64,000 nucleotides of DNA from Owenia fusiformis (Eukaryota > Annelida > Polychaeta > Sabellida > Oweniidae): positions 4,650,001 through 4,714,000 of the forward strand of contig CAIIXF020000001.1 in assembly GCA_903813345.2 (NCBI GenBank). The letters run 5' to 3'. This document shows positions 1-64,000 of the stretch, one piece after another. The translations under genes were made by a program, and so were the position numbers. Within the stretch, counting starts at the first letter, position 1; each line of letters begins with the position of its first letter. The notes below the pieces were generated by a model that was given only the letters and a program-made list of their open reading frames with translations, was not told where the DNA came from and did not search any database.

Positions 1-118
1 ATATTGTTGGGTCTATCTCCCAGGCTAATTATGTTAATTACGACTGTATATACAGGATATACCAAAGCGGTATTGCTCACCTGCATTGGTGGTAAACAAA
101 ATACAATACAATACAATA
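1..118. repeat. Dispersed repeat R1 with an ACAAT microsatellite tail
   Basis: The first ~118 bases recur at 31916-32043 with few differences, including the stretch around 'accaaagcggtattgctcac' and the trailing (acaat)n tract. The second copy lies in intron 1 of FKTN copy 2. This copy lies upstream of exon 2 of FKTN copy 1, so it may be a remnant of the same duplicated intron. Related pieces with the core 'gacatattgtt' also occur near 8520, 27375 and 41573, so a dispersed repeat family is equally possible. Confidence 0.6.
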
Positions 119-138
119 CAATACTACACCAGCTTCCT

Positions 139-231
139 GAGGTGATATATCATCATGGCCTTAACTTAATGAAGTGATATATCATTATGGCTTCAACTTA
201 ATGAGGTAACATATTATTATGGCCGCAACTT
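139..231. repeat. 32 bp tandem repeat, about three units
   Basis: Units at 139-170, 171-202 and 203-231 share the pattern gaRgt-gatatatcat-atggc-aactt-aat. The third unit is diverged and shortened. A single related unit lies near 564-595. No coding sense is seen. Confidence 0.6.
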
Positions 232-2245
232 ATCAAGTGTGCATTCGTTATATCCCATATATCGACCCGTCAGCTGAAATAATGGTTATCCAATTAGCAT
301 TTGAATAGATTTCATTGCCTACTGCTGAGAAGTTTGGTAGGCACTGTTTACATAATCTTTAAATGACAGAAAATGAGGGGTATCATTCATAATACCAATA
401 GGTTATCCTGAACTCTGTTGCTTTAATAGGTTTATTGCATGATAACCATCTCAAACTACAATCAAATGACAACATGTTCGCTGGAAACCTCTTAACATAT
501 CTTGTACATGATCATGATATCATATCACCAATAGGTGGAATATTTTCTAGCGAACACGCACCTAGTGATATATCATTGTGGCTTCGATTGAATGATACTT
601 ACATATTTTTAGACCTGTATAGTCAATGTAGAGACAATGTCATAAACGTGTTCAGATACATAAGCAGGGGTTTCATTAGCAGCAGGCAACAGGCGATTTT
701 CACCGATTGTTTTCACAAAATCGCCGTTTTTTTTCAGGAACTTTTCAAACTTTCCAGATTGAATTTATGATTTCCATTAATTTTGCCTGTTGTTTTCATT
801 TATCTAGCCTGTTGTGAGAAATTCTAGTGAAACCCCTGCATAAGGTTTGAGTCTCTAATTCTGTTGCAACCAGGTGGTGACATCTTGTTACTATGTAACC
901 ATGTTCAAGTTATAATTCTGTTGCTATAGTTTCATTAATGTTGCATATTTCAGCCCCAACACTGGCACAATGATAAACATGTGGTAATAATGATATCAGT
1001 CAGTTATGATTATTTAATTAACGCTTCATATCCTTTAGTGATCAATGTCTCTTTGTGCAGAATGTCTCACATTGCTGGAAATCCTTCAGTGGTCACCAAT
1101 ACCCCCCTCACCCCCAACCCAGTGCAGAATGCCCCATATAACTTGACACACTCCAGTTGTAATCTATGCCCCCAGTGCAGAATGTCCCACATTGCACATA
1201 TCCTCCAGTGGTCAATGTCCTCCAGTGATCACTATTTTCTAATAATAATAATCATAGACATCCTAAGTTGTCCTTATATCGACAATGCTGAACCATCTAG
1301 TTAAACCATCAATGCAACTTAAAGATTCGACATCGAGATTAATTAAGATACGACATCAAGATTATTTAAGATAGGCCTACGTCAAGATGATAAATTGTCC
1401 CAATATAGATAAGTTTATTATGAATGCTTTTGCTTTATTTATTTAACGAATATTTAGCTGCATGGTGCATGATTATTGCTGGATCCATTGCCAAATGTGC
1501 TGCTTGCTGTAATAAAGATGCATGCAATGAAAGGTAATTATAATAAATGTTATTTTGATTTTCAAACCAATAGGGCCTTATTTCTTTATTTTAATCAGGT
1601 TTATAACAAGCAAATGCAGTGTTTAACATGTCTGATGTAAATATATAGCTAAAGGTTTATGGAGAGGTGTTCTCATTAAGAGATTCTCAGGGAATATCTA
1701 ACAAATGTGACTGAAAATGAGTGTTTACTTGATAGAGGTAGTCACATGCACAAGTTTGACTGTACATCAAAAGGAATCTTCCATGTGCCATATAAGAGGA
1801 GATGAAAACATAATTATAGATGTGATTATGTCCAATATGGATATAGGCAACTGAACCATTACATGTTTAGAACTCCTCTGTATATTCTCAATTCCTTAGT
1901 CCATTTCTTGGCATTTTACAAGTAATAATATGACTATTATGACATGCAACTCTGTCTACATGAAAAGATTTGGAAAGAAATCTGCCTTGCCTCCCTGCCA
2001 ACCAATATTTATCCATACTATCAAAAGTATTCTTAGAAAATATACATGGCAAAAATTATTACAAGATGTGGAGTCAAGTATTTTTAGGGATGAACAGGTA
2101 TCACGTTTGCTGTTAAATGCATGAAATTTTTCAGTGACCTATTTCAGGTAATGCTTAATATGTAATAATAGTGGCGTAATTTAGTGTTGAGTATATACAT
2201 ATATTTATTGCTACATTCTCTACCCTTTCTGCAACTCAAAAAAAC
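232..2245. other. Non-coding stretch upstream of FKTN copy 1 exon 2
   Basis: No supported gene. It holds irregular repeats of a 'gtgcagaatgtc' motif at 1061-1212 and a segment (1261-1530) with a paralog around 8790-8818/23960-24160. Short open frames here show no recognisable domain or splice context. The stretch is probably intron 1 of FKTN copy 1 if that copy has an exon 1 left of the window. Confidence 0.5.
1261..1530. repeat. Segment S1, the uninterrupted version of a retrotransposon target site
   Basis: The motif 'gacaatgctgaaccatcta' followed directly by 'gttaaaccatcaatg' occurs here. The first half recurs ending at 8818 and the second half begins at about 23960, with the non-LTR element N1 between them. 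The similarity continues to about 24160 through 'gatgataaattgtccc' and 'gctggatccattgcc'. S1 therefore shows the empty site of the N1 insertion in its paralog. Confidence 0.7.
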
Positions 2246-2436
2246 ATGTGTATGTAAACCATATCTAATAGAATTTTGTGAAGGTGAGATATATGCATGA
2301 ACATGGATGTACTCATGAATGGAATTGTATTGTCAGTGCTGTGTCATTCTATAAACCAGCAAAACATTTTATCATTATACACTGAAATTACAAAATGTTA
2401 AAAAAAGCTTTAATTTAGATATGATTTTGATTGCAG

Positions 2437-5020
2437 CTACTGCTGAAGACAGAATCATACAATGCCAACACAACTACAAAATTCAATGCTAGTGCTCACT
2501 TCCATCTCGAATTTATATCCATATGCCACATCAACAAGGTCCCTGTAATCATGCTGGACCCAGCCCTGGTGCAGAACAATGTTACGACTTCATACAATCT
2601 GAGGCTTGGCCTGTTCAACTCATCCCTAGTGTCATATGGCATCAAAAGTGATGATTTGACTCAACCTTTAATGGTAAGACTCTCATGATCGACATCATCT
2701 TTGCACACTCGGCCTTCCCTGGGACCAACAGAAGCCGAGTGTATGAAGATGGCTAAACATGGTTCATCCTTCCATGATAATCATATGTGTACAAGGAAAC
2801 CACATATGCTAAACATCTTAAGATACATGCAGGACATGTATTCAATTTTCCTACCCATGCAGAGGACTAGGCCACATGACTTTTGAGAGGCAGTCTTCCC
2901 GTGTATGGTAAAACACAAAAATCATATGTATATGTCTGTATGTACACTATATGAACTTTAATCTGAATCTACATTTGTGTCATAATCAGCATTTATCAAG
3001 TTGTTTATTGAGAATATGTATATACATTATACATGTATTCAGAGCTGACATCTTGTCATGTTTTCTTAGATTGTAACTTTGCTGATATGAGTTGAACGAT
3101 GGCATCCATAGCAATACACTCATACCCACAAAATATTCTATATTTTTCTATTTTAGGATAAATTGTACCACGCTCTAGCTGTAAACAACTACAACATTAC
3201 CCTACTAAAAGGTGTCGATAAAAAAGGAGAACATTATCTCTATCATGTATTCCTAAAGACTAAAGTATCAAATACAACAGCACCATCTATAAAGCAGTGG
3301 ATTCACATAGCAATCATACACCATAGACATGGCAAATATTATTGGATAGGGCCATTGCTAGAGGGAAACCATGCCAAGAAACATCCACCAGTAAAGAGCA
3401 TTAGCTTTCCAGCAGCATTTGATAGGTAGGGGAGAATTACTTGTGTATAGGACCTTCAATAATTAATAGTATATAGCATAACATCTCTTAATTATTTGAC
3501 AAGGTCTTTAAGCATGCATGGGCATAAATAGAGTGCAGTAAAACCTGGCTCATCCAGATGCCACTGAGACTGAGTCAAAGATGTTCAGATTAGCAGGTGT
3601 TCACATTTGTAGGCTTTCTAAATAAGTGAGTCATTGGAAGATAACAAATTTGGGAAAGAAAAAAGTGTTCAGTTGAAAGGTGCTTCAATGGCATTCAGGA
3701 CTGTCAATAGATGACGAAAACTTTGTGTAATAGCATACTTTAACATGTAAAAAATGTTATCTTATCTTAATATACATGTAGTTCCGATTCTTCATAAAAT
3801 TATCTTAATATTTTCAGTTTTGATGTTACGACCAGTGATATTCCTGGACTATACGTACCTTCATCTCCCTCCAAATATCTCTCCAATTTAAAACATTCCA
3901 AGTTCATCCCGTGCAACAGGACCCGGGCTGATGAATTCAATGCAGCCAATAGCAAGCAAACAAGCAAACATAATGCAGACACAACTGCCAAGAAAGCACA
4001 GCAGATTCTGCAGGCGACTAAAGCTGTGTTTGATGAAGTTGGAATGAAATACTGGCTTGTTGGAGGTACCCTTTTAGGTAAAGCATTTTCTTTCTCACAC
4101 ATGGGGTTCTATCAAGATAAGGTATGTGGGATAAGAAACTCAGGGAGGGACTGAGTCATACAGGTTGTCAGAATTGACATAATGTTTTATTGGTTTATAG
4201 GTTGGTATAGACAGTGTGGTTTTATTGCTCACACTACTGATGTAGATGTTGGTGCCTGGATTGCAGATCTTAATCCAGAACTGGAGACACTCCTCAAACG
4301 CAAGGGACAGCCCATCAGGCTGATGTACCATTTTGGCAAGGTAAACTTACTCACCCAGGTTGAACATAATTATCCAGATTTGCTATAGAGCCTCAAGAAG
4401 GGGGTTTGGGCACTTTTAATTGGTTCATGAGGTGCACCTATGGGATTGCTCACTCCAAGTTGTGGAGCTTAGCAATATATATCATCTACAAACGTATGCA
4501 TTTCATCATTACAATGAATGGCAGACACAATAATGTGTTAGAAAGGAGGCTTCAAATTCTGTATTTCAGGTTTATTTTCAATTTATTTGTTTGAAATATA
4601 CATAAAAACAGTTTTCAGTTTACAATGCCAACATGATTAACGAGTGAAAACTTATTGAATTATTTTTCATCATTTTAGCCTGAAGATGGTCTAGAGTTTG
4701 CAGTTCAGGGTTTTGGTATCAAAATGGACATATTCTTTCATTATATTGAGTCAAACTACACATGGGTCGGTGGAATACGTAGCTGGTCACTAGAAAAATT
4801 ACGCTGGCTTTACCCCACCAATATAACATTATGCTCTGCTGAACTATTTGAAGATCTCTATCTTGTGCCATGTGACTCCCAGGCCTATATAGAGGCTGAT
4901 TATGGACCAAATTGGATGCTCCCTGATGATAAATGGACATGGGATAGGTCTGCACCAAATATGGTTGAAGCGGGAAAGTTTGCAAAATCTGAGAGAAGCA
5001 AAGTTGTGCAAATACTGTAA
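2437..5020 (+). CDS. FKTN: Fukutin, copy 1 (exons 2-6; 5' exon outside window)
   Basis: Fukutin is a Golgi type II membrane protein of the LicD/nucleotidyltransferase-like superfamily. It adds ribitol-5-phosphate to the O-mannosyl glycan of alpha-dystroglycan. Exons read at 2437-2673, 3157-3425, 3818-4077, 4201-4340 and 4679-5020. All junctions are GT..AG with phases 0, 2, 1, 0, giving 415 codons and a TAA stop. Family landmarks are the early LDPAL strand (copy of the vertebrate VPVFLIDP region), the PAAFD block ending exon 3, GGTLLGWYRQC across the exon 4/5 junction, the putative metal-binding DVD (residues 269-271 of this partial product), and a C-terminal EADYGPNW...DDKW...PPN/APN tail ending VVQIL, like vertebrate VIQLY. 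The membrane-anchor exon is missing here, so it either lies left of position 1 or this copy lacks one. A candidate poly(A) signal AATAAA is at 5175-5180. No frameshift or stop is seen, so the copy looks functional in its lumenal domain. Confidence 0.88.
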
Positions 5021-6127
5021 CACATGATTTTGTTTTACTAATTAATATTAGTTTTTTCCGTTCTCGAGTACATGTGTAACTTTGAAGAATAATGTCTGAT
5101 GAGAGTAAATCAGAATCTGGCCATAGTATCAGAATTAAAGGCCCACCTTGGGAATTTTCAACATTTTTGGGCAAAATAAAAACTTACATTTAAATTTCAT
5201 AGCATGTCCAATGTATTGATAAGAGAACCTTATCTTTCATTTGACACCAATAACTTTTTTCTTCTAAATTAAGTATAGTGTGCCTTTAATGTGTTTTTAT
5301 GATGGGATGATAAATATTTTGGTTGTTTATGCTTTTTAATAAGCCTTAAGTTTGTGTAATTTAGATTTACCATTTTGATGTCAGGCAATTAGGCAAGTTT
5401 ATGATGTCAAAAATCAACAAGAATCAAATCATCGAATCATTGTTAGAAGCATCAGTGATTTCACAAAATTGAAATCTGATGTCAAATCATTAACTAAGAG
5501 CTTCCATTTTAAAAAATTGTCACGAAAGTTAAACGAGTTGTTGATTTGAAAAGCATATCTTGGAGAATGCTTTTAAACTAATAAGGGTATGTGTTCAGTA
5601 TTTTCAAAAAGTATTATTTACAGATTCTTTGAATAATATTCAAATAATGTTCAATATTTTATTGTAGTTTTAACAACATGTGCATATTCTTAGTTCATTA
5701 TCACCCTCTCCTAGTGATCCATTTATATGCACTGGGTTTATTGACATTATAATAAAAATTAAATCCCTTGAGACTGTTCGCTGAACTATAACACGCTGAA
5801 GTAGCTGTGAAACATCTCCATTTTTATACGGTGAGGTCACCAGTTTTACTGAAACGATCAGTTATAGCCCATAGTAATGTCAACAAACTGAATGCCACAG
5901 AATGGATCACTTGGAAAGGCTGTTATATAATGGAGTGAAACATGCTACAGAGTACAATGCCTTGATTGAGGTATTGTTGCTAATTTGAGGACAATTTGAC
6001 TCTAAAGCAGTGATAGCTGAATTAATTCCTCACTTCATTGAGTGCAGTTTCCACCAGTCACTAATCACTGAGCCAATATTGTAATCAAGAACCCGCTAAC
6101 TCCTGTAGCATATTTTAAACCATTCTA
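5021..6127. other. 3' flank of FKTN copy 1
   Basis: Likely 3' UTR and flank. Parts match the flank of copy 2 (for example 5380-5560 with 39980-40180). The matching region in copy 2 is open for about 70 codons but is disrupted here, so it is not treated as coding. From about 5973 the sequence has no counterpart in copy 2. Confidence 0.45.
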
Positions 6128-6817
6128 AAGGAGTGGTATCGATATGGAGAACTGAATCCAACAATGTTTTTCTCTTAAACCAATCATTGAAAACATTCTT
6201 TAAAACACGGTATTTTATGTAATGTTGACTGATTGACAACAATTTAATGCAAAAATTATTTAGAAATAATTTATATAACTGATTTTGTTAACATTTTTTG
6301 TTTTTTTAGTGCAATTGTTTTTGCTCCTTTCTACCAATTCTTGAGAATGAAATACATTTGTCTTTCCGAACCTTGTTGGAAGAAAATAGCATATACAACA
6401 TGTTTTTAGACCTCCCAATAGTATAGTTACACAAAGGAATTTTTGGTTGATTTTAAAAACGTATTCAAAAAATTAAAACAAAATCCCCCAAAATAGATAA
6501 AAATCAAGATAAACCTTTAATTTCATTAACAAGATATTTTTTAAAATCAACTAAAATTTCCTTTGTTTTGTTCCAATGAGGTTCGGAAAGTTGTTTCATT
6601 TCACTCTGGAAACATGATACCAAGAACAAAACAAGTGTTTGATGTGTTTTCTAAAACAATACGTATAGATGAAAGTATATATATATATTTCAAATTATAT
6701 TGTTACCATTCAAAAGATGACCATTGAATTGACGATGTGTTAAATTTTTAGATTTTTTTATGACTGATGTAAGAGAAACGTGTGTTCAAAAAGTTCTCCA
6801 TATCGATACCACTCCTT
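6128..6817. mobile_element. TA-flanked MITE with terminal inverted repeats
   Basis: The ends are inverted copies: 'aaggagtggtatcgatatgg' on the left and its reverse complement ending at 6817, bracketed by TA dinucleotides at 6126-6127 and 6818-6819. That is the arrangement of Tc1/mariner-type elements. The 690 bp interior has no transposase frame. Internal inverted segments ('ctttccgaacc' near 6362 and 'ggttcggaaag' near 6582) add a second stem. A partial relative starts at 62638. It sits in a 1.2 kb block absent from the duplicated locus. Confidence 0.75.
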
Positions 6818-6819
6818 TA

Positions 6820-7798
6820 ATATTTCCACAAGATGCCAACATTGTTACTCCCTGTTTAGGGATGGTGTTATAGCTGACATTTAATGTTAATTTGATGACG
6901 AGGTTTAGTTTACTATACCTTTTGAAGAGAGCAATTATCAGGTATTTATTTAAAGGTATTATTGGGTTTTGTCCTTTTAAAGGCTAATGCTTTATGGACA
7001 TAGGACCTCTCTTGAAGAAGGAATTTCTAAAATGTTTTCACATCACTTAATGTCATCAGTGTAGGTTCTTCTGAAAGAAGTACTAGCGATGGAGTGATTT
7101 GATAAATTATGTTTTGTTTGATGGGCCAGATTTGCTACTGCAGTGAGTTATTGTTTTTCTAATTTTTATACATGACATGACACATGATTACAATGCATAA
7201 TGTTTTACAATGTAGACATGCAATCTTTTGTAGTAGATATCCTTCTAGTCATGTCCTATTAGGTGCTATCCTTCTAGTCATGGCCAATGAGGTGATATGC
7301 CTTGTTATAACCTATACATAGATGGAGCATCTATTGAACAGTGGTCATAATTGATAAATTTAAATGTCTAGAAGTCTTCCTTTTGACATATTTTTATGAA
7401 CATTATATACAATTGAATTTTTTTATGTGGTGCCTTGTTAAAGGAATGTAGAAGGAATAAAGAGTAGAAGTTGGAAGCTATCTTATTTTCCAATTCATCA
7501 GATTGAAGGATTTTTGAATAAGATTGTTTTGAAATAATGTCTGACCCGTTGAAATTTTAGAAATGGGTATGACATTAAATGATGTAAGCCAAAAATATTG
7601 TAAGATTTCTAAACATACTTTCAACTCTATCTCTTCTACTCCCTTTAATGTACACTACTTGTATACTTCCAAAATAAACTAATACTATGACTACTGAAAA
7701 CTTTTTACTGTATTTTTATGGCATATTTTCAAATATGTGGCTGCAAAGTGGCAAGTGCCTCAGAGTGAGCCATAAGTACACAAACATTTTTTATTTAA
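6820..7798. other. Non-coding flank between two MITEs
   Basis: No gene seen. From about 7166 the sequence again aligns with copy 2 (about 40553-41170). Confidence 0.4.
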
Positions 7799-8189
7799 AG
7801 GACGATTCTCGGTTTGGAGAACGAAGTTCATCAATCTAAATGAGCATTATCCCTGCTTCGGACAAATTTGATTTTTTTTACATAACATAGATTTGAGTGT
7901 CTTCTTTTGAATAGTCATAATTTAATTTGGGTAATATTTCTAGATTTTTTGCAAAAAAAATATTAGCGCAGCACACTGATGAACTTCTTTCCTCAAATCG
8001 AGACTTGTATTTTATTGAATCGGTCTAATTGAGCGTTATCCCTGCTTCAGACCAAGTTGTTATTTTTACATCTTGTAGATTTAAATGTCTTCTTTTGAAT
8101 ATTCATAATTTAATTTGGGTAATATTTCTATATTTTTCATGAAAAAAATTATTAGCCCAGGAGACTGTTCTCCAAACCGAGAATCGTCC
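7799..8189. mobile_element. TTAA-flanked MITE present only in duplication copy 1
   Basis: Inverted ends (aggacgattctcggtttgga and its complement) lie between TTAA tetranucleotides at 7795-7798 and 8190-8193, as for piggyBac-type insertions. The interior is a ~190 bp direct duplication: 'ttatccctgcttc' and the following 'tcttcttttgaat' and 'aatttgggtaatatttct' blocks each occur twice. At the matching site in copy 2 (about 41171-41180) the element is absent, so it inserted after the duplication. Confidence 0.75.
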
Positions 8190-8193
8190 TTAA

Positions 8194-8818
8194 ACAATTT
8201 GAAAATAACTAATAAACTTCCCTATTTATATTGTTATTTTGTAACATATTTTTATAAGCTTGGAACGTTATAGAAAGTCAATGTTTGATATGACCCCTCT
8301 TTATCCGAATTATACGTTTAAGCTCGGCTCTGCGTTTCAAAATAATTATCTTAATGTGCTATTTGTTGGTTTGGGCCAAGCTATCTTGATTAAAACTAAC
8401 TTGGCCAAACTTCCTATATATATTATTTGCCTTGTAAGATCGAATATGGTAACATGATCCACATTTTGTATCCAAATTGATTGGTATCAAGTAAACCTTT
8501 TATGTCACCACCTTAAGGGCTGACATATTGTTCAAGTCTCCAATTTTTCATGGACGTTGGTTGGTGTTCGTCGTTCGGAGTCTGTAACAAATGGCACATC
8601 GTGACATTTTGTTTGTTAATGCCTTGTTTAATATCTTATAGGATGTGCTTAAAATTGGGTCATAAAAGCTTTTCAAATGACTGATAGTTCAGTTTTTGCC
8701 TTTATTAAAAAGTGGAAACCATGCTAACTGCTCATAGCAGGGGGTAAAACGAAAGAAGATATTCTGGATTTTGAAGCCCTGTGATCGGAGGATGTTATAG
8801 ACAATGCTGAACCATCTA
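8194..8818. other. 3' end of duplication copy 1 and left half of segment S2
   Basis: 8260-8727 matches 41255-41797. An open frame at 8260-8457 is shared with copy 2 only because of the duplication; it has no domain or splice signals. The last ~30 bases up to 8818 match S1 and form the left flank of retrotransposon N1. Confidence 0.5.
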
Positions 8819-11046
8819 TTTTTTTTATTTATTTATTAAAATCATATAAACATTTATACATATCAGTGATAATGACACCCTAGAGCGTGTATGTCTTATC
8901 AGAAGCTAAAATATTTGAAAAATGGCATATTGTTAGTTACATTTATTATTGATGTTACAAAGTATCTCAAAATATAAATTATGTAAGCCAAACTGGGAAA
9001 CAAATAAATATGATGTAAAAAAGACATCATAAAAACATTTTAATGATGTAGAAAAAGGTGCATCCGTTAAAAATTTGTACAGGGTACTAATCATAGAGAC
9101 TAATTACACGTCTTTTAAAGGCTCACTTAAAAATAAAAATGGTTTTTGAAGTTTTGATAACATCTGGAGTTGAATTCCAGATTATTCCCCCTTGAGTTCT
9201 AATACTTCGTTTGCGGAGTTGAATTCCAGATTATTCCCCCTTGAGTTTTAATACTTCGTTTACCATAGTTGGTTCTAAATTTGGAAATATGAAGACTGTC
9301 AGTCTGTCTTGTATTGTGGTCGTGTACCTGCACTGATTTGCTGAAAATAATTGGAAAATAAGTCATTTGGAAAATTTTATGGAAGTTTGATGCATTTGTA
9401 GGTAAAGATAAGAACATTGAGTTTTTAAATATCATTTATTTTAAGTATATTTAGTTGTTGAAATAAGGGTGATGATGGTGCTTTATTATATTCACTATTA
9501 GTAACTAACCGGGCAAATCTTTTCTGCAACTTTGATAAGATATCAATATGTGTTTTTCCTGTCCCATCCCAAGCTGGGATGCAATATTGTAAGTGTGAAT
9601 AAATAAGTGAGTAGTAGATATTCAATAATGATTTAACACTGAGTTTGTGTTTTATTCGAAAAATAGTACCTATGGTTTTTGAATTTTGGTCAATTATAAG
9701 CCAAGGAAATTTGTTGAAAAAGCACGAATAATGTAAGAGTCTCTAATTTTGATTGAAATATTATCTGGTACCCTATTTTGGGAAGTTGTAAAGACCATAA
9801 AGTTGTTTTTATCAATGTTCAATGAGAGTTTATTAGCACAGAACTAATCATATACAGTTTTTAATTCATTATTCACTACATCGATTAAGGAATAAATATT
9901 TTTGCCAGAGCAAAGAATATTTGTATCATCAGCAAAAATTAGATATTTGAATGAATTGCTAGTAGAGATTAGGTCATTTATGTAAAGGATGAAAAGTATG
10001 GGGCCTAAAATGGATCCCTGAGGGACACCACATTGTATTGCTTCATACCCGAGTATTCATGTTCAAAAGTTATATGTTACTAAGATAACTTTTGAACCAA
10101 TCCAAGAATTTACCCTGGAAGCCTTAAAAATTCAATTTAGTAAGTAAAATATCATGGTTAACCTATCAAAGGCTTTACTTAAATCCAAAAAGATCCCTAA
10201 ACTGTACTGTTTATTCTCTATAGCTTTCCTTAGGTTTTCTAGGAAAGTTAAAATAGCTAAGCAAGTAGATCGATTCCTTCGAAATCCAAATTGATTGATA
10301 CAGATTATTTTGAATTTTTCAATGAACTCAACAACTCTATTATACATGATTTTCTCAAAAATTTTAGAAAAAACTGATAAAAGTGATATCGGCCTATAAG
10401 TACCTCTGATCATTCTTTTTGAACATTGGAATAGTTTTGGCTATTTTCAATTGATCTGGAAAGACACCAGTCGAGAGAGATAAATTGGTCAAATGGAGCA
10501 AAGGAGGATTGAATATGTCATTTGAATTCTTAACTGTTATTGGTTTAATTTCGTCATACCATGCTGCTGAATCTTTTTGACTTCTTTAACTGTTACACGT
10601 CTTAACAATATACTTTGATTGAATGAATCTGTCAATTTGCTTTTAAAAGTAATTTTTTAGGGAAAAATCAGCATTTGTTATATTATTTGCAAGATTAGGT
10701 CCTACTTCAGTAAAATAATCATTAAAAAGATAAGCAATTTGTTTATGGTCTTCAATCAGCTTATTATCATAAATAAATTCCTTGTTTGTCAGATTTGAAC
10801 GTTTGTCGCTATTAAGAATATCATTTATGTTTTTCCATGTTTCCTTTAGATTACCCGAACAACTGTTGAACTTGCGTTTATAGTAAAATCTCCGAATTTC
10901 GTATTACTTGCCTTAAAATGTGTTTAAAAGTTTTATATTCATTGATTTTTGCTGATGTTGGATGCTTAATAGATTTTACATACATAGAGTTTTTTTTTGT
11001 TTAATTGATGTAATTATACCTTCAGTTAGCCATGGCTTTTTATTAT
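8819..11046 (-). pseudogene. Non-LTR retrotransposon N1, 3' part: reverse transcriptase, broken
   Basis: Reading right to left, the strand encodes the linker after the endonuclease (KPWLTEG at about 11020), then reverse transcriptase motifs: YRPISLLSVFSKIFEKIM, a QFGFR...STCLAI block, FLDLSKAFD, GVPQGSILGP near 10010 and FADDT near 9935. The usual C-terminal region follows (YYSLIYSHLQYCIPAW, then HNTRQ...KFRTNYGKRS). Several frameshifts and stops separate these pieces. A tail rich in A/TAAA on the coding strand is at 8819-8840. A 49 bp tandem duplication lies at 9167-9264. The motifs place it in the CR1/Jockey group. Its 5' part continues at 23223, after the Helentron. Confidence 0.85.
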
Positions 11047-11088
11047 GTCCCCACCACATAGTGTGGGGCCATATTGTCGGCCTAGGCG

Positions 11089-11155
11089 CGTCCGTCTGTC
11101 CGTCTGTCTGTCTGTCCGTCTGTCTGTCTGTCCGTCTGTCTGTCCGTACGTCCGG
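11089..11155. repeat. GTCTGTC/GTCC microsatellite
   Basis: A run of gtctgtcc/gtctgtct units lies just inside the left end of the 12.2 kb element. It opens a low-complexity frame that is not a gene. Helentrons and their non-autonomous relatives often carry tandem repeats near an end. Confidence 0.8.
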
Positions 11156-11569
11156 CAGTTTTCTCCAAAACCGCTACAGATATCACCTTCAAATTTTCAG
11201 GGTTAACTTATGAGTGCATACAGATGTGGATGAAAAAAAATTAACTCGATACCTACTTCCTGTCGGCCATTTTGAAGTCAAATGCTAAAATCCTTGTCTG
11301 CAAACTTTAAGAAAAACGGCTTCACAGTTGCTTTTAAAACTTTAACATCTTGTTCAGCTCACTTCATTCTAGATCTGATTAGGTTTTGGACCTGTTAGCT
11401 CAGTCATGTCAGCCATTTTGAATGTTTTAAGAAAAGTTAGCGCACGATAATACTTTGTATCATATTGAATGGTGTTTTTCAGTTTTCATACTTTAACTTT
11501 TTAGTAGCTTTATAAATAATTTCAGGTGTACTTTGTTGTAAAAGCCTATGTTATTGTTAACAGTAGTTA

Positions 11570-12140
11570 TATGTGATAATTTTGTAAAAAGATTTCAGCA
11601 AAAACTCATAATCACTTTTTTATTGTCGGCCATTTTTGATTTTTCCGTCCTAAAATCTTGTCTGTAAAGTCTTGTCTACGCGTTTTCAGGTGAACCGTTT
11701 GGTAGATCAATTTCAAATTTTCAGGGATGATTCTTAGTATGAAAATCTAGAACTGATTAGTTTTTGGGCATTCTGGGTAAATGTCAAGGCAGCCATTTTG
11801 GATTTTCTGTCCTAAAATCTCGTCTGTAAAGTCTTGTCTACACATTTCCAGGTGAACTGTTTGGTAGATCAATTTCAAAATTTCAGGGATGATTCTTAGT
11901 ATGAAAGTATAGAACTTTTTTATTTTTTCGGCATTCTGCATAAATTCTTAAGATGGCCATTCTGGCTTTTCTGTCTTAAATTCATGTCTGTAAAGGCATG
12001 TCTACTCATTTTCAGGATAACAATTTGACGGATTGATTTCAAAGTTTCAGGGCGATTCTTAGAAAGAAAATCTAGTACTGATTAGTTTTCAGCATTCTTG
12101 GTAAATGTCAAGGCAGCCATTTTGGATTTTCTGTCTTTAC
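11570..12140. repeat. Tandem ~162 bp modules at the left end of the Helentron
   Basis: The motif 'gattctta' recurs at about 11729, 11891 and 12054 (spacing 162 and 163). Each is embedded in the same order of blocks: 'aaatcttgtctgtaaag', 'ttttcaggtgaac', 'gtagatcaatttcaaa', 'gattctta' and 'gccattttggattttctgtc'. About three and a half units are seen. Confidence 0.75.
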
Positions 12141-12348
12141 AAAACTCCCCTGATTTCTTAAAAATAGACTGAACTGGTAGACTCACCTGGAGCCACCATG
12201 TTGTTTTTTTTATATGTTGTGGGCTCGCAAACAATTTTCAAGGCTGACCTTACAGTTTATGGTTATGTAGTATATATTGTTGATATATTTGTGATGAATG
12301 CAATCTTAATCACTCTGTGTTTTATATTATTTTTATTTTATTTTTCAG

Positions 12349-12462
12349 AAAACTGAAGAATGGAAAGACATTCAACTCCAGTTTCAAAAATATGGCAAAG
12401 CAATAAAGGAAGGGATTCCAAATGTTAATTGTGGAATGGCCCTGTGGTCATTGCACAATTAA
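12349..12462 (+). other. Candidate captured terminal exon (37 codons)
   Basis: A strong acceptor (pyrimidine tract ending tttttcag at 12348) is followed by an open frame of 37 codons ending in TAA. It reads KTEEWKDIQLQFQKYGK... and closes ...NCGMALWSLHN. The composition looks coding and the reading frame is clean. It is followed by AT-rich sequence with a possible late signal (aataaa at 12721). No upstream partner exon is recognised inside the Helentron. It may be a host exon captured by the element, or a real exon of an unrecognised gene. I do not recognise the protein. Confidence 0.35.
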
Positions 12463-13535
12463 TTTTTTTATTGCTTTGCTATATTTTTGTAATTATTATA
12501 GAACAGCATTGAAATGTATTCATAAAAATGGTATACAACTACCTTTAACTATTCTATAGATTAAGACTGATGTAATTGAGAGGATAACACAAAATGCTTC
12601 CTTGTACATCTAATTGATTTATTATTGTTCTGCATTAGAAATACTAAATCAGTACTTTAAGAAATTCTTTTTTTATACCAACTTTTTAATGTTTTTGCAT
12701 ACTTTTATGTTATCCTCAAGAATAAATCTGTTCCTTGTTCAAAATATTTTAAGGTTCTTGCATTCTTTTTTTTACATTTTCAATACTTTGATTTTTGTTA
12801 TCTGTTTTCATGATTAATAATTTGTTAATGTTTATTACTAATATGTCAGAGACCTTAAGATACACATTCATGGCGTAACCATGTACCTGTTTTTCTCATT
12901 AGCATGCAGGTTCATGAAATATGTCCCTGCATTAATAAGATATCCATAAAGTTAACAAGTTATACATTCATACTTGTACAAAAATGCACATTTATTCTGA
13001 TAGATTACTCACACATCTTGCAAACTTAGGATTACGATTTTCAACATGTAATTCTTTTCACTCATGTCAGATGTCCTAAATCATCTGTGTATCAGTGGCA
13101 CTTGTAAAACTTGAAAGACCAAATAAATGTGCTTAAACTTTTATATGAATCCATGTACCTGCCATGTTTCACTTACAGGTTTTGCTATTTGGTGCAATCT
13201 TAAGGTCTTTAATAAACAAGTACTAAAGTATGAGTATATTACATAAGGACTACAGTGACCAAATTTGTCTACTTTAAAAGTTTATAGAGAGTTATTGGAA
13301 CAGTACATTTGCTGCAATTTAGGTATGACAAACGATAGTATTTAATTTTATATTATCCTATATTATTAGATATTCAATAGACACTTGAACATTATGCAGT
13401 ACATAAACAATTTCCGAGGAAAATGCATAAATAATGATGAAAGTAATTAATTTGGTGAATTTGATTCAGAAATGAAGTACAATTGATTTTAAAACTTCTC
13501 AAAATTCAATCCATAATTGTGAACTTTTATTTCAG
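12463..13535. other. Non-coding interval within the Helentron
   Basis: No gene seen. A perfect 12 bp inverted repeat (AGACCTTAAGAT at 12850-12861, complement at 13197-13208) frames about 360 bp and may be a small MITE or foldback. Confidence 0.4.
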
Positions 13536-13559
13536 ATGAATTGAAGAATTGATGCAGAA

Positions 13560-15068
13560 ATGAAGACTAAAACAAAATCACATAAACAAAGACAAGTTAT
13601 AGACAGGAAAAAGGTAAATTCTTTATTTTAGGTCCATCTTAAATGATTAATTGTAGATTAAGAGAAACTAAGCCGTTGTAACAATAACCGCAGACATGAT
13701 GTTTTGGATAATCCATCATTTCAAGTATATGTATACCTTATTGTATATCATTGACAAGATGCTATACAGATGCTCTTTCTAAATGCTCTCTTTTGATTCA
13801 ATTCTTTAAAACTTAATTTAGAAACGTGACAAGAGAAGTAATGACCTGAGTAATCCTACCTTGAATACAGATTCTACTTCTTCCACAAAACCAGACAATT
13901 CAGTGATAAAGGTATGTTTATGAATATCTTAGATTTCTTTTATTGTTTTTTATAAAGGTGAAAAATGTGTATTTCAACTATTCATACGTGATCTATATTA
14001 ATTTTAGAAACGTGACAAGAGAAGTAATGACCCGAGTTATCCTACCTTGAATACAGATTCTACTTCTTCCACAAAACCAGACAATTCAATGATAAAGGTA
14101 TGTTTATGAATATTTTAGATTTCATTTTTTTTTTACAAAGGTGAAAAATATGTATTTTAACCATTCATATATGATCTACAAACCTTCATAATATTACCTA
14201 ACATTTCAGGTTTGTTTAAACCAAGTCACCTTAGGCAGATTACAATTACTGATTCCCAATGAAAAACTAACATAGAAATCAAAAAACAACACCAGATGCT
14301 TTCACATTGAGGCATACCATTTATGTTATATTTAATTATATTTTAAAAAATTTTCCTTACCTCTAAACATCAAAAGATAAAGGTCTGACACTTTCCATTG
14401 AGTCACATACATCATTTTTCAAATACATTTTACTGAACCTTTTTTAATTTATGAGTACATAATTAAGTCATTGCCTATTATAGTATTTTTTTAAAAATTT
14501 ATGAGTACATAATTAAGTCATTGCCTATTAGTATTTTTAATGTTAGATGTGACCCATCGTTGCTTTTCAGAAAGATGAAGCTAGACCTCCTGTAGAAGCG
14601 AATCCATCCAAGTCTGATTCTATTTCCAATGCTAGTCTTTCTCAAGAAGCAACTCAATCAAAGTCCAGTCTTAAGGTTCCTAGCGAAGCTACTATATCTA
14701 AGTCTCACTTCACTACAAAGAAAGTTCCCTCCAATGAGGCTACTTTCGCCAAGTCTTATTCTGCAGTTAACTCACCAGGACCTCAATCAACATCTTGCCT
14801 CACTGTAGGTAATGTCATAGAAGCTGCCAAGACAATGTCTGATTGTTCAATTCTCTGTGATGACTGTGATGACAGTAGCAATCAAATGTTTGCGCATTTC
14901 CCCTTACAGATTAAGCAAGAATTTTTAAGACAGTCGAGATTAAAAAAATCTCAGCTTCAGTCATCAGCTTGTAAAAGAAATATTAGCAATGAGAAGAACA
15001 GAAAAATGGACAAATTAAGAAAAAGAATATGGAGGGAATCAGAACTGTTGAAGAAAAATGAGAATTGA
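13560..15068 (+). CDS. Helentron 5' coding exons (N-terminal extension of Rep/Hel)
   Basis: Four phase-0 exons are read: 13560-13613 (ATG start; exon acceptor at 13535), 13822-13911, 14008-14097 and 14571-15068. Together they give 243 codons and then TGA at 15066-15068. The product begins with a basic stretch (MKTKTKSHKQ), followed by two nearly identical 30-residue exons, a Ser/Thr-rich low-complexity region and a basic helix-prone end. The last exon is in the same frame as the large downstream frame: after TGA the codons GCA CAA AAA lead straight into its ATG at 15078. Most likely this was one protein of about 2300 residues. TGA may be a nonsense change (for example CGA to TGA), a reading-through stop, or the end of a separate short protein. 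Introns are 208, 96 and 473 bp; the last contains a 50 bp tandem duplication (14451/14501). Confidence 0.6.
13822..14097 (+). repeat. Tandem duplication of a 90 bp coding exon
   Basis: Exons 13822-13911 and 14008-14097 encode the same 30 residues (KRDKRSND...KPDNS.IK) with three differences (L/P, N/Y, V/M). Flanking intron sequence is also alike (gtatgtttatgaatat after both). Being 90 bp and phase 0, the second copy adds residues without disturbing the frame. Confidence 0.85.
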
Positions 15069-15077
15069 GCACAAAAA

Positions 15078-18000
15078 ATGTCTAAAAGGGAAAAAAGAAA
15101 AGATGAGGAGTATAGAACAGTTGAGCGTCAAAATGAGAAGACATTGAAGAAAAAGAAGAGAGAAAATGAAGAGTATAGAACAAGTGAACGAGAAACTCAA
15201 AAGAAGATCATCAAAAAGAAGAGAAAAAATGAAGAGTATAGAACAAGTGAACGAGAAACTCAAAAGAAGTTTAACAAAAGAAAGAGAGAGAACGAAGAGT
15301 ATAGAACAATGGAGCGTCAAAATGAGAAGACATTCAAGAAAAAGAAGAGAGAAAATGAAGAGTATAGAACAAGTGAACGAGAAATTCAAAAGAAGATCAT
15401 CAAAAAGAAGAGAGAAAATGAAGAGTATAGAACAAGTGAGCGAGAAATTCAAAAGAAGATCATCAAAAAGAAGAGAGAAAATGAAGAGTATAGAACAATT
15501 GAGCGAGAAATTCAAAAGAAGATCATCAAAAAGAAGAGAGAAAATGAAGAGTATAGAACAAGTGAACGAGAAACTCAATTGAAGTTTAACAAAAGAAAGA
15601 GAAAGAACGAAGAGTATAGAACAATGGAGCGTCAAAATGAAAAGACATTCAAGAAAAAGAAGAGAGAAAATGAAGAGTATAGAACAAGTGAGCGAGAAAT
15701 TGAAAAGAAGATCATCAAAAAGAAGAGAGAAAATGAAGAGTATAGAACAAGTGAGCGAAAAATTCAAAAGAAGATCATCAAAAAGAAGAGAGAAAATGAA
15801 GAGTATAGAACAAGTGAACGAGAAACTCAAAAGAAGTTTAACAAAAGAAAGAGAGAGAACGAAGAGTATAGAACAATGGAGCGTCAAAATGAGAAGACAT
15901 TCAAGAAAAAGAAGAGAGAAAATGAAGAGTATAGAACAAGTGAACGAGAAACTCAAAAGAAGTTTAACAAAAGAAAGAGAGAGAATGAAGAGTATAGAAC
16001 AAAGGAGCGTCAAAATGAGAAAACGTTCAAGAAAAAGAAGAGAGAAAATGAAGAATATAGAACAGAACAACAACAGGCTCGAAAAAAACGTATGCAGGCT
16101 AAAGATATCCACCAGATCATCAAGGACTTTCAGAAAAAGATTTCTCATGGTCCTGAATATGTATGTTACAGTTGCAATCAACTTTTCTACCGACATTCGG
16201 TAGTAACAAATAGGACTGACTCTGAGAACAACTGGGTTTGTAATACATGTAATGCATATTTGAAGAAAGGTAAAATTCCACCGTGCTCCATCAATAATGG
16301 GATGGGATTTCCCCATGTTCCTGAACCTGTCAAAGATTTAACACCTCTTGAGTGGAGACTTCTGTCACCTAGGCTGGCTTTTATGAAACTGCGAGCAGGA
16401 CCAAGTGGTGGCCAAAAAAAGTTGTTAGGTAATGTTGTTAATATTCCCTGTGATGTGGCAGACACCGTAGCTTCTCTTCCAAGATTACATACTGATACAC
16501 AAACAATACATTTGAGGTTGAAAAGGAACCTTAAATATAAAAGTTTCGTTAGCTCTGAAAATGTAAGACCAGAAAAAGTAAGACATTGTGCATCTATCCT
16601 GACAAAAGCACCTCTATATAATTCTCTTGGTGTCAAGGTAGATGCTGCATGGTCATACCAAGACCCTCACGATGAATCTGCTGCGAATGAAACAGATGAA
16701 AATGAAACTGAAATAAGGTCATCTAAACATATCATAAGCAGCAGTGATCAAAATAAAACTGATATAAGTGGCTCCTCTGAAATTATTCCAAGTGACAATG
16801 ATCCAAACAACAACCTTCAAAAGGAAAACACTGATGAAGATGTTTGGGAGGAAGAATGTACTAACACAAGTCAAGGGTCAGAAGACACAATGTTGACAGC
16901 ACCTGACTTCATAGAACCAACTGAAAGAGATTATGTGTACAACATAGCACCTGGCCAGCATAGTACTCCTGTAAGCATATTTCAGGACATTTATTCTGAG
17001 GAACTAGCATTTCCTGATATATTTATTGGAAATGCTAGACCTTCAGAAAGGAAGGTCAACGTTCATTATAGTGACATAGTGAAATCAGAGCTTCGTAATG
17101 TTGACAGAAGAGCTGCCAGCAATGTTGAAAATATATTTTTCAAGGTAAAGAAACTCCAAATGAAGCAGTTGATTGACAAAACTAATATTGCAGTCAGGAA
17201 ATTCAAGAAAGGAACCATCACAGCTGGAAGGGCAAAAGATCCAGAACAAATGAAAAATTTTGTAAGTCAAGATAAAGGCTACAAAGTGCTCTCAACAATA
17301 CGAGGCTCTCCACCATACTTTCAAAAAGCACATAAGGATTTGTTAGCTATGCTACGATATCTTGGGCCACCAACCTTATTTGTCACACTCTCTGCTGCAG
17401 AAACACGTTGGAACCATCTTCTGAAAATTCTGAAGAAAACTGTTGACAAAGAAGATGTGTCTGATGAATACATTGACAACCTAACTTGGAATGAGAAGTG
17501 CCGTTTGATTCAGAGTGACCCGGTCACTTGTTCTCGACACTTTGATTATCAATTTACAGTACTCATCAATGATGTACTAAAATCTAGTGCATGTCCTCTT
17601 GGAGTCCTTTCTGACTACTTTTGGCGAAATGAATTCCAGCAACGTGGATCAGTCCATAGTCATGGTTTAATGTGGTTCAGAGATGCCCCAAAGCTGCCAC
17701 TGAACCCTGTTGCTGAAGACATTGCTGAAATTTTACAATATGTAGATGCCAACATAACATGTAGTATGCCCAGCGAGGAAGAGGACCATGAGCTTGCAGA
17801 TTTGGTTAAACTCCAGTTGCATCGCCACTCACACACATGCAGAAAAGGTGGTAGAGCTGAATGTCGTTTTGGATATCCCCTTCCTCCAATGCGCACAATT
17901 CAGCTATTAGAACCACTAGATGAAGATGAACCTGATTTGGAAAAACACAAAACAAACTGGAAGTCAATTCATAAAATATTAGTGGACATGAAATATGGAG

Positions 18001-21000
18001 AAGATATCAGTTTTGATGAATTTCTCAAGAAGATTGATATGACTGAGACAAACTACATCCTCGCTGTTAGGTCAAACTTAAAGAGAAAAGACATATTTCT
18101 GAAACGGTCCCCTAATGAAATTCGAATAAATGCATACATTCCATTCCTAACTAAATTGTGGAGAGCAAATTCGGATGCTAAGTTTTGCCTTGACCCTTAC
18201 GCGATAGCTATGTACATATCATCTTATATCCTCAAAGACCAAAAAGGCATGAGTGAAATACTGAAATCCTGCTGCGATGAGATAATTCAGGGTTCTAAGT
18301 CCTTGAAAGAGCAGTTGAGAATAATTGGAAGTAAATTTGTGAACACAGTAGAAATATGTGCACAAGAAGCTTGTTACTTAGCACTACAATTACCTTTGAA
18401 AAGAGCATCCAGACAAGTGAAATTTGTGAATACAAGTGAATCTGAAAAGAGAGTTGTTCTTCTTAAACCTACACACATGTTAGAGAAGATGGAAGATGAT
18501 GATGAAGATGTTAACATTAAAGATCAAGTTACAAAGTACACTGAACGTCCAAAGTCCCTTGAGCACACTTCTTTCGCAGAGTTCAATGCTTACTATGACA
18601 TCAGATCATCAATGAAAATGGAAGAGAAAAATGATGATGAACCTGATTTGGATGACAATGTAGCAGATGCTGTCACTAAAGATGTTCTAAGGAGAAAAAC
18701 TCCATACATATTGAGAACAGTGCATTTTAACAGAGACAATGACCCAGAGAATCACTTTAGAGAGATGATAATGTTATATACAGCTTGGAGAAATGAAGCT
18801 TCTTTAATTGGGCATTGTAAGACATTTCAAGAAAGATTTGATCAGGTCAAAGAATCTGTTCTCTTGGAAAAAGCAAAATTTGAACCATATACAGACTTGC
18901 TTGATGAAGCCATTGATGCTGCACAAAATGATAATATTCAAACTGAATATAATGATTTTTCCCCATCTACTCAAGCAGAGAGTTTGAATGATGCTCAAAA
19001 AGAAAAAGAAATCCTTGAAAAACTTCAGGATGATATCCCTCAATTTGAATATAATTTCACAGATGCTCCTAACATCGAAGAACAACTGAAACTCTCAAAG
19101 GAGATGCAAGATGAAGATTATAGAATGCTAATGCGTTCATTGACACAAAGACAGATGGAATACCTGAATGAAATCGTCAACCATATCAAGACAACTGACG
19201 AACCAATCTACAGATTCCTTAGTGGAGGAGCGGGAGTTGGGAAAACCTTGGTCACTAAAGCAGTTTTTCAAACTCTTCTGAAATTTTTCAACAAGAGATT
19301 GACTCAAAACCCTGAATCATTGTATGTTTTACTCGCAGCACCAACTGGAAAAGCAGCATTCCTGATTGAGGGTAACACACTCCATACTGCTTTTAAAATT
19401 CCTATCAATCAACAGGGATATATAAACCTTACGAATGACCAGAGAAATACTTTACAGGTAAAGTTACAGGATCTGAAACTAGTGATTATTGATGAAATAT
19501 CAATGGTTGGAACTAATCTGTTTCATTACGTCCAAACAAGACTTCAGGAAATAACAGGTAGTTCTAAAGATTTTGGTGGTGTATCGGTACTCACTGTTGG
19601 AGATTTTGGTCAGTTGCAACCAGTTTTCGATAAATACATATTTGAATCAGCAAAAAGTGGATATGCAGTTCTTGCAAAGAACTATTGGGAAAAATTCAAA
19701 CTGATGGAACTGACAGAAGTCATTCGCCAACAAGATACAAAGTTTGCTGAATCACTTAATCGCTTAAGAGTGGGACAGCATACCAAAGATGATATAAATC
19801 TGTTCAAAACTAGACTTGTTACAAACGATGCTGAATGTCCTACAGATGTTCCATATCTTTTTCTTTCAAATGCAAAGGTTGACTCACACAATGAGAAAGT
19901 TTTCCTCCAGTCAAAAGGAGAGAAGTGTCAGTTTCTTGCCAAAGACAGTATTGTTGGTGCTATATCACCTGAAATTAAAGACAGAATCTTGAACTCTATT
20001 CCAAATGACCCCAAGAAAACAATGCAACTTGCAACCAATCTTCAGGTAGCCACTGGGCTGCAGTATGACATATCTGTCAATATCGATGTGGAAGATGGAT
20101 TGACTAATGGGACTACTTGTGAACTTAAAAGCTTTATTCACAACAAGACAACAGGCACAGGAATATGCTGGGTCAAATTCAATGACTCAAAAGTGGGCAG
20201 AAATGCCAGAAACAACAACAAGGGGTTAAAGGGCCAGCCAACAGAGAGTGGTTGCACTCCTATTCTACCAGTCAGTCGGCAGTTTAGAGTTGGGAAGTAT
20301 AAGTCCTGCAGTGTCATGCGTAAACAAATTCCCCTTAGACCAGCATCAGCAAAAACTGTATGGCGTTCACAAGGGGACACGATGGATCGAGCTGTGATAG
20401 ACCTAAGTGGAAAAACAACACCACATGTTTATTATGTTGCTCTCAGCAGAGTGAGATCTTTAGAGAACTTATATCTCATAAATTTTGATGAGAAAAAAAT
20501 CAAAGTTAGTGAAGATGTATTACAGGAAATGTCCAGATTAAGAGGTGAAACTGAACTGACATACAAAGGCATTCTTTCTCAAAACTCCAACATGATAATC
20601 ACATATCTGAATGTACAGAGCCTACATGCACATATAAGTGATGTTCGAGCACATACAGCATTATTATCTTCGCATGTGCTTCTTTTAAGCGAGACTCGCT
20701 TACTCCCAACGGACACTGACATTGGCATTGCAGAATATAGTGAATTTCATAACATGGCATTTTCCCAAAGTGACAAAAATCGCCCATATTATGGGACAAG
20801 CATATATCACAAAACCAATAATGATACACACAGTGTTTCATCAAACAACATGAATGGCATAGAGGTTACTATCATCACAGTTATCCACAGTGGCAGCCTT
20901 ATTGGTGTTTGCGGAGTGTACAAACCACCTAAATGTAGTGTTCATTTGTTAACATCTGCTATGGAAAATGCACTAAACAGAAGCAAGCAAATCAAGAACT

Positions 21001-21230
21001 GGATCATCTTGGGTGATATGAATACAAACATTAATGAAACAGGTTACCACATGCTACTGGAAGCTATGGAGAGGATTGGCTTTAAACACTGTCAAACATC
21101 TTGCACCACTGATGGAAGAACAACAATTGACCATATTTTCACAAAACTGCCACTATCTCTAGAATTTGTTGTAGGGACAGAGGAGGTATATTATTCATAT
21201 CACAAAGCAATATGGTTGTCATTCAAATGA
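15078..21230 (+). CDS. Helentron Rep-helicase-endonuclease polyprotein (2050 aa)
   Basis: Replication-type transposase of the Helitron superfamily. Domains in order: an N-terminal charged repeat region (about residues 10-345, 16 units of 21 residues); a zinc-binding region with C363-x2-C366 and C388-x2-C391; the conserved LTPLEWRLLSPRLAFM and LLGNVVNIPCDV blocks; an HUH nuclease (Rep) with GPPTLFVTLS and the two histidines H860 and H862 (VHSHGLMW); paired tyrosines Y1046 and Y1050 (MYISSYILKDQKG); a PIF1-like superfamily 1 helicase with Walker A GGAGVGKT (1383-1390), Walker B IIDEIS (D1472-E1473), GDFGQLQPV and a late YVALSRVRSL motif; and a C-terminal exonuclease/endonuclease/phosphatase domain with E1872 and GDMNTN (1979-1984). 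That fusion defines Helentrons. The final endonuclease motif reads S-Y-H (2040-2042) where the family has S-D-H, so the endonuclease may be inactive. The start ATG at 15078 is the first in frame after an in-frame TGA; the natural start may be at 13560. Confidence 0.9.
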   Translation: MSKREKRKDEEYRTVERQNEKTLKKKKRENEEYRTSERETQKKIIKKKRKNEEYRTSERETQKKFNKRKRENEEYRTMERQNEKTFKKKKRENEEYRTSEREIQKKIIKKKRENEEYRTSEREIQKKIIKKKRENEEYRTIEREIQKKIIKKKRENEEYRTSERETQLKFNKRKRKNEEYRTMERQNEKTFKKKKRENEEYRTSEREIEKKIIKKKRENEEYRTSERKIQKKIIKKKRENEEYRTSERETQKKFNKRKRENEEYRTMERQNEKTFKKKKRENEEYRTSERETQKKFNKRKRENEEYRTKERQNEKTFKKKKRENEEYRTEQQQARKKRMQAKDIHQIIKDFQKKISHGPEYVCYSCNQLFYRHSVVTNRTDSENNWVCNTCNAYLKKGKIPPCSINNGMGFPHVPEPVKDLTPLEWRLLSPRLAFMKLRAGPSGGQKKLLGNVVNIPCDVADTVASLPRLHTDTQTIHLRLKRNLKYKSFVSSENVRPEKVRHCASILTKAPLYNSLGVKVDAAWSYQDPHDESAANETDENETEIRSSKHIISSSDQNKTDISGSSEIIPSDNDPNNNLQKENTDEDVWEEECTNTSQGSEDTMLTAPDFIEPTERDYVYNIAPGQHSTPVSIFQDIYSEELAFPDIFIGNARPSERKVNVHYSDIVKSELRNVDRRAASNVENIFFKVKKLQMKQLIDKTNIAVRKFKKGTITAGRAKDPEQMKNFVSQDKGYKVLSTIRGSPPYFQKAHKDLLAMLRYLGPPTLFVTLSAAETRWNHLLKILKKTVDKEDVSDEYIDNLTWNEKCRLIQSDPVTCSRHFDYQFTVLINDVLKSSACPLGVLSDYFWRNEFQQRGSVHSHGLMWFRDAPKLPLNPVAEDIAEILQYVDANITCSMPSEEEDHELADLVKLQLHRHSHTCRKGGRAECRFGYPLPPMRTIQLLEPLDEDEPDLEKHKTNWKSIHKILVDMKYGEDISFDEFLKKIDMTETNYILAVRSNLKRKDIFLKRSPNEIRINAYIPFLTKLWRANSDAKFCLDPYAIAMYISSYILKDQKGMSEILKSCCDEIIQGSKSLKEQLRIIGSKFVNTVEICAQEACYLALQLPLKRASRQVKFVNTSESEKRVVLLKPTHMLEKMEDDDEDVNIKDQVTKYTERPKSLEHTSFAEFNAYYDIRSSMKMEEKNDDEPDLDDNVADAVTKDVLRRKTPYILRTVHFNRDNDPENHFREMIMLYTAWRNEASLIGHCKTFQERFDQVKESVLLEKAKFEPYTDLLDEAIDAAQNDNIQTEYNDFSPSTQAESLNDAQKEKEILEKLQDDIPQFEYNFTDAPNIEEQLKLSKEMQDEDYRMLMRSLTQRQMEYLNEIVNHIKTTDEPIYRFLSGGAGVGKTLVTKAVFQTLLKFFNKRLTQNPESLYVLLAAPTGKAAFLIEGNTLHTAFKIPINQQGYINLTNDQRNTLQVKLQDLKLVIIDEISMVGTNLFHYVQTRLQEITGSSKDFGGVSVLTVGDFGQLQPVFDKYIFESAKSGYAVLAKNYWEKFKLMELTEVIRQQDTKFAESLNRLRVGQHTKDDINLFKTRLVTNDAECPTDVPYLFLSNAKVDSHNEKVFLQSKGEKCQFLAKDSIVGAISPEIKDRILNSIPNDPKKTMQLATNLQVATGLQYDISVNIDVEDGLTNGTTCELKSFIHNKTTGTGICWVKFNDSKVGRNARNNNKGLKGQPTESGCTPILPVSRQFRVGKYKSCSVMRKQIPLRPASAKTVWRSQGDTMDRAVIDLSGKTTPHVYYVALSRVRSLENLYLINFDEKKIKVSEDVLQEMSRLRGETELTYKGILSQNSNMIITYLNVQSLHAHISDVRAHTALLSSHVLLLSETRLLPTDTDIGIAEYSEFHNMAFSQSDKNRPYYGTSIYHKTNNDTHSVSSNNMNGIEVTIITVIHSGSLIGVCGVYKPPKCSVHLLTSAMENALNRSKQIKNWIILGDMNTNINETGYHMLLEAMERIGFKHCQTSCTTDGRTTIDHIFTKLPLSLEFVVGTEEVYYSYHKAIWLSFK
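15105..16070 (+). repeat. 63 bp coding repeat, 16 units, in the Helentron N terminus
   Basis: Each unit encodes 21 residues with the frame K-x-K-R-x-N-E-E-Y-R-T-x-E-R. Three unit types differ in the last third: A (ERQNEKTFK), B (EREIQKKII) and C (ERETQKKFN). The order is A B C A B B B C A B B C A C A, then a last degenerate unit. The dense alternating charge predicts a long single or coiled helix. Because the unit is a multiple of three, the opposite strand is also open for 425 codons. Confidence 0.9.
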
Positions 21231-21372
21231 TTTATTAAACTGGAGGAGCTATCAGTTTTTACTGCTTGGACTTACATTTTACCTGTCCAAAAATGCTGGA
21301 AATGCATTGAAATTTCTTATGATTGCTTCAAATCATGAATACTGCAACTGATACAAATTTCTTTACATGTAG

Positions 21373-22330
21373 ATGTCAAGATAATGTACAACAGTACATG
21401 TTACAATCAATGTATTGGAATGCAGTTTCCAAGTTTACATGACTATGAAGCACTTGATGAAGAATGTCAGGACATTATAATGCTTCATGGATCAGATTGT
21501 TTATATATGTCACTACTTGAACCAAACAGGTTCTGGTACATCTGGAAATCTCATCCAGTATGGAGCATGATGGTGAAAGAATGTCAAGATAATTTAATGC
21601 ACATTTGTGCATATTACAATCAAAGTCCTAAAATGCAGTTTCCAAGTTTGCATGACTATGAGTATGAGGAGTTCTTGGTAATGAATATCAAGACATTATA
21701 AAGTTACAATATATGGTAGCAAATTTGTGAACAATACAGGAATATGTGAGAAAAAGCTTATCTTGCATTGGATTTAAAAAAGATCATCCAGACAAGAGCT
21801 GTTCTTCTTAAACCTACAGTGGCTACATGTTGTACAAGATGGTCACAGAGAACACTGAATATCCAGAATTACTTGATCACACATCCTTTGCAGAGTTCAA
21901 TGCTTACTATGACATCAGTTCATCAATGAAGATGAAAGAGAAAAATGATGTTGAACCTCATTTGGATGACAATACAGCAGATGCTGTCACAAAAGATGTT
22001 GACTAAAGACTAAGAACAGTTCATTTTAACAAAGACAGTGGCCCAGAGAATCACAAAAGGGAGATGATAACTTTATATACAGCATGGAGAAATGAAGCTT
22101 CTTTAATTGGGCAGTGTAAGACATTTCAAGAAAGATTTGATCAGGTCAAAGAATCTGTTCTCTTCGAAAAAGCAAAATTTGAACTATATACAGACTTGCT
22201 TGATGAAGCCCTCGATGCTACACAAAATGATAATATTTAAATGATGATTTTTCTAGATCTTCTCAAACAGAGACTTTGAATGATGCTCAACAAGAAAAAC
22301 AAACAATTGAAAGACTTTCTTATAACACTA
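21373..22330 (+). pseudogene. Decayed partial copy of the Helentron Rep region, with a local direct repeat
   Basis: From about 21705 to 22320 the sequence aligns with 18331-19010 of the intact frame. Translated blocks HTSFAEFNAYYDI, TLYTAWRNEASLIG and CKTFQERFDQVKES match, but stops (for example after TADAVTKDVD) and deletions break the frame. Just before it, 21373-21690 contains two copies of a ~220 bp unit with the peptide MQFPSLHDYE in each; I do not recognise this peptide. The fragment lies directly downstream of the active-looking gene and inside the same element. Confidence 0.75.
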
Positions 22331-22719
22331 CTTGATGAAGAAGATAATATTATATATATTATTTGCTAATTCAAAAGCACTATCACCTACAGTACATACT
22401 ATTTACTGTATATACATTATCATCAATGGAATACTTATGATGACAGCTAAAGATCAACAGGTGCATCTCTATCTGACGAAATCGGATATTGATAATAACG
22501 TTGCTTGAGATTACGTCAAACATGTAGAGGGTGTTTTAACATCTCATACAAACCTAAACATGCCTTGGATGTCCTAGAGTTGTTAATACTGGGATGGTTT
22601 TTACAGTGGAGTATAAGCTCTTAATGCCAGGTATGTAAATTCATTAAATTTATTCTGAAATCATGTTTTTTAAGTTTTGTCCTTTGCTAAATTTTGGAAT
22701 TTCCTTACTTTTTGGTTAG
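22331..22719. other. Non-coding interval near the right end of the Helentron
   Basis: No gene seen. AT-rich. Confidence 0.4.
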
Positions 22720-23222
22720 TTAATGAGCTTAGACAGGTTTCTCGGGCATCTGTCCATCAATATGTCCCAAGTCAATATATACTACTTCTTAGTTAATCAT
22801 GTCTATCCATAGTCTGTTTCACCTGTCATCACTATTTTCCAAGTCCTCTCAGTTTTTCAAGAAATCTGCCAGACTATTCAATGGATATATTTGATTTGTA
22901 TAAATCTAGAACTGAATGATTTTAGTTTCAAACATCCTGAATTCTCTGTTTGATCCAGCCAAACTATTTGATGGATCCATTTGAAATTTTTAGGGGTTCT
23001 TTTGATGTGAAGATAAATAATTGACTTGATTCTGGGCATGTCAGCGACTTTGGAATTCATGTCTTTGTATCTAGGTGTTTCCAGCAGTTTAATAATTTTG
23101 TTTTTAATTTTTAGGTATGCTTTGTGGTATGAAATATAACAGCTGATTATTACATTTTGGGGAAGATTGGTAGATTTTAAGGTTGCTGTCTTTAAAATCT
23201 TGTCTCTTCATTGGTGGGGACA
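22720..23222. repeat. Diverged terminal modules at the right end of the Helentron
   Basis: The blocks resemble, in the same orientation, the ~162 bp modules of the left end: 'aaatctagaactgaatga', 'gatggatccatttgaaatttttaggg', 'gattctgggcatgtcag' and 'tctttaaaatcttgtctc'. The segment ends with the complement of the left terminal sequence (tggtggggac at 23212-23221). Confidence 0.55.
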
Positions 23223-23959
23223 TGTTGTACACTTTTGTGTTCTTGTTGTTAAATCTATATGTCATATTTCTATTCATATATGGGAAGCATTCATCGTAAA
23301 CTATCAAAATTTTCTGAATAAATAGGTCATACCCAATGTTCACATCTGTACACTTTAATACATCATCAAAATTAATGTTTTCTAACTTTGACTTATAGTC
23401 ATCATGATTTTGTTTTTTCATTAAACGAAAATATTTTTTTTCTGTAATTTGTAAATTAAAGGGCAACTCTTTTACTGCAAAAATAGGAAAATGATCTGAA
23501 ATACCAATCATTATAATTCCTCATTATTTATTATTATTTATTAATGTTAAATGAGTTTGTAAAAATATTATCTATAAGTGTGGCTGTTCTTGATGTTACT
23601 CGAGTAGGTCTATAAATGGTAGGATAAAGTTTAAAGGAATACAAAGTGTTCAAAAAACTGTCCGTTCCTGCATGGTCTGTGTTTAGCTAATTGATATTAA
23701 AATCACCCATAAGAAAAATATCTTTGTTTTCCTGTGAAAGTATTCCTAAAAATTGGCTTAATTCGCGATTAAATATTTCAAGATCGACATCCGGAGGTTT
23801 GTAAACAACTGTTATTAAAGTATTTCTATCATTCTCCTTATTAATTTCAATAGTTATTGCCTGCATATCCTTTCTTATAAAATCCAATAATCTCTCGTTT
23901 CGTTTTATATACAATATTATTCTTAATATAAATGGCCAACTCCACCACCTGTTCGTGCA
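23223..23959 (-). pseudogene. Non-LTR retrotransposon N1, 5' part: endonuclease, 5'-truncated
   Basis: Right to left, the strand encodes the middle and end of an apurinic-like endonuclease: RNERLLDFIRKDMQAITIE, VVYKPPDVDLEIFN, IFLMGDFNIN, then in a shifted frame ISDHFPIFA and a linker ending KNTKVYN. The next codons resume at 11046 on the other side of the Helentron (NNKKPWLTEG). The N terminus is missing at about 23959 and a TGGGVG remnant is out of frame. That fits 5' truncation during reverse transcription plus later decay. Confidence 0.85.
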
Positions 23960-24160
23960 GTTAAACCATCAATGAAACTTTACCTTGTGATATCTCAGAC
24001 TCGCTCCCTCAAAGTTAACGTCAAGATGATAAATTGTCCCAATATAGATAAGTTTATTTTGAATGCTTTTGCTTTATTTATTTAATGAGTGTTTAGCTGC
24101 ATGGTGCATGATTATTGCTGGATCCATTGCCAAATGTGCTGATTGCTGTAATAAAGGTAA
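23960..24160. repeat. Segment S2, right half (paralog of S1)
   Basis: The sequence matches 1301-1530 and begins with 'ttaaaccatcaatg'. Together with the bases before 8819 it is the genomic target of retrotransposon N1. Confidence 0.7.
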
Positions 24161-25080
24161 AATGGAAATTGCAAATTTTATTGACGTATTATTTATTGAT
24201 TTATTATTAGTATTTTTCTCAATAGATGTTTCCATTTTTCATACAGGGAGCAACTTCAAAATGTTTCTTAACAATACGGTGATTTTACCTCAAAATTTCT
24301 TTTATTTTAGGAAGATAAGAATCTGTATGGTAAGTGAACACTTTATCTTATGTTTTGAGAAGTTACAGCTTTAAGCTAAAGTGAAAAAGGATGAAAAGTG
24401 CCAAAGAAAAAAAATTCAAAATATTTGATCACGGCAATGTCGGCATATTTTCATTTGAGAAGTTGAGTTGACGATCATTTAGAGTTCTTCCCATAAAGCA
24501 GGTCACTATTTTCGTTGCTTGGGCGGCATGTTGCTGGGTAACGATTTTGGAAGTAACGAATCGTTAATTCCGCAACGCTAATTTCGAACCCTGTCTACAT
24601 GTAAAATAACATCAAATCAACTTTGAAAATTAAATTTTCTTTGAAAAGATGACTTCTAGGTCGGGGAGATTCCCCATAGACCCCATGTTGTAAAATCACA
24701 AAAAGGGAAATATATTTTCTTCAGGTAATATTTTCTTTTACAGGAAATATTTTAATTTGTATAACTATCAGATTCGTAAGAGTGATATGAAAAGTGAACC
24801 ACTATAACTGATGATCATTCAAGTTTCAGGGAATTTTTTAATACCCTGCCATGTTATTTCCCCCGAATCAGCCACCTTGTGGCGAAAGTGGTAACTACCT
24901 ACTCGCATCTAAGTTATTGAACTACACAGTGCATCTAATGTTCCAGTATGACATGGAGAATGATTAATAATTCATTATAATTGGGTTTTTTGGTTTGTAA
25001 AAACTATATTTCAAGAATAAAACATATATACAATTATACATTATACATAGGCCTAATTACATTGTTTAATTTCTGTACAG
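24161..25080. other. Non-coding interval
   Basis: No gene, RNA or clear repeat seen. Short open frames have no recognisable features. Confidence 0.4.
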
Positions 25081-25264
25081 TTTTTCTTTTTCAAAATAAG
25101 CAAGTATATTTCCAGTTTTGTCGATATTGAAGATTTGTATTGCCCTCCTGGCTATTAACACTTCTTTATAATTCTTATACTTATTAATTCCTATAATTTG
25201 TTCAAAAGTGATATCATCAAAAAATTTCCATATCCCTTATTTTTGTACACTCATAAAAATTATG
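25081..25264 (-). pseudogene. Non-LTR retrotransposon N2, C-terminal end
   Basis: The minus strand reads HNFYECTKIRDMEIFFDD, then ITFEQIIG, then EVLIARRAIQIFNID. This is the typical C-terminal tail of a non-LTR polyprotein. It is the continuation of 29865-30170 on the far side of the 4600 bp element. The joined reading is in frame through the shared 9 bp (CATAATTTT on this strand). Confidence 0.75.
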
Positions 25265-25796
25265 GGGTTTACGGAAAAGACCGACCCCACCGACCACCGA
25301 CCGGTCGGTGTTTTCCATAGGTAGCCTCAAAACAGGGTTTGAAAAAATATGTAAAAGACCGACCACTATGTAAAAGACCGACCAAAGACCGTTTCCGGGC
25401 ATTAACTCCAATACCGTTGTCCCAATATTGGCTACAGTAACAAGGCCCCCAGAAGAGAAAAATTCTAAATTCTTAATCACATTCCCGGTCCGGGCAAGTC
25501 CATGAAGTTCGTAAAGTTGTAGCTACGTTCATCCAGTTCGGACACAGTTTAAAACCAGTTCGGCAACGTTTTAAAGAACGCAGTGACAACTTGTTTGGTG
25601 TGATAGCTATATTTGTTAATTAAGCTGCAAACGGAACAGGTTGGTGTACTCACGACCTGAATTTACGCCTGACTGCACAACGTCGTAATACGTTTCTAGT
25701 AGGATTGAAGTTCGCCGTGTGTCCAGATCGTTCTGCGTTCTTTAAAAACGTGGTCACTCGTTCTGATTACTAAGTTCTGGATGACCTACTCGTTCC

Positions 25797-26021
25797 AGGG
25801 GCGGATCTGGGAACCAACAAGAGGGGGGCTCAAACTTCTGGTCTGAGAAAAAAACGTCCTAAAATTTGGCCTAAATTAAAAAATAAGGCCTTAGAAGGCC
25901 CATTTATGACCAAAAAGCCCACTTTTTGGGGCAACAAGGCCTTTTTTGGCTCAAACTTTTTTGGGCCCAATTTTTTTTTCTGGGCCAACCCGAGCCCCCC
26001 CCCCCCAGATCCGCCAGTGCA
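25797..26021. repeat. Short palindromic element 'ggggcggatctgg'
   Basis: The left end 'ggggcggatctggg' is mirrored by 'ccccagatccgccag' at the right. Between them are 'ggcc'-rich stretches and a C13-14 homopolymer near 25996. It overlaps open frames on both strands that are artefacts of the palindrome. A relative is at 28439-28700. Confidence 0.6.
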
Positions 26022-27593
26022 TTCGGGTAGTTTGATAATGGAGAGGTTAAGCAATGCATATAAACGTATATGTACACAACTTGTACGTATAAATCATCCT
26101 ATACAAATGCATGTAGTTTTCTCACATAAACAATCGTTCAGTTACAGTGTTTACTAATAGTCCGTTACTTAGGGTACACATCCTCGTGTAATACGTTATT
26201 GATAGTTATATAGCTGGTTTTGTATGATGCATACTTTAACAAGCTCGTGTCGTAAAATATTTAAAGCTAAAACATGTATGACATTCATTTTCTTCAGAAA
26301 GCATTTAAGCCAAGCTATTTTGGCCTAAACGCATGTTCGAAGTTATCTTGCGTCAGAAGCAATTAAAAAGATTAATAAAAAGGTATCAACTTTCAGCTGG
26401 CTAGTATTCTCTAACACAGTGGCGTGACCTTACATGACCTTTTAATGTTAATGCTGAGAGCTTAATGTTCAATTATATAGATAAGTTTAATAAGGGAGCT
26501 ATATGATACTGTGCATCGAAATCAAAATTGCCAGCATAGTACCCAATAAACATGAGTATAATGATTCCCGTTGACACCAACGTAAAATTGAAAATCTCCC
26601 GTTGTAAACAGGAAAATAAAGCTGATCTGATATCTGAAGTAGACTAAGTAGCGATTGCTTTTTATGCGTGTGTGGAAGCCCAAGTATACTTGGCTACCCA
26701 ACTATTCTGACTCTTGCCGAAGTGTTCTTACCTGACCCAAGTATTCCGAGTTTGCTAATTTTTTCAAATACACTCGATAGATGTCTTGTTTTTTATTGTG
26801 GTTTGTAACTTTGTACAATCAGCCTCCTCGGTCTTGCTTTGCAGCACAGGTTTCTCATATTACACATGACCTTAGATCTTGTGTCTCATGTTTCCAGTTG
26901 CAAAAAATCTTGATCTATTAAACAGACATAAACATGTTTTCAACTATGTTTTAGAAGTGTTAATGTACTAGTATAGATTATAGTATTAAGCTTTCTCTAA
27001 TCCCGGCATGTTTGTGTTTATAGACTAATAAGAGACTTCTAACATAGATACAGATGAATTCATTTGGTGTATAGGAAAATAAACTACATAAAGAGCGCTG
27101 AGCAGGCTGATATAGTGACCAAGATTTAAATATTGAAAATTCATGTAGCCATATTTACTGAAATTCAAACATATTTTATCTGATAAATTCAACGCTAATT
27201 GAATATTTTTTTGTAGACTCTGACCTTCTCAGGTTTGATGTTTTTGTCAAGCTCAGCCGACTTCTCCTAGAAAGTTTACGAATTACATATGTATTTGCTA
27301 AATGCCAGCGAATAGGTGCACGTTATGGTTAAAGATTTAATTGAAACGCATCAAGGAGTGGGAGTCTACAAGTGGTGACATATTGTTATAGTCTCTAACT
27401 TTTTGTGGACGGCATTCTGTGGTTGGCGTTCGGCGCCTGTAACAAATGCCAGGGACGACATTTTGCATGTTAATGCCTTGTTAAAATATATTGCTGTCAC
27501 TAGCAAAGATGTCATAAAATCGTAACGAGGAAATCATTTTATTACTATTGGATTTTTGTTTTCAGGAATACTCTCATGTTTATTTACACGAAT

Positions 27594-28368
27594 AAAGGAT
27601 CTAGTGCGCCCTCCATTATGATCTCCCCATGAACAAAAATAAATTCATCTGAATTTTCGAAATGAATATACTGCTTTTATTATTACATTTATATGTACAC
27701 TAGTATCCTGTTGACCTATATTCAGCACTGTATTGATGAATGGGCCACTTATTAGGGCCAATATTCAATCATAAAGTGTACAGGGGTAGAGATGCCAAAT
27801 CAGGAAGTATTTTTGTGTCTGTCAAAATCCATTTGCATCCTACACATCCCTACATCTTATCCAAATATGTTATGAATTAATGAAACATAACAGTATAATC
27901 TTTGGATTTACAAAGTTATATGGCATTTCATAAGTGTAAAAGTTGCTTTTGAAGCATTTTTCTATAGCCATTTTGTAAGAAAAAATGATGAAAAAATGTA
28001 TAATCTTTTCATTTGAAGTATCACCTGAATCGATTGCAAACTTTATATTTGCACATCTGATGTGATATACCAGTTTTGTCATATTGTGAAATTATTTAAT
28101 TTGCAATCGATTCAGGCCATAGTGTATTTTAAGTATTTTTGTGAAAATCAATAGAAACCAATGACCTTCATTGGAATCTGATGAAATCAACATCTCGATG
28201 AAACACATACACCCTTGCTGAACTCAATGACCTCAACCTCAGCCCATGTGGGTCCAAATGCTTAGATATTTTCCGAAGTATTATGTGACATTGTGTTCTT
28301 TATGTTACACCTAAAATGAATAATTTTGTTCATGGGGAAATCATAATGGAAAGTGCACTAGATCCTTT
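27594..28368. mobile_element. Innermost MITE of the nest
   Basis: The inverted ends are 'aaaggatctagtgc' and 'gcactagatccttt'; the adjoining blocks 'ccattatgat' and 'ccccatgaacaaaa' also occur inverted near 28330. A further inverted pair (cctgaatcgattgcaaa at about 28025 and its complement at about 28098-28114) forms an inner stem. No coding content. Confidence 0.65.
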
Positions 28369-28438
28369 GGTCCAAATTTACATAAAAAGTAAAAAGCGCA
28401 CAGAAGATATACAGTGGCTGTAAAAAATACTTACGTTC

Positions 28439-28700
28439 CAGGGACGGATCTGAAAATCAAGAGTTGGGGGTCCTAAATCTGAAAATTTGAGCCCAGTTTA
28501 TAAAAACAGGCTCAACATTAAAATAAATCTTGCTCAGTAATGCCGAGTTGTTACCTTAATTGCTTAATTTATGTGGAGAGGGAAGATTTTTTGCCCTATA
28601 CGTTTTTTTGGCCCTCACTGTTTGGGGCCCTCCAAAGGGGAGGGTCGGGCCCCTCCAAAGGGGAGGGTCGGGCCCCTGTCCTCCACCAGATCGACCATTG
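28439..28700. repeat. Second 'ggacggatctg' palindromic element
   Basis: It starts 'gggacggatctgaaaa' and ends near 'ccaccagatcgaccattg'. A ~25 bp GC-rich unit (caaaggggagggtcgggccc) is duplicated at 28632-28675. Overlapping open frames on both strands are a by-product of this composition. Confidence 0.5.
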
Positions 28701-29175
28701 CGTTTTACCTTATGTATGATACAACACGCATATTCAATAATAGGGTCCTCCGCCCTTGTTATTTTTCTTAAATCAATGATAGTATGTTTTACATACCGAG
28801 CGGAGGTAGTCATTTATATCATTTATAAAAACATGAGTGGTTTCCAAATTAATTTCAGGAGCCATCTTTTGAATATACGTGGAATCCATTGACAAATGAT
28901 TAAAAAACTAACGCAGACATCTATTGAGTGTATTCGAAAAAATAAGTAAACCCAGAATACTTGGGTCAGGTCAGTATACTTCGGCAAGAATCAGAATAGA
29001 TGGGTAGCCAAGAATACTTGGGCCTTCACATGCGTGCTATATACATTATTGTATTAATTCATTGACTTTGCGTTCACGGTTACGTTGCGAAAAACATCGC
29101 TAGCTTAACCTCTCCAAAGTTTAAACGGACCCTAAACGGTTCTTAGTACGTCAAATCCGTTCGTGCACAGTTAAA

Positions 29176-29664
29176 GGAGAGGTTAAGCTACCGTATAAAA
29201 TCCAAAACGCAACTTAAACGTATCAATCGCCCCTATACAAATACATGTAGAGTTCACACATAAATAGCCGTTCAGCTCTAGTGTTTGTTTAGACTACACC
29301 ATAGCTTGTAATGATTACATAGTATGCCATTGATGAAGTTCAATAGCTGGTTTTCTAATACATATTTTAAACGAGCTCGTTTCGTAAGATTATTGGAGTT
29401 AAATCATGCGTAACATACATCATCTTCTTCAGAAAGAATTATACTCTGCATCGAAATCAAAATTGCAAGGATAGTATTCAATAGACATGAGTATAATGAC
29501 TCCCGTTGATAGCAACGTGAAATTTAAAATCTCCCGTTCTAAACACGCAACTTTGAAGTTGAACGGGTATCTGAAGTAGACTAAAACGATACAATTCTAT
29601 GTTGATTCAATGTACTTTGCGTTTACGTATACGTTTTGAAAAACCGTATTTGCTTAACCTCTCC
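29176..29664. mobile_element. MITE X2, intact 489 bp
   Basis: GGAGAGGTTAAGC at 29176 and its complement ending at 29664 bound an intact relative of X1. The subterminal regions are also inverted: 'aaacgcaa' and 'ttgcgttt', 'acgtat' and 'atacgt'. Confidence 0.75.
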
Positions 29665-29864
29665 AGTGTCCGTTTTCGAGAACGTAGTGAGAACTAGTTT
29701 GGTGTGATAGTAGGGTAAGAGGAGTCCCACTTATTTGAAAAACGAACGCAACTAGTGATTGTGTAAAAAACCGAACGCCGACCAAGCACCGACCTCTCAC
29801 CTCATGGACCCAATTGTGGAGAGTGACTGGTCGGTGGTCGGTGGTCGGTATTTTCCGCAAACCC

Positions 29865-30170
29865 AAAATTATGTCTTACATTGTCAATAACATTACAATT
29901 CTCGCAAAATGAACTATCTCTAATTCTAAAACGATTTAAAATCTCATTACATGGATATATGTTTTTCCAGTGAATAATTAAGAGTTTGGCATCTACTTTG
30001 CACTTGAAAGCTCTAAGCCAAGTTGCACATGAAATATCCTTACCATTATACTGTAAAATCAATTTTCTTTTATCTGTACATAGTTTTCATTATAATTGGT
30101 GAACAAACCTCCTAAAGTGATTCAATATCCAAAAGTGTTTTCTATCACTTTATTGTTCTGATCAATGAAC
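29865..30170 (-). pseudogene. Non-LTR retrotransposon N2, part upstream of the 4600 bp insertion
   Basis: The minus strand reads GKDISCATWLRAFKCK, then a block containing HWKNIYP, then RFRIRDSSFCENCNVIDNVRHNF. This has the FRIRDSxxCxxC signature of the C-terminal region of non-LTR polyproteins. The frame degrades upstream of about 30062. It continues at 25264. Confidence 0.75.
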
Positions 30171-30776
30171 TCCTCTTTAAAAACTGATGTCTAATGTCTG
30201 TATACAAAAGGTGCAAAAAAACATATTGCGGGTTCTACTTATGGGTAAAAAACAACATATTTGACTTTTGACCATTGACCAAGCAACGCATTGCAAATTA
30301 AAGATATTTGACTGTAAACAGGGCTCTCAGCAGGAAATATTTAGGGTGAGGTTCAAACATCTTCAATATAACAGTTCAATCATGATAAATCATATTTATG
30401 TTATATTTTATAATTTCTACATGCTATTATTGTATGTTGTGCAAACAATCACTATTTGCCAGCTATTTTGCTATTTGGTTGTGGTGCCAGCTAAATAGAC
30501 TGTGGTCCTGTGCCACAGTCTAAAAGCCTGGGGAGAGCCCTGGTACATTATCCTTGAGTTGAAGGATATTTAAAAAATTGTCTTCAAAATGTGCCAAAAA
30601 AGCGTTGTGAAATAATAAGTTGGTGGTGTACTGTACCTTAGTCTTTACATTTTTGGGATAATTTTAATCAAACACTGGAGAGGTCAGTAATGACAATATC
30701 ATGTTTTATTATTTTGATAATAAAAACCTTTAAACCTTAAAACACTATAATCTAATTTGGTATTTTTTCATTTCAG
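30171..30776. other. Interval upstream of FKTN copy 2 exon 1
   Basis: No gene recognised. The start codon of FKTN copy 2 should lie in an exon upstream of 30777, but none can be chosen with confidence. The frame upstream of the acceptor is closed by TAA at 30753-30755 without an ATG. Confidence 0.45.
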
Positions 30777-33700
30777 GCACGACTTCTTTATAAGATCAAC
30801 ATAGCGCTGCTATTTCTGGTGATCATAGCGCTATGTCTCAACTTCAAGGTGGGGGACTTTCTCACTCGGATCTTCACCAAACTTGAAATTCCTACAGATA
30901 TAGATTCTGAAGAGGTACAGGGTGTCCGGAAAGTAAAGATACAAATGCTCTAATTTTAAGAGATTTACTTGTTTTGAGATTAAATTGCTCCAGAATGTAG
31001 AATGACATTATAAAAATATATCCTGCAACTGTCATGACTTTTAGTTTCAAAATGAAAAAGTTATGGTTGCTATGGTTACAGGAGTCGAGGGTATGTGGAG
31101 CAACGTCACTATAGTGCTTTACAAATCTCTTTCCTGCTCATATAATATTAGCACTACACCATCTATTCCTATGTTATATCAAATTATGTACCACAACAGC
31201 ATCACTGCTACCCGCCTAATTACACAGACGTATCGTCTGTGTATCATGGCGGAACTTCCTCCGGGACTAGGTTTCGGTAAGATTTTTTTATTTCCCGATT
31301 TACACCTACTTATAAGTCACGTTGTAGATAATAATTTGGCTCGAAGTTAAGGAAGATAGTCTAGTTTGAGAATGTGTCGATGGTTTTAGGTTTTATATGT
31401 TAACAAAGACACAATTCACGTATTTAGTCCCTCGCTTTTCTTACACTGACGATCGGCATTAATATTGCCAATATTACACTGATATTGGTCGTAAAATAAT
31501 ATTGGTCTTAAAATAAGAGTATTTGTATCTTTACTTTCCGGACACCCTGTAAGTGAAGAAATATTGTTTTAGAGATATGCACATAGTACCTCCTCCCCCC
31601 ACTGGAGTTCCCCATTATGCCTGCTAATTAATTGTGGTCCCATCCATTAAATTTTATATTTCAAAGTATGATTCTAACCCAGTGAATGCACTTTATTTGC
31701 ACTTAATGTGTCCTGAAATTGGCCAAGTTTCGGAAACTAAAAATTGATCAAGTTTTGTTGAATACCTCCCCAACCAGTTGTGATTATGCATGTGTGTAAT
31801 ACTAAATTGTTGACATTGTTTGTTTATTAGTTATAGCTCAAGTTAAAGTTTTTGTAATGACAGTACTAGCTGTTTTGTTTATTCGGTTCTATGTCCCTAC
31901 TCAAAAAGTGGTGACATATTGTTGGGTCTATCTCTCAGGCTAATTACGTTTATTACAACCGTATATATATACGGGATATACCAAAGCGGTATTGCTCACC
32001 TTCATTGGTAGTAAAATGGTAAACAAAATACAATACAATACAGGATGGGTTAAAATGTGAATATAAAACTTCTGTAATCTATTAGCAACAATCTTATGTA
32101 AAGATTAGTCCATAGAATCTCAGATTTTGGCCTTTTATGGCTCCATGACTTATACAGGGGTCTATTTCACAGACTCGAACTCCCACATTGGATGCATGCT
32201 ATAACTTTTGAAATAAGGGAAATCAAGGTCTAATTTTTCAGATCTTCCGAAATGGTTGGTTTTAAGTATTATGTATTTTATTAAAAAGAAGATCTTGTTT
32301 TTCTCAATTTAAACATATCGAAAGTTTCCTATACACAATATTAACAATTTCTGAAAAGGGATGTATATTGAAATGTGTTAAAGTTAAAAACCACATATCC
32401 CATGTTATTTTCCCATAGGGAAAACTCATGATATCCATTGTTTTCAGCATAATTTTGGTCATCGAAAACTGATATCTTCAAAATAAGACTTTCAATACCA
32501 TTATATTTTTGAAGCTGTTCTAGACCCCTTGTTGAATAATCTTTTCGTGCAATAAAAATCAGAAAAGCGAGATCCTCTTTTGAGTAAATAGGTTCAATAT
32601 TCTGAAAAAAATGTTGACATGAGGTCCCTATTCATGATATTTAGAATTATTCGATTGATATTTTTATCATCATGGGTACTTCACTTGAAAGAAAACATAT
32701 TGTTTTATAAAAAAACACTGTATTTATTCCCAGAAAGTACTCATGGTGAGAAATATGACCGTCTAAAATCACTTGCCATACTGCACGTGGTCTTTTGGGT
32801 CCATTGCCATACCAAATATCAAAAGTCCCCCATCCGAGCCAAGGATCCCCCTCAAGGTCTTTGTATAAAAACCTCCTACCTCATACCCACCTACCAACCT
32901 ACGTGGGACATGATACAGTCATTGATGGGTTCAATTTTAAAGATTTTTAAATCTCAAAATAGCTCTAATTATTAACATTTCTACAATTCCGGCTTTATTT
33001 TATGACTAGACGGATGACAGATCCATAAATAAAGGCATATGGGTGCATAGTAATGTGTAATGACCCGAGGGCGCCCCAGGGGAATAACTAACTAACGACC
33101 GCGAGCATAGGTCCAACAAGCCAGATAAAGAAATCGAAAGAAAGTGTGCTAAATTCGATGCCCCGAGTGGGGATCGAACCCAGCTGGGATGTAGTAGCAA
33201 CTTGCTATCAAGGGTCGTTACAAATGCATCATTCTATAATTCATCATAAATTAAGATTTAATAAACTAAGATCTTTAAAATTGAACCTTTCAAAGACTGT
33301 AGGAGGTTTTTATACAAAGCCCCCCTCAAGGTTTATATACAGTGAACTCCCTGGGAGACTGGAGGGAATGTTTCCACTTCCACATATAGGTTTTGTCATT
33401 TACCTTCTTTAAATGTTGTAATGAGCAATCATTACAAGGTGGAGGAGTTCAGCGTTGGCCCCAAAGTAATTCATTGCATTACATTAGCTGCTATGAAAGC
33501 AGTGATGGGCCGATCTTGAAAGATGGGAAGAGTTGAAATGTCAACACCTCCATAATTGAGGGCAACAGTGTTATGTTTTGGAGAATATCTTTTGTGAAAC
33601 AGCTCATATCATAATTTATTGATGTCGGTTACAAATGTATTTTTGTAATTCTGTTCAACTTAGTATTTATTGTGTCAGGAATCTCTATATTGTTTCCTCT

Positions 33701-36700
33701 TGAAGAAGACATCCTTAAGAACCTCAACTGATGTGAAATCTGTCCCATTAGATATCAGAGGCTCAACCAAGCCCTGTAGCTGCAAAGGGCGAAGTACTGT
33801 GTGAAGCTATATTAGCCTTCAATGTGTTTACTGGATCAGATTCCACCAGTTCTTTTCTGAACAAAGGAAAAATAAATCAACGGAAGACAAACTATTCTTA
33901 AAGTTGCTTTCTTCAATAGGAAACAATAAAGAAATTTCTGATACCATAAATTAAAAGTTGAATTGTTCACCTGCAAAAGTACAGCAGAATTACAAAAATA
34001 ACTGCCACTAGGCCCCTAATAGATTACGAGATGAGCTGTTTCCCATGAGATACTAGTATTCTCCAAAACAGAACAGTTCTGCCCTCACTTATGAAGGTGT
34101 TGACATATCAACTCTTTCACATAAGAAGAGGGTGAATTATCATGTATGGAAACATTCCCACCAGCCTAAACCCAGCTCTACCAAGCCCATGCATGAATGA
34201 ACTGTGAATTTCCTGAAGAACCCTTAACACAAGAATGGTCAAGAAAATCCTTCCAATAGAAATTGATATTTTTGGAATTAAGAGGCAATTGAGGACGATG
34301 AAAAAAAGATGAGTAAATACAAGTTAAGAGTGTGAGAACCCGTAGAATGTAATGAGGCTATACTGTCAGACATACAAGTAAAAATGCTGAAATTAAGAGC
34401 AAAATGATAGTTTTGAGCAATTTGCTAATATGTTCTCAAATGAAGGTAAATCTGACATCAAAAATGAAGTTACCAAGACAATGAAACATGGTTACCATGG
34501 CAACCAAGTAAGTTCTAACCTCCAATGTCTAATACAATACACAAATCTAATTATTTTTTTAAGATCTAAAAGATGATACCTGTATCAATTGTGGTGGTCC
34601 AAATTTCAATAAAACCCTAGTTACCATGTTAACCAATCAAATTTCAGCTCGCAAAGTCTGACTTAATACTTAAAATCAACCATTTAGGAAGATCTGAAAA
34701 AATGAGACCTGTATTTTTTTTATTTTTTTTATTTAAGCAATTTTTTCTTGGCTGTGTCCATATAGACATTAATACCCAATTTTTTACATGGTATTAATAG
34801 GCAAATTAAGCATTTGTTAACTTCCCATGTGTGACATTCCCAGGAATGTTAGCTCCTATCGGTCTCTGACAGCCATCTCCAGATATTTACAGCTAAGCTG
34901 TAACAAGGAAAAGTTAGTTTCGGGGGGGGGGGGTAATATTTGGAGCCATATAGGAAAGTATATATCTTACACGTTTGATTCATATCTTTGAAATGAAGTA
35001 AAGGGTAATTTTTGGACAATATTTCTATTAACTGATTGATGAATGTTTTAGTGAGATCACATCTAAATAGGAAGTGTCTTGGTGTTTCTGACTCTTTTCC
35101 ACAGGCACAGGTAGGAGTAGGATGGGTGTTAAAATTATGTGAGTGGAGTTGTGAGTTTAGAAGCAGATCACATTTTAATTTATTTAAAAACATTTCTTGC
35201 TTTCTGGTAATTTTCAGAGAAACGGTTGATATAATATTATTCTTAGAGGCGAGACTTCGAATTTTTGATTTAAAAAGTTCAATGGTTTCAGATTGCTTTG
35301 TATCAGCAGAAATGTTATTCCATTCTGTTATACACTTAGGTACACAAGATCTAGACAATATAGTGCCACGTGCCCTTGGTAGTTTAAAGTCAAATCGGTT
35401 CCTGAGGTCTCTGCGATGGTCGACCTGTATCTCCATTATTCAAAAAGTTATAGTATCCATCCTATGTGGGGGCTCGAGTCTGTGAAATAGACCCCTGTAG
35501 AAGTCATGGACCCATATAAGGCCAGAATCTGGGATTCCGTGGACTGCTCTTTACATAAGATTGTAGCAAATAAATTATAGAAGTTTTCTATACACATTTT
35601 AACCCTTCCTAACACATAGGTGACAAAATAAGCATGAAATATAGATATAACACTAGAGGCAAATCAAACTTTACCCTTCCTAAGGCAAAAACCGAAAACT
35701 GGCAAAAAACAATAGCCTTAAGTGGTTCATCCATATGGAACAGTCTCCCAAAAGAAATGAAAAAGTCAAATTCAAGTTATTTTCTTAAATCAAAACTGAA
35801 GAAACATATTCTCTCAGCTTATTAATCATTGGTTGACTGTGTCACTTCTTGTTACTTCTGTAAAAAGTTAGGGTAGGCTCTCAAGGGAGGTACATGGGCC
35901 GACAAATATACCAATATACTTTACTAATTTGGAAACATTCCACGGAGTATTTTTTGAGGGTAAAATAGCCACAAAATCTAAAAGCTGAAAAACTAAGATT
36001 TAATAATCCATATATAAATGTAAAATCAAACTGGCAACATGAAGAATTATTTCCCATAAAATCTCCCCGAACGCACGCCTAAACCCCCATTTTAATACTT
36101 AAAATCAATCATGGTCTAAGATTTGAAAAAATGAGACATTATCACCCTTATTTCAAAAGTTATAGCATCCATCCAATGTTGGGGTCAGCATTTCCCTAAA
36201 ACCATGGTTACCATGGCAACCAATCATATACCAGCTCCCAAAGTATAATACAATACTATACAACCAGTCATTTACGAATATCAGAAAAATGAGACCTGTA
36301 TCTCCCTTGTTTCAAAAGTTACAGCATTCATCCAATGTGGGGGTTCGAGTCTGTGAGATAGGCCCCTGTATAAATCATGGAGCCATATAAGGCCAAAATC
36401 TGAGATTCTGTGGACTGATCTTTACATAAGATTGCTGCTAACATATTATAAAAGTTTTCTATTCACATGTATACCCTTCCTAACACACTGGTGACAAAAT
36501 ATGCAAGAAATGAATCATTCCTGAAAAATTGGCCTGGAAATTGACACCCGAAGGGTATGTTTTATCCATTTCCATGGCAACCACTTAACCATGAGATTTG
36601 AAATTTTTATGATATATTCAGTTAACCTATACCAATATACCACAGGAATTTGGAAACATTCTACTGAGTATTGTTTAAGTTATTGCCTACTTTTTATAGT

Positions 36701-39700
36701 AGGGGTACAAATTATAGCCCATGGGAGGTAAAATGGCCACAAAATCTAAAAGCTGAAAAAGTAGGATATAATAATCCATACATATATGAAAAATCATACT
36801 GGGAACATGACAAATTATGTCTTGTAAAATCATGATCTGAACGCACGCCTTGAGGCTCATTCTGACTCCACTAAAAGTACATGTGCATGTAAACCATATC
36901 TTGTAGAATTTTGTGAAGGTGAGATGTATGCATGAAAAAGTCTGCACTCATGAATGGAATTGTATTCAGTGCAAAATGTTAAAAAAGCTTTAATTTAGAT
37001 ATGATTTTAATTGCAGCTACTGCAGCTGCTGAAGACAGAATCATACAATGCCAACACTACAAAATTCAATGCTAATGCTCAATTCCATCTCGAATTTATA
37101 TCCATATGCCACATCAACAAGGTCCCTGTAATCATGCTGGACCCAGCCCTGGTACAGAACAATGTTACGACTTCATACAATCTGAGGCTTGGCCTGTTCA
37201 ACTCATCCCTAGTGTCATATGGCATCAAAAGTGATGATTTGACTCAACCTTTAATGGTAAGACTCTCATGATCGACATCATCTTTGCACACTCGGCCTTC
37301 CCTGGGACCAACAGGAGCCGAGTGTATGAAGATGGCTAAACATGGTCCATCCTTCCATGATAATCATATGTGTACAAGGAAACCACATATGCTAAACATC
37401 TTAAGATACATGCAGGACATGTATTCAATTTTCCTACCCATGCAGAGGACTAGGCTACATGACTTTTGAGAGGCAGTCTTCCAGTGTATGGTAAAACACA
37501 AAAATCATATGTATATGTCTGTATGTATATATAAACTTTATATGAATCTACATTTGTGTCAGAATCAGCATTTATCAAGTTGTTTATTGAGAATATGTAT
37601 ATACATTATACATGTATTCAGAGCTGACATCTTGTCATGTTTTCTTAGATTGTAACTTTGCTGATATGAGTTGAACGATGGCATCCATAGCAATACACTC
37701 ATACCCACAAAATTGTTAATAAATAGGCAAAATTTGGAGACAGCTGTTTAAATATTCTATATTTTTCTATTTTAGGTTAAATTGTACCATGCTCTAGCTG
37801 TAAACAACTACAACATTGCGCTACTAAAAGGCGTTGATAAAAAAGGTGAACATTATCCCTATCATGCATTCCTAAAGACTAAAGTATCAAATACAACAGC
37901 ACCATCTATAAAGCAGTGGATCCACATAGCAATCATACACCATAGACATGGCAAATATTATTGGATAGGGCCATTGCTAGAGGGGAACCATGCCAAGAAA
38001 CATCCACCAGTAAAGAGCATTAGCTTTCCAGCAGCATTTGATAGGTAGGGGAGTATTACTTGTGTATGGGACCTTCAATAATTAATGGTATACAGCATAA
38101 CATCTCTTAATTATTTGACAAGGTCTTTAAGCATGCATGGGCATAAATAGAGTGCAGTAAAACCTGGCTCATCCAGATGCCACTGAGACCAGTCAAAGAT
38201 GTTCAGATTAGCAGGTGTTCACATTTGTAGGCTTTTTAAATAAGTGAGTCATTGGAAGATAACAAATTTGTGACAGAAACAAGTGTTCAGTTGAAAAGTG
38301 CTTCATTTAGAGAAGTTCAGATTTCATAAAATACAGATTTCACTGTACTTTCTGTTTGCGGCATAAATAGATTGCTTGAACTCAAACTATACAGAGTTTG
38401 CATTTTAATATAGTTCCAATTCTTCATACAATTATCTTAATATTTTCAGTTTTGATGTTACAACCAGTGATATTCCTGGACTATACGTACCTTCATCTCC
38501 CTCCAAATATCTCTCCAATTTAAAACATTCCAAGTTCATCCCGTGCAACAGGACCCGGGCTGATGAATTCAATGCAGCCAGTAGCAAGCAAACCAGCAAA
38601 CATAATGTTGACACAACTGCCAAGAAAGCACAGCAGATTCTGCAGGCTACTAAAGCTGTGTTTGATGAAGTTGGAATGGAGTTCTGGCTTATTGGAGGTA
38701 CCCTTTTAGGTAAAGCATTTTGTTTCTCACACATGGGGCTCTATCAAGTTAAGGTATGTGGGATAAGAAACTCAGGGAACTTTAACTGGCGAGGGACTGA
38801 GTCATGCAGGTTGTCAGAAATGGCAATGACATAATGTTTTGTTGGTTCCACCGAACAGCAACTTTGTGATCTCAATTTTGTATATGGGAACTGTATCGAA
38901 ATAGCTTGGTATGTAGCTTTATTCTCATTTTGGTATAGACAATGTAGCTTTATTTATAGGTTGGTATAGACAGTGTGGTTTTATTGCTCACACTACTGAT
39001 GTAGATGTTGGTGCCTGGATTACAGATCTTAATCCAGAACTGGAGACACTCCTCAAACGCAAGGGACAACCCATCAGGCTGATGTACCACTTTGGCAAGG
39101 TAAACTTACCAAGATTGAACATAATTATCCAGATTTGCTATAGAGCCTCAAGAAGGGGGTTTAGGCACTTTTAATTGGTTCATGTGGTGCACCTATGGGA
39201 TTGCTCACTCAAAGATGTGGAGCTTAGCAATATATATCATCTACAAACCTATGCATTTCATCATTAAAATGAATGGCAGACACAATAATGTGTTAGAAAA
39301 GAGGCTTCAAAAAGTCTGTTTCAGCTTTATTTTCAATTTATTTGTTTAAAATATACATAAAAACAGTTTTCTGTTTCCAATGCCAACATGATTAATAATA
39401 ATAATGAGTGAAAACCTATTAAATTATTTTTCATCATTTTAGCCTGAAGATGGTCTAGAGTTTGCCGTTCAGGGTTTTGGTATCAAAATGGACATATGCT
39501 TCCATTATATTGAGTCCAACTACACATGGATCGGTGGAATACGTAGCCAGTCACTAGAAAAATTACGCTGGCTTTATCCCGCCAATATAACATTATGCTC
39601 TGCTGAACTATTTGAAGATCTCTATCTTGTGCCATGTGACTCCCTGGCCCATATAGAGGCTGATTATGGAGCAAATTGGATGCTTCCGGACGATAAATGG

Positions 39701-39784
39701 ATATGGGATAGTTCTCCACCAAATATGGTCGAAGCGGGAAAGTTTGCAGAGTCTGAGAGAAACAAAGTTGTGCAAATACTGTAA
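30777..39784 (+). CDS. FKTN: Fukutin, copy 2 (exons for residues 1-462 after the start exon)
   Basis: Exons read at 30777-30914, 37017-37256, 37776-38044, 38450-38709, 38960-39099 and 39443-39784. All are GT..AG with phases 0, 0, 2, 1, 0, and there are 462 codons before TAA, close to the length of vertebrate fukutin. Exon 1 encodes the type II signal anchor (hydrophobic KINIALLFLVIIALCLNF at residues 6-23) expected for a Golgi enzyme. Later landmarks mirror copy 1: LDPAL, PAAFD, GGTLLGWYRQC, DVD at residues 316-318, EADYGANW and a VVQIL end. The likely role is ribitol-phosphate transfer onto alpha-dystroglycan. Copy 2 differs from copy 1 at scattered sites (for example DICFHY for DIFFHY, DSSPPN for DRSAPN). 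Intron 1 is 6.1 kb and full of repeats; its donor is altered by a transposon. The initiation exon is not identified. Confidence 0.88.
30918..31549. mobile_element. Mariner-type MITE inserted in the splice donor of FKTN copy 2 exon 1
   Basis: The inverted ends are CAGGGTGTCCGGAAAGTAAA on the left and its complement ending at 31549. TA duplications lie at 30916-30917 and 31550-31551. Outer arms of ~45 bp match, including 'gatacaaatgctctaatttt' against 'gagtatttgtatc'. No transposase is present. The element lies inside the former GTAAGT donor of FKTN exon 1. Confidence 0.85.
31916..32043. repeat. Dispersed repeat R1, second copy
   Basis: It matches positions 1-118, including the (acaat)n end, with a small duplicated 'ggtaaa' insert. 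It lies in intron 1 of FKTN copy 2. Confidence 0.6.
32044..32290 (-). repeat. Repeat Y1 (inverted relative of 35440-35620 and 36110-36500)
   Basis: The reverse complement shares 'agcatccatccaatg', 'gactcgaac'/'gttcgagtctgtga', 'agacccctgta', 'atatggagcc'-type blocks and 'cttacataagattg' with the plus-strand copies Y2 and Y3. It is non-coding. Confidence 0.65.
32291..32854. other. Intron 1 interior, nothing recognised
   Basis: AT-rich intron sequence. A short open frame at 32619-32975 shows no domain. Confidence 0.4.
32855..33325. repeat. Foldback element containing a SINE
   Basis: 'gtataaaaacctcctac' at about 32865 and 'gggttcaattttaaagat' at about 32927 recur inverted at about 33300 and 33273. 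This gives arms separated by an insert that is largely the tRNA-derived SINE. Confidence 0.55.
33000..33235 (-). mobile_element. tRNA-derived SINE
   Basis: On the minus strand an A-box-like TAGCAAGTTG (33198-33207) is followed after about 17 bases by a consensus B box GGTTCGATCC (33171-33180). This is the internal RNA polymerase III promoter of tRNA-derived SINEs. The body continues to about 33000 with no cloverleaf, so it is not a tRNA gene. Confidence 0.5.
33520..34140. repeat. Long foldback element in FKTN copy 2 intron 1
   Basis: The left arm (about 33520-33735) and right arm (about 33890-34140) are imperfect reverse complements. Paired blocks include 'gagttgaaatgtcaacacct', 'gttttggagaatat', 'gaaacagctcat', 'attgtttcct-ttgaagaa' and 'cttaagaa'. 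The ~150 bp loop is unrelated. Non-coding. Confidence 0.65.
34141..34479. other. Intron 1 interior, nothing recognised
   Basis: No gene or clear repeat seen. Confidence 0.4.
34480..35624 (+). repeat. Repeat Y2, interrupted by retrotransposon N3
   Basis: 34480-34714 and 35422-35624 together match Y3. Modules start 'ggttaccatggcaacca', pass through 'gaaaaaatgagacctgtat', and after the interruption resume at 'ctccattattcaaaaagtta', 'gagtctgtgaaatagacccc' and 'cataagattgtagca'. Confidence 0.65.
34715..35421 (-). pseudogene. Non-LTR retrotransposon N3, 5'-truncated, with 9 bp target duplication
   Basis: GACCTGTAT occurs at 34706-34714 and 35422-35430. On the minus strand the insert encodes the C-terminal part of a non-LTR polyprotein, open for most of its length: DLRNRFDFKLPRARGTILSR, a WNNISAD block, and the CACGKESETPRHFLFRC zinc-like motif. 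It then has a stop at about 34849 and ends in an A-rich tail (T-rich on the plus strand at 34715-34735). The short length, tail and flanking duplication are classic for target-primed reverse transcription. Confidence 0.85.
35625..35895 (+). pseudogene. Non-LTR retrotransposon N4, C-terminal scrap
   Basis: The plus strand reads YNTRGKSNFTLPKAKTE, then SGSSIWNSLPKEMKKSNS and a lysine-rich end, stopping at 35825. This is the conserved last ~65 residues of CR1/Jockey-type polyproteins. It interrupts a Y-type repeat: 'gtgacaaaata' lies before and 'ataccaatata' after it, as in the uninterrupted Y3. Confidence 0.7.
36110..36660 (+). repeat. Repeat Y3, uninterrupted copy
   Basis: It shares ordered blocks with Y1 and Y2 ('ccatggttaccatggcaacc', 'aaaaatgagacctgtatctc', 'cagcattcatccaatgtg', 'gagtctgtgagat') and with 35895-36000. 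It serves as the empty site for insertions N3 and N4. Confidence 0.65.
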
Positions 39785-41797
39785 CACATGATTTGGTTTT
39801 ACTAATTATTAATATTAGTATTTCTTCCTTTCTCAAGTACATGTGTTACTTTAAAGGATAACGTCTGATTAGAGGAAATCAGAATCTGGACATAATATCA
39901 GAATTTAAAATGTGTTTTTATGATGGGGATAATAAATATTTTGGTTACTTATGCTTTTTAATAAGCCTTTGTGTAATTTAGATTTATCCATTTTGATGTC
40001 CGGCAATGTCATCACAGTTTTTGATCTCAAATATTACCAAGAATCAGACATTGTTAGAAGCATCAATGATTTCACAAAAGTGAAATCTGATGTCAAATCA
40101 TTCACTAAAAGCTTCCATTGTAAAACATTGTCACGAAAGTTAAACGAGTTGTTGATTCGAAATATGCTTCTATGAAAAGCATATCTTGGAGAATGTTTTT
40201 AAATTAATTAGGGTATGTGCTCAGTATTTTCAAAAAATATTAATTACAGATTCTTTAAAAAATATTTAAATAATGTTCAATATTTTATTGTAGTTTTAAC
40301 AACATATACATAACTACAATATGTCTTCGGGCTTCGTGGAATATCATTCCCTTGAGACTGTTCGCTGAACTATAACACGCTGAAGTAGTTGTGAAACATC
40401 TCCATTTTTATACGGTGATGTCACCAGTTTAACTGAAATGATCAGTTATAGCTCATAGTAATGTCAACAAACCCAATGCCACAGAATGGATCACCTGGAA
40501 AGGTTGTTATATGTGAAACATGCTACAGAGTGCAATGCCTTGATTCAGGTATTATGACATGACACATGTTTTCAATGCACAGTGCTTTACAATGTAGACA
40601 TACAATTATTTGTAGTAGATATCCTTCTAGTCATGGCCAATGAGGTGATTATAACCTATACATAGATGGAGCATCTATTGAACAGTGGTCATAATTGATA
40701 AATGTAAATGCCCAGAAGTCTTCCTTTTGACATATTTTTATGAACATTATATACGATTGAATTTTTTTATGCGGGTGCATGAAAGGAATGTAGAAGGAAT
40801 AAAGAGTAGAAGTTGGAAGCTATCTTATTTTCCAATTCATCAAAACTGTTGCCAACCTAAAAATTGAATAAGATAATTTTGAAATAAAGTCTGAACTGTT
40901 GAAATTTTAGAAAGTGGGTATGACATTAAATGATGTGAGCCAAAAATATTGTAAGATTTCTAAACATACTTTCAACTCTATCTCTTCTACTCCCTTTAAT
41001 GTACACTACTTGTATACTTCCAAAATAAACTAATACTATGACTACTGAAAACTTTTTACTGCATTTTTATGGCATATTTTCAAATATGTGGTTGCAAAGT
41101 GGCAAATGCCTTACTGTGAGCCATAAGTACACAAACACACAAACCAGTAATCTTAACAAACCTTTTTTATTTAAATTTAACAATTTGAAAATAATGAATA
41201 ATCTTCCCTATTTACGTATATTGTTATTTTGTAACATATTTTTATAAGCTTGGAACGTTATAGAAAATTTCTTTCTCTACTATAATACATCTTGCTGTGT
41301 TTGTAAATGCTGCCTATTAATGGGTTAAAAAAGTCAATGTTTGATATGACCCATCTTTTCCTGAATTATACGTTCAAGCTCGGCTCTGCGTTTCGAAATG
41401 ATTATCTCAATGTGCTGTTTGTTGGTTTGGGCCAAGCTATCTTGATTAAAACTAACTTGGCCAAACTTCCAATTTATACTTGCCTTAAGATCGAATATGA
41501 TAACATGATCCACATTTTGTATCCAAACTGATTGGTATCAAGTTAATTTTTTATGTCACCACCATAAGTGCTGACATATTGTTAAAGTCTCCAATTTTTC
41601 ATGGACGTCGGTTTGTGTTCGTTTTCTGTAACAAATGGCACATTGTGACATTTTGTTTGTTAATGCCTTGTTTAATATCTTAAAGGAATATGTCTCCCAA
41701 AATACTTATAATATATGTGCCTAAAATTGGGTCATAAAAGCTTTTCAAATGGCGGACAGTTCAGTTTTTGCCTTTATTAAAAAGTGGAAACCATTTG
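36888..41797. repeat. Segmental duplication, copy 2
   Basis: Collinear with 2246-8727. Copy 2 has a small extra block in intron 2 (about 37713-37750) and in intron 4 (about 38850-38955) and lacks the two MITE blocks of copy 1. Confidence 0.85.
39785..41797. other. 3' flank of FKTN copy 2
   Basis: Likely 3' UTR and flank; no further gene. Open frames at 39951-40175 and 41307-41531 are shared with copy 1 only through the duplication. Confidence 0.45.
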
Positions 41798-42559
41798 TTT
41801 TTGCTGGAGTAGCTTTGTGGGTTATGTAATTGACCACTTCTGACATATTGCTTCTTTCCTGCTATTAAATATGTATACTAGTAATCATCTTGGAATTACG
41901 TAATTACTCAGTAAAGTGGTGAATTTTTTAGAAATGAATGATCTACATACCCTTAACAAATGTTCCATTTTTGGACCACTCTGTATTAGCCCAGCATGCC
42001 CAAAAACGAATCATTTTTTATATTAAGGAACATGGTTGAACTAATTGAATCAATCCTTCAAGCAGTTTGGCAGCAAATGCCCAGACGAGAAGACTGTGAC
42101 GCCGCCACCCGCCAAGCTGACGTGAATAGTGTACTTCTTTTAGGTACGGTAATTAAGAAGTCATTTGTTTGTGCGCTGCTTAGCATAGCATTTCCTAATT
42201 ATCGTTTGATTAATTGTGATTTGTTTCATTAACTTAAGATATACCATTTTAATCAAACTAGTTAAATGTTGGTTCTCTTTACTATATTCCATCACTGAAG
42301 TTCTCCAGGATGTACATCTTCAGAGATCCTGCGTCTGTACCTCGATCTGTCTCCTTTAGGGTATAGGAGTCCAACGCAATTTTGGTGGAGATTTTTACAA
42401 TATATTTGTACGTAAGAATATTTGTAATGCTATATATCTATGGTTTTAGTGCAAAAATATTCAACACATAGCTTTTGCTCCGCACTTTGAACCATATACC
42501 TTTGTCAATGGTTAAATTGCTTATTTTACCCAGAATGAATCCATTTTTTACATGTTACA

Positions 42560-43077
42560 GGGGGGTGGTTGATGAGGGTGAGCCAAAAAGGTAACCCAAA
42601 CATGATTTAATAACCCAAATGTTGGGTTTAAATCACATTTGGGATTTTATTGAACCTTGTTCAATGTTCTTTCATTCTACTAAATTTCATCGGTCTATTC
42701 AACGGTCACGATTTTATGGGCATTTTACAAAACGTGCTCCAAATGCTGAAACCTGCCAAACGATTCACCTGTTATCTTTGTTGCTACTTATTTCAAAGAT
42801 GATGTCTACAGGAAGATGCCAGTCATGTGAGCGCGTAGTCACTAGTTAGAACAACTTCACCAGATGCGTTCAAGTTTGCCTCCAAAGACGAGATCGGTAT
42901 TTTGAGCATGTCTTGTAAAATGCTCATAAAATTATGACCGTTGTAATTAGACCAATGGAACTTGGTAGAATGAAAGAACAATAAACGAAGGAAATATGAC
43001 TTTGAACCCATAGTGAATGACTGAGTTACTAATATTTCTTTGGGTATGGGTTACATCGTTTTTGCCCACCCTGTACA
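42560..43077. mobile_element. Foldback MITE with ~230 bp arms
   Basis: The left arm from 'gagggtgagccaaaaa' is mirrored by the right arm ending 'tttttgcccaccctgta'. Paired blocks include 'gttctttcattctac', 'attttatg-gcattttacaa' and 'gtgctc-aaat'. No transposase. The right end 'accctgTA' resembles mariner-type ends. Confidence 0.65.
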
Positions 43078-43917
43078 TGGCATGAGTGACATAAACACAA
43101 ACAATTGAATTATTTATAATTTTATAACACATTTTTATTGCATAATTTTTCAATCCACAATTGCTATGAACACATGAAACAAAACTATCCAACATATAAA
43201 ACAGTATGTATTCAGTTGATTTTTGACTCTTAGAATATGAATATTCAAATACTAGAAGCAGTAATAGTATGCGGCGGCAAGTTCGTGCATTTGTGCTAGT
43301 ATTTTGTAAATGGCGAATTGGACTTCTCAGAGTTGTGATTGGCGTTGGAATGAAATCCTCGGGTATATACAGATGTAGGTTGAACAATTGCTTAGAAATG
43401 ATGATCATTTAAGCAGCATTCTATAATCTACAGTGTTGATTGTTGTTGTGACAGGCCAGTAAATGCAGTTATGTACAAAACTTACAAATGCTCGCACAAT
43501 TATATATTTACATCATACGAAACCATATAATTAGGACGCTTGTAGTCCAAATCACCTTTTCTGTATGTCAATCAAACTTAAAAATTAACTAATCGAAGGA
43601 CCACAACCGTGCAATATCATAAACAAAAATACATGCTTATTTTTCATATTATTTTCATTTGCTGTAAACATCGTGGCCTCCTGTGATTTAGGGAATTTTC
43701 GAAAATAAAAAAGGAAGCAGGAAAGCATCAAAATCCAAGATATAAAAAAGTTTTGAGATTAAAATTTGAATGCTTTTTCCATGTAATATTGCACCATGGT
43801 CCTTTGACTGGTTATATTTTGTTGACTGATGCACAGAACAAGTGGTTGGGGCACGTACTGAGATCAGTTCCAATACATTGAAATCCATTACTTACTGCTA
43901 TAATACAAGTAGTCGGG

Positions 43918-43923
43918 TTTATT
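43918..43923 (-). terminator. Candidate poly(A) signal of receptor cassette B
   Basis: AATAAA on the minus strand, about 275 bases downstream of the cassette B stop codon. Confidence 0.35.
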
Positions 43924-44195
43924 TTATTTTCAAAGGCTTTCAAAAATCAAATAAATTCCGACTACGACAGATTTATATATTTTAAGCCATGGTCTACAAG
44001 ATGGAAGTTTAAATTTGAGATAATGTGGGGTAGTTCATAATCACCAAGGGTTATTTCAAATCTTGATGAAGCTTGGAACAAGCAAAGGGAACCATGTTTT
44101 TGTTGAATGACGTTAGTCCATGACTTCCATCGGCCGTGCCTTATTGCGGTGGATTACAAGAGGCATTGTCTGGTTTAGAAGTGACCACGAATACG

Positions 44196-45983
44196 CTATC
44201 CCCCCATAACTGGAGGTGTATCTTTCATAATAGCTCCATATACAACCCAATATACAATATTAAACAGCAGAAAACTACATGGAAATATTTTTCTTGAACG
44301 TTTATCTATCATTCGTGCTTTTCTTTTACCGTCCCAATCGGGCATTGTCGCTTTCATTTGTTTTGTACTATTTCCCGAGGATTCCTAAAATACAGAAAAC
44401 AGATATTCACCATACTTCGATCAGAAATCAATTCAAGACTGTAATGTGATGGTGATGGTAAACATATGGTAAAAGAGAAGGCCGACACGATAAGTTTCAA
44501 ATGCATATGCACATGTTAGCAATACTACAATATACAAACTATTCTAACGTACATCACCAGATCCCATATTGTCGGCCTTTCTGCTACCAATCATTCCGGC
44601 AAGTTGTTTTCTCCTCATCCTCATGTTCATGTTGAAGCTTGTACTCTGTGTCTGCTTCCGGGACATAACATTCACCACTGCATATTCCAATAGAGATGAG
44701 AATACAAAGATGAGGCATACGCTCATCCATACATCTATTGCCTTGATGTAGGAGACACGAGGCAAAGAGGATCTGGCTCCTGAACTTTGTGTGGTTGTTG
44801 TTAATACAGTCAACAAACCTTCAAGTAAAAGTTATATTAATGTGAATTCGTAAAAACCATTTGTCCAATATTTCAAACATTACCATTATTTAAGTAAGTA
44901 AATATTATATATTTGCAAAACAATTTAATGAGGACAATACATACATGTATACCAGAACTTTTGGGTATGACTGTTGCGAATGTCTGAATGAATGGAGGGT
45001 GTGTGAAAGTGATTTAATATTTTATCTTTGCCTTGTGTATTATTTCATGTTTGATTTAATAAAAAAATTATTTAAGAAAGTCATGTTTACAGAGAGTTCT
45101 TGCTCCAAAGCCCCGTACCTCATATTCCCCCGCTCTATGACAGAGAGGGTATGGGGTTACAAGGCCTCGAAGAAAAACTAAGCATAGAGCTACTCTATCG
45201 ATTAAGTAGACGTTATATACTTAATCAATTTATTTATGTGTGTATGTTCATGCTCTTGAAAGCCCATGGTTTCATCAAAATGTTGTTTCTAAGACTTTTT
45301 TAATTGTTCATTTGATTAGTGTTTTGAGATATTGTGCAGGAAAATACAATATTGATGCAATTCTCCTCCATGCTTTAACTGCCACATGCTTTTAAACATC
45401 ACATTGGAAATATGCAATACAGGTAAACGTATGTACCTATAGTGACTCTGGCTGGTACAGCATCAACATTAATCCAGAATCCAACCCAGGAGAGAATTAC
45501 AATGAGCCAACTGGGCATATAAATCTGAATTATGTAGTAGCCCAAGTCCCGCTTCAGTTCGAAGTTGATCTGGAGACAAGGATAAGCACCTAAAATAATG
45601 ACAGCATATTTATTTGTTGCGGACCAGTTTTACAATTGAACTCCATAAACTCTCTAATCGTGCATATGCAAGCTCGTATATGTGAATATGTTAATCATTT
45701 TCAGACACTGTTTCTTTGTACATTATTTGGGATATTTGAGATTTGTTTCCTTATACCCAGTCGTACTCTTAATATGGGTGTTTAAACAATCCCTTCCTAT
45801 CTGTGTTTATAATGCTTTTTTGTGAGAGTTGTGGTTACATATTTTCCCTACCCGTGCTATAGTTTTGTGAGCAGTCAATGAGATGGGATTTGATGAGACG
45901 AAACTGTGGCATCTCCAGATGATCCTCGGTTGCTACAGGGGTATCCCACCAATTAAAGTAAAGTGTGCTCTTGGTGTAACCAA
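44196..45983 (-). CDS. GLRA-like: Glycine-receptor-like channel, C-terminal cassette B (loop C, TM1-TM4)
   Basis: Exons in transcript order: 45983-45852, 45589-45437, 44818-44553 and 44384-44196, ending TAG. The first exon starts with the last two bases of a codon, exactly fitting the shared exon at 49483-49565. It encodes [13 protein letters not shown] and loop C with the second disulfide pair (DCSQNYSTG then AYPC), typical of GlyR/GluCl-type subunits. The second exon has TM1 ([19 protein letters not shown]) and the anion-selectivity PAR motif. The third has TM2 with [14 protein letters not shown] and TM3. The fourth has a short cytoplasmic loop, TM4 and the end PPVMGG. Spliced to the shared exons it gives 436 residues with the microexon. 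No N-terminal receptor exons exist in the 0.7 kb between this cassette and cassette A, so it probably depends on the shared head. Alternatively it is a headless duplicate. Confidence 0.85.
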
Positions 45984-45989
45984 CTACAA

Positions 45990-46685
45990 AAAAAATATTG
46001 TATGATAAAGATATATCTGAAATATTTATCAACATATATTTTAAATGGTAATCACTGCCTCTTTAAAGCTAATTTTGATTCTGTCGAGTGTCATCATTTA
46101 TTGAAATACAACATTACACATACATTTACTCCGATTTTAATGGTCAGGTTCATTGAGTTGCCTGATCACGAATCAATACATTGAAATATCTGATATCTTC
46201 TTACCTTCGTTTGTTGAGTATTTCCTCTAAAGTACAACACTAATATTTCATCACATGATACATCCGTACATTGGATAGTTAAAATCCCAAATATTATATA
46301 TTTTATTATTACTATGTATATTTATTTAAACATTCATACAAGTAATAATTTTAGTTGCATTCAATGAATGAAAATGATGTCTATAATGAAATAACATGAA
46401 TAAAACGAATGTTGTAATACTATGCAATATTATGATTGTTCTCAACTGAGCCATTTGTTTTGGGAGTATATGGAGAACAAGATGCATCAATTGAAAAAAT
46501 ATCTGCTGATACAAAGGTAACCGCAGCGTCAGATATTATGTACATGTTCTCTTTCAAGAAATTCTACATTATGTCTTATTTACAAATATGTACAATATTC
46601 CTTTCCTATATGAATGATTGGAAATAGTTTGAAGATATTGTACAGACATAACATCTATATATAAAATTGTCTGCAAGCAAAGTAA
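45990..46685. other. Spacer between receptor cassettes
   Basis: About 700 bp with no receptor-like exon. It carries candidate poly(A) signals for cassette A. Confidence 0.6.
46302..46307 (-). terminator. Candidate poly(A) signal of receptor cassette A
   Basis: AATAAA on the minus strand about 380 bases downstream of the cassette A stop, with another at 46321-46326. Its use would end transcripts before cassette B, so choice of cassette could depend on poly(A) site or splice choice. Confidence 0.35.
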
Positions 46686-47656
46686 TTAACCCCCCATAAC
46701 AGGGGGACTGTCTTGAATAATAACACCATAAACTATCCAATACACAGCATTAAATATTAAAAATGATGTTGGGAATATTCTCCGACACATTTTGTCAATC
46801 ATTCGTGCTCGAAATTTACCATCCAAATCAGGAATTTTAGGAGCATCTAAGAACTCATCATGGGACTCCTTTGTTTCACCATCCTAAAACAGAAATCCAA
46901 ACATCAACACTAATTGAAGTAGCGAATATTATTTTCAAAGATTGGTGGAGTTTTCATCGATATTGTGGAATTCCTACCTCGCTGTCGCTCCCTGAGCTCT
47001 TTTTCCTAAACCGAGAACGTGGTTTCGCTGGCTGAGCTCTCATGAATGGAAGAGGCATTTGTTTAGCCATAAGTGCTGGTGTGATGCTTCTCACTTGCTT
47101 CCTACTAAACACATTCACCACAGCAAACTCTAATAGAGATGCAAAAACAAACAGCAGACAAACACTCATCCAAACGTCTATGGCCTTGACATAAGATACC
47201 CTGGGCAGGGAAGATCTGGCTCCAGAGCTCTGGGTGGTCGTGGTCAATACGGTCAGTAAACCAATAGACACACGAGCAGGAATGGCGTCTACACTAATCC
47301 AGAACGCCACCCAGCTTAGGATGACAATGAGGATGCTTGGAACGTAGATCTGAATGATATAGTAGCCTAAATCCCGCTTCAATTGGAAATTCACTTGCAG
47401 ACAAGGATAGGCACCTGAAACAAAAACCACCACGCCATTTTGCTACACAATCATCTTCATTTACAACAAATAGAAGCCACAAAGGAAAACTACATGAAGC
47501 TGAATATACTTTCATTGAACATACCAGTAGTGTAGTTTTGTGAGCAATCTATTAGTTCTTCGTTGATAAGCCTGTACTGAGGCATCTCGAGATTTTTCTC
47601 TTTATCGACAGGGTTGTCCCACCAACTGAAGTAAACTGTATCCATTGTGTACCCAA
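46686..47656 (-). CDS. GLRA-like: Glycine-receptor-like channel, C-terminal cassette A (loop C, TM1-TM4)
   Basis: Exons in transcript order: 47656-47525, 47414-46978 and 46883-46686, ending TAA. The phase at the 5' junction is the same as in cassette B. It encodes [15 protein letters not shown], loop C with C228 and C239 (numbering for the product with microexon), an N-glycosylation sequon NYT, TM1 (~254-275), PAR at 280-282, TM2 (~282-300), TM3 (~315-335), a basic and Ser-rich cytoplasmic loop ([14 protein letters not shown]) and TM4 followed by PPVMGG. The 437 bp exon corresponds to two exons of cassette B fused, so an intron was lost here or gained in B. With the shared exons the product has 445 residues, normal for a Cys-loop subunit. 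It is a pentameric ligand-gated chloride channel subunit of the GlyR/GluCl group; TM2 is most like glycine receptors. The agonist is not predicted. Confidence 0.88.
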
Positions 47657-49482
47657 CTGTAAAAGCAAACAACCAATATACATGTGCAATACATCTAAGG
47701 CGTTATTTCTATCCTATCGCAAGTTACACAATCCGAACACATCATGGTTAAAGTACTACAGTGATTTACTTTATTGATCATTGACGTGCAATGCTTTTGC
47801 TATGGACGACAACATATTTTGACATTACACGTGAGACAGTGGGATTTGACGTTGCACTGGTGACATCGAGTTTTTGACATAGTACATGTGACATAGGGGG
47901 TAGCTACTGATAAAAACATGTTTGGCGCATGATGGATTGGCCAGACACCTGATGAAATCTAATGAGCTTTCTGCGCTAGATAGTGAGGAAAAGATAGATA
48001 TAGGCAGACTTACAAGCATGCAGACGGCACTGCAGCATGCACAAAGAAACAACGAAGTATTAGTAAATAGAATAACTGTAAAAGTTTTACATTCTTATAC
48101 CATTACCATAAAGTTAGCTTAAGAGACGTACAGATTTTAGCAAAGGATTCTAAGAGAATAATTATGATTATAGCTAGCATATGGTTTCACTATGGTTCTA
48201 ATTTGGGTATTTTTAAAATTTAAATAAACATAAAAAAGAGCAAAATAAATTATGAAGTTTACGTACCGTAACGCTGCGCGCAAATTTTGATTTTCAACCC
48301 CTTCACACATCTTTGGACTTTATAAATCGTCATCTTTTATATCATCTTCCTAAACTTAGACCCAAATCAGTCTTTCAAATTGTTTACATTTTGTGAGATG
48401 ACATGCAGTGCTTGTTCTGTCAATACACATAATGCATATGAAACAAATCTAACTGGGCTATCAAAGTGCTGAAACCAGTTCATGGTCGGGTGTTAATGTG
48501 AAGGGGTTCATGAACAGTCGGAGTTGTATACTGTGAGATAAATGCAGAGAGGTTTGCAAACCGCCCATTGCATCTTGCATATCTTGGGCTCCAGGGGCGA
48601 TACCTAGTGCAGCACAAAGATGTGAGTGTGTGTACAGTAACTCGTGGTAGACAGGTGAAGATAAGCCTGGATATAAGACAGTGACAGGCGCGAGATTTAC
48701 ACACAGGTGGATGCTAGTCTAAAGTACGCACAATGCTGATGTTAGTAGAGACATACATATGGTTTGGCACACCTAACTGGACGATACTCCTAACAATAAA
48801 CCTGCTCTAATAGATATAGGTTGTTAGTAGAAATACAGAGTGTCCATAAAGTCTCTACAATTACAATACAAAATTCTGTGTAAGGTGTAAAGGGACATAA
48901 TGGACACCCTGTATATTCAGAGAGAATAGTGCTAAGATATAGGTCCAACGCAAAGGAGTCAGCAGTTAATCCTTGCTTCGATTTATTGCCATGATAATCC
49001 TTAGCATATCTGAATTAGTTGGTATATCACTTTAGTTAAGCATGCATTTCATTGCAAGTGCACATTAGGTTAGTTTTAGTAAGTATAACAATGTGCAAAA
49101 CACACTTTAACATACGCTTGCAATCAGTGCATTAGTCACACCATCTGACTGTTTTATTTGGTGTTTTGTTATAAATAAGCAACTGAGTTCCTTGATTCAA
49201 TTGTTGTTTTGCCCATCGGCTCTTGGAAGAAAAGACAATTATTTTCTAATTATATCAAGCGATAGCATTTGCTAGATTTTAACACTGCATAAACTACTTT
49301 TTCAATAAATGATGACACCTCACTAAGATTTAGACTGTGTTATTTAATCAGTATCATATATGAAGCAAAATGTGTAATAAAGAAGTTAATATTTGTAGTA
49401 TAGATAGACTATGTCAAATCAATTTAAGGCATTATTATGAAAGATCGATTCTTCTTTTGTAAATTAGGAAAATTGCACTTAC
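47657..49482. other. Receptor intron between the Cys-loop exon and cassette A
   Basis: No exon recognised. It contains a 76 bp MITE at 48836-48911. Confidence 0.5.
48836..48911. mobile_element. Tiny TA-flanked MITE (76 bp)
   Basis: Starts CAGAGTGTCCATAAAG and ends with the near complement CATAATGGACACCCTG, with TA on both sides (48834-48835 and 48912-48913). The ends resemble those of the MITE in FKTN copy 2, so it may be a deletion derivative of a related family. Confidence 0.6.
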
Positions 49483-52400
49483 AACTCTCTATCATGATGG
49501 GACAGAACTGTGTGTCCATGGGATATTTTGCCAGGTTCATCGGACACGACAATGTAACAGTCAATCTGGAAAACAGTTTCATGATTCAATACCTTTAAAT
49601 CAATTATGTTGTATAAATCAAAAAACAGTTTCTTGCAGCCTTCAACTTCCGGCAAATTATAATGTATTAGTTTTCAATTCTGGGAGGTTCTTTGCAACTA
49701 TAGTGTTACAATACTCACATCTCATTTTGTGGATTTGCAATTTATCGTTTTTTTGATTAACAGCGGCAACGTATCCAACCAAGATTTCTCTTGTATAAAC
49801 TACTGAATTATACTTTCTTGTTGTTAATGACATAAACTAGTTTAAGACTCTGGATCTGTGCTATCTATCTTAAAGATCAATACGATATACAGCTTTTCAG
49901 TTACTGGAACTCTTTAATGGTGTTATATGGCCATTTCTTATGATCTATAATGCAACAGATAATGATCCATGTCACAAATATCACTCTAAAATACTCAGCA
50001 ATGTTATTCAGGAATAAAAAAACTCATAACCCTTCATATTTGAACAGTAAAATATATTAAGTGTCCAAACTATTGTCTGTTAAGGATCATTTTAAACAGT
50101 TGATCCAATAAATTGATATTAGTGTCTGATATATTATGACTGGTGTACTTCCTAAGAGTTGATATATAATGTTAGTGTTATAAATGTATATAAGTAATGA
50201 CATTGCACTCACTTCATTGCATACCATATTTTGCCATCGTCATATAATCTCATTAAACGATTGGGTATTGTGACGTCATGAAATGCTGCTTTCTTTTCAT
50301 TTCTAAATGTGGTGTCAGGTACCCAAAGCTGACTCCACATCCCATCAGCCAGTTTTATCATACCCGATTCACCCTTTTTCCTTTTGTCCTTTTTAGCTAA
50401 TCGTGGCTCATACCATGTTTGACGAAAGTATATGTTCACCGAATAATCCTGTAATTAGAAAAAGGAATATTTATGTACAAGTAGCCTACATCTATAGTAA
50501 GGTTATACTTACTCAGTTTTGAATTCTTCATATTTACATTCACAAAAGTTATTAAAAAAATTACCACAAAGTGTGAATGACTGCACTAAAATGATGATGG
50601 ACCCATTGCTTTTCTTCTGGCATTATTTTGGAGTGACACCTATCCCACTTATTGTCATTTAGCTCAAGTGACAGATAATCGACCTTTTTGTGTATAGAAA
50701 CTAAGTGTTCATGTTATCTCATTTTCAAGAAAGGATAGCTCAAATTAAACCTGTGGATTTCAATGACACTTAATGCCTCAGTCAAATTTGCTACAGCAAC
50801 CGTAGTCCTAAACGAAACAGTTATAACTCCAGATTATAATATTTCACAGCGAACATACGGCCTGTAAAAATGGGATGCACGACATGGCGACAGACGATTT
50901 GTATAGTCGCCAATCGATCGTGGTCTACAATCGTCGTGTGGTCGCCATAGAACGAATGTGACTTAGGCGTAAATATTCACCCTTGATGTTTCCCTCTAAT
51001 ATTCAAGAAAATGCCAAAGACGTGATATTTAGGGCCCCTTGGCCTAGAATTGACCATATAATGAACTGTACGCAGTCTTCAATTTTGAGAGGGGGGCTTC
51101 CTTGCTCTTTCGTGTTATGAAAAATATGTTGTCTGAAGAGGATAAGTGAACTAGATAAAATCTAATCAATAATTCTTATTGCATGAATATATAGTTAATC
51201 ACATGTCTTATTGTACCAGGTTGTTAGAATTCAATAGTCTATTGTTATCAAATGGGAATTAGATATGCCACTAAGAATTCTTAACATGGTTTTTCGTTTA
51301 TACATGTATATCATGATCGATTTCTATGCACTTGTAGATCTTTATCTGATAATAGTGTTTGATAACAAACTGACAAAACAATGATTTTTTACTTTTAGTA
51401 GTATGTGTAGGACCGGAATATACGTACACTTACCATTGTTTGCTCACTGATTGAATAAAATGTGTTTATATATATTCCTATTTTGACTTCTGTTGGATCA
51501 GACCCATGTGGGGAGTCCCTTTTGTCATACTTAATGTCCTTTCCTCGAATCTTTATCGTCCTAAAGCACAATATAGCATTTGATTATAAAAACTATTCAT
51601 TATACATGAAATATTGCTTCATTAGTTGATATTGTACATCAAATTTGGATACTATTTTACACTATTAAAAACAAATAAAATGTTCAGGAAAATTATGATA
51701 ATAAATTTAAAAGATATAATAAAAATATAAGAAGCATCTAAAATAAACTAACATATAGAGAGCAGAAAAGGACAAAGTGAAATAGCAAAGTGTGAAGAAT
51801 CATTTTGAACAAAATAGACGGATGAAGGGAAGTGTAAACTCGGAAAACAAACGTATGTATTATATAAATAGAACTATTGGATTTGAATTGTGTGTTAGGA
51901 ACATTCTCTTGGAAACTATTGTTTGATCATTCAAAAATCATAACACAATTAAAGTGCAACATGCAACCAAAGAGTAAACATTATACACACTTTCTTGACA
52001 CAAACGTTCTCATCTAGAAAAGAATTGGACAGATACATTTGTAAAATGCACATACATATCACGACCAGGTACTATAAGTGATATGGGCATTCAGCATACC
52101 TGTAAAAACGTGATAAATGATGATGTTCACTAAAAGGAAATATTAGATCAACACGTCAAAAATGACGCCATGCTACATGAGTCCCGGGTGAGTGGCGTGC
52201 AATGATGTTCCAATCTAAAGGGCCTCCAACTACAAACATACCTAGCTTTTTCAACTCTAGGATCATCGCTGCATTAATATAAACATAATCCATAATATTG
52301 TCAAAGATTATATCAGGTACCTCTATTATTTAACACATCCACAATTTCCGTAAAATGTCCTGTAAACAGGGATGCCAAGGATAAGTATTTGTGAAGGGTA

Positions 52401-53748
52401 GAGGTGAAAATCAATTTTGTTAAACTGCAGGCAAAACCTATATTAGTATTTTTAATGTATAGATAAGAGGAAGCCGGCACGCGTTTCATAAAGCAAAGCG
52501 TTGGATAGGTATATTGGTATATTTGAGCGCGCTAAAGCTGTGTTTCCTGCTACCTTTCTCCAAGCCAATTAGGCTTAGGCCTACGGCCTCGGGAACCCTT
52601 CCTCCTCTTTACAGTTACATTTCTACAATATAAAAAAGTATTGTGAACAGTTTGAGAAATATACCAAGCGGATCTCAAACATAATAGGATCCATGAATTG
52701 ATTATATGAATCCGGATCCAAAAAATCCAATCCGAGGTTTATTCACGACCAACCTTAAAACGGAGTATCACAAACATGAATCAGATTACATAGTACAAGT
52801 TATTAGTTGGTTGAACTATTAAAATTTAAATTGTTAGGTGAACAATAGCATGCTTTTTAAAAGGATTGCTTCAAACATGTTCTTTATTATTTTGCTGCAA
52901 TATTACGTTTACCTGTAAAGTACAAAAGATTTTATTGAATGATGGAGTCAATAATGTCAATCAATATTTGCAAATATTTGCAATCTTAACATTTTCAACG
53001 TTTTTTGAAAGCGACAATGTATATCACTGGAATTAAGTATGTGCATTTTGGAATTTAGGACTAAGGCAAAATTGGAAATAAAAGAATGAATATAAGCCAA
53101 CAGTCTCCACGCACGATCTGACTCAAAGTTCAAGATACACAGAGCCGACGATAGACCATTATCTTATTCCTAAATTGCCATATTTGAACCAAGGGACAAG
53201 GAAATATTGACAAGGAAACGTCATATTTAAGAGAATGGAGTTTGCATTAATTTATGTTAATCCCAAGTTGAACATTACCATAGTTACCAGTCAGTAAACA
53301 GCTGTTTTATTACTTTTCAAAATCGTATATTTTATTCTCAATGAGGCACAATTGTGCGATTAAGAAAAATAACGACTTAAATATATTTTAATCTTGTCAG
53401 GAAAAAGTTCACGATTTTTATTTAGTATTACATAATTGTATATCATTTATTCCAGAGGGATAAATCATAGAAAGATTCGCCATCGGCTCTTCCGATTTAT
53501 CAGAGACACATAATATTTATATGTCTCTGGATTTATGTATGTCAGGATGAGAATGATAAATATATATAATAACTAGGTCTCCTTTTTCTAGATAGAGTGC
53601 TTATAATCACCCCGTTATTTATTTTTATTATGAAAATGGATGCATGAACTTACCGATCTCCTCCCCTTGCATCTAGATCTTTGGCGTAAATAGCCAATGT
53701 TTCTATGACAACCAGAAGCAGGATGTATATGTCAGTTTCAATCCACAT
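49483..53748 (-). CDS. GLRA-like: Glycine-receptor-like channel, shared N-terminal exons (signal peptide to Cys-loop)
   Basis: Exons in transcript order: 53748-53654 (ATG; signal peptide MWIETDIYILLLVVIETLA), 52129-52100 (30 nt microexon), 51560-51434, 50448-50213 and 49565-49483. All junctions are GT..AG. Phases run 2, 2, 0, 2, 1. The last is an 83 nt exon, the size also found in vertebrate glycine receptor genes. The product covers the first part of the extracellular ligand-binding domain: [34 protein letters not shown] (read as [15 protein letters not shown] then [14 protein letters not shown]), WVPDTTFRNEK...FHDVT, and the Cys-loop C170 to C184 with PMNL and YPMD inside. It stops before loop C. 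Either downstream cassette A or B completes the protein in frame. The promoter and 5' UTR upstream of 53748 are not recognised. Confidence 0.85.
50884..50948. repeat. Hairpin in receptor intron
   Basis: Arms 'atggcgacagacgatttgta' and 'tacaatcgtcgtgtggtcgccat' pair imperfectly around a short loop containing 'caatcgatcg'. Probably the core of a small MITE. Confidence 0.5.
52100..52129 (-). other. 30 nt microexon of the receptor gene
   Basis: Preceded by ccttttag and followed by gtatgc on the minus strand. Its 30 bases keep phase 2 on both sides and add ten residues (EHHHLSRFY plus a junction Arg). Skipping it joins CG to G and also keeps the frame, so the microexon can be optional. Confidence 0.6.
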
Positions 53749-55230
53749 GTCAAAGTGTAGTCATCCCCTCAGTTCACATCATCGCCTACAAGCACATAAT
53801 GTACCCCACTAAATTAATGGAAAAATCGGACATTTTCTCGTGACTCGTGTCTCTGGGCGACTTTCCTTTTAATTTTGTGACAGGTTATAAAAGTGTGGAA
53901 TGATTAACTTTTGAACTAGCTCATAAATATTGCATCCCTGCTTACATTGTTCAGTCAGATTGATTGCACACGTTTACACGTCCTTTATCGTCATTTGACA
54001 CATAATATTGCCTGCTGATACGGTGACTGACACTGTGGTTATTTTGGTAATTTGCAGTAAATGCTAAGTTACAATATACTTTACCATCACCCTTATTCAA
54101 GAAAATGCTTATTCATCAACTCCTATAGAAAAGTCACCATTAGCTCAGCAAATTGGCAAGAAGAGTCTTAATGAACTATCTTGTCCTATATTGTAGCTAG
54201 ACAAGATTTACTATTTAATTCCCTTAAATATTTCTTTCATCACGCACTTCAATTTCACGTTTAAAACTGTACTCCGGCTCAATGTACAGAAACTGTCATA
54301 ACATCCTCATATTCAGCCAAGAGTAACCCATGTCAGTGTTCCCCTAATATACCTTATCCACTTACATGTACATTCTCTGTTATTTGCCGTAACCTGGTAT
54401 GATAGAGATATAATTACAGTAACTTATAGTGAAGCTTCTTATCGACTTTGCTTTTTATAGTCTAGCTAGGCATATGAGAAGTAAGTCGTTTGTTTAATCG
54501 GCGTGCTTGTCTCCGGATGCATTTGGAAACGTTGACAAGCTAATTCCAGAGATTTACAACTTGTTACTTGAACGCCAATTCTTAATCCAGTATGGACCAG
54601 TGTATGCATTCTGATATTGTTGATGGAACTCTACCTTAATAGCCAACAATAACCTTCAATGGCAACTAAATGTTATAAGTTAAATAAGAATCTGAATTAA
54701 CAGAACCCTATGTATTGAATTCAGTCTTTTACATTCACTTGTCATAGAGTTTCATTGTGGGAACTAACTCTTTGGAGTTTATTTGCATTTGTGTAGAATT
54801 ACTCTTTTTTCTGTAATGTAAATAAAATTTGTTTGAATAAATATTGTCATTAACAAATGTATTGAGATAAGGTTCGTCTTACGGTTCACCATGTGGAATG
54901 CTTAACCAGATTTTGTATAGAATTCCAATTTGTAAACTATTACTTATATGCTGAATAATTTTGTTATCCCTCAAAAGCAATTTTGTATCATGGCACAGAT
55001 GCCCTTCTAAATCAATAATTAATTGATTTAGATTAAGAGATTAGTACAATTTTATTGTCCTTATTGTACATTTAAAATAAGAAGAAGACTGTTTTATTCA
55101 CAGCGGTCTGAAAATGTTCGAAGGACTGGTGAGCCTCAAAGGTTAATCTTTATTTGAATTTACTTATTCCCTCAGATTCCCCAAATTCTTTATAATAGAA
55201 GTTAAGTTACATTTATATATAAATGATTTA
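53749..55230. other. 5' flank of the receptor gene
   Basis: Likely 5' UTR/promoter region on the minus strand. No motif can be assigned with confidence. Confidence 0.35.
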
Positions 55231-55815
55231 CAGGGTGGTCAAAAAAACGGAAACCCTGCATTTTCCTCATATCTTCGTCATTTTGGGTAATTATTCCCTG
55301 AAATTTGACACACATGTACAACATTCAATTTCCTACCAGCTAACCATATTTCATGACCATCAGATTGATAGTCACAATGGTACAGCACTTTGAACAAGAT
55401 GCCCCAGTGTGGCCACCATTGGGCTATTGGCAAATCTGAACAGGTTGTCAATGATCTGACTACATTTTTCAGCAGATAAGGCCTGAATGACATGGATGAT
55501 CTGCTTTTTGAGGTCTGCATTTGTCCTGGGGTCATTCTCGTACACTCATTTATGGTGTATCACCACAGGTTGAAGTTAGGTAGGGACATTTTGGATGATA
55601 GGTGCAGGTTTGCCGAAAGTGCAATATTGGCCAATGGAGCATGTTGTTTAAAGTGCTGTAACATTGTGACTATCAATTTGATGGTCATGAAATATGGCAG
55701 GCCGGTAGGAAATTGAATGATGTACAAATGTGCTAAATATCTGGGAGTAATTTCCTAAAATGACAAAGATATGAGGAAAATGGCGACAGGGTTTCCAGTT
55801 TTTTTGACCACCCTG
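55231..55815 (-). mobile_element. Mariner/IS630-type foldback element with transposase C-terminal remnant
   Basis: CAGGGTGGTCAAAAAAAC and its complement lie between TA dinucleotides (55229-55230, 55816-55817). The arms extend ~180 bp inward on both sides. On the minus strand the left arm and centre read YENDPRTNADLKKQI, then EKCSQIIDNLFRF and a stop after HLVQSAVPL. This resembles the C terminus of Tc1/mariner-class transposases. The arms therefore look like two inverted copies of a transposon 3' end. Confidence 0.65.
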
Positions 55816-58800
55816 TACATACTAATTATGGTTTTCTACTTAACTCGGAGCTTATATGTATTTTCGTAGATAAATTGTTTATTTGATATGATGGGAAAAT
55901 AATACTTTTGAATTATGGAAGCTGATGAAGGTTAATTCCCAAATGCCTCACATAATATGTATACCATGTGAATAATGACTTTGAAACCCAACCACTCTGA
56001 ATTTTCCGGAAAGCTGAATATGATTATATAGTTTAAGGTCACATATTTAGCAGTACTTCATTGCCGCTATTAATGAAATCTACTAGGATATAAATTTTTA
56101 TACTGGATCCCCATATCCACAGACAAAACATATACTAGTAAACATTCTGTGAACTTTGAATTTCAAAAAGGCAATTAACAAAAATAATTAAATTTAAATT
56201 TGGGCCAATCAATTTTTGATGACGTCATCAATAATGTCAATGTTTCATTCTATATACAGTAATAACTCAAGAATGTTGTCTTTCAATTCTTTACTATACA
56301 TTAACTTTCTTTTGATCAAGTGAAGATACATGCAATATTAGTTATTGATATTCTCTAAAATATATTGTATGTACGATACACAGCTGTATATTTGGTATTT
56401 GCCATTTATTATTTTACATTTCTCTCTATTTGTACAAATGGAATACAAATGTCACATGTTATTTTGAAAAGACAAAAATAAAATTAATCCTGATGCATCG
56501 AAGTAATGTTTTGACGTATAGACTAAAATCTGCCCAGTATGCATTAGTTTCGAATATAGACTATGGTGGAATTAGCTTCATTCGAATCTCGACAGACATG
56601 TGGAATATTTAACTCAGATGTATCAATGAATAGAGTCAATGAACCATATCGAACAGATCTTTTAGTGCTCTGATTACGTATAATTCATTAATATTTGTAC
56701 CCAACTTTACAGGATATATCATATGCAATACAGGAAATGTAAAGATGCACCCATGCTCACATCTAGCATATGGTATCCTTGGCAAAACCCCAAAATGCAC
56801 CAAATGAATAATTCAACATTATTGGAAAGAGCTTTATGTTACGTCAGGTTACACAAAAAAGTCTACGTTTAATGCAATCAAACAATATTGCCATTTCCCA
56901 AAATAATAATCAGATCTATATATAACAGTAACATTAACCCAAAGCAGAATTATCTTTTAAATTAAGTTGACTGTTAGCCTCTGGTATCGAATATCTGTCT
57001 TGTTATCATTCCCCCGCATTCAGTAATTCTTAAAAGTTTTGAACGATTTATAATGAAATAAATACAAAGCTGAAGGGATGATTTTGTTTTGACAAGAGCA
57101 TGTGTCTAAAAGAACCAATAGATTGCCCAGCTTTATATGGATGTATCCCCAATCGAACTCTTCAACTGACACACTGAAGCACATTATAAAACGTATATTA
57201 GTTTGATAACATCCCAGAGGGCATCTCGGATGATTGTAACGAATAAAATAAAATACTGCCCGAAGCATTGCTAAGACGGCCAAGACATCCTAATAAAGTC
57301 AACTGAAATTTCCTGATTTGAAATAATAAATGTTATTTATCTAAAATATAGCCTGAAACACGGACATTTTCCAATTCAAGTTAACGTGTTTATTGTTTCG
57401 CAGCTATTGTTATAATATGGTTCATTCCATTGACAACAGATGTCCAATTTGTATGTATAAACTGTTTGTGGTAGTGTTCTATAAATCAACCTAAAGGCCT
57501 TATCAACAATTACCATATGTGAATCGATTGTGATCTTCAGTTGGATTGGATGAACTTGTTTTTCTCATTAAATCCGAATATGTAACTGGTAACGTACACG
57601 TGACTTCAAATATCACTTACCATCAACTCATCCTGAAAATATATTCCTTAAATAGGAATAATTCTAGGTTACGCAAAAATTATTACTTTTCATATCATAC
57701 TTTTTGTAAGTTGTAATAAACTCTTCTTCGGTTGAGATCTTTCTCTGTAGCTATATTACTAATACAAGCCCATTGTGTGATATAATCCGGTCATATTATA
57801 CCATACCCCTAAAACGTAGTACTACGAGTCCAGTAGCTAATTCATTGAATGAATAATTGATACCAACACTGTAACTCACGAATGGAAGAACTGAATTTCT
57901 AATGTTAACCTGGATATCATTTGAATGTGTGACTAATACATATAAAATAGGATGAACCGCCAAAACGATTATATGATTACAAGCAAAATGAGTCAGATGT
58001 CTACTAGTCATCAGTATTCATAAAAATGCCGACTCGGAGCCTACTTTAGGTACACAAAGCTTTCTTTTGAAGATTCGAAATCTAACTATTAATAAGCGTA
58101 AAAATTTCACTGTCATTTGACATATTTAACATATCCAGATTTCATTTTATACAATGGTCTGCAGAATAAGAGGAAATATGCATATATTGTATGATGAGAC
58201 TATCAAGATAATGATTAACACAGTACAACCTTTCAAACAGTACAACCTTTCAAAGTTACTACAGCAAAACTACAGTGTAACTTTACTTATGCATGATGTC
58301 AATCTACATACCAACTAAGGCGACATATAGAGGAGTTTGCAGGGTCTGTCCTTTGTAGAGTTCTAAAACGGACCCCTGATAGCGATCCTATACTCACAAT
58401 TCGTAAAAAGGATATTTACCATGTAAACCCCTACCTCCAAGAGGTCTCGAGTCCTTAGAAGACCTTGCGTTTTGTGATTGACCCCGCAACGTAAAAAATC
58501 CCCACATCGTGTCTGAAAGACTCGTTAACCACCTCACAACGTTGCTCTCGTAAGTGCAGTGTGTCTGTTTCAATGGGACGTATATATACACTACCAAACC
58601 AGTATATAATATAAATAAATACAAATGTAACGTCTAATTAGTGTAGTTTTTAGGGTAGTTTTTGGGGATACACTTAAGATTTCAGTTGTAAGAAAAATAT
58701 CAAACGCAGCAATTGAGGTACCATTGCTGAATATCCAAACAATTACAGAAGATAACGGAACCAATTATAAAACTCAAGGATAATATTACTGAAGATTAAA

Positions 58801-61800
58801 GACTATATTGATTTGTTTCAGGATATGTGAAGGGGCCCTACATGATACAGGCAATAGATCTAAATTCAAACAATTGATCCAGATCACCTCTACATTACCC
58901 GATGATAATTTAGTATATATTTGTGCTATTACAATTAGATTTTCAATTTGGTATAAAGTGTTCGTACTGTTTTGTCTGACATAGTCGTGAAGACAACATT
59001 ATTAATTCTAACTATTATCGATATCGTTATTCTAGATGCCTTAGATAAATAGACATACTTTCTATTTTCAGTTGTTTTATCTTTTCTAATATTGCAATAA
59101 AACAGAGATCATCATTATTAAGTATGTGTCTGGCCAATCAATAAAGCAATAAATACTTCTGGTAATGAGAAGTGGCTTGATAGTTATTGAGGTTAATTCA
59201 ATGCTGGGATAACTATTTCATGATTTTTACTCAGCGATGCATGCAACAAATAAAACACTGGTTTATTGGGCCAATATAATAATGGGGCAAAAATGCTATG
59301 TTTCCATTCTGATTTAACAGATTCCCTCTTTATCCATCCTACAAGATAGGACGTCACTGATATACAGCAGCTATGTGCATGTGGAAAGAAGTGAAATACT
59401 CTTGGACCAAAGATGTTTTTATCTAATACATAAGAGTATATTCCAAGGGATCAGCTGTGGATCCCATAATGCAGTATTTCTAGATATAAAAATATTTTTG
59501 CTATGTTTGGTGGGTTACGTTACGCACGTTATATTACGTAACGGTAAACTCTTCATATTGTAATCAGAATTCATTAAAATCAAAAATGCACTCATAACCC
59601 CACCAAGCCATATCAACTTAAGCTAACAATATCAACCTGTGTATGTAGCACAGAAAGCAGAAATAAACAGATTTGAAGAATATTCTTATTACATTCCAAC
59701 GTTGATAGATAATCAGTCATAGATCCACCCTACTTAACACCGTTGTTACCGAGCTGGACCAAATTAATTGCATCTGTCTAACGAAATGCGTACATAGGGA
59801 TTCGGTTGAATTGTTATTCTTACCACATACTCACAATGAAATTAAGTTGAAACCAATATTGCCTTGCATACGGGATTATCTAACATTATCCCACTCAAAT
59901 ATATATCCTCCATGTTATAACTAGCGTCTAACAATTTCTTATGCGATCCCACTGGTACACGGAGATCTTTATAAATACTTAGAATGTCTCTAATGCTAAT
60001 ACAATCCCTCTAGGGTTTACAAGATAATGCAAAGCAACTTTTCTGGTCGGAACATTAATCCTTACCTGACAACATCAATTTAATGGCTGGTTGCAGCAAA
60101 TGTATGCAGTATTCAAAGCAAGGCTGAGAAATATAAAATGATCATACATTTATCATTATCAGGTTACACGATTCAATCATTTGCTGATTACTATATCGCA
60201 TTTCAGAATTATATATTTTTTATATTTTTCTGTTTTTGGATTTCTGTTTTTAGTCTAATGGATTATATATTCCTTTAAGTGTCTTTACATAGAACTGATT
60301 CCAATTTCAACTTTTCCTTGCCTAATATGTTTCATATCTTTGTGTAACATCCCTAACTCTGTAATTGGTGGTATATTATCATCCACAAACAAATGGACAA
60401 GCGGAAAACATAAACTATGATTCTCTAAACATGTCTTGAAGAGTAGATTTGACAATTATCTAAAAGCAGAGTTAAATGTAATTTAAGAACATAAATAAAC
60501 AATAAAACCCAATGCAACATCTACTGAAAATACAAAATCGAAACCTTTTAGATAGATCATTATGTAATGATCAATTCCCATAAATCATTTGATTTTGAGT
60601 TCATTTAATGGACATGGAAATTAAATTAAATTAAATGTTAAACTTCATAAACTAACTACCATTTGCATTCGTTTGACTCGCCATCGCCTTCATCATTAGT
60701 TAAGGACTCAACTCTGTGTTCACTACTCAGGATACAAAACTGATACCTCGTGGTTTTAAGACCAGCAAACGCATACTCTTGGATTTGATCATTACAATAC
60801 AAAAATATACATATGAATACAAACTCTGCGATGATGCATATCACCGAGTTCATTATGTACGAAACTGGTTTATTTTACATTTAACTAAATGTGCATTGAT
60901 ATTTGTGTTTGGTACTTATTTCATAAAGACTATTCCAGGGAAATATTTTTCATGCTCCTGGTTTTGAAATCATTGCGTATAGATTTAATATGATGTTTCC
61001 CATAACCCTCGAGTTGAAGATCATTATTATTAGAGACTGAACTCGTTGAGATTATAAACTAAATGGTCCCAGATCAGAGTCAATATTTAAATAAGTGTAA
61101 ATAATAAAGTGTCTCTTTGCAGCTATATTCGTTGCCATGATCTTCAATCATACTTATACAGTGTAAATATATAGTTATAATAACCTCGATGGGGTTCTAG
61201 CAGTTACCATTGTTCCTATTGAATCAGATCATGTCAATACAGAGCAACTCCACTACAACCCTATGAATAAATGATGACCACAGCAACAGCTTGGTCCGAT
61301 GCTAAAATCTCAAATACGATCATGCAATTTTCCTGAATTATGAATTAACAAGTATGCAGTATTGTTTATGACTCCCAGAGTACTATAAATATAAAATTAG
61401 TCATGCGCATGGTATATACATGTCTTATCTATTTTACTCTATGGCCCTCTATGTATGCTACCATTGCATTTTGCACTGTTGCATTTCTTCCAGAGAGGAT
61501 CCCTTTGTAGAAATCAATCATAACTAGCCTAAATGAAAGCAATAACAATCATTCCCCCAACAAACAACGTCATTCAGGCACAACGAATGATTGTGATATA
61601 AGAACAAATATTGAAAAAGCAAATGGCGTATAGCCCTTTGGGATGAGAATTAACTAACTCTATAACGTTTTATACGAAGGTATTAGCATCGAGCCTCTAA
61701 GAAAAATCAATCTGGAGGAATCAATTGCAATTGGTGGATTAGCCGCGAGGAGTACGTCACTTGTAGAGTCAGATAGATAAATCTAGCACTCAGTCAATAC

Positions 61801-62052
61801 TCAATTTCCTGATTAGTAGAAACACCAAGCGTGGGGAATGATCTCTTGATTCCAACTTGATGGAGATGGTGGATTGAACCTCATACACCGGATTCAGTAG
61901 TAAAACGCAACATGTAATATTATCCTATCTGGACAACTAGTTGTTAATTTTGCTAACTTCACTGTTTCAATATAATGTGCCTTGGTACATTTAGGCTAAT
62001 TAGAATTAAGAGTATGATTTAAAGATGATATGCTTCATTGAAGAGCATACCA
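55816..62052. other. Intergenic DNA, 6 kb
   Basis: No supported gene, RNA or clear repeat. A minus-strand frame at 60656-60853 starts with a hydrophobic stretch but lacks a convincing donor or domain. Other short frames look random. Confidence 0.4.
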
Positions 62053-62125
62053 TGGGGAGTAAGTCATCCCTCCCTCTTTTATTCTCTATATTAGAATATT
62101 AGACGAGAAGGGATGGCTTACTCCA
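62053..62125. repeat. Small imperfect hairpin
   Basis: 'tggggagtaagtcatccc' pairs with 'ggatggcttactcca' across about 40 bases of AT-rich loop. Confidence 0.5.
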
Positions 62126-62637
62126 CATTGGGCATACAATGAAAATATAACTTTTCTTACCCATCTAATTATTTAATGATTTTATCATGTTGTTTATAGT
62201 GTGCCATTTCAGCAATTTCTGAAAGTACAATTTAAAAGATCAAATAAGATCGGTATTTCGTCGAAGTTTAACTGCTGCATTGATGAATCAGTTCCGCACT
62301 CACTAGGACTATGTTATACGATTTTGTGACATTTTGTATGCAATCGCATGGACTGAACGCCTATAAACTTGATATATAATACATTAGAGAAATCATTGGT
62401 TGGATATACAGAAGTGCTCTGAGAGCCATCCATCATATCAGTTTAGCTGTTCATCTAAGGGAAGTGAAGCGTTGCAAAGTTTAGTGGCTGCTTTACTGAA
62501 CATTGATATATTTTATTTGAAATTGATAAATATCATTTGCGATAAAGACATTTCTTGTATGGTAAAAACTGATATAACAGTATGAGCTTATCATCAATAG
62601 ATCAAATATGATTTGCAGCCCGATGACCAATTCGTTA

Positions 62638-62815
62638 TAAAGGATTGGTATCGATATGGAGAACTGAATTCAGCAATGTTTTTCTTTTAAACCAATTGCT
62701 GAAAATATTCTTTGAAAAAACACGATCCTTTATGTAATGTTGACTGATTGACAGCAATTTAATGCGAAAATAATTCATACATATTTTACGTAACTGTTTT
62801 TTGTGCCTTTTTTTG
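62638..62815. mobile_element. Partial relative of the 6128-6817 MITE
   Basis: 'aaaggattggtatcgatatggagaact' style sequence (shared part: ggtatcgatatggagaact) and the following 'atgtaatgttgactgattgac' region (in part) match 6128-6260. The right end is missing, replaced by the minisatellite. Confidence 0.65.
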
Positions 62816-62822
62816 TTGTTAT

Positions 62823-63425
62823 TGTTCGAGTCTCCATTTCAATTGAATTTTGAACTGATGAAATTATAAATAATAGGTCAAATATTATTCGTTGTTTGAG
62901 TCTCCATTTACATTTGAATTTTGAACTGATGAAATTAAACATAATGGGTCAAATATTATTTGTTGTTTGAGTCTCCATTTACACTTGAATTTTGAACTGA
63001 TGAAATTATACATCATAATGGGTCAAATATTATTCGATGTTTGAGTCTCCATTTACATTTGAATTTTGAATGAGTCTCCATTTACATTTGAATTTTGAAC
63101 TGATGAAATTATAAATAATAGGTCAAATATTATTCGTTGTTTGAGTCTCCATTTACATTTGAAATTTGAACTGATGAAATTAAACATAATCGGTCAAATA
63201 TTATTCGTTGTTTGAGTTTCCATTTACATTTGAATTTTGAACTGATGAAATTACAAATAATGGGTCAAATATTATTCGTTGTTTGAGTCTTCATTTACAT
63301 TTGAATCTTGAACTGATGAAATAACCCATTTGGGTTATCTATCTTACATTTGAATTTTGAACTGATGAAGTTATACATTGGGTCAAATATTATTCGCTGT
63401 TTGAATCTTCCTTTACATTATCAAT
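62823..63425. repeat. Minisatellite, ~71 bp unit, about eight to nine copies
   Basis: 'gagtctccattt' recurs at about 62828, 62898, 62969, 63043, 63072, 63143, 63214 and 63285. Spacing is 70-74, with one truncated unit of 29. Each unit continues 'gaattttgaactgatgaaat' and 'ggtcaaatattattcg'. The last unit is diverged and includes an 'aacccatttgggtt' palindrome. Confidence 0.85.
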
Positions 63426-63429
63426 TTAA

Positions 63430-63910
63430 CTGATGTATTTATACAGTGCGTATCAAAAAACAAACAAATAGTTTTCTTAGAAAAGCATAAAACCAGTGTA
63501 ACAGCATTGATTTCATTCAATGTACCATAAAGCCACGTGTCTCCTCTTTCCAGGTATGTTATTTATTGACATTGGGTCATGGTTGGGCGAGTAATTATTC
63601 CTTTAGCAAAGTGGGCCAAAATTAGTTTTGGACCAAGTTATAAATATTGCGAAAGTCAGTGCACGTGGCCAGGTGCTATTGGAAGAAAACATAAAACCAG
63701 TGGTGACTCCATCCTTTTCATTCAATGAACCACAAAGCCACATTTCTTTGCAATGGTATGTCATTCATTTACATGTGTTCATGGTTGGTTCAAATAATCA
63801 CTGCTCTCGCAAAGTGGGGCAAAACCAGCTCGGGACCAAGTTTAAAACATTTCAAAAGTCAGCAGTGCATAGTGCATAGGGGCTATTTGAAGAAGATGTG
63901 GCAGGCGTGA
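63430..63910. repeat. Two-copy direct repeat of ~200-220 bp
   Basis: Ordered blocks occur twice: 'cataaaaccagtg', 'tcattcaatg', 'cacaaagccac', 'ggtatgt-att-att', 'catggttgg', 'aaagtgggcaaaa'-type and 'gggaccaagtt'. First copy about 63480-63660, second about 63685-63860. Open frames in it are not conserved between units. Confidence 0.6.
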
Positions 63911-64000
63911 CATAGACAGTTAAGTTTTCATACTCATACTCTTACAAGAATACATCCTATACCCCCTCCAAATTGCAACACACAAAGATGCGCTCATCTC

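Follow-up and report, generated by a model that had tools for sequence, protein, structure and literature searches.

The window analysed here is a stretch of 64 kb without any N (C1:4,650,001-4,714,000) from the 498-Mb genome of Owenia fusiformis. In this genome, contigs C1 to C12 have matches at tens of megabases, and forkhead domains (38 matches) were located on nine of them (C1, C3, C4, C5, C6, C8, C9, C10 and C11); Fox genes of O. fusiformis are described from nine of 12 chromosomes (PMC9539403), which are numbered differently from the contigs. On the minus strand of the window we found a receptor gene (C1:4,694,196-4,703,748) in which four head exons are followed by two tails, A and then B (table 1). 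The head encodes a signal peptide and the ligand-binding domain through the Cys-loop. Tail A (47656-46686, three exons) and tail B (45983-44196, four exons) each contain TM1-TM4, a stop codon of their own and a downstream AATAAA, and neither is interrupted before that stop, in agreement with the two complete tandem cassettes described by the initial annotation. The introns of the gene have GT and AG at their ends. The predicted products are 435 amino acids long for the head joined to tail A and 426 for the head joined to tail B.

Table 1. Exons, intron and candidate poly(A) signals of the receptor gene, in positions of the window
Feature	Position	Strand	Description
Head exon 1, 95 nt	53654-53748	-	Start codon ATG, signal peptide; donor CG/GTAAGT; in-phase join to exon 2
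Head exon 2, 127 nt	51434-51560	-	N-terminal extracellular domain; split in two in paralogue L001/L011
Head exon 3, 236 nt	50213-50448	-	Loops D, A and E of the ligand-binding domain; PF02931, E 3.6e-10
Head exon 4, 83 nt	49483-49565	-	Cys-loop; 3' boundary within the Phe codon of loop B (T/TT); shared donor GAGTT/GTAAGT
A exon 5, 132 nt	47525-47656	-	Remainder of loop B, loop F, loop C (first half)
A exon 6, 437 nt	46978-47414	-	Remaining loop C, TM1-TM3 without TM2 intron, start of cytoplasmic loop; PF02932, E 4.1e-30
A exon 7, 198 nt	46686-46883	-	End of cytoplasmic loop, TM4, stop
AATAAA, putative poly(A) signal, tail A	46321-46326	-	360 nt beyond the A stop; a second at 46307
B exon 5, 132 nt	45852-45983	-	Phase shared with the A copy
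B exon 6, 153 nt	45437-45589	-	Remaining loop C, TM1, start of TM2
TM2 intron of B	44819-45436	-	Not in A; a dispersed repeat lies partly inside it (about 44900-45079)
B exon 7, 266 nt	44553-44818	-	TM2-TM3, start of cytoplasmic loop
B exon 8, 189 nt	44196-44384	-	End of cytoplasmic loop, TM4, stop
AATAAA, putative poly(A) signal, tail B	43923-43928	-	268 nt beyond the B stop; a second starts at 43923

The two tails begin with exons of equal length and identical phase, as had been noted before. Both copies of exon 5 measure 132 nt, are of phase 1 and fit the shared 83-nt Cys-loop exon (49565-49483); this exon splits the loop B Phe codon (T/TT), and the missing TT is supplied by A exon 5 as well as by B exon 5, each of which leaves phase 1 again. 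Judged by eye, the donor of B exon 5 (G/GTAGGG) looks weaker than that of A exon 5. The head had previously been given five exons and the products 445 and 436 residues. We found four exons that join in phase, and a head of four exons yields the shorter lengths given above. The extra 10 residues would fit the sole open AG..GT candidate of 30 nt in intron 1 (about 52129-52100), which was rejected as a fifth head exon: its support is an open frame, no homology was found for it, and by a rough estimate a few such candidates would be expected by chance against the one seen. Head exon 2 is split in the nearest paralogue (L001/L011, at C1:10.96 Mb), and for this reason the ancestral head may have had five exons, the intron within exon 2 having perhaps disappeared from the window gene.

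The Cys-loop of the shared head, with 13 residues between its cysteines (CPMNLAKYPMDTQFC), and the PAR motif that precedes TM2 in both tails (VDAIPARVS in A and VDAVPARVT in B) identify the gene, by its sequence, as an anion-type Cys-loop receptor subunit. The transmembrane domain PF02932 was recognized on A and on B (E 1.1e-39 on B), and the second cysteine pair, that of loop C, is present in both. The two products had been expected to differ in loop C, but the loop reads CSQNY[T/S]TGAYPC in both tails and the contacts are the same; the differences between A and B lie instead in loop F and in the strands before loop C. The expected difference in the pore was confirmed and consists of Ser versus Thr at one position of TM2, which would be the 2' position.

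When product A was used as query, the best matches among solved structures were GlyR alpha subunits, with GlyR alpha-3 in first place (9boy_A, E 1.1e-110). The proposed assignment to the GlyR type therefore stands as far as overall similarity goes, but glycine is unproven as the agonist, because the shared head carries an arginine in loop A and is without two residues of the GlyR box. Where GlyR has PDLFFANEK in loop A the window gene has PDTTFRNEK (FFA to TFR), and where GlyR has NVLYSIR in loop E it has KIWYAMK (Ser to Ala). The arginine (TTFRNEK) also occurs in the paralogues L001, L002 and L005. Together with the Ala of loop E it is common to the four genes of the group to which the window gene belongs, and the loop A aromatic has been lost in the window gene only. 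In a study on these channels, a loop A arginine marks lophotrochozoan glutamate-gated channels, the motif also including a Ser in loop E, and a Glu in loop B is linked to glycine and GABA binding (PMC4338433). If the sites are equivalent to those of that study, as we infer, the window gene has the loop A Arg of lophotrochozoan GluCls but not their complete AAA motif with the loop E Ser (KIWYAMK, with Ala), and it has kept the initial Glu of loop B (IMIESFGYT), which is missing by the criteria for those channels.

A repeat analysis matched the two tails at the DNA level in three stretches of 143, 164 and 167 nt, with identities of 71, 73 and 74%, respectively. These stretches coincide with the coding sequence of exon 5, TM1 and TM2-TM3, and no similarity was found by this analysis between the introns of A and B. 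The TM4 exons fell below the threshold of the repeat analysis, yet over 49 residues they show 69% protein identity. An origin of the two tails from haplotypes or from faulty assembly was considered and seems unlikely: the three matching stretches diverge by 26-29%, no similarity between introns was found, and a protein search of the genome (97 of 142 candidates scored) listed near-identical exons at the locus itself only. As proteins, the tails differ at 14 of 44 positions in exon 5 and at 13 of 106 in TM1-TM3. Pairwise counts gave a pS of 0.69 against a pN of 0.20 for exon 5, 0.79 against 0.10 for TM1-TM3 and 0.67 against 0.24 for TM4. With synonymous sites near saturation while the protein is conserved, the comparison indicates that the duplication is old, that the protein has been kept and that tail B has long been under selection. 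In a tree of TM1-TM3, in which one of eight inner branches was firm, A and B grouped together with moderate support (81/88).

These results bear on the possibility that cassette B is an unused, headless relic of a tandem gene duplication, that is, a pseudogene. Such a relic would account for the failure to find a head for B in the window, and B has accumulated more unique changes in TM1-TM3 than A (8 vs 2 with L001 as outgroup, 7 vs 3 with L3, 7 vs 3 with L4 and 7 vs 1 with L6), which suggests that tail B may be less constrained than tail A. However, B is open across four exons with GT/AG ends and fitting phases, and it combines a nearly saturated pS with a low pN. Under neutral decay stop codons are expected: in a simulation of tail B that involved substitutions only, 279 of 2000 copies were free of stops at 0.05 substitutions per site and 60 of 2000 at 0.1, but 0 of 2000 at 0.3 and likewise 0 of 2000 at 0.8. 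Moreover, B has retained a TM2 intron of distant paralogues. This intron is of phase 1 and lies in a Gly codon of TM2; its position and phase are matched in three of the seven loci displayed (L008, L014 and L017, all of them distant paralogues), the other four having an intron elsewhere or one that the display did not place. On this evidence we consider it very unlikely that B is a relic.

No TM2 intron is present in A or in the TM1-TM3 matches of L001, L003, L004, L006, L007 and L012. Tail A was also considered as a retrocopy, since the TM2 intron is missing from it; its other introns, however, are present. As for dispersed repeats within the introns of the gene, the one at window 44900-45079, in the TM2 intron of B, has dozens of copies genome-wide among the matches listed, and the one at window 48833-48974, in the intron before tail A, had a single match among those listed (92%, at C1:4144417).

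A second head was searched for with the head exons by tblastn (E up to 5). None was found in the 702 nt between the cassettes, as the initial annotation had maintained, nor elsewhere in the 64-kb window, where the best stray matches (E 0.13 and 0.20) were at chance level. Genome-wide, the group of the window gene comprises four heads (C1:4.70, 10.97, 0.64 and 0.597 Mb) and five tails. The genome was searched exon by exon and these counts are lower bounds; the group was taken as the tails at least 78% identical to A over TM1-TM3, plus B, limits on which the trees give no firm answer. Two genes just outside these limits (C2:23.12 and 5.45 Mb), whose tails are 72 and 71% identical, have one head and one tail each, so that adding them still leaves a surplus of one tail.

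Cassette B could instead be a separate gene with its head elsewhere, be it far away, trans-spliced or missed by us. Divergent exons may indeed escape an exon-by-exon search, and a head-like exon at C1:35803423-35803674 has no tail within the 7 kb fetched; this exon, however, is only 39% identical to the window head. A separate gene is also at odds with the absence of head exons from the gap and from the remaining window, which is free of N, and with the donor of the window head, which fits B exon 5 in phase. We regard this explanation as extremely improbable. A DNA search of the genome with the whole locus, in which 39 of 412 candidates were scored, listed nothing but dispersed repeats and the pair of 0.6-Mb paralogues, and says little about near-identical copies because the locus itself was also absent from its listing.

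The locus therefore most probably represents a single gene for a pentameric (Cys-loop) chloride-channel subunit, with a shared head and two alternative tails from which two subunits would be made. A comparison with unc-49 of Caenorhabditis elegans had already been proposed, and it remains the best explanation of the anatomy of the locus; it is strengthened by synonymous sites that approach saturation while the protein is kept, by the one surplus tail in the group of the gene and by the extra copies of exon 5 that its three nearest paralogues carry, although its junctions are predicted ones. Anatomy, phases, conservation and the search for another head come directly from the sequence, and from them we infer both splice junctions, the choice of poly(A) site and that the products either form channels or join them. 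For the first message, the donor of exon 4 (49483) would be spliced to A exon 5 (47656), and 3' end formation about 0.4 kb beyond the A stop would end the message at a poly(A) site near 46.3 kb. For the second, the same donor would be spliced to B exon 5 (45983) across an intron of 3,499 nt, within which tail A would be removed together with its stop and poly(A) signal, and the message would end near 43.9 kb. The ratio of A to B would presumably be set by 3' end formation at A in competition with splicing to B. The two subunits would be alike in loops D, A and E, in the Cys-loop and in the loop C contacts, and would differ in loop F, in one residue of TM2 (Ser/Thr) and in the cytoplasmic loop.

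Phase by itself does not force two products, because other joins keep the frame too. Two of these in-phase joins run from A exon 5 to B exon 6 and from A exon 6 to B exon 8; the inclusion of both exon 5 copies and the skipping of exon 5 are in phase as well. Exon 5 might accordingly be chosen freely, with the mixed tails A exon 5-B exon 6 or A exon 6-B exon 8 also being made, in a small combinatorial set. Three paralogue genes in which two or three copies of exon 5 stand before one tail would set a precedent, the choice of exon 5 being separate there from the tail. In the window gene, however, every copy of exon 5 has its own complete tail, stop and AATAAA, and the stop and AATAAA of A are located between A exon 5 and B exon 6. 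We find mixed tails unlikely and retain the reading of two complete alternative tails.

The comparison with paralogues included 15 genes, that is, the window gene and 14 GlyR/GABA-like genes (23 loci were fetched, chosen from the matches of the genome search); the set does not include loci of nicotinic type or the copy of the C2:18-Mb gene on C124. Copies of exon 5 were counted by tblastn (E up to 0.05) within the fetched stretches only. Five of the 15 genes have at least two copies (three in L002/L003 and two each in the window gene, L001, L004 and L015), seven have one (L006, L007, L008, L012, L017, L018 and L021), and in the remaining three (L013/L014, L020 and L022) exon 5 was not detected at this threshold. 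A second full TM1-TM3 was detected in one gene out of 15, the window gene. Because the three closest paralogue genes carry exon 5, and not the tail, in two or three copies before a single tail, the sequences indicate that multiplication of exon 5 is recurrent. In L001 the asymmetric 83-nt exon (exon 4) is duplicated as well, and including both copies would cause a frameshift. A more distant GABA-like gene, L015 (C2:23.33 Mb), has its two copies of exon 5 at 6795-6881 and 4908-5009, with AG and GT ends.

The nine exon 5 copies of the group of four genes are 132 nt, or 129-138 nt, long; each is bounded by AG and GT and completes the Phe codon of loop B. In six within-gene pairs of copies, three of which come from one gene, differences are most frequent in alignment columns 15-26 (61% of comparisons), the stretch of loop F, and rarest in columns 1-4 (8%) and in columns 38-46, the tip of loop C (20%). 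This pattern suggests that the core of the agonist site is altered less by the copies than the parts around it. In the exon 5 tree, L1a grouped with L1b (89/90) and L4a with L4b (65/74). The groupings A5+L1a (p-AU 0.086), B5+L1b (0.106), A5+B5 (0.482) and the three L2/L3 copies (0.376) were not rejected, and the 44 columns of this alignment are compatible with a single ancestral multiplication as well as with multiplication gene by gene.

With some reserve, we favor the view that the four GlyR/GluCl-like genes diversify the agonist site through a choice among tandem copies of exon 5, to each of which the window gene would add a pore and a cytoplasmic loop of its own. If each copy were used singly, the four genes would give rise to 11 subunits: two from the window gene, 2 x 2 from the gene at C1:10.96 Mb (its two exon 4 copies counted), three from that at C1:0.60 Mb and two from that at C1:0.61-0.64 Mb. 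If this view is true, they would form an evolutionary series from an alternative exon to an alternative receptor half within one gene family.

Some of the paralogues showed peculiarities of their own. The TM1-TM3 exons of the neighbouring genes L003 and L004 (C1:606 and 616 kb), which lie in opposite orientation, have a pS of 0.29, compared with 0.79 in TM4, which suggests gene conversion of the single TM exon. A 78-nt tandem array of 15.7 copies (L005:8678-9901, C1 about 641.2-642.4 kb) reaches the end of the fetched piece; it overlaps the second head exon of the receptor at C1:0.61-0.64 Mb, and degenerate copies of this exon recur along the array. Another 78-nt tandem array, of 6.9 copies (L007:2148-2684, C2 about 5.4466 Mb), derives from the 3' part of the third head exon in another receptor gene and, like the former, begins inside the exon. 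In the C2:23.12-Mb receptor a short TM2-like stretch (L006:3093-3161; weak match, E 0.012) was seen between the third and fourth head exons. Finally, the small contig C155 of G000 holds about five Cys-loop receptor genes in 18 kb (638-18059), several of them with head and membrane domain in one open frame.

Similar layouts exist in nematodes. In unc-49, the first exons, which encode most of the extracellular domain, are shared and are followed by alternative blocks of 3' exons, which carry distinct parts of the binding site and transmembrane region (PMC6920096). The C. elegans gene differs in having three tails instead of two and in being of the GABA-receptor type, and its subunits are established, whereas those of the annelid gene are predicted from sequence. 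The nematode avr-14, which encodes a glutamate-gated chloride channel, is laid out as the window gene is (PMC3144221), irrespective of the exon at which the tails branch, and for it there are cDNAs and rescue experiments. The exon 5 copies of the paralogues recall instead exons 6a and 6b of insect RDL, alternative exons of an anion channel subunit which differ near loop F (PMC2064938); in RDL the exon varies and the tail does not, and no homology is claimed. Among annelids, Alpo5 and Alpo6 of Alvinella pompejana are described as anion channels of high identity to GlyR alpha that are opened by glycine, GABA and taurine (PMC4801368); the strings "splic" and "isoform" have no occurrence in the main text of that paper.

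Among the titles and abstract beginnings listed by searches of open-access literature, we found no gene of the glycine-receptor group, nor any annelid gene, with alternative tails. The layout itself is known from unc-49 and avr-14, and here it occurs in another receptor group and probably another phylum; new would be the family series from a multiplied exon to a duplicated tail. If confirmed, the sharing of a head known from nematode GABA and glutamate receptors would also exist in an annelid receptor of the glycine/glutamate type, which would suggest that the same solution arose repeatedly. The paralogues would further suggest a route, exon 5 having been multiplied in several genes and the whole tail in one. 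Such genes would offer natural pairs of subunits that differ in exon 5 alone or from exon 5 onward, useful for asking which part of a receptor serves which function.

The window contains other features besides the receptor gene. Two closely similar pairs of open frames, compared by eye, are located on the plus strand about 34.8 kb apart (3798-5020 and 38409-39784); they had no Pfam match at E 0.001 and are probably a duplicated gene. Also on the plus strand, an open frame of 2053 amino acids (15069-21230) has Helitron-like N-terminal, PIF1 helicase and endonuclease domains, and this Helitron-type transposon has repeats at the N-terminal end of its frame.
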